A stretch of DNA of 64,000 nt from Methylobacter luteus IMV-B-3098 (lineage in GTDB: Bacteria > Pseudomonadota > Gammaproteobacteria > Methylococcales > Methylomonadaceae): positions 497,376-561,375 of the forward strand of contig NZ_KE386569.1 in NCBI RefSeq assembly GCF_000427625.1, given 5' to 3'. The notes under the pieces are model-generated. The model saw only the letters and a list, made by a program, of their open reading frames with translations. It did not search any database and was not told the origin of the DNA. Each line of letters begins with the position of its first letter. Position 1 is the stretch's first letter. This document shows, piece by piece, positions 1-64,000 of this stretch. The position numbers and the translations under genes are program-made.

Positions 1-1
1 T

Positions 2-496
2 GAGAAGTTGCTTAATTCATTTAAACAGGCCGTTGAAGTCGATTTTGCCCAAGTGGATATGCAGTGGGTCAAGCGTCTGCAATCTTTCATGGAATTAGCG
101 CGGCGCACCGGCTCTGCATTAAGTTTGTTGCTGGGAATCGCCGTATTGTTTGTTGCCGGAAATACCATACGATTGGAATTGCATAACCGTCGGGAGGAAG
201 TCGAGATTGCCAAATTGGTAGGCGCTACTAACAGCTTTATTCAACGGCCGTTTTTATACAGTGGATTTTGGCTTGGCTTTTTTGCAGGCGTGGCGGCATG
301 GTTTATCGTTGCCGTGATGATGCTGATTGTGAAACACCCTATCGAGGAACTTTCCGGCTTGTATGAAGGGGATTTTCATTTGCTGTTTTTGAGTTATTCG
401 GAGACCTTCGCGCTGCTGTTTATCTCCTCATTACTAGGCATAGTGGGTTCGTGGGCTGTGCTTAGTTACCAGCTCCAACAGCTGAAGCCCGAGTAG
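2..496 (+). CDS. ftsX: Cell division protein FtsX, C-terminal part (5' end outside window)
   Basis: The reading frame is open to the left edge, so this is the 3' part of a gene; about 164 codons remain. FtsX is the membrane subunit of the FtsEX ABC-like complex, which couples the division ring to peptidoglycan hydrolase activation in the inner membrane. Seen here are the last three hydrophobic segments (around residues 37-57, 87-108 and 133-153 of the fragment), with the charged loop LHNRREEVEIAKLVGAT after the first, which is typical of the FtsX/permease fold. The C-terminus is short and ends at the TAG at 494-496. Position directly before rpoH matches the conserved gammaproteobacterial order ftsY-ftsE-ftsX-rpoH. 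Identification rests on this sequence pattern plus synteny; the N-terminal part cannot be judged. Confidence 0.93.
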   Translation, partial: EKLLNSFKQAVEVDFAQVDMQWVKRLQSFMELARRTGSALSLLLGIAVLFVAGNTIRLELHNRREEVEIAKLVGATNSFIQRPFLYSGFWLGFFAGVAAWFIVAVMMLIVKHPIEELSGLYEGDFHLLFLSYSETFALLFISSLLGIVGSWAVLSYQLQQLKPE

Positions 497-518
497 AACA
501 GTGGAACTTAGAAAATTA

Positions 519-545
519 TTAGCACTCTTAAAAGCGGAGTGCTAG
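519..545 (+). promoter_or_regulatory. CIRCE operator (HrcA binding site) upstream of rpoH
   Basis: The inverted repeat reads TTAGCACTC, nine spacer bases, GAGTGCTAG. This matches the CIRCE consensus (TTAGCACTC-N9-GAGTGCTAA) at 17 of 18 arm positions, the only difference being the last base. CIRCE is bound by the repressor HrcA, which normally controls groESL and dnaK operons. It ends 33 bases before the rpoH start and overlaps a sigma70-like promoter, so HrcA repression of rpoH is the direct inference. No hrcA gene lies in the window. Confidence 0.9.
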
Positions 546-548
546 AAT
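519..548 (+). promoter_or_regulatory. rpoH: Candidate sigma70 promoter of rpoH overlapping CIRCE
   Basis: A -35-like TTAGCA (519-524) and a -10-like TAGAAT (543-548) are separated by 18 bases. The -10 differs from TATAAT at one position. The -35 half lies in the left CIRCE arm and the -10 starts in the right arm, so operator occupancy would block RNA polymerase. The -35 is weak, so the exact start site is uncertain. Confidence 0.5.
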
Positions 549-578
549 TCGATTTAAGTTTTTTACTAAGGGGATACC

Positions 579-1436
579 ATGAGTAGTGCATTAGCTTTAC
601 CCGTTAATTTGTCAGTCGGAACATTTGACGCTTACTTGAATCTTGTCAGGCAGATGCCTAGATTGACTGCTGATCAAGAACGTGAATTAGCCTTGAGATT
701 TAGAGATCACGGCGACTTGGAAGCGGCTCGGGAATTGGTGATGTCCAACTTGCGTTTTGTCGTTCACGTTGCGAGAGGCTACAGCGGTTATGGCCTGCCC
801 ATGCCGGATATTATTCAGGAAGGCAACATCGGATTGATGAAAGCTGTGAAGCGTTTTGACCCTGATGTTGGCGTGCGACTGGTTTCTTTTGCAGTGCATT
901 GGATCAAAGCCGAAATTCACGAGTACGTCATCAAGAACTGGCGTATCGTAAAAGTTGCGACAACAAAGGCGCAACGGAAGCTGTTCTTCAATCTGCGCAA
1001 ATCCAAAGCGAATCTGGGCTGGCTGTCCAATGACGAAGCAACGGCCATTGCCAAGGATCTGGATGTCGATGTCGATACCGTTTATGAAATGGAGAAACGC
1101 CTGGATAGCAGGGATATGGCTTTTGATATGCCCAGCGATGAATCCGAGGAAGAAAACTATATAGCGCCTGTGAACTATCTTCAGCAACACGGTACTGACC
1201 CGGCTTTATTGCTTGAAAATGAAGATTGGGGAGGGCATGAGCAGAATTTATTATCCGAAGCTTTGTCGGAGTTGGATGAGCGCAGCCTGGACATTCTTTC
1301 CAGCCGCTGGCTGGCGGATAAAAAAGCCACCTTGCACGAGCTGGCCGAGCGTTACAATGTGTCTGCTGAAAGAATCAGGCAGTTGGAACAAAATGCCATG
1401 AAAAAATTGCGGGCAGCGGTTGTGCTTGAAGCCTGA
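579..1436 (+). CDS. rpoH: RNA polymerase heat-shock sigma factor sigma32 (RpoH)
   Basis: At 285 aa this is the usual RpoH length. Region 2 is recognisable in residues 50-130, with the -10-binding helix around [22 protein letters not shown], followed by the RpoH-box motif [10 protein letters not shown] near residue 132 that distinguishes sigma32 from other group 2/3 sigmas. Region 4 ends in a helix-turn-helix with [21 protein letters not shown]. RpoH directs core polymerase to heat-shock promoters in the cytoplasm. The start ATG at 579 follows AAGGGG with good spacing. The gene is downstream of ftsX but has its own CIRCE-overlapping promoter, suggesting transcriptional control by HrcA. Translational thermosensing by mRNA structure, known for E. 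coli rpoH, cannot be judged here. A perfect hairpin terminator follows. Confidence 0.97.
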
Positions 1437-1460
1437 TCGTTTCATCATGTTGAACAAAAA

Positions 1461-1493
1461 AGGCTTGGCGGTTTAACCGCCAAGCCTTTTTTA
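1461..1493. terminator. Bidirectional rho-independent terminator after rpoH
   Basis: A near-perfect palindrome (AGGCTTGGCGGTT, one central base, AACCGCCAAGCCT; 1461-1487) is flanked by an A-run on the left (1456-1461) and a T-run on the right (1487-1492). It can therefore end transcription from rpoH on the plus strand and from the convergent gene at 1581-1817 on the minus strand. Confidence 0.92.
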
Positions 1494-1580
1494 TTTGTTC
1501 GCTTTGAATCAATCGTAGCAATCAGCGCAGGAATGATAATCAACGAAATATCAAGAACTGGGCGAGAACATCTTTCATCT

Positions 1581-1817
1581 TCAGGCGGGTTTGAGTATGT
1601 CCAGAATAGCCTGGGCCTGCTCGGTAACCTCACGGCCTAGGCTGGTCAGATAACCGCCGTCTTTCTGCGAGATAAGACCTTTATCGTATAAGCGCCGGGT
1701 GGCGTTAATGGTTTCCGGCGTCGCTGTCTTGTGAACCTTAATGCCTTCTTGTGTGGTAGTGAGGTTGTAACGGACCAGTATGTTTAGTTCCTCTACAATA
1801 TCTTGCGTATAAGGCAT
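1581..1817 (-). CDS. TIGR02647-family small protein (putative DNA-binding)
   Basis: This 78-aa protein fits the gammaproteobacterial TIGR02647 family, whose members are about 77 aa and are found near housekeeping genes. It starts MPYTQDIVEELNILVRYNL and contains ATPETINATRRLYDKGLISQ followed by DGGYLTSLGREVTEQAQ, which reads like a compact winged-helix fold with a C-terminal helix. The function of the family is unknown; some members have been labelled transcriptional regulators without experiment. Translation start is supported by GAGG eight bases before the ATG. It is a single gene, convergent with rpoH, sharing the bidirectional terminator, so it is probably transcribed on its own. Confidence 0.85.
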   Translation of the reverse strand: MPYTQDIVEELNILVRYNLTTTQEGIKVHKTATPETINATRRLYDKGLISQKDGGYLTSLGREVTEQAQAILDILKPA

Positions 1818-1898
1818 GGTGAATCCTCGTGAGTTATTTTATGAGCCGATAGCATAATGCTTTTCGAGGCAAAGCGCGTATTTTTTACGGTTAAAGGT

Positions 1899-2519
1899 TC
1901 AGGCAGGTGATTTCGGTTTCCGGCACGACGGGCTGTGGCCCTGTTTTTCGCAGAGCTGATAACTTAACTGTGCGGCCCAGTATTGATAGGCCAGCGCAAT
2001 ATCATCCCAACCATTGAATATGCCAATTAATGTTTTGCCGCCTGCCCGGCTGTCGGCCGAAGCCATGAGTAATTCACCGGTTTGCGAATCGGTTATTTTG
2101 CCTTCAACACTGGCTTTGCCTATATAGGATTCCGTATCTGCGTCGGTGATGGCAAACTGGATACGCAACGTATCGGGACCGGGTTTGGTGACTAATTTGA
2201 AATCCGTTTTCAAAGCTTCGCGGATTCGATAATCAAACAGTTCCTTAAGCCGGTAATTATCGGCATGGGGCAATTCATTGAGTTTTGAATCGGGGGTTTT
2301 GCGGATAGCGACAGGATCAACAATCACTTTTTTATAAAAAGCCCAGTCCGTCCCGCTTTTCCAGTAACTCAGCAGGGCCTCACCTTGCTGACCTCCTTTA
2401 AGTAGCGAATAGTCATCCAGGAAATTAGACGTTTCTATATGTTCTGTCTGATAGGCTCTGCCACAACCGGTGCTCAATAAGACAAGAGCAATGAATGCGA
2501 CGCGAATAAATATGGGCAT
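1899..2519 (-). CDS. DUF3313-family lipoprotein
   Basis: This is a 206-aa predicted lipoprotein: a short hydrophobic signal (residues 5-18) ends in the lipobox LSTGC with Cys19 as the lipidation site. The mature part matches the pattern of DUF3313 proteins, with an early aromatic FLDDYS segment, then VDPVAIRKTP and a late beta-rich part with GKASVEGKITDSQTGELL and AGGKTLIG. Members are envelope lipoproteins of unknown role in proteobacteria; no enzyme motif is visible. Asp rather than outer-membrane signals at position +2 cannot be argued, since residue +2 is Gly, so outer-membrane sorting is likely. No strong ribosome binding site precedes the ATG. It is probably monocistronic; the gene upstream in the same orientation is followed by its own terminator. 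Confidence 0.82.
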   Translation of the reverse strand: MPIFIRVAFIALVLLSTGCGRAYQTEHIETSNFLDDYSLLKGGQQGEALLSYWKSGTDWAFYKKVIVDPVAIRKTPDSKLNELPHADNYRLKELFDYRIREALKTDFKLVTKPGPDTLRIQFAITDADTESYIGKASVEGKITDSQTGELLMASADSRAGGKTLIGIFNGWDDIALAYQYWAAQLSYQLCEKQGHSPSCRKPKSPA

Positions 2520-2631
2520 AAAATACAGTTATCCAAGCTGATATTGAAATTCAGCTTATAAGTGTAGTGCATATTCACCGGATAGGTAGAATAGCCGAAA
2601 ACGTTTTTTACTTGATCATTTTGAAAGGCGG

Positions 2632-2665
2632 AAAAACCTGCCCGAAGAAGAACCCAGGCAGGTTT
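2632..2665 (-). terminator. Rho-independent terminator (minus strand)
   Basis: The arms AAACCTGCC (2634-2642) and GGCAGGTTT (2657-2665) form a 9-bp stem with a 14-base loop. Read on the minus strand, the stem is followed by a T-run. It lies 27 bases after the stop of the glycine-zipper gene at 2692-3042. Confidence 0.85.
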
Positions 2666-2691
2666 GGTGTTCATTTTGAGGAAGGGGATTG

Positions 2692-3042
2692 TTAGCGGCC
2701 GCTCATGCCGTTGCCAATATAGGCCCCTGCGGCTGCACCGAGGCCGGAAGCGACGGGGTCACCTTTGCCGAGCTCATAGCCTAAAGCACTGCCTACCGCG
2801 CCTCCTACCAGTCCTTGAGTGGACCGTTGATCAGGACTTGAATACCGAGGCTGGGGCGGGGGCGGCGGTGCTGGATAATATCTGGCTTCAGGCTCGTGGT
2901 AATAGTGTCTCTCCACCACTACCTCACGGTGTTTATGGTGGCCTCGGCCATGTTTCTTGCCATGGCCACCGGACGCGTAAGAGGGCGAGGAATACACCGC
3001 TACAAGCGCAGCCAATTGAATTAAAAAAAGCAACTTTTTCAT
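2692..3042 (-). CDS. Secreted glycine-zipper protein with His-rich and Pro-rich segments
   Basis: This is a 116-aa protein with a Sec-type signal peptide (residues 1-23, cleavage after SYASG or nearby). Mature residues 25-50 are rich in His and Lys (GHGKKHGRGHHKHRE), residues 58-66 hold six consecutive prolines, and residues 77-113 form a glycine zipper (GLVGGAVGSALGYELGKGDP then GLGAAAGAYIGNGMSG) of the type seen in 17-kDa surface antigen/YMGG proteins. Such zippers insert in or pack against membranes. The His-rich stretch could bind metal ions, but that is inference. Start is supported by GAGAAGGA four bases before the ATG; a terminator follows. No partner gene is evident. Confidence 0.85.
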   Translation of the reverse strand: MKKLLFLIQLAALVAVYSSPSYASGGHGKKHGRGHHKHREVVVERHYYHEPEARYYPAPPPPPQPRYSSPDQRSTQGLVGGAVGSALGYELGKGDPVASGLGAAAGAYIGNGMSGR

Positions 3043-3418
3043 AGAATCCTTCTCAATAAATGATTTAGTTTAGAGCAGGGGCGTTAACCAGTACGGTTGC
3101 AGTCATAGGTTTTTGAGAAATAGTAGGCCGCTAAACCTTAATGGATGCTTAACAAATGCTGCCAAGGTGTGATTTGATGTTGAAGTGGATAAAAATCAAA
3201 TAGCGATATAAGGCTGCTATAACGACTGGCATATTATCTTCGCATTCTTTTCAATGGCCACTTCTATCACATCAAACTACAGCTGAACCTTGGAAGTATA
3301 GTTCTTCTTGTTTTTTATTCAAAAAACAAAATAATTAATTGCCACAACAAATTATTGTAACGCTTATAATGATGATAATTTGTGATTAAATTATTATTTT
3401 TTAGTGGCATATCAATAA
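3043..3418. other. Intergenic region before rapA, no gene seen
   Basis: This 376-base AT-rich gap lies between two divergent genes and should hold both promoters. Several A/T-rich hexamers occur (for example TATAAT at 3365-3370), but none pairs with a convincing -35, so no promoter is asserted. No open frame with a ribosome binding site was found. Confidence 0.5.
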
Positions 3419-6190
3419 ATGGAAAATTTCATCCCCGGTCAGCGCTGGATCAGCAATACCGAGTCAGAACTCGGTTTAGGGCTTATTCTCGAGGTAACAG
3501 GCAATCGTGTCACCGTACTTTTTTTAGCCAGTGACGAAAGACGTGTTTATGCACGCGATAACGCACCATTAACCCGTGTCCGGTTTTCATCGGGCGACCA
3601 GATTGAATCGATAGACGAGATCAAGTTGAAGGTAATCAGATTAGTCGAACAGAATGGTTTGATTACCTATATCGCTAAAAATGAGTCCGGGCAGGAAGTT
3701 CGCCTGGATGAAGTGGAACTAAATCACCATATCCAATTTAACAAACCTCAGGATCGATTGTTTACGGGGCAAATCGATCCCAGCGCCTGGTTTCAGCTGC
3801 GTTACGAAACCTGGCGCAGATTGCAGCAGCACCAACAATCGCCTGTTAAAGGTTTGCTCGGCGGGCGGACTTCGCTGATTCCTCATCAGTTGTTTATCGC
3901 TCAGGAGGCGGCTAACCGTTCCGTGCCAAGAATCATGCTGGCTGACGAAGTGGGTTTAGGCAAAACTATCGAGGCCGGCCTGATCCTGCATCACCGGCTG
4001 ATCAATGGGCTGAGTAACCGGGTCCTGATTATGGTGCCGGAAAGCTTGCTGCATCAATGGCTGGTTGAAATGCTCAGGCGTTTCAATCTGCGGTTCAGCA
4101 TTTTTGATGAGGAACGTTGTCTTGAAACGCAGGGCGATAACCCGTTTTCAACCGAACAGCTGGTGCTGTGCAGCCAGAACTTTTTCGCCGCCTATCCACG
4201 CCGCCAGCAGCAGGCGCTACAGGTGGCTTGGGATATGGTGATCGTCGATGAGGCGCATCATCTAGAATGGAGCGAGGATGCGCCCAGTCCCGAATACCTG
4301 TTCGTCGAGCGTCTGGCTCAGCAGACGCCGGGCCTGATATTGCTGACTGCTACACCGGAGCAGTTGGGCAAGGAGAGCCATTTTGCCCGGTTAAGACTGC
4401 TGGACCCTGACCGGTTCTACAGTTTTGCGGCATTCCTCGAAGAAGAGCGACTTTTTGAACCGGTCGCCAACGCGGCCAAGATGTTGCTGGCTGGAAAACC
4501 GCTGGATGCCACCGCCACAGCCTCGTTGTGTACATTGCTTAAAAACGACAATGTGGAAACCTTGCTGCAAAATCTGAACGATGCCGTCAAAGCGCCGGCG
4601 GCGCGCGGTGAATTGATCAAGATATTGCTGGATCATCACGGCACGGGCCGCATCCTGTTCAGAAATTCCCGGCAAACGGTGCAGGGCTTTCCTGAACGGG
4701 AACGCTACGGCTATGCGTTAACCGGACAACCTAATAGTGATGATCTGCAACAAGACCCGCGCTATATCTGGCTGGTCGATAAAATCAAGCAACTGACCGG
4801 CCAGAAAGCTCTGCTGATCTGCAAGCATGCGCAAACGGCGATAGACCTTGAACAAACCCTGAGAAATCGCGCCGGTATTGCCTCGGCGGTTTTCCATGAA
4901 GGCATGTCGATTATCGAGCGCGACCGCGCCGCCGCCTATTTTGCCGATCAGGAAAGCACCGCGCGGCTGCTGATCTGCTCTGAAATCGGCAGCGAAGGCC
5001 GCAACTTCCAGTTCGTCCATCACCTGATTCTGTTTGATTTGCCGACCAATCCCGATTTACTGCAACAACGCATCGGGCGGCTTGACCGTATCGGCCAGAA
5101 GCATGTGATCCAGATTCATGTGCCTTATCTGGAAAATACCGAGCAGCATCGGCTGTATCGCTGGTATGACGAAGGGCTGAACGCCTTCCGCAGCAATTGT
5201 TCGGCCGCCCAGCCGGTCGCCGACAGGCTGCACGACGAACTGACCGCTTTTCTACAGACCGAAAATCAGGCCGAGATAGGCGCGTTTATCAATAAAACGA
5301 AAGCCCTGACGGCGGAAATCGAAATCGAATTGCACAACGGACGTGATCAACTGCTGGAGTTGAATTCCTGCCGCAAGGAGCAGGCCCAGGCCATGATCGA
5401 CCAGATCAAGGTTTATGAGCATGAAGGCGTGCTTTGGCCCTATATGGAAGATGTGTTTGAGTGTTACGGCGTTGACACCGAGTTTCATTCGCCGGATTGT
5501 TTCATTCTCAGGCCCAGCGAGCATTTACGGCTTGCCCATTTTCCTGGCCTGCTCGAAGACGGCGTCACCGTAACCATTGATCGGGCCTGTGCGCTGGCGC
5601 GCGAAGACATGCTGTTCATGACCTGGGAACATCCGATGGTAACGGGGGCCATGGATCTGGTGTTGTCCAGCGAAACCGGCAATGCCGCGATCAGCGTGGT
5701 CAAACACCGCGATCTTAAAGCCGGGCAGTTTTTGCTGGAGTGCCTGTTTATTGTCGAATGCAGTGCGCCTGCCGAATTACAAGTCGGCCGTTTCCTGCCG
5801 GCCACGCCGATTCGGGTACTGATTGATCAAAATATCAAAGACTTGAGTGACACCGTAGGGCACCGCAGCCTGGTTGAGACAGGAACTACTTTCGATAAGC
5901 AGAAAATAGTGGCGTTTATAAACGGTCAGCGCCAGCATCTGGTCAAGATGCTGGACAAGGCCGAGCAAAAAGCCAATGCCGACATGCAGGTGCTGATCGC
6001 CGATGCGACCAAGGCCATGCTGGATTCATTGACCGGTGAGATAAAACGTTTGGCCAGACTGAAAAAAGTCAATCCGACCATTAAAGAGGAAGAAATCGAG
6101 CTGTTAAAGGATAGAACGATGCTGCTGCATGAAAATATTCAGGTGGCGCAATTGAGGCTTGATGCCGTGCGGTTTGTTATCACCAGCTAA
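3419..6190 (+). CDS. rapA: RNA polymerase-associated ATPase RapA (HepA), Swi2/Snf2 family
   Basis: At 923 aa this is close to E. coli RapA (968 aa) and similar along its whole length. The N-terminal Tudor-like region starts GQRWISNTESELGLG; the helicase core has Walker A in LADEVGLGKTIEAG (about residues 174-187), the DEAH box VDEAHH (276-281), LLTATPEQLG, and a C-terminal lobe with SEIGSEGRNFQF and QQRIGRLDRIGQ. RapA binds core RNA polymerase and uses ATP to recycle it after transcription. All key motifs are intact. Compared with E. coli a few linker segments after RERYGYALTGQ are shorter, explaining the smaller size. The ATG at 3419 aligns with the family start although its ribosome binding site is weak. 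It is apparently monocistronic, with a 189-base gap before the next gene. Confidence 0.96.
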   Translation: MENFIPGQRWISNTESELGLGLILEVTGNRVTVLFLASDERRVYARDNAPLTRVRFSSGDQIESIDEIKLKVIRLVEQNGLITYIAKNESGQEVRLDEVELNHHIQFNKPQDRLFTGQIDPSAWFQLRYETWRRLQQHQQSPVKGLLGGRTSLIPHQLFIAQEAANRSVPRIMLADEVGLGKTIEAGLILHHRLINGLSNRVLIMVPESLLHQWLVEMLRRFNLRFSIFDEERCLETQGDNPFSTEQLVLCSQNFFAAYPRRQQQALQVAWDMVIVDEAHHLEWSEDAPSPEYLFVERLAQQTPGLILLTATPEQLGKESHFARLRLLDPDRFYSFAAFLEEERLFEPVANAAKMLLAGKPLDATATASLCTLLKNDNVETLLQNLNDAVKAPAARGELIKILLDHHGTGRILFRNSRQTVQGFPERERYGYALTGQPNSDDLQQDPRYIWLVDKIKQLTGQKALLICKHAQTAIDLEQTLRNRAGIASAVFHEGMSIIERDRAAAYFADQESTARLLICSEIGSEGRNFQFVHHLILFDLPTNPDLLQQRIGRLDRIGQKHVIQIHVPYLENTEQHRLYRWYDEGLNAFRSNCSAAQPVADRLHDELTAFLQTENQAEIGAFINKTKALTAEIEIELHNGRDQLLELNSCRKEQAQAMIDQIKVYEHEGVLWPYMEDVFECYGVDTEFHSPDCFILRPSEHLRLAHFPGLLEDGVTVTIDRACALAREDMLFMTWEHPMVTGAMDLVLSSETGNAAISVVKHRDLKAGQFLLECLFIVECSAPAELQVGRFLPATPIRVLIDQNIKDLSDTVGHRSLVETGTTFDKQKIVAFINGQRQHLVKMLDKAEQKANADMQVLIADATKAMLDSLTGEIKRLARLKKVNPTIKEEEIELLKDRTMLLHENIQVAQLRLDAVRFVITS

Positions 6191-6379
6191 GGCATGTGCA
6201 TGAAATAATTTTGAGCCTGTGGGGGGGCTTAGCCAGCCGCTCCCCATTAAAGCTGATTTCATTCGCAATCGGGAAACTATTTTTAACCAAATCCTTGATT
6301 TCTTGACAAACGCTGAGCATAGCGCCTAACTGTATCTTATGAACGAACCATCCTCTACAGATTTATCGAGTATTTATTC

Positions 6380-7207
6380 ATGATCAACATCGGCAAAATC
6401 AACAAGCTGAAAGTCGTTAAACAGCTGGGCTACGAGATTTATCTCGATAGCGGAACCTCCAGGAAGATTCTGCTGGCCGATAAAAAACTGCCGGTCAACT
6501 GCCAGGTGGGCGATACGTTGGACGTATTCGTCTATGTCGATTCGGAAGGCCATCTGGCCGCGACGATGCAAAAGCCTCTGGCGCAGGTGGATGATGTAGC
6601 CTGGCTGAAAGTGGTGTCGGTCAATTACGTCGGCGCTTTTCTGGACTGGGGACTGCCCAAGAATCTGCTTGTTCCATTCAGTGAACAGCATCATGAAATG
6701 GAAGTCGGCAAGTCCTATCTGGTCAAATTATTTCTGGATGATAAAGGGCGCATTGCCGCGACGACCAAACTGGACGAATGGTTGGAGGAAGAATCGGTCT
6801 ATTTCAAAACAGGCCAGAAAGTGTCGCTGATCATCGCCGATAAAACCGACCTGGGCTATAAAGCTGTCGTCAACAATAGCCATTGGGGACTGCTGTATAA
6901 AAACGAAGTATTCCAGCCTCTCAGAAAAGGGCAGAAGCTGGAGGGTTACATCAAGCAGATCAGGGACGACAAAAAAATTGATCTGATGCTGCATGAGCCC
7001 GGTTACGGCAAAGTCGAATCGCTGACCGATAAAATTCTGTCCAGGCTGAAGCAAAACGACGGCTATTTGAATCTGAGCGATAAAAGCCCGCCAGAAGCCA
7101 TTTATGAGGCATTCGGAGTCAGTAAGAAAGTCTTCAAGCAGGCCATTGGTGCTTTGTACAAGAAGCAGCTTATCCGCATTGAAACAGACGGGATCAGGTT
7201 GGTCTGA
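6380..7207 (+). CDS. CvfB/YitL-type S1 RNA-binding protein
   Basis: This 275-aa protein has the architecture of CvfB-family proteins: tandem S1-like OB folds covering residues 1-205, including VGDTLDVFVYVDSEG, VNYVGAFLDWGLPKNLLVPF (the canonical S1 signature, about residues 78-97) and KGQKLEGYIKQIRDDKKIDL, followed by a C-terminal winged helix (about 215-275, with LSDKSPPEAIYEAFGVSKKVFKQAIGAL broken across two helices). CvfB proteins bind RNA; in Staphylococcus the homologue affects virulence and translation-linked regulation, but the role in gammaproteobacteria is not established. It stands alone between rapA and a signalling operon; no shared regulation is evident. Confidence 0.88.
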   Translation: MINIGKINKLKVVKQLGYEIYLDSGTSRKILLADKKLPVNCQVGDTLDVFVYVDSEGHLAATMQKPLAQVDDVAWLKVVSVNYVGAFLDWGLPKNLLVPFSEQHHEMEVGKSYLVKLFLDDKGRIAATTKLDEWLEEESVYFKTGQKVSLIIADKTDLGYKAVVNNSHWGLLYKNEVFQPLRKGQKLEGYIKQIRDDKKIDLMLHEPGYGKVESLTDKILSRLKQNDGYLNLSDKSPPEAIYEAFGVSKKVFKQAIGALYKKQLIRIETDGIRLV

Positions 7208-7412
7208 CACGCTTTCAGGCCCCGGTTTTTCTTAAGCGATTTAAATGCGATTGCGCCAGCAAATATAAGTTCAAGTTTTTCGAATTTTCAACGCCGGTAT
7301 CGGTCAGATTTTCAAAAGTAAATAAAAGATAGGCTTCGACGCAATTATAAAAAGTTATTGCACTGGTTCAGTACGATACTAAAAACGACAAACTCAAATG
7401 GTGGTAACCATT

Positions 7413-9998
7413 ATGAATGGAAGGTTTTTTATCGAAAACAAGGATCGCCAGCATTGGTTGATAATACGCCAGTGCATTTTTATATGGGTGTTGCTGACAC
7501 TGGTGCTGGCTGTCGTTTTTGGGATCGTCAATATAATCCACGAAGAATCGGCACTGGCCTTCATGCGTGACGAAGGACGGCAGACTGTCAAGATCGCAAG
7601 CCAAACCGTCGCTGAAGAATTGAGCATATTGCACGGCGATATTCTTTATCTGAGGGATCAGCCAGTGCTGCATGACTGGCTTCAAATCAAATCTCCCAAG
7701 ATCTGGCGGCGTTTAGGCGATGATTTGCTGGTCTTCGTCAAATACCGCAAACTTTATGACCAGATCCGGTTTCTGGATGAAAAAGGGCAGGAACGAGTGC
7801 GCATCAGCTGGAACCAGGGACAGCCAGTGATCGTACCGGCTAGGGAATTGCAGGACAGGTCCGATCTTTATTTTGTGGAGCGGGCGCTCGCCCTGAAAAA
7901 GGACGAAATCTATATTTCCTCATTCGATCTCAGCATCGAACGCAATACGATTGAGCAGCCGATAAAGCCCGTGATCCGCTTCGGAACACCGGTGTTTGAC
8001 CGGCAGGGAGAAAAACGCGGCATCATTCTGCTGAACTATCGAGGGCAGCGCCTGATCGACCAGCTCCAGACAATTTCCAGACAAAGTATCTGCAGCCTAT
8101 GGCTGCTTAATGCCCAAGGTTATTGGCTAATAGGCCGCCATCCTGAAGATGAATGGGGCTTCATGTATCCGGAACGCACGAACAAGCTCTTTGCAAACGA
8201 CTATGGCGATGCGTGGACATCTATGGTCGAGCACCCCGAGCGACAGCAATTCATGGTTAACGGCGATTTGTTCACCTACGGCGCAATCTCGCCGAGTAAG
8301 CTGTTTGGAGAAACCGGCAATAGTGTTATTGCCAGCGATGAACGCTGGCTACTGGTCACCCGTGTACCTGCTGAATTGCTTGCCGAGAAATCGGTTGTTT
8401 TGGCCCGGGGGCTCGCATTCACCGCCTTAACCTTGTTATTAGGCGTGGTCAGCTGGTTCATTGCCCACTATCGAGTACGGCGACGACAGGCCGAGGAAGA
8501 TATGAAAGCCAGTGAAGCCCGCTTTCGCGGGCTGGTCGAATCAGCGCCGGATGCCATCGTTATTACCAATCGCGAAGGATGCATTACACTGGTCAATGCG
8601 CAGGCCGCGAAATGGTTCGGCTACACGCGCAATGAAATGCTGGGTCAACAGGTCGATCTGCTGGTGCCCGAGCGCTTTCGCGAGCACCATGAAGATTACC
8701 GCCAAGCTTATACGGCCAATCCGGTAGTGCGGCCAATGGGAATAGGGCTCTATTTGTACGGCCGCCGAAAGGATGGCAGCGAGTTTCCGGTGGAAATCAA
8801 CCTGAGCCCGTTCAAGATGGATCAGGAATTGTTCGTAACCAGCATTATCCGCGATATTACAGAGCGCAAGCGGGCGGAACGGGCACAGCTCGAGGCGCAC
8901 GCCAAATACCAAGAGCTGGTCAACAATCTGCCGGTCGGCGTTTATCGCCAAGCGCCAACGGCGGATGGATCTTTCCTGGAAGTCAACCCGGCCATCGTCG
9001 CCATGTTCGAAGCGGAGTCCGCCGGCCAATTGCAGGCGCTCCCCGTCAGGGATCTGTGCCGGGATCAGGACTGCTGGCAAACATTCATAGACAAAATCAT
9101 GCAACAGGGATTTGTCGGCAATGAAGAGATACAGCTGGTTACCCTGCAAGGGCGCGAGTTTTCAGCCGCCGTCAGCGCCGCCATGAAAAAAGACAGCGCC
9201 GGCAATCTTTATTTTGACGGCATCATCGAAGATATCAGCGAACGCAAAAAAATCGAACGGCATATCCAGCAACTGAATACGGCCTTGCACGATCGGGCCA
9301 TGGTTCTGGAATCGGTCAACCACGAACTCGAAGCCTTCAGTTATTCCGTTTCGCATGACCTGCGCGCGCCGTTGCGCGCCGTGGACGGCTTCAGCCGCAT
9401 CCTGCTTGACGAATATGCCGACCGCCTCGATGACACAGGCAAAGATCGCCTGAAACGGGTGCGTGCCGCCGCCCAGCACATGGCGGCGTTGATCGATGAT
9501 TTGCTCAAACTGTCACGCATCACTCGATCCGAACTGAAACGCGAAGACATCGATTTAAGCGCGCTTGCCAACGAAGTGATCGAGGAGTTGCGCAAGCAGG
9601 AACCGGACCGCGCTGTAGAGTGTACGGTAGAGCCGGGGCTGATCGTCTGGGGCGATGCCCGATTACTGCGCATCGTGCTGGACAATCTGCTGGGCAATGC
9701 CTGGAAGTTCACGAGTAAACGACCCGAGGCGCGGATCGAATTCGGCAGGCAAATGCAGGATGATGAACCGGCCTATTTCGTGCGCGACAATGGCGCCGGC
9801 TTCGATATGGCTTATGCCGAAAAACTGTTCGGCGCTTTCCAGCGCCTGCACGATACCAGCGAATTTCCCGGCACCGGCATCGGACTGGCGACCGCGCAAC
9901 GGATTATTCATAAGCACGGCGGGCGCATTTGGGCCGAAGGTGAGGTCGAACAGGGAGCGACCTTTTATTTTACGCTGGAAGCTCGGGAGGATTTATGA
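7413..9998 (+). CDS. Membrane sensor histidine kinase (periplasmic sensor, two PAS, phytochrome-type kinase core)
   Basis: This 861-aa kinase has a transmembrane segment near residues 15-42, a periplasmic domain of about 285 residues (probably a Cache-type sensor, inferred from size and position), and a second membrane segment near 330-352. Two PAS domains follow (about 365-485, with [15 protein letters not shown]; and 497-615). The kinase core has the phospho-accepting His648 in [18 protein letters not shown], the form seen in Cph1-like kinases, then an N box ([11 protein letters not shown]) and G boxes ([21 protein letters not shown]). All catalytic motifs are intact. An alternative ATG 15 bases upstream exists, but GGTGG precedes the 7413 ATG. 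It is the first gene of an operon: its TGA overlaps the start of the receiver gene by four bases. The ligand is unknown. Confidence 0.92.
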
Positions 9999-10432
9999 AC
10001 AAAAAGGTCATTCTTCTGGTGGAAGACAACCCTGACGATGAGGCGCTAACTCTGCACGCCCTTGAGAAAAATAATATTAATCACACGATAGTCGTGGCGC
10101 ACAATGGCGCCGAGGCACTGGATTATCTGTTCGGCACGGGAGCTTATGCCGGGCGAGATCCCCATGATTTGCCGCTGGTCGTGCTGCTGGATCTGAAATT
10201 GCCCAAGATTGATGGTCTCGAAGTGTTGCGCCGCATCCGGGAAGATGAACGCACTCAGTTGCTGCCGGTCGTCTTGCTGACTTCATCGAATGAAGAGGAA
10301 GACCGGCTCAAGGGCTACATGCTGGGCGCCAACAGTTATGTCCGCAAGCCGGTCGACTTCGACGAATTTGTGCGGGCGGCAGGCCAGCTCGGGCTGTACT
10401 GGATACTGCTCAATGAGCCGCCACCCGACTGA
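9995..10432 (+). CDS. Rcp1-type single-domain response regulator
   Basis: This 145-aa protein consists of one receiver domain, with the acidic pocket EDNPDDE at residues 10-16, the phosphorylation site Asp66 in [11 protein letters not shown], the switch region [10 protein letters not shown] and the conserved KPVDFDEF lysine. The one-residue insertion and the [12 protein letters not shown] loop are typical of the Rcp1 family, which pairs with phytochrome-like kinases of exactly the type encoded upstream. Its ATG overlaps the kinase stop (ATGA) and is preceded by GGGAGG, so the two are translationally coupled. It has no output domain, so it probably relays phosphate to the following REC-containing protein or acts by protein contact; that step is inference. 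Confidence 0.93.
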
Positions 10433-10460
10433 CCGGATTTTAGAGCAAGGTGATGATGTT

Positions 10461-12914
10461 ATGCTGAAGCGGGTAGATACCACGCAACCTTTGCGCATAC
10501 TGATCGTTGAAGACTCCGAAGACGATACGCTGCTGCTGGTGGATCAACTGGAGATAGAGGGAGGCCGGTCTGTCGATTGGCAAAGGGTAGAGACGGAACA
10601 GGCTTTAACCGAGGCGCTGCGGCAGCATTGGGATATCGTGCTGTCCGATTATACAATGCCGCACTTCAGCGGCATGCGCGCGCTTGAAGTGGTCAGGCAG
10701 CACGACCTCGATCTGCCTTTTATCTTTGTGTCGGGCACGATCGGCGAAAATACGGCCGTGCTGGCGATGAAGTCCGGCGCGCAGGACTATGTTATGAAGG
10801 GCAATCTGACGCGCCTCGTGCCGGCCGTGGAGCGCGAACTTGAAGAAGCGCAACTGCGCCGCGAGCGACGTCAGGCCGAGGAGATGCTGCGCAAACTGTC
10901 CCTGGTCGTGGAACAGGCGGCCGACAGTGTCGTCATTACCGATCCTGGAGGCCGCATTGAATACGTCAATCCGGCGTTCGAGCGGCTGACCGGCTATACA
11001 CGCATCGAAGCCGTGGGCAATAAACCTTCATTATTGAAATCCGGCCAGCACGGTCAGGCTTTTTATCAGGCTCTGTGGCAAACGGTACTCAAAGGCGAGA
11101 TATTCAGAGGCACCTTGATTAACCGTAAAAAGAATGGCGAGCTGTTCTATGAAGAGAAGGTCATCACCCCTCTGAAGGACGAGCAGGGGCGCGTCACTCA
11201 TTTTGTTTCCACAGGCCGCAATATCACTGAACGCGTCAAGGCCGAAGAAGCGCGCGCCCAGTTGGTCGCCATTCTGGAAGCTACGACCGACCTGGTCGCA
11301 ATCCTTGATCCCAGCGGCTGTTTGCGTTACCTCAATAATGCCGGCTACCGCTTGCTTGGCCTCGATCCCAAGACGGAGATCAGTAAGGTCTGTCTGAAAG
11401 AACTGTTTCCCGAACGTATAACCCATCAATTGGAGAGCGAGGCGTTGCCTATCGCTTATCGGGAAGGCACCTGGTCCGGAGAGACGGCCTTGCGGCGTGT
11501 AGACGAAATAGAAGTTCCGGTGTCGCAAGTATTGCTGGCGCATCACGATGCGGCTGGTGAGGTCGAATACCTGTCCACGATTGTCCGGGACATCACCGAG
11601 CGCAAGCGCTTCGAGGCCGAATTGCAGCATCAGGCTACTCACGACATTCTGACCGGCTTGCCGAACCGGATTCTGCTGATGGACCGGCTCACCGCGGAAC
11701 TGGAGCGCGCCCGGCATGTTAATAATTTTGTAGCCGTATTGTTTCTGGATATCGATAATTTCAAACGGATCAATGACAGCCTGGGGCATGCGGTCGGCGA
11801 TGCCTTGCTCCAGCAGATTTCCGATCGGCTGCAGGCCGCTTTACGCCCTAATGACACGATCGCTCGCCAAGGCGGTGACGAGTTCGCGGTGATAGCAGGC
11901 GATCTGCCACGTTCGGAAAACGTGTTGGACGTATTGCGCAAGATTTATGCCGCTTTCGAGCGTCCAATATCACTGGGCAGCCAGGAAACCTACATCACTT
12001 TCTGCACCGGTATCGCTATCTATCCGCATGATGGCGCCAGTGTCGAAGAATTATTGCGCAACGCCGGCACGGCCATGTACCGGGCTATCGCGGCGGGCCA
12101 TAATCAGTACCGCTTCTATGCGCCGGATATGAACGCTCGCAGCCACGAACTGTTGACGCTGGAGACCGATCTGCGCCTGGCCTTGAAACGCAATGAGTTT
12201 ATTGTCTATTACCAGCCTCAGGTTGAGCTTACCAGCGGCCGCATTGTTGCCATGGAAGCGCTGATCCGCTGGCGGCATCCGCAACGCGGTCTGGTATCGC
12301 CGGCCGGCTTCGTGTCAATGCTGGAGGAATCCGGATTGATCATGCAGGCAGGCGAGTGGATCCTAAGCCAGGCTTGCGCCGAATTCAGAGAAATGGGGCT
12401 TCATGATGTGCGCATATCCGTCAATGTATCGGCTTCCCAGTTCAACGATCCGGAACTGCTGCATAAGGTGTGCCGGGTTATGAAGCAGGAGTGCATACCC
12501 CCGAATGCGCTGGAGCTGGAAATGACCGAGAATATCATCATGCAGGACCCGGCCGCCGCCGCCGAGATTCTGAAGAAGTTACGGGCGCTGGGCGTGCGCA
12601 TTGCTATCGACGATTTTGGCACAGGCTATTCATCGCTGTCCTACCTAAAGCGCTTTCCGTTGGATGCGCTGAAGATCGACCAGAGCTTTGTGCACGACCT
12701 GACCCGCGATGCCAACGATGCGGCCATCGTCGAAACCAGCATCACACTCGGCAAAAAGCTCGGCCTGGAAGTCGTCGCCGAAGGCGTGGAGACCCAAGAG
12801 CAGTTCGACTTCCTGCGTGCCCATGACTGCGATCTGGCGCAGGGTTATCATGTCAGCCGTCCTTTGCGCAAGAACGAGATGATCGATTTGCTGCGGGAAG
12901 GACGGCATTGGTGA
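10461..12914 (+). CDS. Response regulator REC-PAS-PAS-GGDEF-EAL (c-di-GMP turnover)
   Basis: This is an 817-aa protein. An N-terminal receiver (about residues 10-130, Asp63 in VLSDYTMPHFSG) is followed by two PAS domains (about 140-260 and 265-385), a GGDEF domain with intact GGDEF at 471-475 and an I-site RPND five residues before it, and an EAL domain with Glu599-Ala-Leu, MTENI, DDFGTGYSSL, LKID and AEGVETQEQ all present. Both diguanylate cyclase and phosphodiesterase activities are therefore possible. The frame is open further upstream inside the receiver gene, but the ATG at 10461 has GCAAGG ten bases before it and gives a normal receiver N-terminus. Third gene of the kinase operon, 28 bases after the receiver gene; it is the likely output, linking the membrane sensor to c-di-GMP. 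Confidence 0.94.
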   Translation: MLKRVDTTQPLRILIVEDSEDDTLLLVDQLEIEGGRSVDWQRVETEQALTEALRQHWDIVLSDYTMPHFSGMRALEVVRQHDLDLPFIFVSGTIGENTAVLAMKSGAQDYVMKGNLTRLVPAVERELEEAQLRRERRQAEEMLRKLSLVVEQAADSVVITDPGGRIEYVNPAFERLTGYTRIEAVGNKPSLLKSGQHGQAFYQALWQTVLKGEIFRGTLINRKKNGELFYEEKVITPLKDEQGRVTHFVSTGRNITERVKAEEARAQLVAILEATTDLVAILDPSGCLRYLNNAGYRLLGLDPKTEISKVCLKELFPERITHQLESEALPIAYREGTWSGETALRRVDEIEVPVSQVLLAHHDAAGEVEYLSTIVRDITERKRFEAELQHQATHDILTGLPNRILLMDRLTAELERARHVNNFVAVLFLDIDNFKRINDSLGHAVGDALLQQISDRLQAALRPNDTIARQGGDEFAVIAGDLPRSENVLDVLRKIYAAFERPISLGSQETYITFCTGIAIYPHDGASVEELLRNAGTAMYRAIAAGHNQYRFYAPDMNARSHELLTLETDLRLALKRNEFIVYYQPQVELTSGRIVAMEALIRWRHPQRGLVSPAGFVSMLEESGLIMQAGEWILSQACAEFREMGLHDVRISVNVSASQFNDPELLHKVCRVMKQECIPPNALELEMTENIIMQDPAAAAEILKKLRALGVRIAIDDFGTGYSSLSYLKRFPLDALKIDQSFVHDLTRDANDAAIVETSITLGKKLGLEVVAEGVETQEQFDFLRAHDCDLAQGYHVSRPLRKNEMIDLLREGRHW

Positions 12915-12948
12915 AAGTTATAGGCCAATAAAAATAGCCTATGCAGTG

Positions 12949-12983
12949 TAGGCCGGGTTGGCGCTTTAGCGGAAACCCGGCAT
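12949..12983. repeat. Dispersed palindromic repeat (TAGGCYGGGTTGG family), copy 1
   Basis: The unit TAGGCCGGGTTGG ... AGCGGAAACCCGGCAT contains the hairpin GCCGGGTT/AACCCGGC (12952-12981). Related copies occur at 59456-59490 and, on the other strand, near 45225-45260. It lies just after the end of the GGDEF-EAL gene and may act as an mRNA 3' structure. Confidence 0.75.
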
Positions 12984-13036
12984 AGGTGACTATGAAAGAT
13001 TCTTTATAACTGTGAAGCGAATTTATTGATGCCTCT

Positions 13037-13084
13037 GGGCGGATAAATCCGCCCTCCACAGCCGCAGGGTACGCACTGCGTACC
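13037..13084. repeat. Two short palindromic repeats (GGGCGGA hairpin and GGTACGCA palindrome)
   Basis: GGGCGGA-TAAA-TCCGCCC (13037-13054) is a 7-bp stem with a 4-base loop. GGTACGCACTGCGTACC (13068-13084) is an 8-bp palindrome around one base. Variants of the second occur at 14591-14606 and 14855-14869. They lie at the 3' end of the small gene at 13094-13300. Confidence 0.7.
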
Positions 13085-13093
13085 TTTCCAGAC

Positions 13094-13300
13094 TCAGGCT
13101 GTATGACTTGAAACCGAGCAATGCGTACAACCGTTAACCTGCCTGAATAATTGGCCGGCTTTTTTCAAGGCGCTGTTGCAATTGCTGATGGCTCCCAGAT
13201 ATTGAATCGTTTCCTTGGCAGGAAGATGAGCGCAATCCGCTTTATGAACCACATGATCCCCATTGCTTTGAGCATTAATTTCAACGTAAAACTCTGCCAT
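13094..13300 (-). CDS. Small conserved-looking Cys/His protein of unknown function
   Basis: This 68-aa protein starts at an ATG preceded by AGAGG with ideal spacing. It begins MAEFYVEINAQSNGDHVVHKADCAHLP and has a C-terminal NGCTHCSVS. The arrangement His-x2-His-x3-Cys-x2-His (residues 16-25) with a later Cys-x2-Cys-like pair (CTHC) suggests a metal-binding or redox role, but no family was recognised with certainty. I recall short proteins with the HVVHKxxC pattern in other proteobacteria; that recollection was not verified. There is no signal peptide, so it is cytoplasmic. It stands alone, upstream of nothing on its strand, with repeats at its 3' end. Confidence 0.68.
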   Translation of the reverse strand: MAEFYVEINAQSNGDHVVHKADCAHLPAKETIQYLGAISNCNSALKKAGQLFRQVNGCTHCSVSSHTA

Positions 13301-13525
13301 TGTAGATACCTCTCTAGTTTTGTGTTGCTGGAATATGGGCTGGAAAAAGTCAATTCACATAATTGATCCGGCTTGTGTCGAACTTCGAACATTCAACCTG
13401 AGCGATGTTGTAAAAATGACGGAAATAACCTTGAATCCAGGCGAATTTCGAGTTCATTCAATAAATAAGCAGAATTTGTACCAGCACAAATCAGTGGTGT
13501 GACGATTCGTTGAGATTGTCGCTAA

Positions 13526-14494
13526 TCAGCTGGGCGCAAGCAGGCCTGCCTTTACAGTTTCAATCAGGCCTTGTACTTCGCCGTCTGTGATAAATACCAG
13601 ACGGCTTCGGCCATCATCCGATGCTCTGGCTGGCAATGGTATCGGCGGGTAAAGCCGGCCGGCCGAGCCTTGAACGCATAAGGGCTCGCTATTTCCAGTG
13701 GTATAGACTACGCCTTTCAAACGCAGCAATTGGTCGGAATACCGATTGATCAGGTTCTCCAGCGCGGCTTGCAGGCGCGGCCAGGAAACAGGCTGGTCGA
13801 GTTGCAGCGTGGTGCTGCTAAAATCGTGCTGCGGCATCGGCGTATCGGTTTTTAATCGATAGCGGTTCTGTTTCGGGAGCCTGAGCAAGCTATCGGGATC
13901 AATATTGCCATGCGCGGACTGAATCTTTGCCGCTGCCGGAGCGAGGTGATCCAATCGTGCTGTCAGGTTGTGGATTTGCCAGTCTTCCGCCAGATCGGTG
14001 TGCGTGATAATCAGGGTATCGGCCCAGGCAATCTGGGCTTGGGCTTCGGGAAACCGATTCAAGGCATCTTCACCGGAAGTGGCCGAGACCGTCGAGATCA
14101 TGCCATCCAGGCGATAGCGCGATGCCAGCCAGCGCTCTCTTAACAAAGTGTCCAGTATTGGCTCAGGGTTGGCGATGCCGCTGGTCTCGATCAACACGCG
14201 GTCGAACGGCTTCTCGGCTTGCGCCTGCCAGGCCATGCGCAGGTTTTTCAGCAACGGTGTTAAAGCCCCATGTACCTGGCAGCACAGACAGCCGCCCGAC
14301 AAAGTGCTCAACGGCACGTTGTATTGTCTGAGCAATTGCTGATCGACAGGCGTGGCGCCGAATTCGTTGATCACGACAGCCGAGCGGGGCGCATGGCTTA
14401 GCAGGCGGTTCAGCAAGGTGGTTTTGCCGCTGCCGAGAAAACCGCTTAATACGATGACGGGAATGCGGTTGTCCGGTTCGTGAGAGGATGTCAT
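13526..14494 (-). CDS. COG0523 (CobW/G3E) GTPase, probable zinc metallochaperone
   Basis: This 322-aa protein has the G3E GTPase set: Walker A GFLGSGKTT (residues 18-26), NEFGATPVD, the metal-binding CLCC motif (69-72) inside SGGCLCC, the Walker B-like ETSGIANPEP, and the guanine-specificity-like THTDLAED. The C-terminal CobW_C domain runs from about 225 to 315 (LKGVVYTTG). COG0523 proteins deliver metal ions (zinc, cobalt, nickel) to target enzymes with GTP hydrolysis. The neighbouring ZnuD-like receptor and Zur, in the same orientation, point to zinc rather than cobalt. No Zur box was found directly before this gene, and 461 bases of repeat-rich DNA separate it from znuD, so co-transcription is doubtful. 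Confidence 0.88.
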   Translation of the reverse strand: MTSSHEPDNRIPVIVLSGFLGSGKTTLLNRLLSHAPRSAVVINEFGATPVDQQLLRQYNVPLSTLSGGCLCCQVHGALTPLLKNLRMAWQAQAEKPFDRVLIETSGIANPEPILDTLLRERWLASRYRLDGMISTVSATSGEDALNRFPEAQAQIAWADTLIITHTDLAEDWQIHNLTARLDHLAPAAAKIQSAHGNIDPDSLLRLPKQNRYRLKTDTPMPQHDFSSTTLQLDQPVSWPRLQAALENLINRYSDQLLRLKGVVYTTGNSEPLCVQGSAGRLYPPIPLPARASDDGRSRLVFITDGEVQGLIETVKAGLLAPS

Positions 14495-14569
14495 GTGTAT
14501 ATGTTCGCTTTATTAATTGACTGATTGTTATTGCGCTCAGGCAGCTTTTTATCCCATTTGCTGCGCCGA

Positions 14570-14885
14570 GTAGAGCGCTTCATCAGTAGAGTATGCACCG
14601 CATACCTTTTCAATAGTTGTCGGCTATCTTATCTTTGAAAAGGTACGAGACTGTGAAAGAATTCATTTTTTAGCCCAATTAATAACTAACCACAGAGAGC
14701 ACAGAGAGCACAGAGAGCACAGAGAGCACAGAGAGCATAGAGTTTTTAATGCATTGAATTAATTAGCATTATTTTCTCTGTGTCCTCTGTGTCCTCTGTG
14801 CTCTCTGTGGTGAATCACTTTTTAACTTGGCAGGAATAATACTTTCACACTCTCGTACGCATTGCGTACTCTACCGCTATGATCA
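14570..14885. repeat. Nested imperfect inverted repeat with tandem 9-mers
   Basis: The left half holds five exact tandem copies of ACAGAGAGC (14692-14736) and the right half holds CTCTGTGTC twice then CTCTGTGCTCTCTGTGG (14776-14810). Together with outer matching blocks (GTATGCACCGCATACC at 14591-14606 against GTACGCATTGCGTAC at 14855-14869, and TACGAGACTGTGAAAG near 14643 against CTTTCACACTCTCGTA near 14842) the two sides form an imperfect hairpin nearly 300 bases long. It fills the gap between the GTPase gene and the ZnuD-like gene. No reading frame was seen in it. Confidence 0.8.
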
Positions 14886-14955
14886 CCCTTTTACATACGC
14901 ATACGCTGAATACACTACGCTAACCCAACGAAAGTTTCTACGATAAATCATTCAA

Positions 14956-16995
14956 TCAATAACTCAATCTAAATCCCACCTCCGCCCCGCGTCCGGCTTC
15001 CGGTGCGAAATTGCGTAAATAGGACGTTGAATTGCGAATGTTTTGATCGAGCAAATTGTTGCCTTTGGCGAACAGCATCAACTCGGCATCCTTGTAGGCT
15101 TTGATTTTATAATTCGCGCCCACGTTGAGCAGGAAGTAACCGGCGGTTGAAGTTTCAAAGTCGCCGGCGTGCGGTTGGGAATCGGCGCGGGTAAAGCGCA
15201 GGTAACTGGATAAGTCTTGCTTGCTATAATCCAGTTGCAGTCCATAACGCAGCGGCGGCATGCGCGGCACATCGCCGCCATTGACGAATTGCCCTCGGGT
15301 GTAGTCGCTGAACAAGGTCAGGTCCAGCTGGCCATGACGGTTTTCCATCATTGGGAAAATCAGCTTGGCCTCATAACCTTTGAAGATCGCATCATTCTGG
15401 CGTGTGATCAGCACGGGCACGCAGTCGACGACACAAGGATTGCCGTCCTCGTCGACAAATTCGCCGCTGCGCTGCTGAGTGATGTAATCGCTGGCCCAGT
15501 TGTGGAACAGATCGAATTCAGCGCGCAGCCAGTCGGATTTGAAACGGTAACCCAGGTCCAGGTTATAAGAAATCTCTTCCTTTAGATCAATATTGCCGCG
15601 CTCGAAACTGCGAGTAGCATCATGGAAGCCGTTGGCCAGCAATTCTTGGACATTCGGTGCCCGGGAGGAACGGGTGATAGCCAGATTCAGGTTGTTGTGG
15701 TCATTGAGTTTCCATTGCGCCGAGGCCGAGGCGCTGACCGGTGTGTAGCTTAGATCGTTCATGCCCTCCGGCTTGATATCGTTTTGTTCGACCCGAGCGC
15801 CGAGCTGGTAGGTTACTGCGCCGATGTCGAGCGATTCTACCGCAAATACACCGTAGCTGTTGATTTGGGAATGCGGAACGATGCTCTCGCCGGTGAGCTT
15901 TTCAATAGCGTTGAAATCACTGGCTTGTGCCTGAAAGCCCACCGTGCCATACAATGGTCCCAAATCCTGGTGAGTCAGCTCCAGTCGGCCTTCGTAGGAT
16001 CGATTAGTGAAAAACGCACCGGGTTCACCATTGGCTATTTCCGTGTGCTGATAATCGGTGTAACCGAACCGGGTACGCAGGCTCTTGGCAAAGCGGAACG
16101 GGTTGTCCAATTCGCTTTTAAAATCGTATTTATCCTGCCTGAGGGCGATGCGCACGGTTTCCTCATCAGTGCCATCCGGCGCGATGCCGTAATTATTGTT
16201 CAAATTGTTGATCGAAATGCCGGCGAACCCGGGATCGCCGATCCAGGACAGACCAGCTGAGCCGCTAATAGCTTCAGCGCCGGTATTGTTCAGATGACCG
16301 ACGGGATTGTCGACCACAACCAGCGACGGATCGGTGATCGATACAGCGGCGGTATCGATGGCACGGCCGCCGATATCGAGATTGCCGCGATGGCGAAAAA
16401 AACCGTCGAGATGGTAGGCAATGTTGCCTTGTCCGCCTTCCAGCTTCATCGTGGTGCTGGTTTCGTTGGATGTGGAGTCGAAGCGCTGTTCCAGAGCGCC
16501 GCCTAGTAACTTATCCGGCATTTGGCCGGGGATGCGATTGTCAATGACATTGACCGCTCCGCCTATCGCACCGCTGCCATAGAGCAGAGTGGCCGGGCCG
16601 CGCAGCACTTCGATGCGTTCCGCTAAAAGTGGTTCGACGCTGGTGGCGTGATCCGGGCTGAGCGCCGAAGCATCATTACTGCCAATACCGTTATTCAGCA
16701 CCCGCACCCGAGGGCCGGCCTGGCCGCGAATCACTGGTGTGCCCACGCCTGGTCCGAACGACTGGTTGCTGATACCTAGCTCATCTTTTAATGTATCACC
16801 GATGCTGTGACCGGTCTTCATGCTTAGTTCGTCATCCTCCAATATCGTTACAGGTACTGCCGTTTTCAATGGCTCGGCTTGCAAAGGAGCAGTGACGACC
16901 ACTTCCTCCAATTCAATAGTCGATGCTTCTTCGGCAAGCACAGGAACAGCGAGAGATCCTGATGCTGCCAGTAAAATGAATTTTTTGAACATCAT
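14956..16995 (-). CDS. znuD: TonB-dependent outer-membrane receptor, ZnuD-like (zinc uptake)
   Basis: This 679-aa protein has a signal peptide (residues 1-21), a TonB-box-like IELEEVVVTAP segment, a plug domain with TLKDELGISNQSFGPGVGTPVIRG and RIEVLRGPATLLYGSGAIGG, and a beta-barrel ending GAEVGFRLSY with a terminal aromatic residue. The plug sequence and the following IDNRIPGQMPDKLLGG closely resemble the ZnuD zinc receptor of Neisseria (RGPATLLY...GKIPEKMP). ZnuD imports zinc across the outer membrane using TonB energy. A candidate Zur box lies just upstream and zur is the next gene upstream (79 bases away), so Zur repression in zinc-replete cells is the likely control. Zinc specificity is inferred from the family and this context. 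Heme or other metals are the alternatives. Confidence 0.88.
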   Translation of the reverse strand: MMFKKFILLAASGSLAVPVLAEEASTIELEEVVVTAPLQAEPLKTAVPVTILEDDELSMKTGHSIGDTLKDELGISNQSFGPGVGTPVIRGQAGPRVRVLNNGIGSNDASALSPDHATSVEPLLAERIEVLRGPATLLYGSGAIGGAVNVIDNRIPGQMPDKLLGGALEQRFDSTSNETSTTMKLEGGQGNIAYHLDGFFRHRGNLDIGGRAIDTAAVSITDPSLVVVDNPVGHLNNTGAEAISGSAGLSWIGDPGFAGISINNLNNNYGIAPDGTDEETVRIALRQDKYDFKSELDNPFRFAKSLRTRFGYTDYQHTEIANGEPGAFFTNRSYEGRLELTHQDLGPLYGTVGFQAQASDFNAIEKLTGESIVPHSQINSYGVFAVESLDIGAVTYQLGARVEQNDIKPEGMNDLSYTPVSASASAQWKLNDHNNLNLAITRSSRAPNVQELLANGFHDATRSFERGNIDLKEEISYNLDLGYRFKSDWLRAEFDLFHNWASDYITQQRSGEFVDEDGNPCVVDCVPVLITRQNDAIFKGYEAKLIFPMMENRHGQLDLTLFSDYTRGQFVNGGDVPRMPPLRYGLQLDYSKQDLSSYLRFTRADSQPHAGDFETSTAGYFLLNVGANYKIKAYKDAELMLFAKGNNLLDQNIRNSTSYLRNFAPEAGRGAEVGFRLSY

Positions 16996-17014
16996 TGTTC
17001 CAAATTTATAAAAA

Positions 17015-17037
17015 CTAATGTTATATCGTTACACTAT
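17015..17037 (-). promoter_or_regulatory. Candidate Zur box upstream of znuD
   Basis: One half-site (TGTTATA at 17019-17025) matches the gammaproteobacterial Zur consensus (TGTTATA-W-TATAACA) exactly; the other half (CGTTACA) matches at four of seven positions. It lies about 20-40 bases before the znuD start, where a repressor would block transcription. Confidence 0.68.
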
Positions 17038-17074
17038 GGGGGCTATAAATATACAGACACTTTCTCTGCTCAGA

Positions 17075-17554
17075 TTAGGCTGAGTGGTTATGGGATGACG
17101 TACATCCAGCGCAAGTGCCATGGATCTCAATCGATTTATAGCTGATGGCGAAGCCGGCCTTTTTGATTTCCGATGACAGTGCATGCATGACCTCGAATGC
17201 GGCGCGTTCTTCAATCTCATGGCATTGATCGCAAATCAGCAATAATTGTTCATGTTGCCTATCTGAACAATTGCAGCCGACATAGGCATTAAGGCTTTCC
17301 ACCTTATGAATCAGGCCCTGGCTCATCAGAAAATCCAGCGCGCGGTAAACGGTGGCCGGTTTGGCGGAATAGTTCAGCGGCTTGATGTGATCGAGCAGGT
17401 CATAAGCCTTTACGGCTTTATGGCTTTCCCAGATTAGCTCCAGCACTTTGCGGCGGATGGGTGTCAATTTCACGCTGCGGTTAATGCAAAGCCTTTCCGC
17501 CATGTTGATGGCGTCGGCAATGCATTTTTTGTGATCGTGAGGAAAATTGCTCAT
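17075..17554 (-). CDS. zur: Zinc uptake regulator Zur (Fur family)
   Basis: At 159 aa it has the Fur-family winged helix with RSVKLTPIRRKVLELIWE, YDLLDHI and the recognition region KPATVYRALDFLMSQGLIHKVESLNAYVGC, which is the Zur rather than Fur version. The dimerisation half has CDQC and CAGC pairs for structural zinc and a His-rich C-terminus (CTSSHNHSA). With Zn(II) bound, Zur represses zinc-uptake genes. A near-perfect Zur box lies 71-93 bases upstream of the start, which suggests autoregulation, and another precedes the adjacent ZnuD-like gene. There is no clear ribosome binding site; a TATAAT (17561-17566, minus strand) lies only seven bases before the ATG, so a leaderless transcript is possible. 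Confidence 0.94.
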   Translation of the reverse strand: MSNFPHDHKKCIADAINMAERLCINRSVKLTPIRRKVLELIWESHKAVKAYDLLDHIKPLNYSAKPATVYRALDFLMSQGLIHKVESLNAYVGCNCSDRQHEQLLLICDQCHEIEERAAFEVMHALSSEIKKAGFAISYKSIEIHGTCAGCTSSHNHSA

Positions 17555-17624
17555 GGTTTCATTATAAAAAGTTAATCAGCGAAATTCAGCGACAGCTCTG
17601 CATAGCAGGGGGTGTCAAGTATTT

Positions 17625-17647
17625 AAAGTGTTATATTATAACATTTT
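17625..17647 (-). promoter_or_regulatory. Near-perfect Zur box upstream of zur
   Basis: The core TGTTATA (17629-17635), central T, TATAACA (17637-17643) is a perfect 7+7 palindrome flanked by AAAG and TTTT, matching the Zur operator known from E. coli znu genes. It overlaps a -10-like TATAAT on the minus strand (17635-17640). Zur binding here would control zur itself. Confidence 0.88.
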
Positions 17648-17757
17648 AAGTAAAAAGAATAGCTGTGGCGCGAATTGAGCCGGGCTTATTGCGTTTATGA
17701 GTTTAAAGCTGGGGCTTAAATTGACGAAGTGTTATCGTTCTGATTGCGGGCGGGTTT

Positions 17758-18381
17758 TTACAAGAGGTCGCATTGCATTGCCATAACCATCAATTCGGCC
17801 AGATTTTCAGCCTGCATTTTTTCCATGATATGGGCTCTGTGTACGTCAATAGTGCGGTTGCTGATATCGAGTATTCTGGCGGCTTCTTTGTTGGAATGGC
17901 TTCGGACTATCAGGTTCAGCACTTCTCTCTCACGCGTCATTAAATGGTTGAGGCGCTCAAGTATTTTGTTTTTCTCGCTGAGTTGCTCTCTGGTCTGGGC
18001 ATCTTTGCTCAGGGCTTCTTCAATACGGCTCAGTAATACTTCTTCATTGAACGGTTTTTCCAGAAAATCGACGGCTCCGGCCCTGAATGCTTTTGCTGAA
18101 TCCGGCACATCCGCATGGCCGCTGATGAAGATAATGGGAATTTCTATGCCTCTCTTGATAAGCTCTTCCTGAAGATCGAGTCCGCTCATGGACGGCATTC
18201 TAACATCCAGCAGCAGGCAACTCGGTTGGTCAGGGGTATAGTGGTCCAGAAAGGCTTCGGCCGATTCGAAATCTGTGACAGTATATCCTGTCGTTTCGAT
18301 CAATAGCTTCAGTGAATCACGCACTGCGTATTCATCATCAACTATATAGACTATAGGGGTCGTCGGCTTGTTATGCATCAT
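17758..18381 (-). CDS. FixJ/LuxR-type response regulator
   Basis: This 207-aa protein has a receiver domain (residues 8-125; Asp59 in LLLDVRMPSMSG, Lys in FLEKPFNEE) and a LuxR-type helix-turn-helix (about 140-203) with LMTREREVLNLIVRSHSNKEAA and ISNRTIDVHRAHIMEKM. This layout is that of FixJ/TodT/StyR regulators, which activate transcription on phosphorylation. The frame is open for 27 more codons upstream, but the ATG at 18381 follows GGAGGAAAA and gives the normal N-terminus. It overlaps the 3' end of the kinase gene by 11 bases, so it is translationally coupled to its likely kinase. Target genes are unknown. Confidence 0.93.
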   Translation of the reverse strand: MMHNKPTTPIVYIVDDEYAVRDSLKLLIETTGYTVTDFESAEAFLDHYTPDQPSCLLLDVRMPSMSGLDLQEELIKRGIEIPIIFISGHADVPDSAKAFRAGAVDFLEKPFNEEVLLSRIEEALSKDAQTREQLSEKNKILERLNHLMTREREVLNLIVRSHSNKEAARILDISNRTIDVHRAHIMEKMQAENLAELMVMAMQCDLL

Positions 18382-20224
18382 TAGTTTTCCTCCGTACCGG
18401 TATGGTGAAATAAAAAGTACTGCCTTTTCCCGGTTTGCTGGCAAAATGCAATGCGCCATCATGGGATTTGACTATAGATTGGCTGATGGACAATCCCATT
18501 CCCATGCCGGACGATTTGGTCGTGTAAAAAGGCGTCAATATTTTCTTTTGGCTGGACTCGCCGAGTCCCTGGCCATTATCTTTGACCTTTACTTCTATAA
18601 AATTCTCATCATTCAACAGTGTCTGGATGAACAGCTTTCGTTGTTTATTATGTGATAAATCTTTCAAGGCATCGATACTGTTTCTGACCAGATTTAAGAT
18701 GACCTGTTCAATTTGGACGCTATCGACATAAATAGCGGGCAGGTTATTGGCCAGATTAAAAGACAACTCGATGTTGTACTGTTTTAAATCAGTTATTGAC
18801 AGGCTGACCGCATTTTCGATCAGGGCATTCATGTCAGCGGTTGACCGATGTATTTTTTTGGACCTGACAAAGTCCCGCATGTGATGGATGATCTGCCCCG
18901 CTTTCAGCGCCTGTTCATGAGTTTTTTCCAGGATTGAACTGAGTTTTGCCAAATCAGGTTTATCAGTCTGAATAAAACGCAAACAGGCTTGCGTATAATT
19001 GGCGATCGCTGTCAGCGGCTGATTGACTTCATGGGCGATACCTGATGCCAGTTCCCCCATCAGGCCAAGGCGCATGACATGGGAGAGAGCTTCCACATGC
19101 TCTTTCTGTTGCAGTTCCTGCATCTTGCGCTGGCTGACGTCACGAACAATACTGGTGAAATAGTTCTGCCCGTCGAGTGTAAACTCGGCGATGGATATAT
19201 CCAGAGGTATTGCGGAACCATCTTTGCGCAAACCCTCAACCTCGCGAATGCGGCCCAGAACTTTCGGCATATCGGCTTCATGCTGATAGCTTTTTCTCTC
19301 TCGATGCGAACATTTGTTTTGTCCCAAGGGCATGAGTTTGTTGATGCGGCAGCCGATCAGCTCTGCTTCAGTATAGCCAAAAATGGTTTCTACCGCTGCA
19401 TTCACGGAAATGATCTTGCAGGACATGTCGCAGGTGATGATACCTTCGACAGACGCATTGAAAATGGAATTAAGCTTTGCCTCGCGCTCGAGTATCTGCT
19501 GTTTGGAATGTTTGAGTTCTTCAACCAGCTTGGTCAGGTTCTGATTGCTCTGCGATAAATCGCAATCTTGTTTAAGAACCTTTTGGGCCAATTTTTTATT
19601 GAGATTGGCAATGGTTTCTTCGGCGCGTTTACGCTCGGTAATATCATTTAAAGTCAGCCAGATTTCGCTGTCATTATTATTGATGTCATTGATTTTACCT
19701 TGACACTCCACGTAAGTGGTTTCGCTGTTGCTGCTCTTGAGCCGGACATCCAGCGTTTGATTGGCGCGTTCCGTAGCCAGACTGCGCAGGAAAAAATAAT
19801 ACTGATCCTGGTCACAGGCGTCTATATATTGCGCCAGTTTCCTGTTAATCAGTCCCTCAATGGGATGGCCCAATAGACGAGCCGCAGTCAGATTGCCTTG
19901 CAGGATAACGCCGTCTTTATTGAGGGTCAGATAGCCTACCGGAGAAAGGTTATATAAGTTGGCGTACAGGTCACGAGAGGAGAGCAGTTCCTGGTGTGTT
20001 CTACTGAGTTCCTCATTCTGCAGTTCAAGCTCTATCTGGTGGACCTGAAATTCGAACAGTAACTTTTGAATGTCCTGGCTGGACATGCGTGTAATATCGG
20101 TGCCGGATTTGCTGAGCATCGTTTCCGCCCTCTTACGAAGGTTCTTGCGGTACTGGATAAGTAGATTCTCCGCATCTGTCTGGAGAATTTCATAGTCGGT
20201 ATTCCCGTCAAATGAATTAAACAT
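18371..20224 (-). CDS. Soluble PAS sensor histidine kinase, FixL-like
   Basis: This 617-aa protein has no transmembrane segments. An N-terminal alpha-helical region (to about 75, with QKLLFEFQVHQIELELQNEEL) precedes two PAS domains (about 85-205 and 255-375, joined by a coiled coil), then HisKA with His398 in MGELASGIAHEVNQPLTAI, and an ATPase domain with NLVRNSIDAL and GMGMGLSISQSIVKSHDG. The kinase core is of the FixL/HPK4 type that partners FixJ regulators, consistent with the next gene. The second PAS lacks an obvious heme-ligating His context that would make it a true FixL oxygen sensor, so the signal is unknown. It lies 116 bases downstream of the CheB/CheR fusion, same strand, and overlaps the regulator. 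Confidence 0.92.
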   Translation of the reverse strand: MFNSFDGNTDYEILQTDAENLLIQYRKNLRKRAETMLSKSGTDITRMSSQDIQKLLFEFQVHQIELELQNEELSRTHQELLSSRDLYANLYNLSPVGYLTLNKDGVILQGNLTAARLLGHPIEGLINRKLAQYIDACDQDQYYFFLRSLATERANQTLDVRLKSSNSETTYVECQGKINDINNNDSEIWLTLNDITERKRAEETIANLNKKLAQKVLKQDCDLSQSNQNLTKLVEELKHSKQQILEREAKLNSIFNASVEGIITCDMSCKIISVNAAVETIFGYTEAELIGCRINKLMPLGQNKCSHRERKSYQHEADMPKVLGRIREVEGLRKDGSAIPLDISIAEFTLDGQNYFTSIVRDVSQRKMQELQQKEHVEALSHVMRLGLMGELASGIAHEVNQPLTAIANYTQACLRFIQTDKPDLAKLSSILEKTHEQALKAGQIIHHMRDFVRSKKIHRSTADMNALIENAVSLSITDLKQYNIELSFNLANNLPAIYVDSVQIEQVILNLVRNSIDALKDLSHNKQRKLFIQTLLNDENFIEVKVKDNGQGLGESSQKKILTPFYTTKSSGMGMGLSISQSIVKSHDGALHFASKPGKGSTFYFTIPVRRKTNDA

Positions 20225-20340
20225 GGCGATTTATTCCCGCGGATAAGTGAAAAAGTGAGCGCCTGCGGTTGGTGCAGGGCTAGCCGGGTTTATGGTGCGC
20301 AATTTTAGTCTATGCGCCGGCGAAATCAGGACCGATGTGT

Positions 20341-23319
20341 TCATAGCTTATCCCGTTCGACATCCTCAATGGCTAGCAGAATGCGTCTGGCATTTGTCGA
20401 TGACTGCTGTAATAAACGACCATTGAGAGTTAAATGTTTTTTTCCTATTACAGAGCATTTATACGTATAGTTAAATGCATCAAAAGGAGTATTGTTGTTT
20501 AATGTCTCGTTTAAATGGCTTCGTAATTGCTCTGAGTTCCAGGCCGACTCATTGATAGTAAAAAACGATTGTCCTGTCAGATCTTCATGGGACGGATTGA
20601 AGGCTTTGTGAAAAGCCGGGTTGGCGGTAATGATGCTGAAATTTTCATCGAGCACCAACAGCGGGTTGGAGACCGTATTGACAATCGCGCTGGCTATACT
20701 GGCGTCTAAAGCCGCCTGTTCGGCTTTTTTCAGTCTGTCGATGTCGATAAATGTGATGACCAGTCCGTCAATCATGTTTTCTGCGGTTCGATAGGGCAGG
20801 ATACGCAACAGATACCAGACGCCGGTTGTGGATTGTACTTCCGCATCCTTATAAATCAGTGTCTGAAGCACCGCTTTGGCATCATCAATGAGATGGTCAT
20901 ATTTAAGGCTCGATGCCAGATCGCCGAGCGGTCGTCCTATATCGCTGTTGATCAGATGGACAATATTGATGGCCGATTTGGTGAATCGCCTTATCTTAAG
21001 GTTGTTGTCGAGGAAGATAGTCGCAATATTCGTGCTGTTCAAAAGATTTTGCATATCATCATTGATCTTCGACAAGGCGTCGACCTTCGTTTGAAGCTCA
21101 CTGTTGATAGTATTCAGCTCTTCGTTCAATGACTGCATTTCTTCCTTGGAAGTTTCCAGTTCTTCGTTGGAGCTTTGCAGTTCTTCATTGGTCGATTGCA
21201 GCTCTTCGTTCGTGGACTTGAGCTCTTCGTTCGAGGTTTCCAGCTCCTCGATCGTTTCGCGCAGTGACTTTTTAGTGGAAAGCAGTTCATGCGCGAGCTG
21301 TTCTTTATCATTTTTATTGATCAGGATCGAGGAGGTAGTTTGCTCGTCAGCTAGTGAGTCACTATCTTTGTGATGCGGATGAAAACTGACTAAAAACAGG
21401 TCCTGCAGCGCTTCCGGCTCCAAAATCCTTACCAGTTTCAGGTCGATCGTTTCAAAACCATTGTTGGTTTTGACCCTGATTCCATTGTTGATGATTTCCA
21501 TATCACCCTTTTTTTGGGCTTTACGCAATGATGTCGCCAACGGCACCAGTAAGCCTTCCCGGGCCATTTCGATGATATTCCAGTTGGGCTGGCCTTGCGC
21601 GGGTTCCAGATAGTTTCCTGTATGACCATGAATGTAAATAATTTTGCCGTTTTCGTTGATGATAATGCAGACCGGGGTGTAGCGTTCCAGCAATAACTTT
21701 TCTATTTGTCGGGCTATCTGGCCGGGTTGAGAGGCAAGTTTGTGCGATTCCTGTTCCATTGACGATATATTTTTGGCGCTTGTCGGCAGCAAGCGGGGTT
21801 TGGATATCGGCAAACCGGCCTGGATATATTTTCGCTGATAGATCTTGCTTTTTTTGTCGATAATTGAAAACAGGTGATCGAAATTGCCAATTGACTCGGA
21901 TGTGCCAAGAAACAGAAGTCCGCCTGGTTTCAAGGTATAGTGGAAATGTGGAACAATCTTCTTTTGCAGTTCGCCGTCCAGATAAATAAGCAGGTTACGA
22001 CAACTGATCAAATCAATGCGCGTGAACGGCGGGTCCTGAAGCAGATTCTGCGTGGCAAATATTACAGTATCACGAATTTCCTTGGCGATACGATATTGGT
22101 TGTTTTCCTGTTCAAAATAGCGCGCCAGGCGCTCTGGTGAAACATCGGTATCAATGCCGTTCGGATAAATGCCTTCCCGTGCTTGAATGATGGATGACTC
22201 ATCCAGGTCGGTGGCAAAGATCTGAAAGCTGTAAGTTTTGCCATGTGTTTCGTTATATTCCTTAAGCAGAATGGCAAGAGAATAGGCTTCCTCGCCGGTG
22301 GAACATCCCGGAACCCATACGCGCATTTCGTAATTGTCGGGTTTATCTTCAAACAGTTTCGGCAAGGCGATCTCTTTTAGTGCTGTGAATGCGGGCTCGT
22401 CCCTGAAAAAATTAGTGACATTGATCAATAGTTCCTTGAACAGCTTATCTATTTCCACAGGGTTCTCCTGAAGAAACTGCACATAAGAGTCCATGGTTTT
22501 GATTTGATGGATATTCATGCGCCGGCTTATACGACGGTTGACCGTAGTAGGCTTATAGGCCGACAAATCATGACCTGTACGGTTGCGCAGCAGAATAAAG
22601 ATTTTTTGTAATGGTTCGGTGGCCGCTAACATTTCCGCCGGTTCCAGCTTCTGAAAATTGTTGAAACAAGGCGCTTCAATATATTGAAGCAGTTGTTGCC
22701 CCATTTCCTCAGCAGGCAGTACAAAATCAACATCACTCATCGCTATTGCACTGTTGGGCATGCCGTCAAATTTTGCGGTTTCAGGGTCTTGAACCATGGC
22801 CATGCCTGATGCGCCTTTGATGGCTTTAAGGCCCAAAGTGCCATCCTTACCGGTACCTGAAAGAATAATGCCAACACTCATCTCTTTTACATCTTCCGCC
22901 AGGGAATGTAAAAAGAAGTCAATGGGCAGATGCATCGGTTCATGATTGGCTGTTTCCATAAGATAGATTCGACGATGGAATAGCGCCAGATTTTTCCCGG
23001 GCGGGCATACGAATATATGGTCTTTTTTCAACATCATGCCGTCTTCGGCGGCAGTAACGGGGATTTTAGTAAAATTGGCCAGTAAATCAGGCAGTAGGCT
23101 AAGGTGTCCGGGCTGTTGGTGAGATACTACGATAAAAGCGAAACCACTATGCGGCGGCAGATTGGAACAAAATGCTTCCAATGCCTCCAGTCCACCGGCC
23201 GAAGCCCCAATGCCAACCACAGGTAACAAAGAACCCACTAAATGCTTTTTATGTGGCACATCATGAATGCTAAATTTAGATGTGATTTGTGGCCCCACTT
23301 TATTGCCGCCTGATTTCAC
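20341..23319 (-). CDS. CheB-CheR-PAS fusion protein (methylesterase/methyltransferase)
   Basis: This 992-aa protein has a CheB catalytic domain (about 30-215) with Ser40 in GIGASAGGLEAL, His67 in VVSHQQPGH and the Asp of SGTGKDG. A CheR domain (about 230-490) has VTNFFRDEPAF and the SAM-binding WVPGCSTGEEAYSLAI. A long coiled coil of TNEELQS-type heptads (about 665-735) and two PAS-like domains (about 745-865 and 875-985) follow. There is no receiver and no kinase domain. In chemotaxis these activities demethylate and methylate receptors, but such fusions usually act in signalling systems without linked chemoreceptors; none is present here. Translation starts at GTG (23317-23319) with AGAGG upstream. 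It appears to be the first gene of a set with the FixL-like kinase and FixJ-like regulator, suggesting it tunes that pathway (inference). Confidence 0.93.
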   Translation of the reverse strand: MKSGGNKVGPQITSKFSIHDVPHKKHLVGSLLPVVGIGASAGGLEALEAFCSNLPPHSGFAFIVVSHQQPGHLSLLPDLLANFTKIPVTAAEDGMMLKKDHIFVCPPGKNLALFHRRIYLMETANHEPMHLPIDFFLHSLAEDVKEMSVGIILSGTGKDGTLGLKAIKGASGMAMVQDPETAKFDGMPNSAIAMSDVDFVLPAEEMGQQLLQYIEAPCFNNFQKLEPAEMLAATEPLQKIFILLRNRTGHDLSAYKPTTVNRRISRRMNIHQIKTMDSYVQFLQENPVEIDKLFKELLINVTNFFRDEPAFTALKEIALPKLFEDKPDNYEMRVWVPGCSTGEEAYSLAILLKEYNETHGKTYSFQIFATDLDESSIIQAREGIYPNGIDTDVSPERLARYFEQENNQYRIAKEIRDTVIFATQNLLQDPPFTRIDLISCRNLLIYLDGELQKKIVPHFHYTLKPGGLLFLGTSESIGNFDHLFSIIDKKSKIYQRKYIQAGLPISKPRLLPTSAKNISSMEQESHKLASQPGQIARQIEKLLLERYTPVCIIINENGKIIYIHGHTGNYLEPAQGQPNWNIIEMAREGLLVPLATSLRKAQKKGDMEIINNGIRVKTNNGFETIDLKLVRILEPEALQDLFLVSFHPHHKDSDSLADEQTTSSILINKNDKEQLAHELLSTKKSLRETIEELETSNEELKSTNEELQSTNEELQSSNEELETSKEEMQSLNEELNTINSELQTKVDALSKINDDMQNLLNSTNIATIFLDNNLKIRRFTKSAINIVHLINSDIGRPLGDLASSLKYDHLIDDAKAVLQTLIYKDAEVQSTTGVWYLLRILPYRTAENMIDGLVITFIDIDRLKKAEQAALDASIASAIVNTVSNPLLVLDENFSIITANPAFHKAFNPSHEDLTGQSFFTINESAWNSEQLRSHLNETLNNNTPFDAFNYTYKCSVIGKKHLTLNGRLLQQSSTNARRILLAIEDVERDKL

Positions 23320-23883
23320 TGAATTGGTCCTCTGATTTGCTACCTTGCTGAATTATAATTGGAGTTTTGGCTTGTTTTTTCATATTATTTTTACGAATTC
23401 AGCTTAACACCCGATTAACATTAAAAACAAGCGATTATCTAGAGCCTTGGCGCCCTGTTTGAGAGGGTTCGCAGAATCAATTCAATTACATGCGTAATTA
23501 AGGAAGCATCAGAACCGGTGTCTCCTGCAAGGTGGAAATCGAGTTAATCTATGAACTTTCCAGAATGAATATTTTTCAATAATCGCGGACCCGTTTTTTC
23601 GAAACAGAGTCTCAGCCCCTTTCATGTCAGAAAATTACTACATTTACCAGTAGCTATATATGCGTAAAAACACTTAGGTGAATATACGAATTTTTTAATT
23701 AACTTTTTTCTTTTATAAATATAAATAGACCATCTAGATAGTCTAAAGTTTAGCTTTTAAAAGACTATGTTTACATTGAGTATCTGTATGTGACGCCTTT
23801 ATAAACGTATGTAAGCGGTACATTAAATAGATTCCCAATTTATGAATGGTTGTTAAAAATTCAGATGAAATAGCGAGTGCAAA
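23320..23883. other. AT-rich intergenic region upstream of the CheB/CheR operon
   Basis: This gap of 564 bases is very AT-rich between 23640 and 23880. A 63-codon frame on the minus strand (23743-23934) lacks a ribosome binding site and familiar features and is not called. The region must contain the promoter of the GTG-started CheB/CheR gene; no operator or hairpin was recognised. Confidence 0.4.
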
Positions 23884-24057
23884 ATGGCGGCAAACATAAA
23901 AGCATTTAAACAACAGAAAAATTTTGATTGGCATTATAAAATTGACGGGGTTGATATTGAGTTAAAAGAAAAAAAATTCATGGATGATGAATTTGAGTAT
24001 TACAAATCCACAAAAACCAAATCGAAGAAAAAAGCCCGTCATGACATACAGAAATAA
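23884..24057 (+). CDS. Small basic/acidic patterned protein, 57 aa, unknown
   Basis: This 57-codon frame starts at ATG 23884 (weak GCGAG eight bases upstream) and ends TAA at 24055-24057. The protein runs MAANIKAFKQQKNFDWHYK, then an acidic stretch with FMDDEFEYY, then a Lys-rich tail (KSTKTKSKKKARHDIQK). The composition is protein-like, very different from random AT-rich translation, with aromatic and acidic clusters in the middle and a basic end. No family was recognised. A role cannot be stated. Confidence 0.4.
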   Translation: MAANIKAFKQQKNFDWHYKIDGVDIELKEKKFMDDEFEYYKSTKTKSKKKARHDIQK

Positions 24058-24422
24058 AATAAGCGAAATTCTGTAAGGCTGAGCATCAGTCGAATAAATC
24101 TAGCCGTGCATTAACCTGATTGTCAGGAGAATGAGTCTGGCTGTAAGAGTAAGTCGGGGGGCATATCAAAATGATCATTAAAGAAACTAATTAGACAGCG
24201 CTGTTTTCCCTGCTCCGATTGGGCACCAGTCGGAGGAAATCCCAGTTTTCGTATCGCAAGCAAGGGCTTGAAAAGATTGCGTCAATGCTGGGGGGGACTC
24301 AAGTGGGAAGCGTCAATATGTTGATCCAATATAGCTATCGTCATACCAAATTACCAGATAGGTTTGAAACATTCGGACACAGTGAGGCCTTTGCATGCAA
24401 AGTGGTGAAGGAGTAAACAATT
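24058..24422. other. Intergenic region before the PAS-GGDEF-EAL gene
   Basis: This 365-base gap holds a 65-codon frame (24219-24416) without a ribosome binding site or recognisable sequence; it is not supported as a gene. Runs of G occur at 24156-24161 and 24291-24297. No c-di-GMP riboswitch pattern was recognised despite the downstream gene's function. Confidence 0.4.
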
Positions 24423-26570
24423 ATGCTTAATTTATTTAAGGATGAGCCACAGAATATTAATTCATTTTTTCTGTTTATGCAGAGTTTGGTTAATCGCAAT
24501 CTGGTAGCGGAAGCATTAAGAGTTAGCGAAGCCAGATATCGGAATTTGCTCGAAAATATGGATCTGGGTGTTGTGTACCTGAATAATGCGGGAACAATCA
24601 TCTCTGCCAATCAGGCAGCCGAGCAAATTCTGGGTTTACATTTGAATAATATGATGGGGCGCCCACTGTCCGAGACTTGCTCAAGGATTGTCAGGGAAGA
24701 CGGTTCGGTTCTTCCGCATGAACAGCATCCGGTCATGTCGGCTTTGCGTACCGGAAAACCTGTGGAAAATGTCGTTATGGGGCTTGTTGATCACGCACGC
24801 CAAAATCATACCTGGTTAATGACCAGTTCTGTGCCGGAATTTCGTCCGGGAGAGCGGCGGCCGCATCAGGTCTTTATGACCTTGGCCGATATTACCCAGC
24901 AAAAATTGGCCGAGAAGGAGTTAAATCTGGCATCGGTTATCGTTAACAATACGGGTGAAGGCATCATTGTCGCCGATCAGGACAATAAAATCATTTCAGT
25001 CAATCCAGCTTTCACGATTTTAACCGGTTTTTCCCGGCAGGATGTTTTCGGTAAGAAAGCCTATTTTCTGCAATCCAAAAAAAATGCCATAAAAATTAAC
25101 GAGGAATTACATAATAGTAGAAAGAATGGAAATAGTTGGCAGGGTGAAATATGGCATCGGCGTAAAAACAGTGACGATTTTCCTTGCTGGACGACTATCA
25201 ACCAGGTCAAGGATGCAGACGGTAAGACAACGCATTATGTTTATGTGGTCATGGATATAACCCATCTTAAAAAGGCTCAGAATCGCCTCGGGTTTTTGGC
25301 CTATCATGATCCGCTGACTCAATTGCCCAACCGGATGTTATTAAGGGATCGCATCAATCATTCCCTGCAAAATGCGCGCCGGGAAGGCTCTCAGGTGGCC
25401 GTATTATTTCTTGATCTTGACCGCTTCAAGATTATTAACGATACCTATGGGCATGCCGTTGGCGATAGTCTATTAAAAGAAGTGGCAAGGCGGATCAAAA
25501 ATCTGGTCAGAAAGGAAGATACGGTGTCACGTTATGCCGGTGATGAGTTTATCGTGCTGATGGAAGACTTTTCCGATGCCAAAAGCCCTGCCAAGTTGGC
25601 TAGAAAGCTGATCGAAATATTTAATATCCCGATGGAAGTCAAAGGCCATAGTCTGCAAATAACCACCAGCGTAGGTATCAGTTTGTTTCCTCGGGATGGG
25701 GACGACACTGACAGCTTAATCAAGAATGCCGATACGGCGATGTATCGTGCCAAAAAAGAGGGGCGCAATAACTTTCAATACTACAATCCGGAGCTAACGA
25801 CACAGGCCTTTGAGAAAATGGCCATGGAAAGTGATTTACGACAGTCGATAGACAAAGATGAGTTGATTTTGTATTACCAGCCGCAAGTCTGCCTTAATAC
25901 CGGAAACGTCGTCGGTATTGAATCATTGGTGCATTGGCAGCATCCGACCATGGGATTGATACCATCAGCGCGCTTTATGTCCATAGCCGAAGAAAGCGGC
26001 TTCATCCTGGCCATGGGCGAATGGATGGTAGAAGCGGCTTGCAAGCAGATGCGGCATTGGCTGGATGAAGGGGCGCCGGTAAATAAAATAGTGGTGAATG
26101 TATCGGCGGTTCAATTGCGGCGTTCCGATTTTGTGGCAACAGTTGAACGCATATTGCACGAGCACGGGCTTTCGCCTCATTGTCTTGAATTGGAAATTAG
26201 CGAGAGCAGCTTTGCAGACAATGTCGAACCGATCATCAAAGTGCTGAATGGTCTGGCCGAGGCAGGGATAGACTTGACCATTACTAATTTTGGCAAGGGT
26301 AATTTTTCACTTCTTAATTTAAAACGTATTCCCGTTAAAAAACTGAAAATTGACAGTTCATTCGTATCCGAAATGTTGCGTAATCCCAACTACGAAGACA
26401 TCCTCCGTTCCGTGATAGCCTTGGGTCACAGTTTGAATTTAAAAGTCATCGCTCAAGGAATTGAGTCGGAAGCCCAGCAAAAGCGGCTGACAGAATTGGA
26501 TTGCGATATGGGACAAGGTCATTTTTACCATTTACCTGCTTTGCCAAGCGCAAATTTTTTCGCTAAATGA
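24423..26570 (+). CDS. PAS-PAS-GGDEF-EAL protein; cyclase probably active, EAL degenerate
   Basis: This 715-aa cytoplasmic protein has two PAS domains (about 32-160 and 165-285), a GGDEF domain (about 290-455) and an EAL domain (about 465-710). The cyclase motif is AGDEF (372-376), a variant found in active enzymes, with an intact I-site RKED upstream. The EAL domain is altered: the signature is ESL (500-502), the metal-binding DDFG motif is TNFG (621-624), and the usual AEGVE is AQGIE. It therefore probably lacks phosphodiesterase activity and may only bind c-di-GMP or serve regulation. A strong AAGGAG lies nine bases before the ATG. It is separated from flanking genes and likely monocistronic. 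Confidence 0.93.
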   Translation: MLNLFKDEPQNINSFFLFMQSLVNRNLVAEALRVSEARYRNLLENMDLGVVYLNNAGTIISANQAAEQILGLHLNNMMGRPLSETCSRIVREDGSVLPHEQHPVMSALRTGKPVENVVMGLVDHARQNHTWLMTSSVPEFRPGERRPHQVFMTLADITQQKLAEKELNLASVIVNNTGEGIIVADQDNKIISVNPAFTILTGFSRQDVFGKKAYFLQSKKNAIKINEELHNSRKNGNSWQGEIWHRRKNSDDFPCWTTINQVKDADGKTTHYVYVVMDITHLKKAQNRLGFLAYHDPLTQLPNRMLLRDRINHSLQNARREGSQVAVLFLDLDRFKIINDTYGHAVGDSLLKEVARRIKNLVRKEDTVSRYAGDEFIVLMEDFSDAKSPAKLARKLIEIFNIPMEVKGHSLQITTSVGISLFPRDGDDTDSLIKNADTAMYRAKKEGRNNFQYYNPELTTQAFEKMAMESDLRQSIDKDELILYYQPQVCLNTGNVVGIESLVHWQHPTMGLIPSARFMSIAEESGFILAMGEWMVEAACKQMRHWLDEGAPVNKIVVNVSAVQLRRSDFVATVERILHEHGLSPHCLELEISESSFADNVEPIIKVLNGLAEAGIDLTITNFGKGNFSLLNLKRIPVKKLKIDSSFVSEMLRNPNYEDILRSVIALGHSLNLKVIAQGIESEAQQKRLTELDCDMGQGHFYHLPALPSANFFAK

Positions 26571-26732
26571 TGTTGTGAAAATGATACAATTTAATGAAAT
26601 TAAACAATGTTTTTTATTTTGCCGCTGATTCTAAATGTTTGATTTGCTAGGTAATTGTACGGATTGTTGTGATCTCCGTCTGTTCATAAAATAGACTCTA
26701 ATGAATATTTCTTCGCATTTTTAGGAAGAAAG

Positions 26733-26933
26733 ATGAGAAACGATTGTAAGTCCGTACAACAAATACCCAAGACATCTGTCGATCCTGATACGCTTCGGGA
26801 AATGGTGGCGGAACGCGCTTATTGTAAAGCCGAAAAAAGAGGTTTTGCAGAAGGGCACGAACTAGAAGACTGGCTTGAAGCCGAACTGGAAATTAAAAAT
26901 CAATGTTTCTACTGGTTTCAAGATATGGAGTGA
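26733..26933 (+). CDS. DUF2934 small protein
   Basis: This 66-aa protein has the DUF2934 signature: a Pro-Asp start (DPDTLREMVAERAYCKAEKRG) followed by FAEGHELEDWLEAELEI, that is a predicted helix with AYxxAExRGF and a DWLxAExE end. DUF2934 proteins are short, of unknown function, and often lie near stress and environmental-response genes. AGGAAGAAAG directly precedes the ATG. It is 82 bases upstream of the M41-like peptidase in the same orientation and may be co-transcribed with the protease cluster. Confidence 0.85.
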   Translation: MRNDCKSVQQIPKTSVDPDTLREMVAERAYCKAEKRGFAEGHELEDWLEAELEIKNQCFYWFQDME

Positions 26934-27015
26934 CTTTATTAAAAAGGAATTTTTAATTTTTAATCTTTTTTATTCCAAACATATTAAGTGATGCGTAAAC
27001 ACACGGAATCTACAC

Positions 27016-27771
27016 ATGGTATTAGATATGAAGCGAAACAAAATAATTGACGTTCCAAGTTTTGACAACAAACTTACAGAACACAAGCAATGCGTCGCTT
27101 TTCATGAAGCCGGGCATGCGGCGGCGATCTATTTGAACAACAAGGCTCAGAATCTTCCTCCGGTTTTCTTTCAAATCTTATTCAAAGATAGAAGCGGGTC
27201 TTCGGAAAACCATAAAAATACTTATCACATCATCCATGATGATTGTATTGCAAGAGTGGAAGGAGGACGGTTAATTCAATCATTACCTGACTCCATGGAT
27301 GCCTTCCTGGATAAATTGGTGGCACATGATGATGTCATGGTTCACGCAGTAGAAGACTATGTCAGCGCTTTCGAGGCGGACATCGTCAACTTGCTTGTGG
27401 GTCCCCTGGCCGAAGCCAAATATATCGCCGATACCGATAACGAGCTATTCAATCATCGTCTGGTCAATATAAGTGCATTGAAGAATTATGGCGGACGTTC
27501 CGATATCGCAACAGCTTATGAGTATTTACAGAGTTATTCGCCCAATAAACGGCAGCAAGATGAGAAACTGGATGAGTTGTTTAATGTAGCCTTTGACTTT
27601 GTAAACGATTATGAAAACTGGAAAGCGATTTCCAAACTGGCCAATCATATTATCGATTCTGACAAAGATACGATTAACTGCGAGGAGGTTATTGCTGTGC
27701 TTGAATCCACGGATATGAATGATTTTGCGGATGAGATATCTCAACCCGATCGCTATGTGAGATATGCTTGA
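27016..27771 (+). CDS. Stand-alone FtsH-type (M41) metallopeptidase domain
   Basis: This 251-aa protein has no AAA ATPase domain and no membrane segment. It carries the zinc motif HEAGH at residues 30-34 (CVAFHEAGHAAAIYL), as in FtsH, and later LLVGPLAEAKY and GGRSDIATAYEYL. The last resembles the FtsH stretch that supplies the third zinc ligand, here Asp163. All three expected ligands are thus present, so a protease is plausible. FtsH normally needs its ATPase ring to unfold substrates; this protein might act on unfolded substrates or work with the FtsH encoded 234 bases downstream. The C-terminal helical part (170-250) matches the FtsH peptidase helices in general pattern only. The function is inferred. 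Confidence 0.8.
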   Translation: MVLDMKRNKIIDVPSFDNKLTEHKQCVAFHEAGHAAAIYLNNKAQNLPPVFFQILFKDRSGSSENHKNTYHIIHDDCIARVEGGRLIQSLPDSMDAFLDKLVAHDDVMVHAVEDYVSAFEADIVNLLVGPLAEAKYIADTDNELFNHRLVNISALKNYGGRSDIATAYEYLQSYSPNKRQQDEKLDELFNVAFDFVNDYENWKAISKLANHIIDSDKDTINCEEVIAVLESTDMNDFADEISQPDRYVRYA

Positions 27772-28005
27772 ACTGGAGGGACTGCTTTGCTGGAGATAAG
27801 TTGTTGGATGGCAAAATTATCATGAGTTTCCAAAGTGGTTAAAAAGCTATTTTTTCTCTGCCAAGAAAGCGTTGCTGATGTGGAACCGGACTTATTAATA
27901 TTCTTCAGGTTCATGGATAGGCAGATATCTGTCTTTGGGCGACGGCCACTCCACACTAAAATTGTGTCGCCTTTAATACAACGTTCAGGTTGAAGGGGCA
28001 CTCCA

Positions 28006-29949
28006 ATGGATAAGCCGGAAGACAGTATTAAGAATCTATTTAGCAATCTATACAACTACCTGAAGAATTTGTTAATGACCGGTTCCGGTTCTAAGGAAAA
28101 ACCGGAGTTGGAGCTAAACAAACCGGCTGATGAAAAAACACCTTTCTCCAAACAGCGCAAAATCATTTACCTGGTGCTGTTATTCATCGTGTCATTGTCC
28201 GTGCTTAACAGTATCCAGGAAATCCAACGGGATGAAATCCCTTATAGCCAGTTTCTGAAGTACGTAAAAGAAAAAAAGGTTGAAAAGGCTGTTGTTACCG
28301 ACCGCTATATTACCGGCGTGATTAAATCGGACGATCCGAGTGAGCCGTCCAGGCCTTTCATGACCATTCCGTTGTTGCAAGATGATCTGGCTAATATGCT
28401 GGAACAAAATAACGTTGAATATGTGGTCAGAAGCGGAGAAAACTGGCTGACCAATATTCTGTTCAACTGGGTCATACCGATTTTAATATTCGTGTTTATC
28501 TGGTCCTGGATTATTCGCCGTACCACCGGCGGACAAAGAGAATTCCTGAATCTGGGCAATAAAATTCGTATCCATCAGGATACGCTGCCCAAAATCACCT
28601 TTGACGATGTGGCCGGCGCCGACAGTGCCAAACAGGAGCTTAAGGAATCCATCGATTTCCTGAAATCGCCGGAAAAAATTCAGCGATTGGGCGGGCGCAT
28701 GCCTAAAGGCTTATTGTTGGTAGGCGCGCCCGGTACCGGTAAAACGCTGCTGGCGCGAGCGGTTTCCGGCGAAGCAGGCGTACCTTTCTTTAATATCAGC
28801 GGTTCCGAATTCATCGAACTGTTTGTCGGGGTAGGCGCCGCCCGAGTTCGAGATCTGTTCGAACAGGCTCGCAACAAAGCGCCCTGCATTATCTTTATCG
28901 ACGAGCTCGATGCCATCGGCCGGTCGCGTAGCGGGCCTGTGATGATCGGCGGTCATGATGAACGTGAACAGACCTTGAACCAGTTGCTGACTGAAATGGA
29001 CGGCTTTGATACGTCGGTCGGCGTAGTGGTTATGGCGGCAACCAACCGTCCGGAAATTCTGGATAAAGCGCTGCTGCGCGCCGGACGGTTCGATCGCCAG
29101 ATTATTATCGATAAACCGGACTTGAAGGATCGTATCGAGATTCTCAAGCTGCATACCAAGCCGATGATCCTGTCTGAAAATATAGATATAACAGTGATTG
29201 CCAAACGCACGCCGGGACTGGTTGGCGCCGACCTTGCCAATATCGCCAATGAAGCAGCAATCATAGCGACGCGGGTTGGCCACAACAAAGTCGAAATGGA
29301 AGATTTCGAAGCGGCCATAGATCGCATACTGGCCGGCCCTGAAAAGAAAAATCGCGCCTTGAGTCCCGACGAAAAGCGCCGGGTCGCCTACCATGAGGCG
29401 GGGCACGCAATGGTTGCCGAGCATGTGCCGACCGGGCAGCCGGTGCATAAAATTTCGATTATCCCCCGCGGCGTATCAGCCCTGGGCTTTACGCTGCAAT
29501 TGCCCGTCGAGGAAAAGTTTCTATCGACTGAAAATGAGCTCAAGGACCAGTTAGCCATTTTAATGGGTGGACGCATTGCTGAAGAATTCACCTTTGGAAC
29601 CATTTCGACCGGCGCCCAGAATGACCTGGAAAAAGCCAGCGAAATTGCACGTAATATGGTTTGCAGTCTGGGCATGAGCAAAAAACTGGGGCCGTTGACT
29701 TACGGCAAACGGCAACAGCTGCAATTTTTGGAAACAGAGACACCGGAAATCCGCAATTACAGTGACGAGACTGCCCGCCTTATTGATACCGAAGTCATGG
29801 CGTTGATTGAGGAGGCTGAAACGCGTGCCCGTGGAGTAATTACTGCCAACAGAGAGGTACTGGACAAACTGGCGAATTTATTACAAGAAAAAGAAGTCGT
29901 TAACAGAGAAGAAATTACAGACCTACTTAAAAGCGAGATGAAACAGTGA
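28006..29949 (+). CDS. ftsH: ATP-dependent zinc metalloprotease FtsH (accessory paralogue)
   Basis: This 647-aa membrane protease has transmembrane segments near residues 53-68 and 150-166, an AAA domain with Walker A GAPGTGKT (240-247), Walker [12 protein letters not shown] and arginine-finger region [10 protein letters not shown], and an M41 domain with HEAGH (463-467) and Asp540 in [10 protein letters not shown]. The pore motif [11 protein letters not shown] is present. FtsH degrades membrane and regulatory proteins. An N-terminal extension of about 50 charged residues before the first membrane segment is unusual for the housekeeping enzyme, and the neighbours are other proteases rather than rrmJ/folP, so this is probably a second, stress-linked copy. 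AAGGGGC precedes the ATG. It overlaps the HtpX-like gene. Confidence 0.95.
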
Positions 29950-30926
29950 ATATGCAAGCAATTCTGGAGCAAAAACAACTCAATCATCACCGCCTGAGCA
30001 ATTTTTTTCAGTCGCTGATTTTATTCGTTTCAATGCTATTCCTAGTCGTTCTTATCAGTTATTTGTTATTGGGTATGGAAGGGTTGAAGTGGGCCGTGAC
30101 TTTTGGCGCAGTCCTGCTGCTCATCGGCATCAAGTGCACGCCGGGAATGATTCTTAAACTGTATAAGGCACAACCGGTTGTTCATGATGAAATTCCCGGC
30201 TTGCAGAAGCTGGTCTCGGAACTGGCGGATCATGCCAAACTCGCGGCCGTGCCGCAACTGTACTATGTGCCCAGTCGCACCATGAATGCATTTACTGCAG
30301 GCAACCACGACAAATCCTGTATCGTATTAACTGATGGCCTGCTGCGTACGTTGAACCGGCGTGAACTCACCGGGGTTCTGGCTCACGAAATCACCCATAT
30401 CGGCAATAATGACAGCCAGGTAATGAGCATTGCCGATATGCTCAGCCGAATGACCAGTTTGTTGTCTACTTTCGGCCAATTATTGTTGCTGATCAATCTG
30501 CCGATGTTTCTCCTGGACAGTGTTATAGTGCCCTGGTCGGTAATCACAATGATGCTCTTCGCTCCGATTATTAATAGCCTTTTGCAGCTTGCTTTGTCGA
30601 AAACACGCGAGTTTGATGCGGATACGAATGCCGTTTACCTGACAGGCGATCCGGACGGATTGGCGAGCGCTTTATTCAAAATGGAATATTACGGCGCAGG
30701 CTTATTCGAATGGTTGTTCCTGGCCGGGCATGGCACACCCGAACCGTCTCTGCTGAGAACGCATCCTACCACTGAGGAACGGATGAAACGTCTAAAATCA
30801 CATTTCAAAATAAGCAAAAATCCTCTCAATGATGCTTCCGATGATTCCAAACTGCTTACTATTCCTTTGCATATACAAAGGGTTCAACGCAGACCACGCT
30901 GGAGAATAGGCGGTATGTGGTATTGA
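29946..30926 (+). CDS. htpX: HtpX-like M48 membrane metalloprotease
   Basis: This 326-aa protein has two N-terminal hydrophobic segments (about 23-43 and 47-66), then an M48 domain with the zinc motif HEITH (147-151) in LTGVLAHEITHIGNND, two further hydrophobic stretches (about 178-200) and the downstream Glu ligand in KTREFDADTNAVYL. HPTTEERMKRL near the end is typical of HtpX-type proteins. HtpX acts with FtsH in inner-membrane protein quality control. Translation probably starts at GTG 29946, whose last bases overlap the FtsH stop (GTGA), with an appropriately spaced GCGAG; an ATG six bases later is the alternative. The coupling to ftsH supports a joint role. It is shorter in the linker than classical HtpX and may be a paralogue. 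Confidence 0.9.
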   Translation: MNMQAILEQKQLNHHRLSNFFQSLILFVSMLFLVVLISYLLLGMEGLKWAVTFGAVLLLIGIKCTPGMILKLYKAQPVVHDEIPGLQKLVSELADHAKLAAVPQLYYVPSRTMNAFTAGNHDKSCIVLTDGLLRTLNRRELTGVLAHEITHIGNNDSQVMSIADMLSRMTSLLSTFGQLLLLINLPMFLLDSVIVPWSVITMMLFAPIINSLLQLALSKTREFDADTNAVYLTGDPDGLASALFKMEYYGAGLFEWLFLAGHGTPEPSLLRTHPTTEERMKRLKSHFKISKNPLNDASDDSKLLTIPLHIQRVQRRPRWRIGGMWY

Positions 30927-31909
30927 TTCTGGAATTGGTAATGACATGGAACAATCAAAGAATTGCAGGTGCGAATTCATTCGCGCACTTGAGGAAGTAA
31001 TTTTATGCATGTTTCTTAGAAATATCCGAGAACTCCCGCCCCAATAGTTTTGCTGCGTCAAACGATGAAATCAAAAATGCAGGAAGCCTGCCAAATCCCC
31101 ATGCTTCCCGCTGGGGATGGCTTTTTACTAAGGAAATGAGTATGTTCCAGTCCCGTACGGTACGCTTGCCATGCCGGCGCATATCTTCCATTGCTCTCCT
31201 TCTTTGGCAAGCGTCAGAGCATAACGGAAAAGCGTTTCAAAATTTTTTCCTTCACTTTGATAAGAAATCGGCAATTCTATAATCACACAGGCTAGCGTTG
31301 AAACTGCTTCAACATGGATATGACGATATTCGCCCCAGCGGATATAAAACCTATGTTCCCGATCGCGCCGCATGACTAAAGGAAGGAAGAAAAACCCGTC
31401 TTTTTCAGTAAAAATGCAAGAAAACGTAGCGGAGCAAGATAAAAATAACCTTAATTTTTTACTGGTTAATTTTTTAGCAGGCTGATAAGCTTCATTTAAT
31501 GGATATGTGTTTGGCGGGAACTGTTTTTAACTGCTTAAGTCGAAGGTTTTGTTAATACAATGCAACAGGCGCGGACCGGATGTATTGTGAAAAGTAAAGA
31601 ATGTCTGTTAAGGATGAGAGAGAAGTTGCAACGTCGGTTAATGCCGGCTAAGCGGGTAATCAATCATAAAGTAGAGGATAAATAGTCTGTCCTCTAAAAA
31701 CCCACTAAGCAGTTGTCAGATTACACCCCAAGAGTTTGATCATCATTCATACACCCATCACAAAATCTTCAAACCATTGCCATATTTATTTTATTCAGGC
31801 GTTAAGAAAGAATTTTGCGCCATATTCGTTTAAAATAGTTGCGTTAGTATTCTTTCCGTTTTATATAGCGGCAAGTTATTTTATAAGTGAAATTTTCTGA
31901 GGTCATCTT
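30927..31909. other. 983-base gene-poor region, possible gene remnant
   Basis: No confident gene is seen. A hairpin (GTGCGAA/TTCGCGCAC, 30969-30988) follows the HtpX-like gene and could end its transcript. On the minus strand an 81-codon frame (31128-31373) with YALTLAKEGEQWKI near its end reads like the 3' part of an NTF2/SnoaL-type protein, and the frame stays open upstream without a start codon, so it may be a decayed gene. An overlapping 62-codon frame (31003-31191) starts after AAGGAG but looks coincidental. The right end holds the multicopper oxidase promoter. Confidence 0.35.
31839..31867 (+). promoter_or_regulatory. Candidate sigma70 promoter of the multicopper oxidase gene
   Basis: TTGCGT (31839-31844), 17 bases, TATATA (31862-31867), lying 43 bases before the start codon. 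Both hexamers are close to consensus and the spacing is optimal. No copper-responsive operator was recognised. Confidence 0.45.
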
Positions 31910-33655
31910 ATGCGTAAAAAACTTCTTGCCATTAGCTGGGGCACCGCGATGCTCCTTATGCCTCCCTGGATACAGGCAGCTAATGATTTACCACCTTCAG
32001 CCAAAGTTGAAATGGGAGAGGTGGAAGAGGTATGTTCTGACTTCACGCCAAAAGAATGGCGCCAGGAACAGGTTATTGATGGGGTATCGATACAAGAGTC
32101 GCGGTTATGCAACCCTGATAATCCTGCCGATATCGCCGCTTTTGTCAAAGGCACAAACGGCGTTTCCATGGAAACCTTGATGGAAACTCAACTGGCTGCT
32201 GATGCCATTACTATGTCGGACGACATGGACGGCGATGGCGACCCTGACAAGATTGTCATTAAACTTGAAGTCGTTGAACTGAATGGTCATTCTCCCGATA
32301 GCCCTGAGTTGACTACCCAATTTGATATAGCACCGGGCATACAGCCGACTTTCTGGGTTTTCGCCCCTAAAACACGCGATATGTCCACCCTGAGTTTGTA
32401 CGAACCCCAGGCCAATCCGCTGCTGCGTGCGCCGTCTCCGGCGATTCGCGTCGAACAGGATGACGTAATCTGGCTGGTGCTGGAAAACACCCATTACCTG
32501 CCGCATTCCATCCACTTGCACGGCATCGACCATCCGTTCATGGATCATGGCGGCCATGGCAACGACGGTGTAGGCCAGACCAGCAACATGGATACCATGC
32601 CGGGAGAAACCAAAACCTATGTGATCAAGCCGCGCCAACCGGGCACCATGTATTATCACTGCCATGTCCAGCCGCATACGCATATTCCCATGGGCTTGCA
32701 GGGGATGTTTATTATTGAGGAAAACCGCCCGAACAACTGGCCGCAAACTTTCAACGTCGGCAACGGCCAGGTTCGTCATCCATCTGTTGCTGTCCTTGAA
32801 AAATATTCCCGTGAATACGACTTGCATTACCAGTCCGCGGATAAGGAATTGCATGAAATTGTTGCCAGATCGGCCAATGATCCGCGCCTGCTTGCCAAGC
32901 ACCTGAATGTCGATTATGACGTAACTGAAGCCACCGATGATTACTTCATGCTCAATGGCCGTTCATTCCCTTATACATTAAGGGAATCGCTGATTGAAAT
33001 GGAGACCGATAAGAAGGTCAAGTTGCGTATTTTGAATGGCCATACCGAAGCATTCGCTATGCACATTCACGGCCACAAACCGACGATCACCCATTATGAC
33101 GGCGTCGATAACGGCCCGAGCTCATATATCATGCGCGATGTACATGCCATGGTTCCCGCTCAACGGATCGATCTGGAACTCAGCGGTATCGACGACGGTC
33201 TGCACAGCTTTGGCCAGGGTATCTGGATGTTCCACGACCACGTCGAGAAATCCTTTACAACCAACGGCACGGGCGAGGGCGGCGATATCAGCCTGGTGGT
33301 CTATAAAGACTTCCTTGATGAAAAAGGCATTCCCAAATCGCATGGCATGAGTCTCGCACCTTACTTCACAAAAGGTTTCTGGCAGAAAAATTACCCGATC
33401 TGGCAGGACTATGATGCATGGCGCAGTTTAGGCTTGCCTGAGATGAAGGGCACCGGCGATCAGAAAGCCGCGACTCCTGTACAAGCAGCAGGGCCTGTGA
33501 AGCAGGCGGCGGCAGCGTCCGCGCCGGCTGTTGAAGAAAGCTCAGCCGCTGGCAGACTGTTCTACGGTATCCTGATGGGACTGTTGAGCTATGTGCTGAT
33601 TGTCAAACGGAAGTTCATTCTCGATCACTTGCGCAAGCTGACAAAACAACAGTAA
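31910..33655 (+). CDS. Multicopper oxidase, secreted and C-terminally membrane-anchored
   Basis: This 581-aa protein has a signal peptide (residues 1-24) and a C-terminal membrane segment (about 545-562) followed by a Lys/Arg-rich tail, so the oxidase faces the periplasm. Copper ligand motifs are HSIHLHG, YYHCHVQPHTHIPMG, HIHGHKP and MFHDHVEK, the four His clusters of cupredoxin-type multicopper oxidases; the HCH...H...M pattern in the second resembles a type 1 site placed in the first cupredoxin domain. An insertion with DMDGDGDPDK (about 105-114) resembles a calcium-binding loop. An Ala/Pro-rich linker (about 520-540) precedes the anchor. The substrate is unknown; copper or iron detoxification and phenol oxidation are possible. 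A sigma70-like promoter precedes it and hairpins follow. Confidence 0.9.
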   Translation: MRKKLLAISWGTAMLLMPPWIQAANDLPPSAKVEMGEVEEVCSDFTPKEWRQEQVIDGVSIQESRLCNPDNPADIAAFVKGTNGVSMETLMETQLAADAITMSDDMDGDGDPDKIVIKLEVVELNGHSPDSPELTTQFDIAPGIQPTFWVFAPKTRDMSTLSLYEPQANPLLRAPSPAIRVEQDDVIWLVLENTHYLPHSIHLHGIDHPFMDHGGHGNDGVGQTSNMDTMPGETKTYVIKPRQPGTMYYHCHVQPHTHIPMGLQGMFIIEENRPNNWPQTFNVGNGQVRHPSVAVLEKYSREYDLHYQSADKELHEIVARSANDPRLLAKHLNVDYDVTEATDDYFMLNGRSFPYTLRESLIEMETDKKVKLRILNGHTEAFAMHIHGHKPTITHYDGVDNGPSSYIMRDVHAMVPAQRIDLELSGIDDGLHSFGQGIWMFHDHVEKSFTTNGTGEGGDISLVVYKDFLDEKGIPKSHGMSLAPYFTKGFWQKNYPIWQDYDAWRSLGLPEMKGTGDQKAATPVQAAGPVKQAAAASAPAVEESSAAGRLFYGILMGLLSYVLIVKRKFILDHLRKLTKQQ

Positions 33656-33670
33656 AGGTGTAACCCTGAA

Positions 33671-33739
33671 GCGCCGGATTAAAATCCGGTGCTTAGCCAG
33701 ACAAAAGCCATCGCCGGCATACCGGCGGTGGCTTTTTTT
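33671..33739 (+). terminator. Tandem hairpins, second with T-run: terminator of the oxidase gene
   Basis: The first hairpin (33671-33692) pairs GCGCCGGAT with ATCCGGTGC. The second (33706-33735) pairs AGCCATCGCCGGC with ACCGGCGGTGGCT and is followed by seven T. It lies between convergent genes; the minus-strand Lhr gene ends at 33747. Confidence 0.85.
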
Positions 33740-33746
33740 ATGTCCT

Positions 33747-36700
33747 CTAGCGTCTGCGCAATAACGCATTCTTGAGCTGCCATTGGTCCTGCGGCTCGAT
33801 GTCTTCCAGAAAATTGATTTTTCCCTGTGCGCCAATGGCCGTCGGGACGCCGTCGCGGTACAGAATGCGCCGGCTTGCCTGCGTCGGCACGCGCACTCCG
33901 GCCGTAATGATGCCGGTCAGATTCAACGGATCTGCTGCGCTGATGGCGATCAGATCGCCTCGTTTTGCCTGCTTGCGGATGTCGCGCAAAACGCTGACGG
34001 CCTCTGGCAGCGCATACTGTTCGCCGGCAAAGCCTTGCACGAAACGCCCGCCGCGCAGCTCGCCGCGCGCTTCCATGCGCCGGAACACATACAGCAACTC
34101 CCGCCAGCTCGGCAGGTTATTTTCCTGTTCCAGCACTTTCCGAAACACGACGCCATAACGACGCAGCAAAACCAGGGCAATGTGCTCGCAATGCTGATGG
34201 CGGTCGGTTCCGGCCGATACAGGCGAGCGGATCAGTGACCAGCGGCCCGCCGCCGCGAACGGATCGTAGAATGAATAACGCTGGCTGAGCCGGTGCTGGA
34301 TTTTCTGGGCCGTAATCAGCGTGCGCAGTCCCTGAAAACTGTCTGCCGTGACCAGGCCCCAGGCGCTCAGTTCGGCCAGCGCTTCTTCCAGTTGCGACTT
34401 CAGCAGGCCGGTTTCGCTGAGCAGTTCCTCGAAAAAACTGGCGCCCCATTGCTTAAAAGCGTCGTGGACTTTTTCGGCCTTGCCCGACAATTCCAGCGCC
34501 TCGATATCGGGCAGCGGCGCATAAGCGCGCCAGTGCGGCAGATGCGCACGGGCAATGAAACTGAAAGCCGTGGTCTTGCCGGCGGGACTCTTGCGTTTCG
34601 GGGCGCCGGCGGGCAGGTGCAGGCGCAGCCAGCTGACTTTGCCGGCGCCGCACAGTTTATCGAGATCGGACGCAGCATAAGGTTTGATGCGCACCGGCAG
34701 AATATCGGCTTCCCAGCTGGCGGCCGGCAGACTTAAACCCTCAAGCTGCAATAAGCGCTGTTGCAGAGCGGTCTCTCCGGCGCCCGGATCGTCCAGTCCC
34801 TGCCAACGGAACAGGAAGCGCATGAAATCGGCCGGCGCGACCGGTTCGATCTCGCTGCGCAACTGCTTCAATGTATAGCGGTGGATGCGCGCCAGCAAGC
34901 CGCGCTCGCACCATTCCGTAGTCTCGGCTGCCGGTGTGAATCGGCCCTGAATCAGACTGCCTTCCTGTTGCAGGGCGAGCAGGGCAAGCTCAATCTCTGA
35001 CGGATCAAGCCGCATCGATGTGGCCAGTTGCGCGGCCGTGACCGGTCCCAGTCCTTCCAGCCGGCTGCTCAGGATTTCGACCAGCGCGCCGTCGCGGTCT
35101 TCGGCTTCATTCGAATCCACAGGCTGGATCAACGGGTCGATTGGGGCGTCAGGAAAGACCCATTGCAGCGCTTTCAGCCGTTCAGCCGCGACCCACAGGC
35201 GCGTGTCGTCGGCTATGGTCATGACCGTAGCGCGCTTGGCTTTCATCAGTGTTTCCAGCAGCACGGGCCAATCGTGCGTGAAAGCTGACAGCGGGCCGCG
35301 CTTGCCTTCGGTTTCGGTCAGAAAGCCCAGCACCACCAGCGCGTCGTGCAATTCGTCAGGCGTGTGCGCCTCCGGCCAGGCTTCCATGCATACGCGCGCA
35401 ATCGCTTCGGGATTCAGATGACCGGTTTCGGCGGCCGTTTGCGGATCCATGAAGCGGCGCTGCTGCACGGCCAGCGTGCGCCGTTCCTCGGCCGGAGCAT
35501 CGTCCAGGAACGCATAGGGGCGCGCGTTCAGGATTTCCAGCGCCAGCGGCGAAGGGCTGGCCAGATCGCGCGCGACAATGTCGACCGTACCCTGTTCGAT
35601 GCCGGCCAGCAGGCGCTCCAGGCCGTCGATGTCCATCAGTTCATGCAGGCAATCGGACAAGGTCTGGTTGACCAGCGGATGGTCTGGCACTTCGCGGTCG
35701 CCGGCGATATTCTCGAAGCAGGCGAGCTGATCGGGAAAAATCACCGCGATCAGATCCTCGGCATTGTTGCGCTGGAAATAGGCCGGGACTTTCTTGCCGG
35801 CGCGGTTGCGCGGCACGGCCAGCGCCGTGTTGGCGACCCAGCGCCAGCGCGTCGGGAACATCGGCGCGGCCAGCAGCGCCTGAACCAGGATGTCCTTTAC
35901 GGTCGCGGCTTTCAGATACTGGGCGGGCTCTTCCAATGGAAAACTGTGCGTCGGTCCCAGCGACAATACGATATTGTCTTCGCTGGCCGCGGCCTGCAGC
36001 TCGAAGTTGAAGCGCCGGCAGAAGCGTTTGCGCAGCGCCAGCCCCCACGCCCGGTTGATGCGCGAGCCGTACGGCGAGTGAACGACGAAGTGCATGTCGC
36101 CGGTTTCATCGAAGAAACGCTCGAACACAATGCGCTGCTGCGTCGGCAGCACGGTCAGTGCAGCTTTGGCGGCGGCCAGATACAGCAGCAGTTGTTCGGC
36201 CGCGGCGGCAGGCAGCTGCAGCTCGTCGGCCAGATAACGGTAGGCCGCCTCCTGGCTGAGTTCGAGTCTGACGTCCAGCGTCGCGCGCAGATCCGATACT
36301 GCCTGTGACAATTCATCACTGCGGCCCGGCGCTTCGCCGAACCAGAACGGAATATTGGGCGGCTGGCCGTGCGCATCCTCGACATACACGCGGCCCTGCT
36401 CGATCTTGAGCATGCGATAGGAATTATTGCCGAGCTGGAAGATATCGCCGGGCAGGCTTTCAAACGCGAAATCCTCGTTCAGGGTGCCGACGAACAGGCC
36501 TTCCGGCTGCATGATCACATCGTAGTCGAACTGGTCGGGTATGGCGCCGCCGTTCATCAGCGCAGTCAGTTTGGCGCCCTTGCGCGGTCGCAGCAGGCCG
36601 TTGACGGCATCGCGGTGCAGGTAGGCGCTACGCCGGCCGCGCTGCGTGTGGAAGCCGTCGCTGAGCATCCTGACGACGTCGAGAAACTGCTTGCAGCTCA

Positions 36701-38018
36701 GCTCTCGGTAGTGCCAGGCGTTAGCGAAAGCTTTAAACAGCTCGGTTTCCTGCCATTCGCGGCAGGCGACCTCGGCCACGATCTGCTGCGCCAGCACGTC
36801 CAGCGGCGCCTCAGGCATCTGGATGCGATCCAGCTCATCGCGCTCGATCGCGGCCAGCATGGCCGTGCACTCGACCAGATCATCGCGCGACAGCGGAAAC
36901 AGGCGGCCTTTCGGTACGGTGCCGAGCCGGTGGCCGGAACGCCCGACCCGTTGCAGAAACGTTGAAATCGCATGCGGCGAGCCGAGCTGGCAGACCAGAT
37001 CAACGTCGCCGATGTCGATGCCGAGTTCCAGCGACGCGGTCGCGACCAGTGCTTTCAAAGAACCCTGTTTCAGGCGCTGCTCGGCCGACAACCGGTGTTC
37101 CTTGGCCAGGCTGCCATGGTGCGCCGTAACATATTGTTCACCCAGGCGTTCGGCCAGGGCCGCGGCCGCGCGCTCGGCCAGGCGCCGCGTGTTGACGAAG
37201 ATCAAGGTCGTGCGGTGCTGTCCGATCAGCTCCTCCAGCCGGTTATAGATTTCGCCCCAGACTTCGGCCGCCATGACCGCTTCCAGCGGCGAGCCGGTGA
37301 CTTCGATCTGCAGGTCGCGCTGGCGCACGTGGCCCGTATCGATGATCGTACAATCGGCTGCTGCCGTGCCGGTCAGATAGCGCGCTATCGTCTCGATGGG
37401 CTTTTGCGTGGCCGACAGGCCAATGCGCACGGGTGGCGTCGCGGTCAGCTGCGTCAGGCGTTCCAGCGACAGCGCCAGATGAGCGCCGCGCTTGCTGCCG
37501 GCCAGCGCGTGAATTTCGTCGACGATAACGCTGCGCACGGTGCTGAGCATGGCACGCCCCGAATCCGATGTGAGGAGGATATACAGCGATTCCGGCGTCG
37601 TGACCAGAATGTGCGGCGGCCAGCGCTTCATGGCGTGGCGTTCGGCCGGCGAGGTGTCGCCGGTGCGCGTCTGCGCGCGGACCAGCACATCGGGCAGGCC
37701 AAAGGCGGCCAAGCCCTCGCGGATGCCGCTCAGCGGCTCTTCCAGATTCTTGTGAATATCGTTTGACAGTGCCTTCAGCGGCGAGATATACAGAATGCGC
37801 GTTTCATCGGGCAGCGGCGATTCCAGCCCTTGCCGCACCAGTTGATCGATGGCGGCTAGAAACGCCGCCAGCGTCTTGCCCGAGCCGGTAGGCGCCGCGA
37901 TGAGCGTGGATTTGCCGGCATGTATGGCCGGCCAGGCCTGGCATTGCACGTCCGAGGGCGCATTGAAATGTGCTTTGAACCATTGGGCGATAACGGGATG
38001 AAACGATGTTAAAGGCAT
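33747..38018 (-). CDS. lhr: Lhr-type ATP-dependent helicase
   Basis: At 1423 aa this is a full-length Lhr-family superfamily 2 helicase. The first RecA lobe has the Q-motif-like VQCQAWPAI, Walker A APTGSGKTLAAFLAA (about 41-55), SPLKALSND and the DEIH box VDEIHALAGSKRG; the second lobe has HHGSLAKEHR and QRVGRSGHRLG. The Lhr-specific winged-helix and beta-barrel regions follow to about residue 860, and a long C-terminal part (to 1423) with further winged-helix domains corresponds to the extension found in E. coli Lhr (1538 aa). Lhr translocates 3' to 5' on single-stranded DNA and is linked to DNA repair. The gene is GC-rich compared with its AT-rich upstream and downstream gaps. It is monocistronic and convergent with the oxidase gene. 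Confidence 0.94.
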   Translation of the reverse strand: MPLTSFHPVIAQWFKAHFNAPSDVQCQAWPAIHAGKSTLIAAPTGSGKTLAAFLAAIDQLVRQGLESPLPDETRILYISPLKALSNDIHKNLEEPLSGIREGLAAFGLPDVLVRAQTRTGDTSPAERHAMKRWPPHILVTTPESLYILLTSDSGRAMLSTVRSVIVDEIHALAGSKRGAHLALSLERLTQLTATPPVRIGLSATQKPIETIARYLTGTAAADCTIIDTGHVRQRDLQIEVTGSPLEAVMAAEVWGEIYNRLEELIGQHRTTLIFVNTRRLAERAAAALAERLGEQYVTAHHGSLAKEHRLSAEQRLKQGSLKALVATASLELGIDIGDVDLVCQLGSPHAISTFLQRVGRSGHRLGTVPKGRLFPLSRDDLVECTAMLAAIERDELDRIQMPEAPLDVLAQQIVAEVACREWQETELFKAFANAWHYRELSCKQFLDVVRMLSDGFHTQRGRRSAYLHRDAVNGLLRPRKGAKLTALMNGGAIPDQFDYDVIMQPEGLFVGTLNEDFAFESLPGDIFQLGNNSYRMLKIEQGRVYVEDAHGQPPNIPFWFGEAPGRSDELSQAVSDLRATLDVRLELSQEAAYRYLADELQLPAAAAEQLLLYLAAAKAALTVLPTQQRIVFERFFDETGDMHFVVHSPYGSRINRAWGLALRKRFCRRFNFELQAAASEDNIVLSLGPTHSFPLEEPAQYLKAATVKDILVQALLAAPMFPTRWRWVANTALAVPRNRAGKKVPAYFQRNNAEDLIAVIFPDQLACFENIAGDREVPDHPLVNQTLSDCLHELMDIDGLERLLAGIEQGTVDIVARDLASPSPLALEILNARPYAFLDDAPAEERRTLAVQQRRFMDPQTAAETGHLNPEAIARVCMEAWPEAHTPDELHDALVVLGFLTETEGKRGPLSAFTHDWPVLLETLMKAKRATVMTIADDTRLWVAAERLKALQWVFPDAPIDPLIQPVDSNEAEDRDGALVEILSSRLEGLGPVTAAQLATSMRLDPSEIELALLALQQEGSLIQGRFTPAAETTEWCERGLLARIHRYTLKQLRSEIEPVAPADFMRFLFRWQGLDDPGAGETALQQRLLQLEGLSLPAASWEADILPVRIKPYAASDLDKLCGAGKVSWLRLHLPAGAPKRKSPAGKTTAFSFIARAHLPHWRAYAPLPDIEALELSGKAEKVHDAFKQWGASFFEELLSETGLLKSQLEEALAELSAWGLVTADSFQGLRTLITAQKIQHRLSQRYSFYDPFAAAGRWSLIRSPVSAGTDRHQHCEHIALVLLRRYGVVFRKVLEQENNLPSWRELLYVFRRMEARGELRGGRFVQGFAGEQYALPEAVSVLRDIRKQAKRGDLIAISAADPLNLTGIITAGVRVPTQASRRILYRDGVPTAIGAQGKINFLEDIEPQDQWQLKNALLRRR

Positions 38019-38427
38019 GGCACTGACTGACTGGAGAGGATAAAATAGTTCGGTAAGGAGTTCAGCGGCATACAGAACTCAGCTTCAATCGCAGTATAGT
38101 CTAGCACTGAAAGAGGGCATCGGCTTGGCTATTGTCCAGAGTTTCCGGAACTGTTCTGCATTGATAGTCATAGAGGACCCGGATGATTGTATGGACAGGA
38201 AATGGTTCTGTCATTTACCGGCTCTTGTGGCTTAACAAGGCCGGGACGGTAAAGCGCTTCATGGGGTCCTAGTGAAAAATATTTATCACTTCAAGCTGTT
38301 GGAAATCATTGTATTGGAAATCTTTTTAATATTTCCGTCATATTTCTCAGCCTCTGTTGCAACTTGTGCTTCGATTAGCTCTCTATAGAGCGTCCCAATT
38401 GATTTAAGAATGTAGTAATCCCTCCGA
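38019..38427. other. Intergenic region between divergent lhr and hydrolase genes
   Basis: This is a 409-base gap between two divergent genes and so contains both promoters. No open frame with a ribosome binding site, no hairpin with a T-run and no recognised operator was found. Confidence 0.4.
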
Positions 38428-39480
38428 ATGATCAAACGCCTTGTTATTTTCCCCTCGATGCTCAGCTTGTTTATGTTAATGCTGGCTGTAATTTCAACCT
38501 GTACCCTTTCAGCCTGTAGCCCAGGAATTTACAAACCCGGCCCCAATGTCACCAGTGGGCAGATACTGGAAAACCGCTATGTGACGCCCGATGGCATCGA
38601 ACTGCCGCTCAGACAATGGCTGCCCGAGAATAATAAGGCTTCAGCGGTGCTGATTGCGCTGCATGGGTTCAACGACTACAGCCATTTTTTGCAGCAGCCC
38701 GGTGATTTTTTCCGACAGCAAGGCATTGCCAGTTACGCTTATGATCAGCGCGGCTTCGGCGGCAGCCCGCGCCGGGGTTTGTGGAGCGGCATTGATGCCT
38801 ATGTGCAGGACCTGGACTTGTTCGTGCGTCTGGTCCGGGATAAGCACCCGGGCCTGCCGGTTTACTTGCTGGGCGAAAGCATGGGCGGAGCTGTGATCAT
38901 TGCGACAATGGCGCGCTCCTTGAAAACACCCGTGGATGGATTGATTCTGGCCGCGCCGGCTGTATGGGGCCGGGAGACGATGCCCTGGTATCAGCAGACA
39001 CTACTGTGGGCGCTGTCACATACCATGCCCTGGCTGACACTGACCGGCAAAGGCGTCGTCAAAGTCACGCCTTCTGACAATATCGAGATGCTCAGAGAGC
39101 TCGGCCGCGATCCGCTGGTCATTAAGTCTACGCGTGTCGAAGCGCTTTACGGCCTGACCAATCTGATGGATGCGGCGCTGCACAGCGCCAAGGAAATACA
39201 AACTGATACGCTGGTTCTGTATGGCGAAAAAGACGATATTATTCCGAAACAGCCCACACTGCGTTTCCTGCAGGATTTTCTGCAAAACCGTCAGCAGCAG
39301 CGAAAAAAAGTCGCCTTCTATCAAAACGGTTATCACATGCTGTTGCGCGATCTGCAGGCTCCGGTTTTATGGAAAGACATCGTCGCCTGGATCAAATCAT
39401 CGGGAGAGCCGCTGCCTTCCGGCGCCGACAAACATGCCGAACAGGTACTGGCGACCGCCAGAGAGGATGACAGTTCCTGA
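38428..39480 (+). CDS. Lipoprotein alpha/beta hydrolase (lysophospholipase/monoacylglycerol lipase-like)
   Basis: This 350-aa protein has an N-terminal signal ending in the lipobox LSAC, so it is a predicted lipoprotein. The hydrolase fold (serine aminopeptidase S33/Hydrolase_4 type) is clear: oxyanion region IALHGFNDYS, AYDQRGFGGSP, nucleophile Ser151 in GESMGGA, Asp in YGEKDDIIP, and His in NGYHMLLRD. The intact triad and the PldB-like layout suggest hydrolysis of lysophospholipids or monoacylglycerols at the envelope, but the substrate cannot be read from sequence. It precedes egtB by 84 bases on the same strand; a promoter-like sequence lies in that gap, so the two need not form one operon. 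The C-terminal tail is acidic and probably disordered. Confidence 0.87.
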   Translation: MIKRLVIFPSMLSLFMLMLAVISTCTLSACSPGIYKPGPNVTSGQILENRYVTPDGIELPLRQWLPENNKASAVLIALHGFNDYSHFLQQPGDFFRQQGIASYAYDQRGFGGSPRRGLWSGIDAYVQDLDLFVRLVRDKHPGLPVYLLGESMGGAVIIATMARSLKTPVDGLILAAPAVWGRETMPWYQQTLLWALSHTMPWLTLTGKGVVKVTPSDNIEMLRELGRDPLVIKSTRVEALYGLTNLMDAALHSAKEIQTDTLVLYGEKDDIIPKQPTLRFLQDFLQNRQQQRKKVAFYQNGYHMLLRDLQAPVLWKDIVAWIKSSGEPLPSGADKHAEQVLATAREDDSS

Positions 39481-39502
39481 AAAAATATGAGGTTTTTTCG
39501 GT

Positions 39503-39531
39503 TTGACTTGAAAAGCATTCGGATTTAGGAT
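39503..39531 (+). promoter_or_regulatory. Candidate sigma70 promoter of egtBD
   Basis: TTGACT (39503-39508), 17 bases, TAGGAT (39526-39531). The -35 matches consensus at five of six and the -10 at four of six positions, with ideal spacing, 33 bases before the egtB start. Confidence 0.5.
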
Positions 39532-39564
39532 GCCTGTCAGTTCAACTCTGATAAGGAGTTCGGC

Positions 39565-40872
39565 ATGCGTCGTACCGACTTTGCAGTTCCCCGCAATTCG
39601 GCAATACCGTATCAGGCCCTTTCGAGCGAAGTGCTGGCTCAGTACCGGGCCGTCAGACGTGAAACGGAACAGTTGTGTGAGCCGCTCGCCATCGAGGATT
39701 ATGGCATCCAGGCCATGCCCGATGTCAGCCCGCCGAAATGGCATCTGGCTCATACGGCCTGGTTTTTCGAGGCCTTTCTGCTGGTCCCTTTTCTGCCCGG
39801 GTACCAGGTTTTCTATCCCCGCTTCGCCTACCTGTTCAATTCCTATTATCAAACCGTCGGCAGTTTTTTCCCGCGCCCGCAACGCGGTTTGCTGTCCAGA
39901 CCGACTGTCGAGGAAGTCTGCCGCTATCGCGCCCATGTCGATAGCGCGATGGCGGAGCTGGTAGCCATCGCTGACGCTCCCCAACGCGACCGGATCATTT
40001 TCCGTACCGTGCTGGGACTGCACCACGAGCAGCAGCACCAGGAACTGCTGCTGACCGACATCAAATACAACTTCGCGTTCAATCCGTTGCGCCCGGCTTA
40101 TCGGCCAGCGCCCGACCATGCCGGGAAAGCGCCGGTTCCGCTGCAATGGCTGGCCTATGACGGCGGTCTGCGCGAGATCGGTTTCTCGGGCACGGATTTC
40201 GCTTACGATAACGAGATGCCACGGCACAAGGTCTATCTGGAAGATTTTCAGCTGGCCTCGCGCCTCGTGACGAACGGCGAGTTTCTGGCTTTTATCGAGG
40301 ATGACGGCTATCGGCGCGCCGACCTGTGGCTCTCCGACGGCTGGGCGGCCGTGCAGCAAAGAAACTGGCAGGCGCCGCTGTACTGGGAAAACATCGACGG
40401 CCAATGGTGGATCATGACGCTGGCCGGGCTCAGGCGCCTGGACCGGAACGAGCCGGTCTGCCATGTCAGTTTTTACGAGGCCGATGCCTACGCGCGCTGG
40501 TGCGGCAAACGCTTGCCGACAGAGGCGGAGTGGGAGGTCGCAGCGCAGGACCGCGAGGTCCACGGCAATCTGCGCGAAGCCGGTATATTGCATCCCGTGG
40601 CCGCTGAATCCGGCGCAGGAAACGGGCCGGTTCAGTTGTTCGGCGATGTCTGGGAATGGACGCAAAGCCCCTACCGGCCTTATCCCGGATTTCAGCCGCT
40701 GAACGGCTCGCTGGGCGAGTACAACGGCAAATTCATGTGCAATCAGCTGGTGCTGCGCGGCGGTTCCTGCGTGACGCCGCAGTCGCACATCGCGGCCACT
40801 TACCGCAATTTCTTTTACCCTGCCGACCGCTGGCAGTTCATGGGCATAAGGCTGGCCGCCGATGCGGACTGA
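39565..40872 (+). CDS. egtB: Ergothioneine biosynthesis sulfoxide synthase EgtB
   Basis: This 435-aa protein has an N-terminal DinB_2 domain and a C-terminal formylglycine-generating-enzyme (FGE/sulfatase-modifying) domain. Iron ligands expected for EgtB are visible: the His of WHLAHTAWFFE (His60/His63) and HHEQQHQE (His154 and His158). The C-terminal domain has GFSGTDFAYDNEMPRHKV, RLPTEAEWEVAA and VWEWTQSPY. EgtB joins trimethylhistidine (hercynine) to a sulfur donor using iron and oxygen. No egtA or egtC is nearby, so the version that uses cysteine directly or another thiol is possible; that is not decidable here. AAGGAG precedes the ATG. It overlaps egtD by 11 bases. Confidence 0.95.
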   Translation: MRRTDFAVPRNSAIPYQALSSEVLAQYRAVRRETEQLCEPLAIEDYGIQAMPDVSPPKWHLAHTAWFFEAFLLVPFLPGYQVFYPRFAYLFNSYYQTVGSFFPRPQRGLLSRPTVEEVCRYRAHVDSAMAELVAIADAPQRDRIIFRTVLGLHHEQQHQELLLTDIKYNFAFNPLRPAYRPAPDHAGKAPVPLQWLAYDGGLREIGFSGTDFAYDNEMPRHKVYLEDFQLASRLVTNGEFLAFIEDDGYRRADLWLSDGWAAVQQRNWQAPLYWENIDGQWWIMTLAGLRRLDRNEPVCHVSFYEADAYARWCGKRLPTEAEWEVAAQDREVHGNLREAGILHPVAAESGAGNGPVQLFGDVWEWTQSPYRPYPGFQPLNGSLGEYNGKFMCNQLVLRGGSCVTPQSHIAATYRNFFYPADRWQFMGIRLAADAD

Positions 40873-41839
40873 ACTGGTCGAACCGCGTCTGCGCTTTTCC
40901 GACCTGAAGCCGCCGCCGGCCGATTTCCGGCGCGAGGTCGTCGAAGGGCTGCGGCGTCCGCGGAAGGCCCTGTCGCCGAAGTTTTTCTATGATCCCGAAG
41001 GCTGCCGGCTGTTCGAGGCGATCTGCGATTTACCCGAGTATTATCTGACCCGTACCGAAGTGGGCATTCTGACCGAACACGCGGACAGCATTGCCCGAAC
41101 GCTGGGGCAGGGCGGCGCCCTGATTGAGCTGGGCAGCGGCAACAGCCGCAAGGTCCGGCTGTTGCTGGAGGCGTTGAAGCCTGCCGTTTACATCCCGGTC
41201 GACATTGCCAGAGAGCATCTGCTCACTGCCAGTCGCGCGCTGGCAGCCGATTGCCCGTGGCTGGACATTCATGCAGCCTGCCTGGATTATTCGCAGCGTT
41301 TCGCGTTGCCGTTTTTGTCGGATGCGCAAAGGAAGATCGTTTTCTTTCCGGGTTCCAGTATCGGCAACTTCGAGCCGGCGGCGGCGGAAAACCTGTTGCG
41401 CAGCGTAGCACAGTGCGTGCAGCCCGACGGCGGCCTGCTGATCGGCTTCGATCTGAAAAAGGATGCCGCTATTTTGAATGCGGCCTACAACGACAGCGCT
41501 GGCGTGACGGCCCAGTTCAATCTGAACCTGCTGCGCTACATTAATGCCAGAGCGGCGGCAAATTTCGACCTTGATCGATTTCACCACCAAGCTTTCTACA
41601 ATGAGCTGCGAGGACGCATCGAAATGCATTTGTGCAGCGAATACCGTCAGCAGGTCATCGTGGCCGGCGAGACGTTTAATTTTCTGGATGGTGAAACAAT
41701 CCATACCGAGAGTTCCTATAAATACGGGATCGAGGAATTCCAGACGCTGGCCCATAACGCCGGATTCGAACCGGACCGCTGCTGGTGCGATCGGGACAGC
41801 CTGTTTTGCGTGCACTACTTTGCCGTTAGAGCCTCTTAA
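40862..41839 (+). CDS. egtD: L-histidine N-alpha-methyltransferase EgtD
   Basis: This 325-aa SAM-dependent methyltransferase shows SPKFFYDPEGCRLFEAICDLPEYY broken over residues 39-62, the SAM motif IELGSGNSRKVRLLLEAL, the FFPGSSIGNFEP motif and GFDLKKD, with C-terminal ETIHTESSYKYGIEEF, all diagnostic of EgtD. It trimethylates histidine to hercynine, the first step of ergothioneine synthesis, before EgtB acts. The start at 40862 lies inside the end of egtB (the egtB TGA is at 40870-40872), so translation is coupled. Both genes are notably GC-rich. Full-length and intact. Confidence 0.96.
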   Translation: MRTELVEPRLRFSDLKPPPADFRREVVEGLRRPRKALSPKFFYDPEGCRLFEAICDLPEYYLTRTEVGILTEHADSIARTLGQGGALIELGSGNSRKVRLLLEALKPAVYIPVDIAREHLLTASRALAADCPWLDIHAACLDYSQRFALPFLSDAQRKIVFFPGSSIGNFEPAAAENLLRSVAQCVQPDGGLLIGFDLKKDAAILNAAYNDSAGVTAQFNLNLLRYINARAAANFDLDRFHHQAFYNELRGRIEMHLCSEYRQQVIVAGETFNFLDGETIHTESSYKYGIEEFQTLAHNAGFEPDRCWCDRDSLFCVHYFAVRAS

Positions 41840-41870
41840 ATAGAGTCTCGGTTCGGGATAAGAAAAAAGA

Positions 41871-41933
41871 GCTGGTCTTTGTTATAAAAGAAAAAGACGT
41901 TTTCGACGTTCACCTTTTCCAACAAAAACCAGC
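41871..41933. repeat. Nested imperfect palindrome downstream of egtD
   Basis: Outer arms GCTGGTCTTTGTT and AACAAAAACCAGC pair with one bulge; inside, AAAAGACGT and ACGTTCACCTTTT pair partly around TTTCG. It may be an egtBD transcript end, although no T-run follows on the plus strand. Confidence 0.4.
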
Positions 41934-42102
41934 CCAGACTGAACACACAATTGTTTTGCCTGAAACATGTGCAACGTTAATCGCTGAGCAAATGACCAAA
42001 CGCTGGTAAACTGGAACGAATACGGCAGAGGGATAAAGCGCGCAAGATGCTGTCAACTTCACCAGCAAACAAAAAAACTTATAAAATAGTGTTAAAAAAA
42101 CA

Positions 42103-43029
42103 ATGAATAATTACCCGTTTATCTTCGAACAGCTGCATATAGAAGTAGCACGAAACGCTTCAGATGACTTCAATTTGTTCCATGATAAGTACAAATGGCT
42201 ACAGATTGTGCATAACCCGTTCAAAGGCCCTATAGTGTTGGGTTTTCAACTCAATACCCTCATCGAATATCAACTGCGCCTGTATCGGGAAGCGCATCGT
42301 GAAAATAGGGTAATCACCGAAAATAATCTGCGCTTCAGCAATTATCAAGTCACTTTTGTCAACGCCGTCCGCCCTCGGATACCAGTCTATCTGGATATTA
42401 AAAAAACACTGATTAATACCATCCCCACCTTGACCCTCAGCAATCGCATTGTCATGAAATCGGACGACAAAACCGTGCTGCTGGGCTTTAAAAAAGAAAC
42501 CCAGGCGCCGCTATTTTTAGCTGACACCAAACTTGACAGTCTGCCCGATCTTAATGAAGTTCCGGATTGCACCATCGTTCCCGGCACTGATTATTTTCTT
42601 AAACGGAAATATCTGAACAACGGGGCGGTTAAAAATTTTCTGTCCGGGTCGTTCGCCGAGCAATCCGATTATTTCGACGAGTTAAGGCATATTGCGCAGT
42701 ATCCGGAGATATTTCCCTGCAGCCTGAGCTCGGGTGCCTTGCTGGAAAAAGCGCAATTAGAAAATCATGACTTTAAACTTAATCCCATGGTTTATACGTC
42801 TCATGAAATTTCAGTGGATCGGCACTATTTAAGCTCGCTTAAAAATAATGAAAAGCTGCATATTCTGGTGGATCAACGCCCGGAATCAAGGAACAATACC
42901 TTAAACCAGACCAATATCATGCGACGGACCTATAATTGTTACGGGTTGTTACAAAACAATGACGTCTTATTCAGAATCACGTTGAACCTTGTTTCGCTAA
43001 AAGACATACTCAAAAATCTTTCTTCTTAA
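42103..43029 (+). CDS. Unrecognised protein, possible hot-dog fold (MaoC-like)
   Basis: This 308-aa protein has no signal peptide or membrane segments. The N-terminus has EVARNASDDFNLFHDKYKW followed by NPFKGPIVLGFQLNTLIEYQ, which recalls MaoC-type dehydratase/thioesterase signatures (a D-x-N-x2-H motif near residue 25 then a G-x2-V/I-x-G-F helix), and a second half of similar size (about 170-300) could be a second hot-dog unit. If so it would bind acyl thioesters, but the catalytic Asp/His pair is only loosely conserved (Asp-Phe-Asn-Leu-Phe-His). No operon partner is clear: egtD is 263 bases upstream and the next genes are convergent. No strong ribosome binding site precedes the ATG. Function not assigned. 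Confidence 0.6.
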   Translation: MNNYPFIFEQLHIEVARNASDDFNLFHDKYKWLQIVHNPFKGPIVLGFQLNTLIEYQLRLYREAHRENRVITENNLRFSNYQVTFVNAVRPRIPVYLDIKKTLINTIPTLTLSNRIVMKSDDKTVLLGFKKETQAPLFLADTKLDSLPDLNEVPDCTIVPGTDYFLKRKYLNNGAVKNFLSGSFAEQSDYFDELRHIAQYPEIFPCSLSSGALLEKAQLENHDFKLNPMVYTSHEISVDRHYLSSLKNNEKLHILVDQRPESRNNTLNQTNIMRRTYNCYGLLQNNDVLFRITLNLVSLKDILKNLSS

Positions 43030-43253
43030 CCTCGGTCCGGTTTAAGCCGCTTGGAGACATGGCAGTCAATCGGCCTCAAGCCATTGAAGAGCCGGTTTTT
43101 ATCTTGATGGGCATCAGCGGCCAGGCTGGCGATGCTACGGCCCAGATAACGAGCGAAAGAACGAGGCCGCGAGTGCTCAGGAGTGCCGGTCGCCTTGAGT
43201 TGATCATTGACCGGTTCAAGGATGCTGCGTTTTGGGAAAAAATGAGCATCGAA
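43026..43253 (-). pseudogene. Remnant of an IS-type transposase C-terminus
   Basis: A minus-strand frame without start codon ends at TAA 43026-43028 and encodes PKRSILEPVNDQLK, then EHSRPRSFARYLG and SIASLAADAH. This resembles the C-terminal part of IS982/IS4-like DDE transposases (pattern KRSxIExVNDQLKxxxxxEHSRxRS). Its stop codon overlaps the end of the gene at 42103-43029. The upstream part is missing, so it is a decayed insertion. Family assignment is tentative. Confidence 0.45.
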
Positions 43254-43313
43254 AGCGTCTTTTCCTTTTATTACAAAAGCCTCTTCTCCCGGGCTCAGGT
43301 CAAAAATACCGCA

Positions 43314-45068
43314 TCATTCACCCAGAAAATCCCCACGTTGATGCTGCCACATGGCGTGGTACTTGCCTTTTTGGGCGAGCAACTGTTCGTGCGTGCCCTG
43401 TTCGATGATTTTGCCTTTGTCCAGCACGACGATGCGGTCCATGTTCAATATCGTGGACAGCCGGTGCGCGATCACGATGGCGGTCTTGTCCTTGATCAGC
43501 TCGAAAATGGCGACCTGGATCTGTTTTTCGGTCAGCGAATCGAGCGCACTGGTGGCTTCGTCCAGCACGACGATCGGCGCATCCTCGAGAAACGCCCGGG
43601 CAATGGCGATGCGCTGTTTTTCGCCGCCGGACAGCTTGACGCCGCGCTCGCCGACCAGCGTGTCGAATCCTTCGGACAATTTTTCTATGAACTCCAGGCT
43701 GCGCGATTTCCGGGCTGCATCGACCAGCCGCGCTTCCGGGATGTCATCGCCCAGCGTGATATTGTCGCGCACCGAGCGATGGAACAGCTCCGGCTGTTGC
43801 GGCACCATGGAGATCTGCTGGCGCAGGGCTGACAGCGTAAAAGCTTTGGCCGGCAGGCCGTCGAAAGACAGGCTGCCCTGTTGCGGGTCGAGAAAGCGAA
43901 ACAGCAGTTTGGTCAACGATGATTTGCCGGAACCGGAAGAGCCGACCAGGGCGACCTTCTCGCCGGCCTTGATGGACAGCGAAAAGTGCTCGAACAGCTT
44001 CGGCTGGCTGGGGTTCGACGGGTCATAGCTGAAGCTGATGTTGTCAAAGCGGATTGCGCCTCTCGTGATGTTCAGCGGTCTGGCATCACTGGCATCGACT
44101 TCCAGGTCCTGCTGCCTGAAAACATCGGCCATTTCGGTAGCATCGGCCAGCGCCGTGAAAAAATTGCGGAAATTGCGCCCGAATTCCCACAGCCGTTGAA
44201 TCAGCATGAGCATGATCGATTGAAACAGCACGAACTCGCCGACCTGGAAGTTGCCGCCCTGCCATTTCTGGATCATCAGATAAACCAGCAGCAGCTCTAT
44301 GCCGAACGTCATCAAGCCCTGCACGGCGAAGGAAATGAACATCAGCAGCCAGGCGATCTTCTTCCTGCGGTAGACGAAATCCGAAGCCTGGTTGATCTGA
44401 GCCTGCTCCTTGGCTTCCAGGGCAAAGCTTTTGACGATGAAGATATTGCTGATGGCGTCGGAATAAGCGCCTCCGACTTTCGAATCAGCCTTGGCCACGG
44501 CCTGGTCGAAGCGCAGTTTCCAGATCGAGTAGGCGATGTTCCAGGTCACGAACAGAACCACCCAGACCAAAAAATAAACCGCGAACCGCGGCTGCTGCCG
44601 GTAGAAAATCACGAACGAAATAATGACCGCGACGATATTCATGAAGAACTGGAACAGGAACCAGTCCATGATGATTTCGAAAGACCGCGAGAAACGATTG
44701 GCCTGCTTGATTAGGCTGCCTGAAAAACTGTTCTCGAAAAAGGCGTATTTCTGTTTTTTCAGCACCTCGAAGCAGCGTTTTTCCAGCAGATTGACGCCGC
44801 CGCCATCGAGCGGCACGATCGCGACTTCCAGCAGGCGCCACGACAGCCAGACGCCGGCGTAGATCATGGCGATCGTTTTCAGGTTGTCCAGCAAAGAGGC
44901 CAGGGTCGCGTCGGAGTAGGGCGCCGCCAGCCCGTTGGCGATGTTTTTATAATAGAGGGGGGCCGATAAATCCAGCACGACGGCGCAGGTCAAAGCGGAT
45001 AGGGCCAGCAGGAAATACCATTTTTTCTGCCAGACAACCCGGCCGTACTCTTTGAATATAATGTCCAT
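43314..45068 (-). CDS. ABC exporter (fused permease-ATPase, MsbA/LmrA type)
   Basis: This 584-aa half-transporter has six predicted membrane segments in residues 1-310 and one nucleotide-binding domain (about 340-575) with Walker A VGSSGSGKSS, the Q loop QQPELF, signature LSGGEKQR, Walker B IVVLDEATSALD and the H-loop IAHRLST. It must dimerise to function, exporting a lipid, peptide or drug from the cytoplasm. The substrate is unknown; the membrane region lacks features allowing subclassification. It stands alone on the minus strand with repeat-rich DNA upstream and a transposase remnant downstream. The gene is GC-rich. No strong ribosome binding site before the ATG. Confidence 0.92.
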   Translation of the reverse strand: MDIIFKEYGRVVWQKKWYFLLALSALTCAVVLDLSAPLYYKNIANGLAAPYSDATLASLLDNLKTIAMIYAGVWLSWRLLEVAIVPLDGGGVNLLEKRCFEVLKKQKYAFFENSFSGSLIKQANRFSRSFEIIMDWFLFQFFMNIVAVIISFVIFYRQQPRFAVYFLVWVVLFVTWNIAYSIWKLRFDQAVAKADSKVGGAYSDAISNIFIVKSFALEAKEQAQINQASDFVYRRKKIAWLLMFISFAVQGLMTFGIELLLVYLMIQKWQGGNFQVGEFVLFQSIMLMLIQRLWEFGRNFRNFFTALADATEMADVFRQQDLEVDASDARPLNITRGAIRFDNISFSYDPSNPSQPKLFEHFSLSIKAGEKVALVGSSGSGKSSLTKLLFRFLDPQQGSLSFDGLPAKAFTLSALRQQISMVPQQPELFHRSVRDNITLGDDIPEARLVDAARKSRSLEFIEKLSEGFDTLVGERGVKLSGGEKQRIAIARAFLEDAPIVVLDEATSALDSLTEKQIQVAIFELIKDKTAIVIAHRLSTILNMDRIVVLDKGKIIEQGTHEQLLAQKGKYHAMWQHQRGDFLGE

Positions 45069-45651
45069 TGTGTGCTGTTTAATGCTTTTTCGAGCGATTA
45101 ATGTACCATTTTATAAACTTGAGCCTCTGTTGTTTTTTATATAACCCCAAGCTGGACGAGGTTTGCAACCTCATCTCCGTAGGGTCGGATTTATTCGACC
45201 CGAGACAGCATTGCGGGCTCTTCACGCCAGGTTTCCGCTAACGCTCCAACCCAGCCTGCCATCGTTAAAAGTGACAGAACAGCGGTAGGGTGAGCAACAC
45301 GTACCTTCCCGGAACTGCAATGCTCAAGCAGGATGGGGTTTGTAACCCCGTCTCTAACGTTTCCGCGCTGTCTGAAGCAAGTAGCGTGCTTGACCGACGC
45401 CAAACGTTTCGGCCGGGGCAACAAGCCCCGGCCGGCTGCAAGATTTCGGGAAGCGCGGTCTTAAATATTATCTTGACCGCACGGCTCAAAGCCGGCTATA
45501 AGTATTCATACTTAACCTATTGAAATACAGACATAAAGGCCTTGATCCCAATGCCTACTAATAATAACCAGTCACATAAACACCGATATGAAAGTAGCTG
45601 AAACATATCCCGCAAATTCTCGCATCGGTAAGACTCATCAAGGTGTGAGGC
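45069..45651. other. Repeat-rich intergenic region (several palindromic repeats)
   Basis: Within 583 bases there are: GAGGTTTGCAACCTC and GGGGTTTGTAACCCC hairpins in related units (45149-45180 and 45327-45360); a GTAGGGTCGGAT/ATTCGACCC-type hairpin (45179-45201); a minus-strand copy of the TAGGCTGGGTTGG repeat (45225-45260); and GGCCGGGGC-AACAA-GCCCCGGCC (45411-45433), a perfect 9-bp stem. No gene is supported; short frames here are repeat translations. Confidence 0.75.
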
Positions 45652-46920
45652 ATGAACATAAATAATTTTCGCGATATGGGCTCGGGCGGTACCGGGGGCA
45701 TCATCAATCGTATCCAGACGCTGTTCATCGGCCTGTTGAGGATATGGACGATCCCTATTGTCCTGCTGTTGAGTCTTGCCTCCGGGTTTACGACTTACTA
45801 CGGCATGTCCCATTTCATCACGCCATGGATCGCGCTGATCATTACCGTGGCGGTTCAGTCCATCATCGTCATCTGTTCGCTCGAAATTGCCGGCATCCAC
45901 TGGAAAGCCAACCGGATTCGCTATATCAGCGTGCTAGCTTCTCTTTTAGTCGCCATCATCGCCTCGGTTTCATTTTCTTATTTTCAGTTTTACGAAATAT
46001 CCGAAAAGGAAAATCTGCACATCAACCGACTGAATCAGGTAAGGGAGGAGGTTAATAATTACCTGAACAAAATCCTGGCCGTAAAAACCGGGATTCTCGA
46101 ACAGCAGCGCGCGCAGTTGGAGGTGGCGTCGAAAGAAGTCTCGCAAGCCTATTTCGGCACGCACCCGCAGATTGCCGTCGAGTACAGAAACCAGGTCGGT
46201 GAGGGACCGTTCTGGAAACGCTATAACGATCTTTACCAGGCTAAAACGCAGCAATTGGCCCGGCTCGAACAGGGTTTCCAGCAGCTGGACGACGACATGC
46301 GCAAGTTGCAGGCCGGCCTCAGGCAGGTGAGCCTCGGGCAGGATGAAAGCAGCGCCTATCAGACGGTGCTGTCGAGCCTCAACGACGTACAGATCAGATT
46401 CAACCAGCTGGCGACAGGTTTAGGCCATGCCGTGCCCGAAGTGCCCGTTGTGATGTCCTATGCGCAGTTTGTGCAAGGCGTGCAGCCGTCGTTCCTGATG
46501 TGGAAAGACTTTTCTCCATTTGCGTTTATCTGCGCATCCATGATCGAATTTTTTACGGTGCTGCTTTCGTACCGGCTGGAGATGACGGCGCCCGGACCTT
46601 TGACCGAACAGGAGCAGGAGCTGATTTTCGAGTGCCTCAGGCAATTCACCGAGTTTCGGATCAATGAAAACGACGAGCTTGAAATGGTGATCGAGAAAAG
46701 CGAGCTGGAACGGGCCAGGCGCTATTCCGACTGGTCGAGAATGTTTGCCGTCGGATTATTGCTGAGCCGCGGTTTTCTGCGCAAGGTCGATGCCCGAACT
46801 GTCGAATTCGCGCCCAACCTGTATCCGTTGATCGCTCAGCGCATGGGGGATAAAATCCGCGCCATCAAGGCTGAATCCCCCGTTAAACTGGAAGCATTGC
46901 AGCAGGCCGGCCATGAATAA
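45652..46920 (+). CDS. Polytopic membrane protein with cytoplasmic or periplasmic coiled coil, unknown
   Basis: This 422-aa protein belongs to no family I recognise. Three hydrophobic segments (about 32-52, 57-80 and 92-112) are followed by a Gln/Glu-rich coiled coil of about 150 residues (118-260), a fourth segment (about 286-308, with FAFICASMIEFFTVLLSY), and a soluble C-terminal domain of about 110 residues with SRMFAVGLLLSRGFLRKV, which looks like a small winged-helix-like fold, uncertain. AAGGTGTGAGG precedes the ATG. The stop lies eight bases inside the next gene, so the two are co-translated and probably function together. The membrane layout resembles anchors of structural complexes rather than transporters. 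Confidence 0.75.
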   Translation: MNINNFRDMGSGGTGGIINRIQTLFIGLLRIWTIPIVLLLSLASGFTTYYGMSHFITPWIALIITVAVQSIIVICSLEIAGIHWKANRIRYISVLASLLVAIIASVSFSYFQFYEISEKENLHINRLNQVREEVNNYLNKILAVKTGILEQQRAQLEVASKEVSQAYFGTHPQIAVEYRNQVGEGPFWKRYNDLYQAKTQQLARLEQGFQQLDDDMRKLQAGLRQVSLGQDESSAYQTVLSSLNDVQIRFNQLATGLGHAVPEVPVVMSYAQFVQGVQPSFLMWKDFSPFAFICASMIEFFTVLLSYRLEMTAPGPLTEQEQELIFECLRQFTEFRINENDELEMVIEKSELERARRYSDWSRMFAVGLLLSRGFLRKVDARTVEFAPNLYPLIAQRMGDKIRAIKAESPVKLEALQQAGHE

Positions 46921-48277
46921 CGATAACACTGATCTGGAAAAATGGCTGGGCGGATTTGGTTTCCACGAGGAAACGATCGGGCAGGAAAACTGGGACCCCG
47001 GCTTTGAAGCTGAGCGGCGCATCGTTCATAGCCGGCTCGGCTTTTACAGCAAGCTGTTCAGCCGGCCGGAGAAATTCGTCAAACGCTTTTATCATACCGT
47101 CTATCCGCTCACAATAGCCGATTGGTCCTTAACGGCCAATAACAAGCTCTATGATGGTTTCTGCACGATAACGACGCGGCTCGATATTCGCTTTCAGGCC
47201 TCGGTCAAGTACGCTACCGCCAACTGGGAGTTGTTGCCCGATATCAACCGGCATATCAAAGCGGCCTATGAAGGCCTGGTCAGGGATGTTATCGACAGGG
47301 AACTATTAAATCTGGACGACGGCGCCTGGATACAATCAGGCCTGAAGGATACGGAACAGAAAATAGCCCACGCCGTCAACGAGTTGCTGATGGTGCGCAA
47401 CATCCAATGCCGGACTTTTTGCACACTGAAGCCTGCCTTCGAAGAATTTCCTGACGATGCGGGACTGGACGGCCGGTTTGCGCAGGAATCCGTTTATCTG
47501 AGCGTGGTTAAAAAGAATTTCGAATTCCGTGAAAAACAGGCGCAGGAGAAGCAGCGCCAGGAGCAGGAACTGGAAAACCAGAAATTGCTGCATGAACAAC
47601 TGCAATTGCAGCAACTGAACAGGGAAGAGGAACTGCGAAGGCTGAAAGCCATTCAGGATGCTGAAAACCAGCAATTGCTTCTAAAGGACGAAGAAAAATT
47701 ACAAGCCGAGCGATTTGACATGGAAAAGCGCCTGCATGCCGAAAAAATCAAACACGAAAACGCGTTGAAAGAGATGGCATGGCGGGCTGAAGTCGAGGAA
47801 CAGGAAAAACGGCAGGCCCTGCATCGCGAAACCGAGCAGCAAAACCAGCTCAATCAGCTGGCTCACGGGGCGCGTTTAAAGGAAACCGCGCTGGAGGCCG
47901 AGATCAGGGAATTTGAAAAGCAGCAGGCGCGCTGGAACGAGGCCAAGGAAAAGATGCATATCGAAAGCCTTAAACAGCAGCAGCGCCTGCAACAAATGGA
48001 TCTGGAGGCTGAACTCATGGCTCAGGAACGTCAGCAGCGGGAAAGAAGCAAAGTGCAGCAGAAACTGCAGACGGACAAAATTGAGTACGAGTCGCGTCTG
48101 AAAGGCATGCAGCTGGAAGCCGAAATCAAGGAACAGCAAAAACGTTTCGAAGCCACTGAAAAATCGGACGAGTATCTACGCCGCGAAATTGAATTGCTGA
48201 TCCTGGAAAAACAGCGCGCCGAACTGATGCTGGCTGTCAATAAACCGGCCGACAAGCTTCTGGAATCTCCCGATTAA
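46913..48277 (+). CDS. SPFH/band-7-like protein with long coiled coil, unknown
   Basis: This 454-aa protein has an N-terminal part (about 60-190) with a beta-rich stretch (FCTITTRLDIRFQASVKY) then helices with AAYEGLVRDVIDRELLNLDD and QKIAHAVNELLMVRNIQCRTF, which follows the order of secondary structure in SPFH/band-7 (stomatin/flotillin) domains. From about 205 to 430 it is a continuous Gln/Glu/Lys/Arg-rich coiled coil (repeated LEAEI..., QQ, EEEL patterns). No membrane segment is present, so it would be recruited by the membrane protein encoded just upstream, whose end it overlaps by eight bases. Together they could form a scaffold at the inner membrane. SPFH assignment is my inference from pattern, not a confirmed hit. 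A terminator follows at 48626. Confidence 0.72.
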   Translation: MNNDNTDLEKWLGGFGFHEETIGQENWDPGFEAERRIVHSRLGFYSKLFSRPEKFVKRFYHTVYPLTIADWSLTANNKLYDGFCTITTRLDIRFQASVKYATANWELLPDINRHIKAAYEGLVRDVIDRELLNLDDGAWIQSGLKDTEQKIAHAVNELLMVRNIQCRTFCTLKPAFEEFPDDAGLDGRFAQESVYLSVVKKNFEFREKQAQEKQRQEQELENQKLLHEQLQLQQLNREEELRRLKAIQDAENQQLLLKDEEKLQAERFDMEKRLHAEKIKHENALKEMAWRAEVEEQEKRQALHRETEQQNQLNQLAHGARLKETALEAEIREFEKQQARWNEAKEKMHIESLKQQQRLQQMDLEAELMAQERQQRERSKVQQKLQTDKIEYESRLKGMQLEAEIKEQQKRFEATEKSDEYLRREIELLILEKQRAELMLAVNKPADKLLESPD

Positions 48278-48625
48278 CAGCATGAAATTTGGTAACAACA
48301 TGATGTAAGAATCCATACTTCATTATTTGGCAGATGCAAAAATTAGGTTCAATGATATCTGAGGCTGATAGGCAGAGTTGTGCCATTTTCAGACAGTCAG
48401 TGAAGAAAATATAACGCTCTTTGAGCGTCGGGTTGCTGATAGCATCCCGACGTTGAAGACATAGAGGAAACGTTGTCAGCCTAGTCATTACCCGCCATTG
48501 AGCAACCACGAAAATTGCCGACTCCAAAATCACTAATCGTTCATTACACCACCGTCACAAACGACAATTTCCCAATGCCGGAACACTGAGTGCTGGTCAT
48601 GACCTTGGCGACGGCTTCAAACACT

Positions 48626-48660
48626 GCCATTATCCAGCCGGATAATGGCGTTCATTTTTT
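48626..48660 (+). terminator. Rho-independent terminator
   Basis: GCCATTATCC (48626-48635), loop AGCC, GGATAATGGC (48640-48649), followed by a run of T (48655-48660): a perfect 10-bp stem. It is 350 bases after the SPFH-like gene. Confidence 0.8.
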
Positions 48661-48672
48661 CTCAATATTTAC

Positions 48673-48713
48673 GTCATATCACCTATTTTTAAATAAAAAA
48701 TAGGTGATATGAC
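48673..48713. repeat. Perfect 18-bp inverted repeat
   Basis: The arms GTCATATCACCTATTTTT (48673-48690) and its exact complement (48696-48713) enclose five bases. It is AT-rich and lies between a terminator and the FecI gene region. It could be a protein-binding palindrome or a terminator for either strand; not a known repeat in this window. Confidence 0.85.
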
Positions 48714-49004
48714 ACACTTTTTCGTTATTGACTTTTCGGCTGTGACTGGAAAACCGTTGCCACGGCCAATTGGCTTCAATGCCAAAAATATTGTAATAAA
48801 TTGATTTTTTAGACAAATATCCAAGCCACCCTCAAGACTAAAACGCGACAGCGAATTCATGGAATGTTTTTTGCTCAAAATCCAAACTGTTCGAGGACGG
48901 CCAAATCAGCAATCAACAGAACGAAGCAGGATAACAAGGATCATGATCAATAATCGGTATTATGCATTCAAATCAAGTGATTCAACCATGGACGGGCATT
49001 ATCA

Positions 49005-49508
49005 ATGACGACTGAATTAGTTGCCAATGATGCGCTGGCTCAGCTTTATCGCGAGCATCATTCCTGGCTGCTCGGCTGGCTGCAGAAGCGGGCACAGTGC
49101 CGCTTGCAGGCCGAGGATCATGCCCACGATACATTCATGCGTGTTATCGCCTCAAACGGTGTTCACGACATACGCGAGCCGCGTGCCTACTTAATCACCA
49201 TCGCCAAAGGCTTGCTCATTAATCATTGGCGCAAATCGGCGATAGAACAGGCCTATTTGGAGAGAATCGCCGCCTATCCCGAAGCCTTGATGCCATCGCC
49301 TGAAGAGAATGCGATTATCCTGGCGACGCTTCAGGAAATGGATGATCTGCTCAATCAACTGCCGACCAAGGTGCGCAAGGCATTTTTAATGGCACAATTG
49401 GATGGCCTGACCTATGTCGAAATTGGCAAGCAACTGGGCGTAACGGATCGCATGGTCAAAAAATACATGTCCAGCGCCATGCTCCATCTTCTGACCACGG
49501 AATTTTAA
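49005..49508 (+). CDS. fecI: ECF sigma factor, FecI-like
   Basis: This 167-aa protein has sigma region 2 (residues 8-80; LYREHHSWLLGWLQKRAQ, AEDHAHDTFMRVI, EPRAYLITIAKGLLINHWR) and region 4 (about 105-160; LLNQLPTKVRKAFLMAQLDGLTYVEIGKQLGVTDR). The HSWLLGWLQ and AHDTFMR forms are those of FecI, which is activated by FecR when a TonB receptor binds its siderophore. It is followed after only six bases by fecR and then by a receptor gene with a signalling domain, the classical order. Its own gene has no recognised iron box; a Fur site search of 48714-49004 would be useful. Confidence 0.94.
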   Translation: MTTELVANDALAQLYREHHSWLLGWLQKRAQCRLQAEDHAHDTFMRVIASNGVHDIREPRAYLITIAKGLLINHWRKSAIEQAYLERIAAYPEALMPSPEENAIILATLQEMDDLLNQLPTKVRKAFLMAQLDGLTYVEIGKQLGVTDRMVKKYMSSAMLHLLTTEF

Positions 49509-49514
49509 AAACAA

Positions 49515-50480
49515 GTGTTAAAGTCCGACCGCACAGACATTCATCCCAGCATTCTTGCGGAAGCCGCCGAGTGGTTTGCAATATTAGGTTCGGGCCAAGT
49601 ATCCGAAACCGAAATTGAGCAATGGCAGGCATGGTTGAACGCCCACCCCGACCATCAGGCAGCGTGGTCAAGGGTCGAGTTTTTTACCCGCAAATTACAA
49701 AACCTGCCATCGCAAGCAGCCTTTGCCGCCCTTGATCAGCCTGACCTTTACCGTCGACGTACACTAAAAGCCTTGGCAATATTTAGCGCTGTTGGCCTGT
49801 TCGGCTGGCAAATTTCCCAAGGCCGCTATTTACAGGCCTGGACGGCGGATTACCAAACGGCGATAGGCGCCATACAAACCATCACCCTGGCCGACGGCAC
49901 GAAAGTTATCCTGGATACCGACAGCGCCTTCAATGTGGAATACACGCCCGACCTACGCAAACTGCAATTGGTATCCGGCGAAATCTACATCGAAACCGCG
50001 CCAGACAATGCCGGATTATATCGACCCTTTGTCGTCGATAGCCAGGAAGGCCGGGTTCGTGCGTTAGGCACGCGTTTCAGCGTCAGGCAGTTATCCGGCA
50101 ACAGCCAAGTCAGCGTATTTGCCGATGCCGTCGAGATTCAACCGAGCGAACCGGAATCAAGCAAACTAACCCTGCATGCCGGACAAACCACGCGTTTCAA
50201 TGCGGAACAGATCGAGGCCGCAACCGCCATGCGTGCTGACCGCCCTACCTGGACGCAAGGCTTTCTGTTGGCCGACAACATGCCTCTCAGCGAATTTCTC
50301 CTGCAACTCAACCGCTACCGGCACGGTTATATCACCTGCGATCCGCAGATTGCCGCTCTGCGCATCGTCGGCGCCTTCCCGCTCAACGATACCGGGCGCG
50401 TTCTGGCCATGCTGGAAGAAACCCTGCCAGTCAAGATCTCAAACCCACTGCCGCTGTGGGTGAAAGTATTGCCGCGTTAG
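49515..50480 (+). CDS. fecR: FecR-type anti-sigma / sigma regulator
   Basis: This 321-aa protein starts at GTG 49515 (GTG-TTA-AAG), six bases after the fecI stop. The cytoplasmic N-terminus (DUF4880/FecR_N, about 1-70) has AEAAEWFAILGSGQVSETEIEQWQAWL and HQAAWSR; a membrane segment lies near 88-102; and the periplasmic FecR domain (about 110-215) has ADGTKVILDTDSAFNVEY and GEIYIETA. FecR carries a signal from the receptor to FecI across the inner membrane. The C-terminal stretch (about 255-321, with LLQLNRYRHGYITCDP and IVGAFPLNDT) is the conserved region that contacts the receptor's signalling domain. A complete system is present. Confidence 0.94.
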   Translation: MLKSDRTDIHPSILAEAAEWFAILGSGQVSETEIEQWQAWLNAHPDHQAAWSRVEFFTRKLQNLPSQAAFAALDQPDLYRRRTLKALAIFSAVGLFGWQISQGRYLQAWTADYQTAIGAIQTITLADGTKVILDTDSAFNVEYTPDLRKLQLVSGEIYIETAPDNAGLYRPFVVDSQEGRVRALGTRFSVRQLSGNSQVSVFADAVEIQPSEPESSKLTLHAGQTTRFNAEQIEAATAMRADRPTWTQGFLLADNMPLSEFLLQLNRYRHGYITCDPQIAALRIVGAFPLNDTGRVLAMLEETLPVKISNPLPLWVKVLPR

Positions 50481-51113
50481 GACTGATACAAGGATGCTCG
50501 TCGACCCGATCAGAGGAATATTACGGGAGTCTTATTCAACACCAAAGTCGAAACGGCTCGCGCGCCGATACCTGCCGGCATAGGCGCAACCAAGGACAGC
50601 GTTGAAAACGGCTTTGCGGCGCGCCGAGCTCAAGCCGCGGGCTAGACGGGAAGATTGCTTGGCACCCGTTCACTCAAGCGATTTCATTGCCGAAAGATCA
50701 CGCAAACTACCCGAAACATATTTATGTAACACACTGGCCGCCAGTGTTTGATGGGCATATTGTTCACTGATGTTACGCATCAGTTGAATTGAAACGGATT
50801 TAGAAAGTGAACTGTAGGGTCGAATTCATTCGACCCGAAGCTCTTCCCCGAGGCAGGGCATAAATGAATTCCCACCTACACATGCGTACCACTGTTCAGA
50901 TGACAAGGCGCCGCGAGTAACATCAGCTGTTCACTATCAGGGTGATGACCATCATCCAGCAAAGCTCACGAGAGATAAAGATTTAAAATTATTTTTCATG
51001 CAAAAACAATAGGTTAAAAATTATTTTAAATTTTTTCCATTTTTGAGTTCCCTTTTTTCGTTTTCGATTGGCAATAGGGATGAGAGCAACATTTTTTTAA
51101 AAGGGAAAACACC
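50481..51113. other. 633-base gap between fecR and the receptor, with possible gene remnant
   Basis: An uninterrupted frame without start (about 50500-50645, TAG end) with protein-like composition (ATKDSVENGFAARRAQAAG) may be a remnant of another gene. A REP-like hairpin lies at 50815-50837 and CTGATG-TTACG-CATCAG at 50768-50784. An AT-rich stretch at 50990-51105 precedes the receptor gene. No FecI promoter was confidently identified. Confidence 0.4.
50815..50837. repeat. REP-like element GTAG + GGGTCGAAT hairpin
   Basis: GTAG-type start followed by the palindrome GGGTCGAAT/ATTCGACCC around TC. A variant (GTAGGGTCGGAT...) is found at 45179-45201. The GTAG tetranucleotide before a hairpin is the feature of REP sequences linked to RAYT transposases. 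Confidence 0.7.
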
Positions 51114-53546
51114 ATGTCAAAGCGAAAAAACAACCGGAGTCTCGGGCGACAATCGTCCCGCTTGCAGCAAACCATCAACGGTTTGCTATTGGCTTCTGCT
51201 TTAATCGTCGTACCTTCCGCCATGGCGGAAGGTAATAGCGATAACGCCACCAAGCGCCATTACCACATCAGTAGCGGTACGTTAAGCCATGCGCTCAGCC
51301 AGTTTGCCGGTAGTGCAGGCATCCTGTTATCGGCGGATGCCCGATTGACTGATGGTAAAAGCAGTCCGGGATTGAATGGTGAATACACGGTGGAAGAAGG
51401 CTTCCAAAAGCTATTGGCGGGTAGTGGATTGGTTCATGTTTTTACCGCGGGTAATACGGTGACATTGAAAGTTGCAGAGCAACAAAGTCAAGCCAATCCT
51501 GTGACTTTACCGCTAGTGATGGTGACGGGGGACATGGAGCTAGATGTGAATGATCCTTATAACTACAGCTATAGCATCACTAACAGCTCGATAGTAGAAT
51601 CTGAACGAAAATTAAACCGTGTCCCTGGCGCAACAACCGTCATTGACGGAGAACGCATTAAAGAAGGTGCAGCGCTGACTGTAAGCGATGCACTGGCGAA
51701 CACAGCAGGTGTTTATGTGGGAGACCTTGGTAGTGGGGCCACCGGTGGGTCGCGCATTTCCATCCGGGGTTCCGACATCAATTCGTTCATTTCGCCGATA
51801 CGGGGTTTAAAAATTCTTCGCGACGGACTGCCATTTACCAACGCTAACGGAGACACAGATACGGAATCGCTTAATTATTATGCGATTGATCATATTAATG
51901 TTTACCGAGGTGCCAGCGCCCTTGAATATGGCTCCAGCAGTTTGGGTGGTGCAATCAACTTCATCACACCCACCGGTTATACCGCTGATCGGCTCAAGGT
52001 AGGCATGACTTACGGCACTAACGGCTATGTAAGACCTTCCATTAGTGCAGGCGGCGTTTTGGGAAAAGGCTTTGATGCCTTTGGATCGTTCTCCTATATT
52101 GACACTAATACTACCCGAGCAAACAATCAGCAGGAGCAGTTCTTGGGTTATGGAAACATTGGCTATCGTTGGAACGAGAACCATGAAACCCGACTCTCCG
52201 TTGACATCCAAAATCATAATTACCTGTATCCAGATCCGATAACGAAACAACAAGTCAGCGATAATCCCAATCAAAACCCTACGACAGCCGTACCACCCAC
52301 CGGTTTTCCTGTTTATCGTGTCGATTTACGTCATTCGATAAAGTTAGACGATGGGGATCGTTTTGATATTGGCGCTTATTACTTCGACAAAAATTTTTCA
52401 TTCTCCTTTCCTTTTGGTTATTTTCGAGATCACTGGCAGGATGCCGGCTTTTCATGGCGACATGAGATCAACGGCGAGGTATTTGGCTTGAAGAATAAAG
52501 TGGTTTGGGGTGGGCTAAATCAATGGATGTGGATTAAAGACCGCAATTTTGATGGCACTACAACTCCAGACGGGGGCATCCAGAGAGGCCCCTTATTGAA
52601 TCAAGAACGAGACCACTGGACTAACGTGGAAGCCTATCTGGAAGATCAATTAAGTCTTACCGATGCCTTTACTTTGGTTGTTGGCGGGCAAATCAACTAT
52701 CGCAAGGTAGACTACAAGCGGGAGATAGGCTATGTGCCTAGCCCAGAAAGTCCGAGCAGTCAGGCTGATCAGGACTTTTTTAACTTCAATCCCAAGCTGG
52801 GCTTTACTTGGCAAGCCACAAAAGAAGCGCAACTGTACGGCAACTTAAGTCGCAGCGCAGAAACACCCCCTATGATTAATTTAAGTGATATGTTTCTACA
52901 GCCAACCCGAACTAGCCAGACAGCCAGCACCGTAGAAATCGGTACCCGTGGTCAAGTGGACTGGCTGAAATGGGATTTGGCTTTTTATCACGCCTGGTTG
53001 AATGATGAAATTCTCATTACCCCCACCCCTCCTTTTGGTAGCGGAGACTTCACGACTGCCAACGCTGGAAAAACCCAGCATACCGGCATTGAGTTAGCGC
53101 TTGAAAGTACAGTACCGCTAGATGTCATTACATCGGGCGACCAACTCAGGCTAAGTGGAAATTACACCTGGAATAACTTCCATTTCGATAGTGATAAGCG
53201 GTTAGGCGATAATCGTTTGCCCGGTATTCCTGAACATATTGCGCGTGTTGAGGCACTCTATCAGCATCCCAGTGGTTTCTACATTGGGCCAAACGCACAG
53301 ATCGCCAGCTCAAATTGGGTGGATTTTACTAATACCTTAGCCGCCAGACCTTATACTTTATTGAATGCCAGAATGGGTTGGGACGACGGCAAGCATTGGA
53401 AAGTATTTGTCGACGGACGTAATCTTACCAACGAGTTTTACGCGTCTTCAGTTTTTGTTACTGGCAATGCCAATGGTTTGGATGCAGCCCTATTTAATCC
53501 CGGCCCGACACGCATGGTGTTTGGCGGCTTCGAGTATCGATATTAA
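51114..53546 (+). CDS. TonB-dependent siderophore receptor with STN signalling domain (FecA-type transducer)
   Basis: This 810-aa receptor has a long signal peptide (cleavage near SAMAEG, residue 39), an STN/secretin-TonB short N-terminal domain (about 50-115, with ISSGTLSHALSQFAGSAGILLS and EEGFQKLLAGSGL), a TonB plug (about 160-290; ATTVIDGERIKEG and RISIRGSDINSF) and a beta-barrel to residue 810 ending GGFEYRY. The STN domain sends the ligand signal to FecR, so this receptor drives the fecIR genes 630 bases upstream. The plug sequence is closest to FecA/iron-citrate-like transducers, but the ligand is not decidable. The start codon follows AAAAGGGAAAAC. Confidence 0.92.
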   Translation: MSKRKNNRSLGRQSSRLQQTINGLLLASALIVVPSAMAEGNSDNATKRHYHISSGTLSHALSQFAGSAGILLSADARLTDGKSSPGLNGEYTVEEGFQKLLAGSGLVHVFTAGNTVTLKVAEQQSQANPVTLPLVMVTGDMELDVNDPYNYSYSITNSSIVESERKLNRVPGATTVIDGERIKEGAALTVSDALANTAGVYVGDLGSGATGGSRISIRGSDINSFISPIRGLKILRDGLPFTNANGDTDTESLNYYAIDHINVYRGASALEYGSSSLGGAINFITPTGYTADRLKVGMTYGTNGYVRPSISAGGVLGKGFDAFGSFSYIDTNTTRANNQQEQFLGYGNIGYRWNENHETRLSVDIQNHNYLYPDPITKQQVSDNPNQNPTTAVPPTGFPVYRVDLRHSIKLDDGDRFDIGAYYFDKNFSFSFPFGYFRDHWQDAGFSWRHEINGEVFGLKNKVVWGGLNQWMWIKDRNFDGTTTPDGGIQRGPLLNQERDHWTNVEAYLEDQLSLTDAFTLVVGGQINYRKVDYKREIGYVPSPESPSSQADQDFFNFNPKLGFTWQATKEAQLYGNLSRSAETPPMINLSDMFLQPTRTSQTASTVEIGTRGQVDWLKWDLAFYHAWLNDEILITPTPPFGSGDFTTANAGKTQHTGIELALESTVPLDVITSGDQLRLSGNYTWNNFHFDSDKRLGDNRLPGIPEHIARVEALYQHPSGFYIGPNAQIASSNWVDFTNTLAARPYTLLNARMGWDDGKHWKVFVDGRNLTNEFYASSVFVTGNANGLDAALFNPGPTRMVFGGFEYRY

Positions 53547-53632
53547 GTATAAAGCTGGGTTGCTTGCTGTGTAACAACCCAACAATCATGGCTGGGATGT
53601 GTTGGGTTAACGATAAAACAGCGTAGCCCGCG

Positions 53633-53668
53633 CCATTCCCGTATTCCGCTGCGCTGCATACGGGCTAC
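53633..53668. repeat. REP-like palindromic element (GTAGCCCG)
   Basis: GTAGCCCG (53633-53640) and CGGGCTAC (53661-53668) are exact complements, around an inner CCCGTATTCCGC...GCATACGGG hairpin. It begins with GTAG on both strands. Located between the receptor and PepSY genes. Confidence 0.7.
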
Positions 53669-53732
53669 GTGCTTGACAACAACTAGACTGGATGCGTTGC
53701 GCGCATAGTCAGCCCGAGCTATAAGCAAAACC

Positions 53733-54971
53733 ATGAAATTATTCGACCATAATTTACCGCAAGGCGAAGCTGTGAAAAGCCCGGATGCCAAACGAAACCG
53801 TCTAACAAAACTTAAAGCCCGCCGCAAGCATTGGCTGGACGTACACTTATGGTTGGGTTTGGCATTGGGTTTGTTTTTGTCCATTTTCGGCATCACCGGT
53901 AGCATCCTGGTCTTTCATGCCGAAATCAATGAATTGTTGAACCCGAATCTTTTGACGGTGAAAGCGCCCGAAGCTAACCCTGTTTACAAACCGTTGGCAG
54001 AGATTTTCCAGGCGGGCCGGGCAGCGATGCCCGAAAATGCCGCACATACATTTGCCAATTATCCCCGCAATAATGAAGCGGCTTTTAAACTGCATTTTTC
54101 CCTGCCATTGACGGGGAGACAGGAAGGCGTGACCGAAAGTTGGGAAGTCTATGTCAACCCTTATACCACGCAAATCGTCGGCAAACGCTTGATGGGCTCT
54201 TCCGACAGCCCATTCCCAAAGACCTTTATAGGCTTTATTTTCGAGTTGCATTACGCCCTATTTTTAGGTGAAGACCCTGGTTATCTGATTGTCGGCATCA
54301 TGGGGGCTTTGTTGATCATTTCTATGCTGACCGGACTGATCGTCTGGTGGCCGCTGACCGGAAAATGGCGGCAGGCCGTCACGATCAAATTCAAGGCCAG
54401 CACTGAAAGGTTGAACTTCGATTTGCATAAGACTTTCGGATTTTATTCGATAATCGTGCTTATTCCAGTGTTGTTTTCAGGCGTTTATATGGACGTTCCA
54501 CAGCATGTAGTGCCCGTATTGGAGCTATTTTCGCCAGTAACTTATCGTTACTGGTTTAAGTCAAAACCAACACCCGAGAAATCTTCGATTACCATGGCGG
54601 ATGCGGTAAACATTGCCGAAAAACGCTATCCCACAGGGCGAGCCGATTGGATTTATGGCGCGACCGAGCCGACCGGGACTTATACCGTTTGTAAAGACGG
54701 CGTGGAAGAACCGGGGAGCTTGTTACACCGGCGATGTGTGGTGATCGACCGTTACAGCGGGGTAATCCTTGATGTTGACGATCCTGCAATTGGCACGGCG
54801 GGAGAGGTGTTCACGCATTGGCAATGGCCATTGCACTCAGGGCAGGCGTTTGGTGTAACAGGGCGAATTTTGGTGTTTTTGTCAGGGCTGATTTGTCCAG
54901 TGTTGTTTGTCACCGGCGTGATCCGCTGGCTGCAAAAGCGGCGAGCGGCAAAGCGCGGTAGGATGCGGTGA
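53733..54971 (+). CDS. PepSY-associated transmembrane protein (siderophore-uptake linked)
   Basis: This 412-aa protein has a cytoplasmic Arg/Lys-rich N-terminus, then four predicted membrane segments (about 46-67, 191-211, 240-262 and 371-391) and two PepSY-like regions: about 74-150 (ANPVYKPLAEIFQAGRAAMPE then NEAAFKLHFSLP) and about 285-345 (MADAVNIAEKRYPTGRADW then VVIDRYSGVILDVDDP). Such PepSY_TM proteins (PiuB/FpvG-like) are encoded with TonB receptors and take part in iron release or reduction in the periplasm. Position after the FecIRA-type genes fits that role. Its last five codons and stop lie inside a REP element (54953-54993), so its C-terminus may have been altered by that insertion. 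Confidence 0.9.
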   Translation: MKLFDHNLPQGEAVKSPDAKRNRLTKLKARRKHWLDVHLWLGLALGLFLSIFGITGSILVFHAEINELLNPNLLTVKAPEANPVYKPLAEIFQAGRAAMPENAAHTFANYPRNNEAAFKLHFSLPLTGRQEGVTESWEVYVNPYTTQIVGKRLMGSSDSPFPKTFIGFIFELHYALFLGEDPGYLIVGIMGALLIISMLTGLIVWWPLTGKWRQAVTIKFKASTERLNFDLHKTFGFYSIIVLIPVLFSGVYMDVPQHVVPVLELFSPVTYRYWFKSKPTPEKSSITMADAVNIAEKRYPTGRADWIYGATEPTGTYTVCKDGVEEPGSLLHRRCVVIDRYSGVILDVDDPAIGTAGEVFTHWQWPLHSGQAFGVTGRILVFLSGLICPVLFVTGVIRWLQKRRAAKRGRMR

Positions 54972-54993
54972 GGCACGAACCGCATCGATCGAG
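54953..54993 (+). repeat. REP element, left copy flanking the RAYT gene
   Basis: This 41-base element has GTAG before the hairpin GATGCGGT...ACCGCATC (8-bp stem). The same 41 bases recur inverted at 55554-55594 with one mismatch. It ends one base before the stop codon of the RAYT gene and contains the end of the PepSY gene. Confidence 0.9.
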
Positions 54994-55476
54994 TTATTCT
55001 CCAGCCATTGCCGGAAATAACTCGACCGCATCACCCCGACTTTCAGGATCAATCCCATGCGCGACATATCTGTGAAAACTGGAATAAGGCCATTCTTTAA
55101 CGCATTTTACGTATCCATGCTTCACCGGATTCCAATGAATGTAATCGACGTGCTGTCGATAATCCGTTTCGTCACGGATAAGGTGCTCCCAAAACCGCCT
55201 CTGCCACAAGCCTCTTTCTCCCCGTTTTTTCCGGCTTTGGGAAATTTTTTCGCCTTTTTCGATGTGACGAGAAAAATAAGCCTTGATTAAGCTCCATCGA
55301 ACGGAAAAGTCAGAATCGCCATCGGGTAATGTCCAGATGCAATGCAAATGATCCGGCAATATAACCGCAGCCACTATCTCGAATGAATGTTTGCTTTTTA
55401 CATGAGCAAAAGCGGATCGTAACGTGTCAATCCGGTCTATCAATAGGCCGTTGCCATGACGCTCGGCCAGGTTCAC
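54994..55476 (-). CDS. REP-associated tyrosine transposase (RAYT), 5' end frameshifted
   Basis: This 160-residue frame (start GTG at 55474-55476) matches RAYT/Y1 transposases: HUH motif in LPDHLHCIWTLPDGDSDF, the helix VRWSLIKAYFSRHI, the block LWQRRFWEHLIRDETDYRQHVDYIHWNPVKHGYV with the catalytic Tyr region, and AHGIDPE at the end. RAYTs cut and move REP DNA. The usual N-terminus (pattern YRRFRxPGGTWFFTVN) is split: codons for EYRRFRYP lie at 55503-55526, and GGTWFFTVN continues at 55470-55496 in another frame, consistent with one extra base near 55498 (CCAAGGG). The usual ATG before EYRR is ATA. The gene is thus probably inactive or N-terminally truncated. Confidence 0.85.
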   Translation of the reverse strand: MNLAERHGNGLLIDRIDTLRSAFAHVKSKHSFEIVAAVILPDHLHCIWTLPDGDSDFSVRWSLIKAYFSRHIEKGEKISQSRKKRGERGLWQRRFWEHLIRDETDYRQHVDYIHWNPVKHGYVKCVKEWPYSSFHRYVAHGIDPESRGDAVELFPAMAGE

Positions 55477-55553
55477 AGTGAAAAACCAGGTGCCTCCAAG
55501 GGTATCGAAAACGGCGATATTCAGTTATGGATTAAGCTTGTCCGGTTGGGCTT

Positions 55554-55594
55554 CTCGAACGATGCGGTTCGTGCCTCACCGCATCCTACCGCGC
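55554..55594 (-). repeat. REP element, right (inverted) copy flanking the RAYT gene
   Basis: This is the inverted copy of 54953-54993 (40 of 41 bases identical), with the GTAG tetranucleotide on the minus strand before the GATGCGGT/ACCGCATC hairpin. The pair encloses the RAYT gene, as in other REPtron arrangements. Confidence 0.9.
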
Positions 55595-55859
55595 TGCATA
55601 TCAAAGTCAAAGGCAAACAAGATATAAGCACGGTTATCGGTTCGGAGGACTATGTCACGGATTGCGAATTCATCGAATGATTGGAGATTCCAGAATAAAG
55701 ATCGGCGACATGGCCTGCACTTCACACCGTATGATTTTCACATACGCGGCCAGGATGCCTAGAGTAAGGGGCTATCACCCTCTTGCAAAGTCGGCTATTT
55801 TAATCCCGCTGCGACGGGTAAATCTTGAGCTTGCGGACAGGTTAAGGGTTACCTAAACT
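55595..55859. other. Intergenic region with possible 3' remnant of a gene
   Basis: An open stretch in one plus-strand frame (about 55590-55680) encoding IKVKGKQDISTVIGSEDYV and ending EFIE may be the tail of a gene interrupted by the REP/RAYT insertion. The rest (55681-55859) shows nothing recognisable; the ribosome binding site AAGGGT of the next gene is at its end. Confidence 0.3.
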
Positions 55860-56696
55860 ATGCCGACCACCACTTCATTTTCAGCGCTTATGATTAAATC
55901 AACCGCCAGAATCATTGTCGGCTTGGCCGCGACAGGACTCCTCAACGCCTGTTCCGGACACAAGCCCGCCGTCCCCTCAGCCAACGCCATGGTCGTCAAG
56001 TCACAAGTTCAAGCCGCGCGGAAGATCCATGACATCCCGCCTAATAAACTGCCCGTCCAACGGACCGTGCAAGATGTTCTGCAAATTTATGGCCCCTACG
56101 CAACGGGCAAACTCAAATCCCATTTCGACAAGGCGAAGGTAAGCTATCCTCCCCGGGAAGTCACCTTCATCGCCTTGAAACAGGAAATGAAGCTGGAGCT
56201 CTGGGCCAGGGACGGCGGCGAGTTCCGTTTCATCCGCGATTATCGCATCCGCGCCGCCAGCGGTGTGTCCGGCCCCAAATTGCGTGAAGGCGACATGCAG
56301 GTGCCGGAAGGCGTTTACCGGATCGCGGGACTGAATCCGAACAGCCATTTCCACTTGTCGATGAAATTAAACTACCCCAACGAATTCGACCTCTTCCATG
56401 CCTGGCAGGAGGAGCGCGCCGATCCGGGGACGGATATTTTTATTCATGGCAAGGCCAAATCCCTCGGCTGCCTGGCCATGGACGATGAAACGATAGAGGA
56501 GCTTTTCGTCCTGACCGCGCACGCGGGCGCCGAAAATGTGAAAGTTGTGATTGCCCCGCACGACCCCAGAACTTTCCCTTTGAAAGCTGACATCGAAGGA
56601 CTCCCGGCATGGACCCCGGAGCTTTATTCGCGGATCTCACGCGAAATTAAAGCCCTCTCGCCTAGGCCGAAGCCGGTGGCTGCCGCTGGGCTATGA
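55860..56696 (+). CDS. L,D-transpeptidase (YkuD/YafK-type) lipoprotein
   Basis: This 278-aa protein has a signal peptide with the lipobox LLNAC (Cys at residue 31), so it is a lipoprotein. The YkuD catalytic motif is present in IHGKAKSLGCLAMDDE, with catalytic Cys204 and the upstream His. YafK-like features include MKLELWARDGGEFR, GVSGPKLREGDMQVPEGVYRI and MKLNYPNEFDLFH. These enzymes form or cut 3-3 cross-links, or link proteins to peptidoglycan, in the periplasm. An internal ATG at 55890 (MIKS) is the alternative start and would give a more standard signal peptide; AAGGG lies before the first ATG. It is monocistronic by position. Confidence 0.9.
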   Translation: MPTTTSFSALMIKSTARIIVGLAATGLLNACSGHKPAVPSANAMVVKSQVQAARKIHDIPPNKLPVQRTVQDVLQIYGPYATGKLKSHFDKAKVSYPPREVTFIALKQEMKLELWARDGGEFRFIRDYRIRAASGVSGPKLREGDMQVPEGVYRIAGLNPNSHFHLSMKLNYPNEFDLFHAWQEERADPGTDIFIHGKAKSLGCLAMDDETIEELFVLTAHAGAENVKVVIAPHDPRTFPLKADIEGLPAWTPELYSRISREIKALSPRPKPVAAAGL

Positions 56697-56942
56697 TCGC
56701 CCAGTCTGGCGTGTTTGCTTCGATTTGAACTGGAATGTTGGAATCGACAAGATCGACCCAAATCAGCCAATTGATTCAAATTTTTAATGTCAGTTGAGAG
56801 TCTTGTTCAGTCATTCGAAATGTAGCTTTTGGGAATTATCCCGCCCCGTTTATCATCCATGAAATGTTGGCTATACCGTGTAGACATCAAAGGTTGAAGT
56901 GCTATTCTTAACAGTCAACCAGGAAAAATATACGGTACACAC

Positions 56943-59231
56943 ATGGAAATCAGCTATCAATTGCAGGGATCCGATTTGGAAAACTTGCGCCGGCATTTGC
57001 TGCTGCGCCTGCGTCAGCAGACTGGCGGAATGGCCCAGCGTATAGGAATCGGGGTGTTTATTGGTGTCATTGTTTCGTTTGAATTACGTTTGCATGAACG
57101 AGAGAACGGAAATTGGTACCCCTATTTAATGGGGCTATTGCCCGTTGTGCTGTTTTTCGCTTCGGTGGTTTGGCGGCGGATCTGGCAACAATCCAAATAC
57201 GGGCAGGGCTGGCTGGAACAGTATGTGGGGAACTACCTGCTCAATCTGACGCCTGCCGGCATTTCCTACAAGGCGCCGAATGGAGGCATGAGCTTTTATG
57301 CCTGGCCCGAAATACTTGGATTCGAAGTCTCTGAATCCGATCTGTATTTATACCTGCGCCGCGATGTGGCCATTCCCATTCCTCGCCTGGCATTGGGAGA
57401 CGAGGCCAATGTCGATAATTTTGCCGAAAAGGTGCGTGATTTATGGTCGTCGCATCCCGACAACGCCGAAAAAACACTGCCGACACTACCTTCGCCCCGG
57501 AATTTGGTTTCGGCCGAGGCACTGGTTACGAACCTGCTGCAGGCGGCTCGCATCGTGTTCTTCACCGATTATGACCCGCGTTCTTTCCGCGTCTCTTTTG
57601 GCATATTCCTGCAATTGCTGCTGTTGAACCTGCTGTGCATCGGCATCGTGGACTACATCGACGCAAGGCCGGCTCCGGAATTCAATCTTTACGGGTTGAG
57701 TAAATTCGGCACCGCCACTTTATTGATGCTAGGTGGCGTCGCCTGCATCAGCAATTTGCTGATGCAACGCGCGAATATGCTGCGGCTGCTGGTCATCATT
57801 TCCGCGTCGGAAATCGTTATCCATCTAATCTACTTTTCGAGTTGGCTGGCCGCCGAACGTTGGTTGCAGGATTTTCCGAAAGTGCTGTGGGGATTATACA
57901 TAGCGGCTGTAGTCTGGACATTGGCAGCTGTGTTCAGAATCATACGGCAGCTGTATTGTCAGCCAGCGCCTTCCGCACTACTTTTGATCAGTATTTATGC
58001 CTTTTTTACCCTATCCTTGGCTGGATTATTACCGTCGCATCGTTTGTATTACACTTCGGAAGCCGACGATGGTTCCGCGGAGTACGAGGCGGCAAGCCAA
58101 TTGGATGAGGAAGACTTGTTTTATCGGCAACCGGGGCTGGTCGGTGATGAATTGGGGGCGTTGCAAACTCAGCGTAAAGGAAAGACAGACCTTTATTTTG
58201 TTGGTTTTGCCGGGCAAGCGGAAGAAAGGGTATTTTTCAATGACGTCAGCTTTGCCAGAAATTTGCTGGACCGCCGCTTTAACACTGCTGGCCGCTCTCT
58301 GGTGCTGGTGAATAATACCGATACCGTGTACAGCGCACCGCTCGCCAACCGGCACAACCTGGAGGCCGTTTTGCAGGGAATTGCTCAGCGCATGGATAAG
58401 AACGAAGATGTGCTGTTCCTTTATCTTAGTTCCCATGGCGCCAAGGATCACAGACTGTCTGTCTCGTTCTGGCCGTTAAGCCTGAACGATCTGACAGCCG
58501 AGAATTTAAAGGCCATGCTGGACAATGCCGGCATACGCAACCGGATAATCGTGGTCTCGGCCTGTTATTCGGGCGGTTTTCTGGATGTGCTGAAAGACGA
58601 TAACACTCTGGTAATGACCGCCTCCAGCCGCGACCATGTCTCATACGGCTGCGGCGATTTTACCCGCTATACCTACTTCGCCGAGTCCTACTTCGTCAAG
58701 GCGCTTGCGACCGGCGATTCATTTATTACGGCCTTCGACCAGGCGCGCCATCTGATACAAGAACGGGAGCAAAGCGAGGGTCTGGATGCGTCCGGCCCGC
58801 AAATCGATGTGGGACGCAATATCGCCAGGATCTTGCGGAATTTGGAAGTCGCCCCCGGTAATACAGTGGGACCTGTCCAGCAGGGATTGCTCGAAGCAGG
58901 CTTATCCTTCGACCAGCGCGTCCAGCAAGGCCGGCGCTTCGAGCAGGACGCGACGGCGCTGGAATATGTAAAAAAGAACGTGTTTCCGGCCATAAACGCC
59001 GTCCTGTCCAAGTCGTTAACGGATTGTCTCAAACAACCCGATGCAAGTACGGAAAAATTCATCCTGGTCGCAAATATCATGCAGGACGGCGGGATTGAAA
59101 ATGTAGACTATAAACCTGCAACTAATACGGCACAGTGTTACGGCAATTCCTTACGCATATTAAGCTTGCCCCCGCTCCCGAACGAGTTAAGCATCCTGCC
59201 GGTTTTTTTCGATATGACATTGCCCGGCTAA
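56943..59231 (+). CDS. Membrane protein with YcxB-like domain and C13 (legumain/caspase-like) peptidase domain
   Basis: This 762-aa protein begins with a YcxB-like region: two membrane segments (about 36-52 and 60-77) and then GISYKAPNGGMSFYAWPEILGFEV (about 100-123, split here by residues) with LYLRRDVAIPIPR, the pattern of bacterial YcxB proteins. A polytopic middle (about 215-365) has five or more hydrophobic segments. The C-terminal part (about 400-690) is a peptidase C13-type domain: catalytic His498 in LYLSSHGAKDH and Cys541 in VVSACYSGGF, with SVSFWPLSL between them and MTASSRDHVSYG after. C13/caspase-like peptidases cut after specific residues; the substrate is unknown. Flanking genes give no clue. 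All catalytic positions are present. Confidence 0.88.
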   Translation: MEISYQLQGSDLENLRRHLLLRLRQQTGGMAQRIGIGVFIGVIVSFELRLHERENGNWYPYLMGLLPVVLFFASVVWRRIWQQSKYGQGWLEQYVGNYLLNLTPAGISYKAPNGGMSFYAWPEILGFEVSESDLYLYLRRDVAIPIPRLALGDEANVDNFAEKVRDLWSSHPDNAEKTLPTLPSPRNLVSAEALVTNLLQAARIVFFTDYDPRSFRVSFGIFLQLLLLNLLCIGIVDYIDARPAPEFNLYGLSKFGTATLLMLGGVACISNLLMQRANMLRLLVIISASEIVIHLIYFSSWLAAERWLQDFPKVLWGLYIAAVVWTLAAVFRIIRQLYCQPAPSALLLISIYAFFTLSLAGLLPSHRLYYTSEADDGSAEYEAASQLDEEDLFYRQPGLVGDELGALQTQRKGKTDLYFVGFAGQAEERVFFNDVSFARNLLDRRFNTAGRSLVLVNNTDTVYSAPLANRHNLEAVLQGIAQRMDKNEDVLFLYLSSHGAKDHRLSVSFWPLSLNDLTAENLKAMLDNAGIRNRIIVVSACYSGGFLDVLKDDNTLVMTASSRDHVSYGCGDFTRYTYFAESYFVKALATGDSFITAFDQARHLIQEREQSEGLDASGPQIDVGRNIARILRNLEVAPGNTVGPVQQGLLEAGLSFDQRVQQGRRFEQDATALEYVKKNVFPAINAVLSKSLTDCLKQPDASTEKFILVANIMQDGGIENVDYKPATNTAQCYGNSLRILSLPPLPNELSILPVFFDMTLPG

Positions 59232-59271
59232 GGTTTTGCTATCAGCCGATTTGTAGTTGTTACTGTCAGCC

Positions 59272-59583
59272 ATGAGCGAAGCCACGGCCATTAAAGTCAT
59301 AGAGCTATTCGAGAAGCATGGAGAAGAACCTGGAGCTGATCTTGACGAAGATTACTTTTTTGACTTCTTAATGAAGTGTTCTTTGGGCAATTGTTCTACA
59401 GGTCTTTGCATTTTTCCCTACACCAAAAACGCTTCGGGAAAACGTCCAGCCTGTGTAGGCTGGGTTGGAGCTTTAGCGGAAACCCAGCATGGGCGGCCGA
59501 AATGCTGGGTTTATCAACCCAGCCTACCGCCGCTAAAAGTTGTGGTGCCCGGCGCGGCTAACGGGATAAAATCATCCGCGTAA
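59272..59583 (+). pseudogene. Truncated small gene fused into repeat sequence
   Basis: A frame from ATG 59272 encodes MSEATAIKVIELFEKHGEE and an acidic stretch to about residue 33, which looks like genuine protein. From 59365 it runs through a direct repeat and a palindromic repeat, whose translation is not protein-like. The gene therefore seems truncated by repeat insertion. No family was recognised. Confidence 0.35.
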
Positions 59584-59677
59584 CATCAGTTCTTAATGAA
59601 GTGTTCTTTGGGCAATTGTTCTATAGGTCTTTGTATTTTTCCCTACGCCAAAAACGCTGCGGGAAAACGTCCAGCCT
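59365..59677. repeat. 88-base direct repeat with intervening palindromic repeat
   Basis: Two direct copies (59365-59452 and 59590-59677) differ at about five positions. Between them lies TAGGCTGGGTTGG...AACCCAGCAT (59456-59490) plus its inverted half ending CAACCCAGCCTAC (to 59526). The arrangement resembles an insertion of the palindromic repeat that duplicated its target region. Confidence 0.8.
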
Positions 59678-59692
59678 TATCGCTTCCGGGGA

Positions 59693-61000
59693 CTACTCGG
59701 CTTCCCGTCTCGCAGCGAATGTACCGGTTGCTGCCTCTAGAACTGATCTTACTTTCTCAATTATCAATTTGCGAAAGCGCTGCCATCGCGCAAACAGATA
59801 ACTCCTTTGCGCTTCCGCTTTCCACTTCGCTATTTGTCTTTCACCGTCACTTGAATCGGAAGGTTTCGTGCCGATCATTTTCAGCATCAATATTCCATAA
59901 TCAAGGACTGATTTCGCTACCCTGAAAAATTGCCGAAACACCCCGCATTTCTGATCCGCCAAATCCAGGGTCTTTCCGCTATCAACGGCAAGTTTTATAA
60001 AAAGATCCCATTCCGATTGCTCGTTTCCGATGCTCTGGTCGTTAATTGCTTCCGGTGTATAAATATCCTTGAGAACCGGTAATATTGATTCTTTTATGTG
60101 TGTAAAATTTTTATGTGTTCCGGTTTTTAATAAATGGGCGCAACTATAAATAATACGACGCAGGAAGGCTTCTTCCTGTTCAGGAATTGCCTGTTTCAGT
60201 TTCATCAGCATGGAAAGGAATTGCAAGTGCATTTCGACACATGCAGCCGCATCATTTTTCATTCTTTTTGACCAGGATCCGTCTACATCTCTACGATAAA
60301 CACCCATTGGCCTGTTTACATAATAGGCTCCGTTCCGCGAACCAAAAACTTGCACGACATGGTCGCCCACGGGAGATATCGTTGGATCAAACCAATCTTG
60401 AATCGACATTATCAGGCTTCGGCGAACCATGATGCTTGTTGTAGGCATAAAACCCATTGCAAAACGTATATCGCCGTCAATCACCTCTGATAGCGTAAAT
60501 ACCTTGTCAGTTGAAGAGTGGACATGGGACAGGATTTTTGTTTGTTGTTTTTCGAATTTGATATAACAACTATGGAAAGTGATATCGATGTTTTTCAATC
60601 TCGAAAGCACAGCCACTTGTTCACGTAGTTTCCCGGGATCAATCCAGTAATCATCTCCTTCGCAAAATGCTATAAACTCTCCCCGGCATGCAGCATTGAC
60701 CTGACGAAAATTTCCATGCATCCCGACATTATGATCCGGATAAATCACTCGGATGAGATGCGGATAACGGCGTTGGTAATCCAGCGCTATCTCGCGAGTG
60801 TTATCGGTTGAACAATCTTCGCCAATGACCAGTTCAATGGGAAAGTCGGTCTTCTGCGCGATCACACCCTCGATAGCCTCGGCCAAGTACGCGCCATGGT
60901 TGTAAGTCACCATATTGACGCTGACAACAGGCGTTAATTTCATGACCGCCGGATCACTGACTTCGTTGTACTTCATTTCACCGGTCGCTTCTTGGTTCAT
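59693..61000 (-). CDS. Glycosyltransferase family 2
   Basis: This 435-aa protein has a GT2 domain in residues 25-250: VSVNMVTYNHGAYLAEAIEGV, the DxD-like ELVIGEDCSTDNTREI, GEFIAFCEGDDYWIDPGKLREQ (with DDYW), and IMVRRSLIM. No membrane segment. It transfers a sugar from a nucleotide-sugar donor to a growing glycan in the cytoplasm. The C-terminal third (about 320-435) is a charged helical extension. GAGGAG lies 11 bases before the ATG. It follows the flippase gene on the minus strand with a 25-base gap, so it belongs to the same polysaccharide operon. Sugar and linkage are not decidable. Confidence 0.9.
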   Translation of the reverse strand: MNQEATGEMKYNEVSDPAVMKLTPVVSVNMVTYNHGAYLAEAIEGVIAQKTDFPIELVIGEDCSTDNTREIALDYQRRYPHLIRVIYPDHNVGMHGNFRQVNAACRGEFIAFCEGDDYWIDPGKLREQVAVLSRLKNIDITFHSCYIKFEKQQTKILSHVHSSTDKVFTLSEVIDGDIRFAMGFMPTTSIMVRRSLIMSIQDWFDPTISPVGDHVVQVFGSRNGAYYVNRPMGVYRRDVDGSWSKRMKNDAAACVEMHLQFLSMLMKLKQAIPEQEEAFLRRIIYSCAHLLKTGTHKNFTHIKESILPVLKDIYTPEAINDQSIGNEQSEWDLFIKLAVDSGKTLDLADQKCGVFRQFFRVAKSVLDYGILMLKMIGTKPSDSSDGERQIAKWKAEAQRSYLFARWQRFRKLIIEKVRSVLEAATGTFAARREAE

Positions 61001-61025
61001 TTGTTCATGCTCCTCAAGGTAAAGG

Positions 61026-62555
61026 TCAAAGGTTCCGCACGGGGCTTCCGCGTCGGACTAACAAAGTCCATGACTCATTAAATGCTGTTAAACGAAATAA
61101 ACGGCAGGCTAGCAGATAAACAAACGCACCCAATCCAATCATAAGCCCAAGCTGAATGGCTGGATGAAATGTGAAATAAATATGAATGGGCCAGATGACT
61201 AATAACATCAATACGGAAACAGCCAGATAGGGCAGAATATCCAGAGTCTGTTTCCAGGCCGAATATCCGAGAAAAATCCCGGTGTAATGCGCGTTAATCG
61301 GAAAACACAGAACGCTCGCGGCAACCTGGCTCCAGGCTATAGCCAGTACGCCGTGGAAACTGGCTATTACAATGGTGATGATGGCAATGATCTTCTTCAG
61401 TATTTCAATACGAAAAAACAGGTTCGAGTGTCCCTGCGCCATGAGTACGTTGAGATTAAGCACATGCAGAGGCCACATCATCCCGGCGAGGCAAAGCACT
61501 TGCAGAATCGGCACGCTCGGCAGCCACTTCTCGCCGATCAGCGTGATCACGAGAGGCTCGGCCACTGCCATCAAGCCCAGCATGGCCGGAATGTTGAACA
61601 GCATAATTATCCGCAGGACCTTGCGCATACCCAGCGCCAACCGGGCCTTGTCGGCCGCGGCGGCGGAAAACACAGGGAAGGCCACCCGATTGAGTACGTT
61701 GGTCAGCACGCCCACGGGCAACTGTTGAATATTGTCGGCGCGCGTGTAGAAACCCAGTTCCCGGGCGGAATACAGCTTTCCGATAATCACGCTGTAAAGG
61801 CGGGTATATAGCGTATCCAACAGACCCGAGAGCAACATGAACCCGCCAAAACGAAACAGTGAGCGCAGGGAGACAAGGCTGAATATCCATTGTGGCCGCC
61901 ACGGATGCCACAGCCATAGCAACGTCACCGAAATCAATGTCGAAACCAGGATTTGCAGTGCCAGACTCCAGATGCCAAATCCCTTCCACGCCAGGAACAC
62001 CGCTAACGCACCGGACAGCAGCGAGGCTGTCGCATTGGCCTTCATCAGAGTCTTAAAATCAAGTGCCTTGGTCAGCAGCACTCCTTGGATGGATCCGAAT
62101 GATCCCACGAATAGATTCAGGGCCATCACATAGGTCAGGCTCTGCAAGATTGGCTGCTCGAAGAAACCGGCAATCCATGGTGTTGTAAATAGAGTCGAGG
62201 CCATGCCATGGTTTTTTTCCTGCAAGGCCGGCTGCTCAAAAAACGCGGCAATCCACGGAGCCGCCAGACAGAGCGCCAGCGCTACAAGCAGGCCGGCAAC
62301 CAGGTTGAAGAAGAACACCGTGGATTCATCCTTGCGCGAAATAGCCTGCCGCTGTATCAGGGCCGAGTTGAGACCGCTGTCGATAAACAGAGTCGCGATG
62401 CCTGTGAAAATGGACAGTATAGCCAGCAAACCAAACTCTTCAGGAGAAAGCAATCGCGCGAGCAGAATCGAAACAAAAAATTGAAGTCCCTGGCGCGAAA
62501 AAATATCCGCACCGCTCCAAAAGACTGCTGACAGAGACTTATGGGTTAAGGACAT
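61026..62555 (-). CDS. Wzx-type polysaccharide flippase with internal duplication
   Basis: This 509-aa membrane protein has about 12-14 hydrophobic segments of the oligosaccharide flippase (MATE/Wzx/PST) family, with FSRQGLQFFVSILLARLLSPEEFGL at the start and VGVLTNVLNRVAFPVFSA in the middle. It flips lipid-linked oligosaccharide units across the inner membrane. Residues 99-124 and 125-150 are a tandem duplication (16 of 26 identical, both containing PWIA-FFEQP); the family normally has one copy. The extra 26 residues lie next to membrane segment 3 or 4. AGGTGG precedes the ATG. It lies in an operon with the GT2 gene downstream and the GNAT gene upstream. Confidence 0.92.
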   Translation of the reverse strand: MSLTHKSLSAVFWSGADIFSRQGLQFFVSILLARLLSPEEFGLLAILSIFTGIATLFIDSGLNSALIQRQAISRKDESTVFFFNLVAGLLVALALCLAAPWIAAFFEQPALQEKNHGMASTLFTTPWIAGFFEQPILQSLTYVMALNLFVGSFGSIQGVLLTKALDFKTLMKANATASLLSGALAVFLAWKGFGIWSLALQILVSTLISVTLLWLWHPWRPQWIFSLVSLRSLFRFGGFMLLSGLLDTLYTRLYSVIIGKLYSARELGFYTRADNIQQLPVGVLTNVLNRVAFPVFSAAAADKARLALGMRKVLRIIMLFNIPAMLGLMAVAEPLVITLIGEKWLPSVPILQVLCLAGMMWPLHVLNLNVLMAQGHSNLFFRIEILKKIIAIITIVIASFHGVLAIAWSQVAASVLCFPINAHYTGIFLGYSAWKQTLDILPYLAVSVLMLLVIWPIHIYFTFHPAIQLGLMIGLGAFVYLLACRLFRLTAFNESWTLLVRRGSPVRNL

Positions 62556-62638
62556 GTTTCCACCTCAAGCAGGGTTTTTCCAGCTCTAACATCCGCGCAA
62601 TGGCAACCGTCTTTGCTATTCATTCTCTTCCCCGTCTT

Positions 62639-63088
62639 TTATTTCAAATAAAGATCCATGGTAACGAATGGCGCTTTAGTCTTGCCGGCAACAAACCCGC
62701 TCTTTTCATATAACCCGATGGCAGGCATGTTGCCGCTCGCCACCTCCAGTCTGACCTGGTGCATCCCCAAGGCTTTTATGCGCGCTATACACTGTCTCAT
62801 CAAGCTCTTGGCGATGCCCTTGCCCGTCGACTCACGCAGCACGCTGACGCTGGTGATATAGGCGATGCGCTTCTTCGGATCGTTGCAATAGACAGCCACC
62901 AGCCCAACCAGCTTGTCACCAGACCATGCTTCGAACCTCGCTGCCTTGCCGGCGATCTTTTTGGCATAGTCGGTTATCTCAACCCGGCCGCTCAGGGGCG
63001 GCACGAAATCGGCGTCGCAGCTCAAGAGGTGCTCAGCGATCTCCGCCTCGGATGCCCTGTCCAAACGGTACTTGACCGGTTTGCTCAT
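62639..63088 (-). CDS. GNAT-family N-acetyltransferase
   Basis: This 149-aa protein is a GNAT acetyltransferase: the beta-sheet core with AYITSVSVLRESTGKGIAKSL (the acetyl-CoA binding R/Q-x2-G-x-G/A region), MRQCIARIKALGMHQVRLEVASGN and the end LYEKSGFV. It transfers an acyl group from acyl-CoA to an amine. In this cluster it may modify a sugar-amine of the surface polysaccharide; RimI-like protein acetylation is the alternative. Its ATG overlaps the stop of the upstream gene by four bases (ATGA), so translation is coupled. Confidence 0.9.
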   Translation of the reverse strand: MSKPVKYRLDRASEAEIAEHLLSCDADFVPPLSGRVEITDYAKKIAGKAARFEAWSGDKLVGLVAVYCNDPKKRIAYITSVSVLRESTGKGIAKSLMRQCIARIKALGMHQVRLEVASGNMPAIGLYEKSGFVAGKTKAPFVTMDLYLK

Positions 63089-64000
63089 GTTCCCAGCTCG
63101 GCCAGCCCGAATCCGTAGCGCCCGAACTCGTTGCCGTTATAGAGCAAATACACCTTGCCGTCGCACTCGAACACATGAGGATAGCACAGCATATCCGCAT
63201 CCCAGTCACCCGGCGTTACGTCAAGCAGCGGATTATTATCGTCCCGCGTCCAGTTCGCCAGGTCGTCCGAGAAAGCATGGCCGATACGATAGCCGCGATC
63301 CCTGTTATGCCTGAAATCGAACGATTGGCGATAGCAGAAGAACATGTGATGACGGCCGTCGATTCCGATTACTGTCGGCAGTGCCTGGCTTTCATCCGGC
63401 CCCAGTCTGTCCGGAATGATCTGCCGCGCCTCTTCCTTGGTCCAGCTGATGCCGTCGCTGGAGGTCGCATGGCCGATTTTGTAAGTACGGTCCGGCGCGG
63501 CGTCCGGAGAGAACTTTTTCCAGCCGGTGCCGAAGATGTACCACATGTGGAACACATCGCCGATGACTTTCACGAAACCGTCGCCGACCAGGCAGGGCTC
63601 ATGCAGGGAGGCCGACAGCACCGGCCCATCGCCGATGCGCTGGAAGGTGAGGCCGTCGTCGAGGCTGATGGCCAGACCGATGGCGGTATCCACCGAGACG
63701 GACACCCGCCGGTTCCAGCCGCAGGTGTAGCCATACACGGCATCGCCGTGGCGCATGACGCTCATCGGAAAGATGCCATGCTCATCGAAGGCACCCAGCC
63801 CGCCGAGCGGAATGACGGTTTTGTCGGACACGCGAATCACATCGCGCAAGTTCTTCCGCATATCGACAAAGGCGATATGGCTTAAATATTTCCCGTTGTT
63901 CTTATCTACCGAGCGGGTGGAAAAATAGATGCGCACGAAATCGTCGAACACCAGTGCTTGCGGCGATTGCGCGAATTGCGCACAGTTGTCAGGCAATTTA
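63085..64000 (-). CDS. GH43-like five-bladed beta-propeller protein (5' end outside window)
   Basis: The frame stays open to the right edge of the window, so the N-terminus is missing; at least 305 residues remain. It starts LPDNCAQFAQSPQALVFDDFVRIYFSTR and shows blade-like repeats with VDMRKNLRDV, GCNRRV-type Trp/Asn motifs, GLAISLDDGLTFQ, IGHATSSDGISWTKEE and GHAFSDDLANWTRDD, the pattern of GH43/GH130-like glycosidase-fold proteins. It may modify or bind sugars for the polysaccharide cluster, but the catalytic acids cannot be placed. A TTG at 63996 is the first possible start inside the window, but coupling to an upstream start is more likely. Confidence 0.85.
   Translation of the reverse strand, partial: KLPDNCAQFAQSPQALVFDDFVRIYFSTRSVDKNNGKYLSHIAFVDMRKNLRDVIRVSDKTVIPLGGLGAFDEHGIFPMSVMRHGDAVYGYTCGWNRRVSVSVDTAIGLAISLDDGLTFQRIGDGPVLSASLHEPCLVGDGFVKVIGDVFHMWYIFGTGWKKFSPDAAPDRTYKIGHATSSDGISWTKEEARQIIPDRLGPDESQALPTVIGIDGRHHMFFCYRQSFDFRHNRDRGYRIGHAFSDDLANWTRDDNNPLLDVTPGDWDADMLCYPHVFECDGKVYLLYNGNEFGRYGFGLAELGT

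Follow-up and report, generated by a model that had tools for sequence, protein, structure and literature searches.

Two overlapping genes, here called A and B, form a strictly linked unit that is widespread in the Methylococcales, an order of methane-oxidising bacteria. They were detected in a 64,000-nt stretch of the Methylobacter luteus IMV-B-3098 genome (the window), and encode a polytopic inner-membrane protein with the predicted role of an anchor and a soluble protein with a predicted SPFH-like fold, respectively (Table 1). The pairing of A and B is not due to chance. In our judgement, the odds are slightly in favour of A and B constituting one two-component inner-membrane scaffold in which B is held by A. 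The observations behind this reading are the co-occurrence of the genes, their overlap, their covarying distances, their joint clean absence, the predicted fold of B and the four hydrophobic segments of A. SPFH proteins are membrane organisers in all domains of life, and we know of few cases showing how anchorless SPFH proteins reach the membrane.

Table 1. Features of the A-B locus (positions in the window).
Feature	Position	Strand	Basis or description
Gene A	45652..46920	+	ORF, 422 aa; polytopic inner-membrane protein, proposed anchor
A, TM1-TM3 (residues 21-47, 54-84, 88-113)	45712..45990	+	Hydropathy, loop charges
A, helical segment 114-285, putative periplasmic hairpin	45991..46506	+	AF2; membrane side from positive-inside rule
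A, conserved hairpin tip (residues 161-195, AYFGTH..VGEGPFW)	46132..46236	+	Conservation
A, TM4 (residues 287-307)	46510..46572	+	Hydropathy
A, C-terminal winged-helix-like domain (309-398), putative cytoplasmic docking domain	46576..46845	+	Conservation, AF2, weak Foldseek matches
A stop / B start overlap	46913..46920	+	8 nt, ATGAATAA
Gene B	46913..48277	+	ORF, 454 aa; soluble SPFH-fold coiled-coil protein
B, SPFH-like domain (residues 26-180)	46988..47452	+	AF2 block pLDDT 76-92 over residues 31-170; Foldseek PDB
B, continuous helix 192-412, coil with 37-residue repeat	47486..48148	+	AF2; self-similarity period 37
B, C-terminal helix 422-439 (pLDDT about 60), inside conserved C-terminal element	48176..48229	+	AF2

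Distribution and gene order

Both open reading frames lie where the preliminary description had placed them, and re-reading of the sequence confirmed the 8-base overlap, in which the stop codon of A (46918-46920) falls within the beginning of B. Near loci were examined for the window itself and for 80 of 98 relatives. The genes are adjacent in 78 of these 81 loci, while in the other three (L025, L044 and L053) the contig ends first. The proposed search for the gene pair across genomes thus found adjacency at every near locus with both genes (78/78) and at all 20 distant loci that were fetched. With starts chosen by script, the overlap is kept in 76/78 near and 19/20 distant loci, and its commonest length is 8 nt (50/78 and 11/20, respectively). 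The preliminary description had deduced a fixed stoichiometry from this overlap. This does not follow, since an overlap fits translational coupling at most; it is nevertheless kept across loci.

Profile searches in 151 genomes of the order gave 103 genomes with A and 104 with B; all 103 genomes with A have B, and the lone extra B begins at a contig end. A is absent from 48 of the genomes and present in 37 of the 44 sampled genera. Laboratory strains that carry the pair include Methylomonas sp. LW13 (L031) and Methylobacter tundripaludum SV96 (L080). In the class and phylum samples outside the order, only fragments of 39-41 residues were found. G809 is a genome from outside the class that carries a pmoA-like gene; when 39 genomes of its genus were searched for the pair, there was no match in a set without a positive control. 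The distances of A and B are correlated (r 0.85, compared to at most 0.18 in 999 permutations), with r also reflecting species history.

No other neighbour is broadly conserved, the best flanking cluster being present in 14 of the 81 loci, a set that includes some short ones. A gene for a MepA-type murein endopeptidase is located directly downstream of B in 8 of the 11 fetched loci of one family (f4). This link is confined to that family, two of the eight loci are from one genus, and about 474 kb separate mepA from the pair in the window's genome. A degP-like gene (identity by reading) recurs as a neighbour in 14/81 loci, and besides MepA in f4 it is the only protease-like one noticed. In the window, FtsH-type and M48 proteases are encoded about 15-18 kb upstream of the pair.

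A non-coding feature at the locus was rejected: Rfam yielded no more than two matches, and these scored far less than the gathering thresholds require. The locus contains three promoter-like sites (shuffle mean 3.7) and seven terminator-like sites (shuffle mean 5.5). Promoter motifs were sought upstream of the pair, with 96 of 101 loci covered. A sigma-E-like promoter was found in none of the 96 with the strict motif (shuffle mean 0.14) and in one with the loose motif (shuffle mean 1.5). The counts for the sigma-54 core (4 of 96 loci; shuffle mean 1.0, maximum 5) and for sigma-70 (16 of 96; shuffle mean 9.5, maximum 19) are not decisive.

Protein A

Hydropathy confirmed the previously noted four membrane segments of A, and the AF2 model has a long helical hairpin. 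Conservation is concentrated in the membrane segments, the hairpin tip and the C-terminal domain; the 52 relatives aligned with the A protein of the window are 59-86% identical to it. TM1-TM3 have a mean majority residue of 0.84 (97 sequences), and the TM region is poorly predicted (AF2 pLDDT about 45-58). Residues 114-255 are predicted as long helices, interrupted at 169-185 (in AF2 the first ends at 168 and the second spans 186-255), and the block pLDDT over residues 121-270 is 81-93. The mean majority is 0.71 at the hairpin tip and only 0.56 and 0.52 in the stem on either side. The C-terminal domain (mean majority 0.85; pLDDT about 60-73 over 321-400) resembles CRP, IclR and MarR folds weakly in Foldseek, with a best E of 0.16 and no match passing E 0.001. 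The whole-chain AF2 models of the two proteins, with the chains modelled singly, have low pTM values (0.44 and 0.45).

In 53 sequences, the mean number of K+R is 4.1 in the N-terminal tail and 2.8 (minimum 2) in the TM2-TM3 loop, compared to 0.02 in the TM1-TM2 loop. This topology suggests that the N-terminus, the TM2-TM3 loop and the C-terminal domain of A are cytoplasmic and that the helical hairpin is periplasmic. Next to the membrane after TM4, however, the chain is acidic (mean K+R 1.1, D+E 4.5), and the positive-inside rule gains no support from this part.

In profile searches, neither protein of the window belonged to a Pfam or NCBIfam family, in line with the preliminary description. 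Likeness to DUF4407 (PF14362) was detected in 29 of 53 A relatives at E <= 1 (best E 2.5e-6). The two known bit scores, 18.1 for the A protein of the window and 26.6 (over the coil) for one distant A, fall short of the curated cut-off (31.3), and membership was rejected. A sequence search of solved structures with A revealed no significant relative (best E 0.036, matches mostly over coils), and PHROGs gave one weak match (E 0.054) to a family annotated as of unknown function.

Protein B

The suspected SPFH-like fold at the N-terminus of B was borne out by the AF2 model. When this model was compared to the PDB with Foldseek, ranks 1-26 were all chains of SPFH-protein entries, six of them at E <= 0.001 and rank 26 at 0.19. 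The best E values were 2.1e-5 for PHB1/2, 1.1e-4 for flotillin and 3.9e-4 for stomatin. The matches include isolated stomatin SPFH domains without a coil (target TM-score up to 0.65). Thus, as modelled, the N-terminal domain of B is SPFH-like in fold, and the long coiled coil after the domain, a further feature of the superfamily, is also present; its length of 220 residues had been stated correctly. A membrane segment is lacking in B, as described before (maximal 19-residue Kyte-Doolittle mean 0.61). In many distant members the coil is variable and is followed by a separate match to profile positions of about 389-438, which marks a conserved C-terminal element.

At the level of sequence the picture differs. 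PF01145 (Band_7) matched none of 50 near (E <= 1) and 5 distant (E <= 0.1) B proteins, while it recognises five other, canonical Band_7 proteins in the window's genome. An hhalign comparison of B with these five proteins was insignificant (E 0.13, or 0.7 in global mode), and a sequence search of solved structures with B gave no significant relative (best E 0.68, matches mostly over coils). The predicted similarity between B and SPFH proteins is structural only, and homology at the sequence level is insignificant.

Proposed role and alternative explanations

We propose that B, like other SPFH proteins, would form a ring or cage, and that in place of an N-terminal anchor of its own the C-terminal domain of A may hold it at the membrane. 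The length of the B coil would then set the height of the cage. On the other side of the membrane, the topology of A suggests a hairpin in which about 55 residues rise roughly 8 nm, with the conserved tip toward the periplasm. More speculatively, the complex might be an accessory envelope scaffold that connects a cytoplasmic SPFH ring across the membrane with the periplasm or cell wall, and might stabilise or organise its membrane patch. It is tempting to go further and imagine an order-specific SPFH machine that spans the envelope. In it, a cytoplasmic cage with an adjustable height would be fixed to a polytopic anchor, the hairpin of this anchor would be in contact with the cell wall on the periplasmic side (MepA in one family), and cytoplasmic membrane organisation would be coupled mechanically to peptidoglycan. 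We regard this as doubtful. To our knowledge, no SPFH system has such a cage-on-polytopic-anchor-to-cell-wall architecture.

The wide presence of the pair in the order and its near-absence in the class and phylum samples would fit a factor for the biogenesis or organisation of intracytoplasmic membranes (ICM) or pMMO arrays in type I methanotrophs; PMC9445010 describes how ICM arise as unknown. However, Methylomarinovum caldicuralii IT-9 (G219) lacks both genes, and its locus differs from that of M. tepidoasis IN45, which has them, by a gap of these two genes. Yet both species carry genes for pMMO, and PMC10950024 reports that their ICM are arranged in a similar way, with partial disorder. Further, by hand cross-tabulation A is present in 86 and absent from 36 pmoA-positive genomes, and present in 17 and absent from 12 pmoA-negative ones. 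Because of this empty site and the lack of pmoA tracking within the order, a required role in ICM or pMMO was set aside, and we consider a contribution of this kind unlikely. Since both genes are cleanly absent from M. caldicuralii IT-9, the pair is not essential there, and the two species offer a natural comparison with and without the pair for a direct test of its role. An improbable explanation of a different kind is a dedicated chaperone or protease-adaptor cage of the HflKC/QmcA type, for which A would be the substrate or would receive the protease. It would account for the FtsH-HflKC and QmcA-YbbJ entries among the Foldseek matches of B and for the FtsH-type and M48 genes upstream in the window, but these proteases are not adjacent, and the recurrent protease-like neighbours noticed are the degP-like gene and, in f4, the cell-wall enzyme MepA.

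The winged-helix likeness of A could also mean that A binds DNA, as a signalling protein or transcription factor bound to the membrane, and is regulated by B. This is quite improbable, as the helix that would serve for recognition (about 360-372) is mostly hydrophobic by reading, residues 308-422 are net acidic (17 K+R, 20 D+E) and the fold matches are as weak as given above. A YdjGHI-like membrane-stress complex recruiting PspA would follow the same logic of a soluble SPFH protein with operon-encoded membrane proteins (PMC8581546), and PspA-family matches exist in some pair-bearing genomes. However, PF04012 finds nothing in the window's genome at E <= 0.001, on which ground PspA recruitment was set aside as highly improbable. 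By hand count, PF04012 exceeds its curated cut-off in 19/103 genomes with A and 12/48 without, and reaches at least 100 bits in 5/103 and 6/48, respectively; no pspA was recognised among the recurrent neighbours. An anti-phage or toxin-like effector pair is hardly credible. It would rely on a match of A to SLATT_4 of 17.2 bits, far below the cut-off of 55, and SLATT membership was rejected. PADLOC gave no match at E <= 0.1, no relative was found in IMG/VR (pattern-seeded search) or in plasmids (searched with A only), and the distances of A and B covary as under joint inheritance. A defence role was rejected in view of the PADLOC, viral contig and plasmid results.

Comparison with known systems

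The A-B pair is apparently undescribed: among the matches listed from the open-licence PubMed Central literature, as far as its text was accessible, no description was recognised, which is weak evidence of absence. HflK/HflC and prohibitin cages are among the best fold matches of B, and by analogy a ring architecture is presumed for B. HflK and HflC have an N-terminal transmembrane helix. The same is stated for prohibitins in PMC12624060, and B differs from both by the lack of such a helix.

With the flotillin/stomatin-NfeD systems (SPFH1, 2 and 5) the pair shares the combination of SPFH fold and coiled coil and the two-gene unit with a membrane partner. In contrast to these, B has no N-terminal hydrophobic stretch and is missed by PF01145, and A does not resemble NfeD. 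According to PMC2636767, most NfeD proteins have 140-150 aa, three hydrophobic stretches and a beta domain, while A is larger, crosses the membrane four times as predicted and carries 170 residues between TM3 and TM4. No NfeD match was found in the A protein of the window or among the best 25 of 113 families listed for A relatives.

The preliminary description had suspected an undescribed system and a partnership different from that with NfeD. The second part holds and no description was recognised, but the claim of novelty has to be softened, since YdjI-YdjG/YdjH of Bacillus subtilis is a precedent. YdjI is an SPFH-domain protein, likely soluble, and needs the membrane proteins YdjG/YdjH, encoded in its operon, for membrane localisation (PMC8581546). 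Unlike the pspA-ydjGHI operon, the A-B pair has no adjacent pspA in a genome without a PspA match, one membrane partner gene instead of two, and a 220-residue helix in B. What both have in common is a soluble SPFH protein with an operon-encoded membrane partner, here specified by overlapping genes.

Genomic context of the A-B pair

Genes A and B, which encode a polytopic membrane protein of 422 aa and an SPFH-like coiled-coil protein of 454 aa, overlap by 8 bases (ATGAATAA) and are present in one copy each in the 5.03 Mb host genome. Since the ABC transporter gene upstream is divergent and the next same-strand ORF comes only with a sigma-70-family factor gene, A-B appears to be a separate transcription unit. 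Of the 98 relatives of A, 80 were kept as loci; the closest of these are from Methylobacter sp. BlB1 (92%) and M. marinus A45 (86%).

Positions of the gene pair and of its neighbours in the window
Feature	Start	End	Strand	Basis
Gene A	45652	46920	+	ORF
Gene B	46913	48277	+	ORF
ABC transporter gene, divergent, upstream of A	45068		-	ORF listing
Sigma-70-family factor gene, next same-strand ORF of at least 150 aa downstream	49005		+	ORF listing

An 18-bp perfect inverted repeat with a T-rich tail follows B at 48673-48713 and is a terminator candidate; such terminator-like sites are about as common in the window DNA as in shuffled sequence. Elsewhere in the window, a C13/caspase-like peptidase domain was observed in a protein of 762 aa (56943-59231; PF01650, E 1.1e-26). 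The stretch 27016-30926 encodes a 251-aa protein, for which Pfam gave nothing at E <= 1e-5, and then an FtsH-type and an M48 protease, the genes of which overlap by 4 bases. At 39565-41839 an FGE-sulfatase/DinB_2 gene adjoins a histidine-specific methyltransferase gene, a pair which we take to resemble the ergothioneine genes egtB and egtD.

The pair as a unit in Methylococcales

Profile searches of 151 genomes (44 genera) of the order found A in 103 genomes and 37 genera and B in 104 genomes, including every genome with A; in the sole genome with B but not A, B begins at base 3 of its contig. In a single-sequence search, B was found in 131 of 201 family genomes. The A-bearing genomes fall into six families (f1 to f6), and genomes of two more (f7, f8) among those listed carry neither gene. 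A and B are adjacent in 78 of the 81 near loci, the other three (L025, L044 and L053) reaching a contig edge first, and in all 20 distant loci fetched from the 103 A-bearing genomes. The overlap is preserved in 76/78 and 19/20 of these loci, respectively. As expected for co-inheritance, the sequence distances of A and B are correlated (r 0.85; highest value among 999 permutations 0.18). The two trees have 30 well-supported splits in common; among the 53 well-supported splits of A, 6 contradict a B split.

The neighbours vary, the commonest flanking cluster being found in 14/81 loci, some of which are short. A block reading as rpoE-rseA-rseB-degP-cysM (clusters of 12, 12, 12, 14 and 10 loci; gene names read from the sequences) is found upstream of the pair in Methylomonas-like loci, L017 and about a dozen others. 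Upstream of the pair, no enrichment of sigma-E-like promoters was detected.

Outside the order, the class sample gave matches in 4/369 genomes, namely three from Methylococcales and one 41-residue fragment, and the phylum sample in 2/349, the window's genome and one 39-residue fragment. None of 39 genomes matched in the genus of G809, a genome from outside the class with a pmoA-like gene; pmoA was tested there in G809 alone, and an absence in this set, which holds no known positive, says little. Searches of IMG/VR (two peptide patterns and tblastn) and of plasmids (tblastn) yielded no relative of A. The contig of one relative, 64% identical to A, bears the title Bacteroidetes bacterium MAG and is probably misbinned.

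Predicted architecture of the two proteins

Hydropathy revealed four hydrophobic segments in A (residues 21-47, 54-84, 88-113 and 287-307). In 53 sequences, K+R averages 4.1 in the N-tail and 2.8 (minimum 2) in the TM2-3 loop, with almost none in the TM1-2 loop. The positive-inside rule would thus place segment 114-285 in the periplasm and the C-terminal domain in the cytoplasm; the stretch directly past TM4 is acidic and adds no support to this topology. AlphaFold2 predicts helices to 168 and at 186-255 (block pLDDT 81-93 over residues 121-270), while the TM region (45-58) and the C-terminal domain (about 60-73) are weaker and pTM is 0.45. TM1-3 (0.84), TM4 (0.83) and the C-terminal domain (0.85) are highly conserved across 97 sequences; in the hairpin, conservation is also high at the tip (161-195; 0.71) versus 0.52-0.56 in the stem. 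Judged by its sequence, A fits no curated family: the window protein reached no Pfam or NCBIfam cut-off. The best match of DUF4407 among A relatives had E 2.5e-6, and the one bit score seen for a distant A, 26.6 over the coil, is below the cut-off of 31.3. With Foldseek, the C-terminal region gave weak winged-helix matches, none with E <= 0.001.

In B, no membrane segment was detected by hydropathy. The AlphaFold2 model (pTM 0.44) comprises a beta-rich domain at 36-176 (block pLDDT 76-92 over 31-170), a single helix at 192-412 and, at the C-terminus, a short helix that is poorly predicted. Foldseek against the PDB placed SPFH-protein entries at ranks 1-26 (prohibitin 1/2, flotillin, stomatin, HflKC, QmcA-YbbJ and isolated stomatin SPFH domains), assuming that in multi-protein entries the matched chain is the SPFH one; 6/74 matches had E <= 0.001, and rank 26 had E 0.19. 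Since the isolated stomatin domains have no long coil, the resemblance of the model is not coil-driven. By predicted fold B is an SPFH protein, yet it lies outside the Band_7 sequence family. Neither Pfam nor NCBIfam matched the window protein at E <= 1; 50 near members gave only scattered weak Pfam matches (best E 0.023), none of them to Band_7, and five distant members gave none at all. Aligned by hhalign to five canonical SPFH proteins encoded in its own genome, B likewise showed no sequence signal (E 0.13).

The length of B ranges from 328 to 560 aa over 97 sequences. Its coil is variable and repetitive, with a period of 37 in the window protein, of 51 in L118 and of 58-59 in L057 and L103. 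In many members from distant families, the profile match is split between the SPFH part and a C-terminal element (profile positions about 389-438). At three loci of family f6 (L105, L106 and L108) the C-terminus is hydrophobic and possibly amphipathic (SWLDRLAHLTGRLLFFYRNRG and alike); this feature, noticed only in f6, is possibly a membrane-binding tip.

Possible roles of the pair

A is encoded together with B wherever both are visible. Passages of PMC2636767 describe a hydrophobic stretch at the N-terminus of classic SPFH proteins; as B has none and A is co-encoded, the simplest reading is a division of labour in which A would supply the membrane part and B the SPFH part. That the two form an anchored scaffold with an envelope role is, as a whole, slightly on the probable side, the envelope role being its weakest step. 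In 8/11 fetched f4 loci a Peptidase_M74 (MepA) gene lies directly 3' of B on the same strand (e.g. L102:3431-4267; family checked for two of the eight, longest ORF overlapping B in three), a hint at a cell-wall link; in the window's genome, MepA is encoded away from the pair.

The other roles considered were all rated lower than the anchored scaffold. For a factor of intracytoplasmic membranes or pMMO, pmoA (PF02461) was found in 122/151 genomes of the order. By hand cross-tabulation, 86 pmoA-positive genomes have A and 36 do not, and 17 pmoA-negative genomes have A and 12 do not; some pmoA misses may stem from fragmented assemblies. Thus, there is no clear link between the pair and pmoA within the order. 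Further, Methylomarinovum tepidoasis IN45 has the pair, and M. caldicuralii IT-9 matches neither profile. The IN45 locus (L104) aligns with IT-9 at 1177-4154 (IT-9 823598-820621) and at 6591-7161 (820581-820011, where the fetched piece ends), so that about 2.44 kb with A and B (4154-6591) correspond to about 40 bp in IT-9 (820581-820621). As related families have the pair, a loss is the simplest explanation, which would make IT-9 a natural two-gene knockout. According to PMC10950024, both strains have pMMO genes, IN45 has type I intracytoplasmic membranes, and a similar arrangement was reported earlier for IT-9. Therefore, neither methanotrophy nor these membranes require the pair, which may still have a quantitative role.

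Recruitment of PspA was considered as well. No PspA was found in the window's genome at E <= 0.001, and by hand count PspA exceeds its curated cut-off in 19/103 A-bearing and 12/48 A-lacking genomes, and reaches at least 100 bits in 5/103 and 6/48. A protease or chaperone adaptor, a signalling protein and a defence pair were likewise placed behind the anchored scaffold.

Comparison with known systems

No recognised description of the A-B pair was found in the open-licence PubMed Central literature searched. In the proposed anchored scaffold, B resembles YdjI, which according to PMC8581546 (section 7) is probably soluble and depends on YdjG/YdjH for its localisation: a soluble SPFH protein would obtain its membrane part from co-encoded A. 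It differs in this from the classic SPFH proteins with their N-terminal hydrophobic stretch, and A is a different partner from those in the NfeD and YdjGH partnerships.
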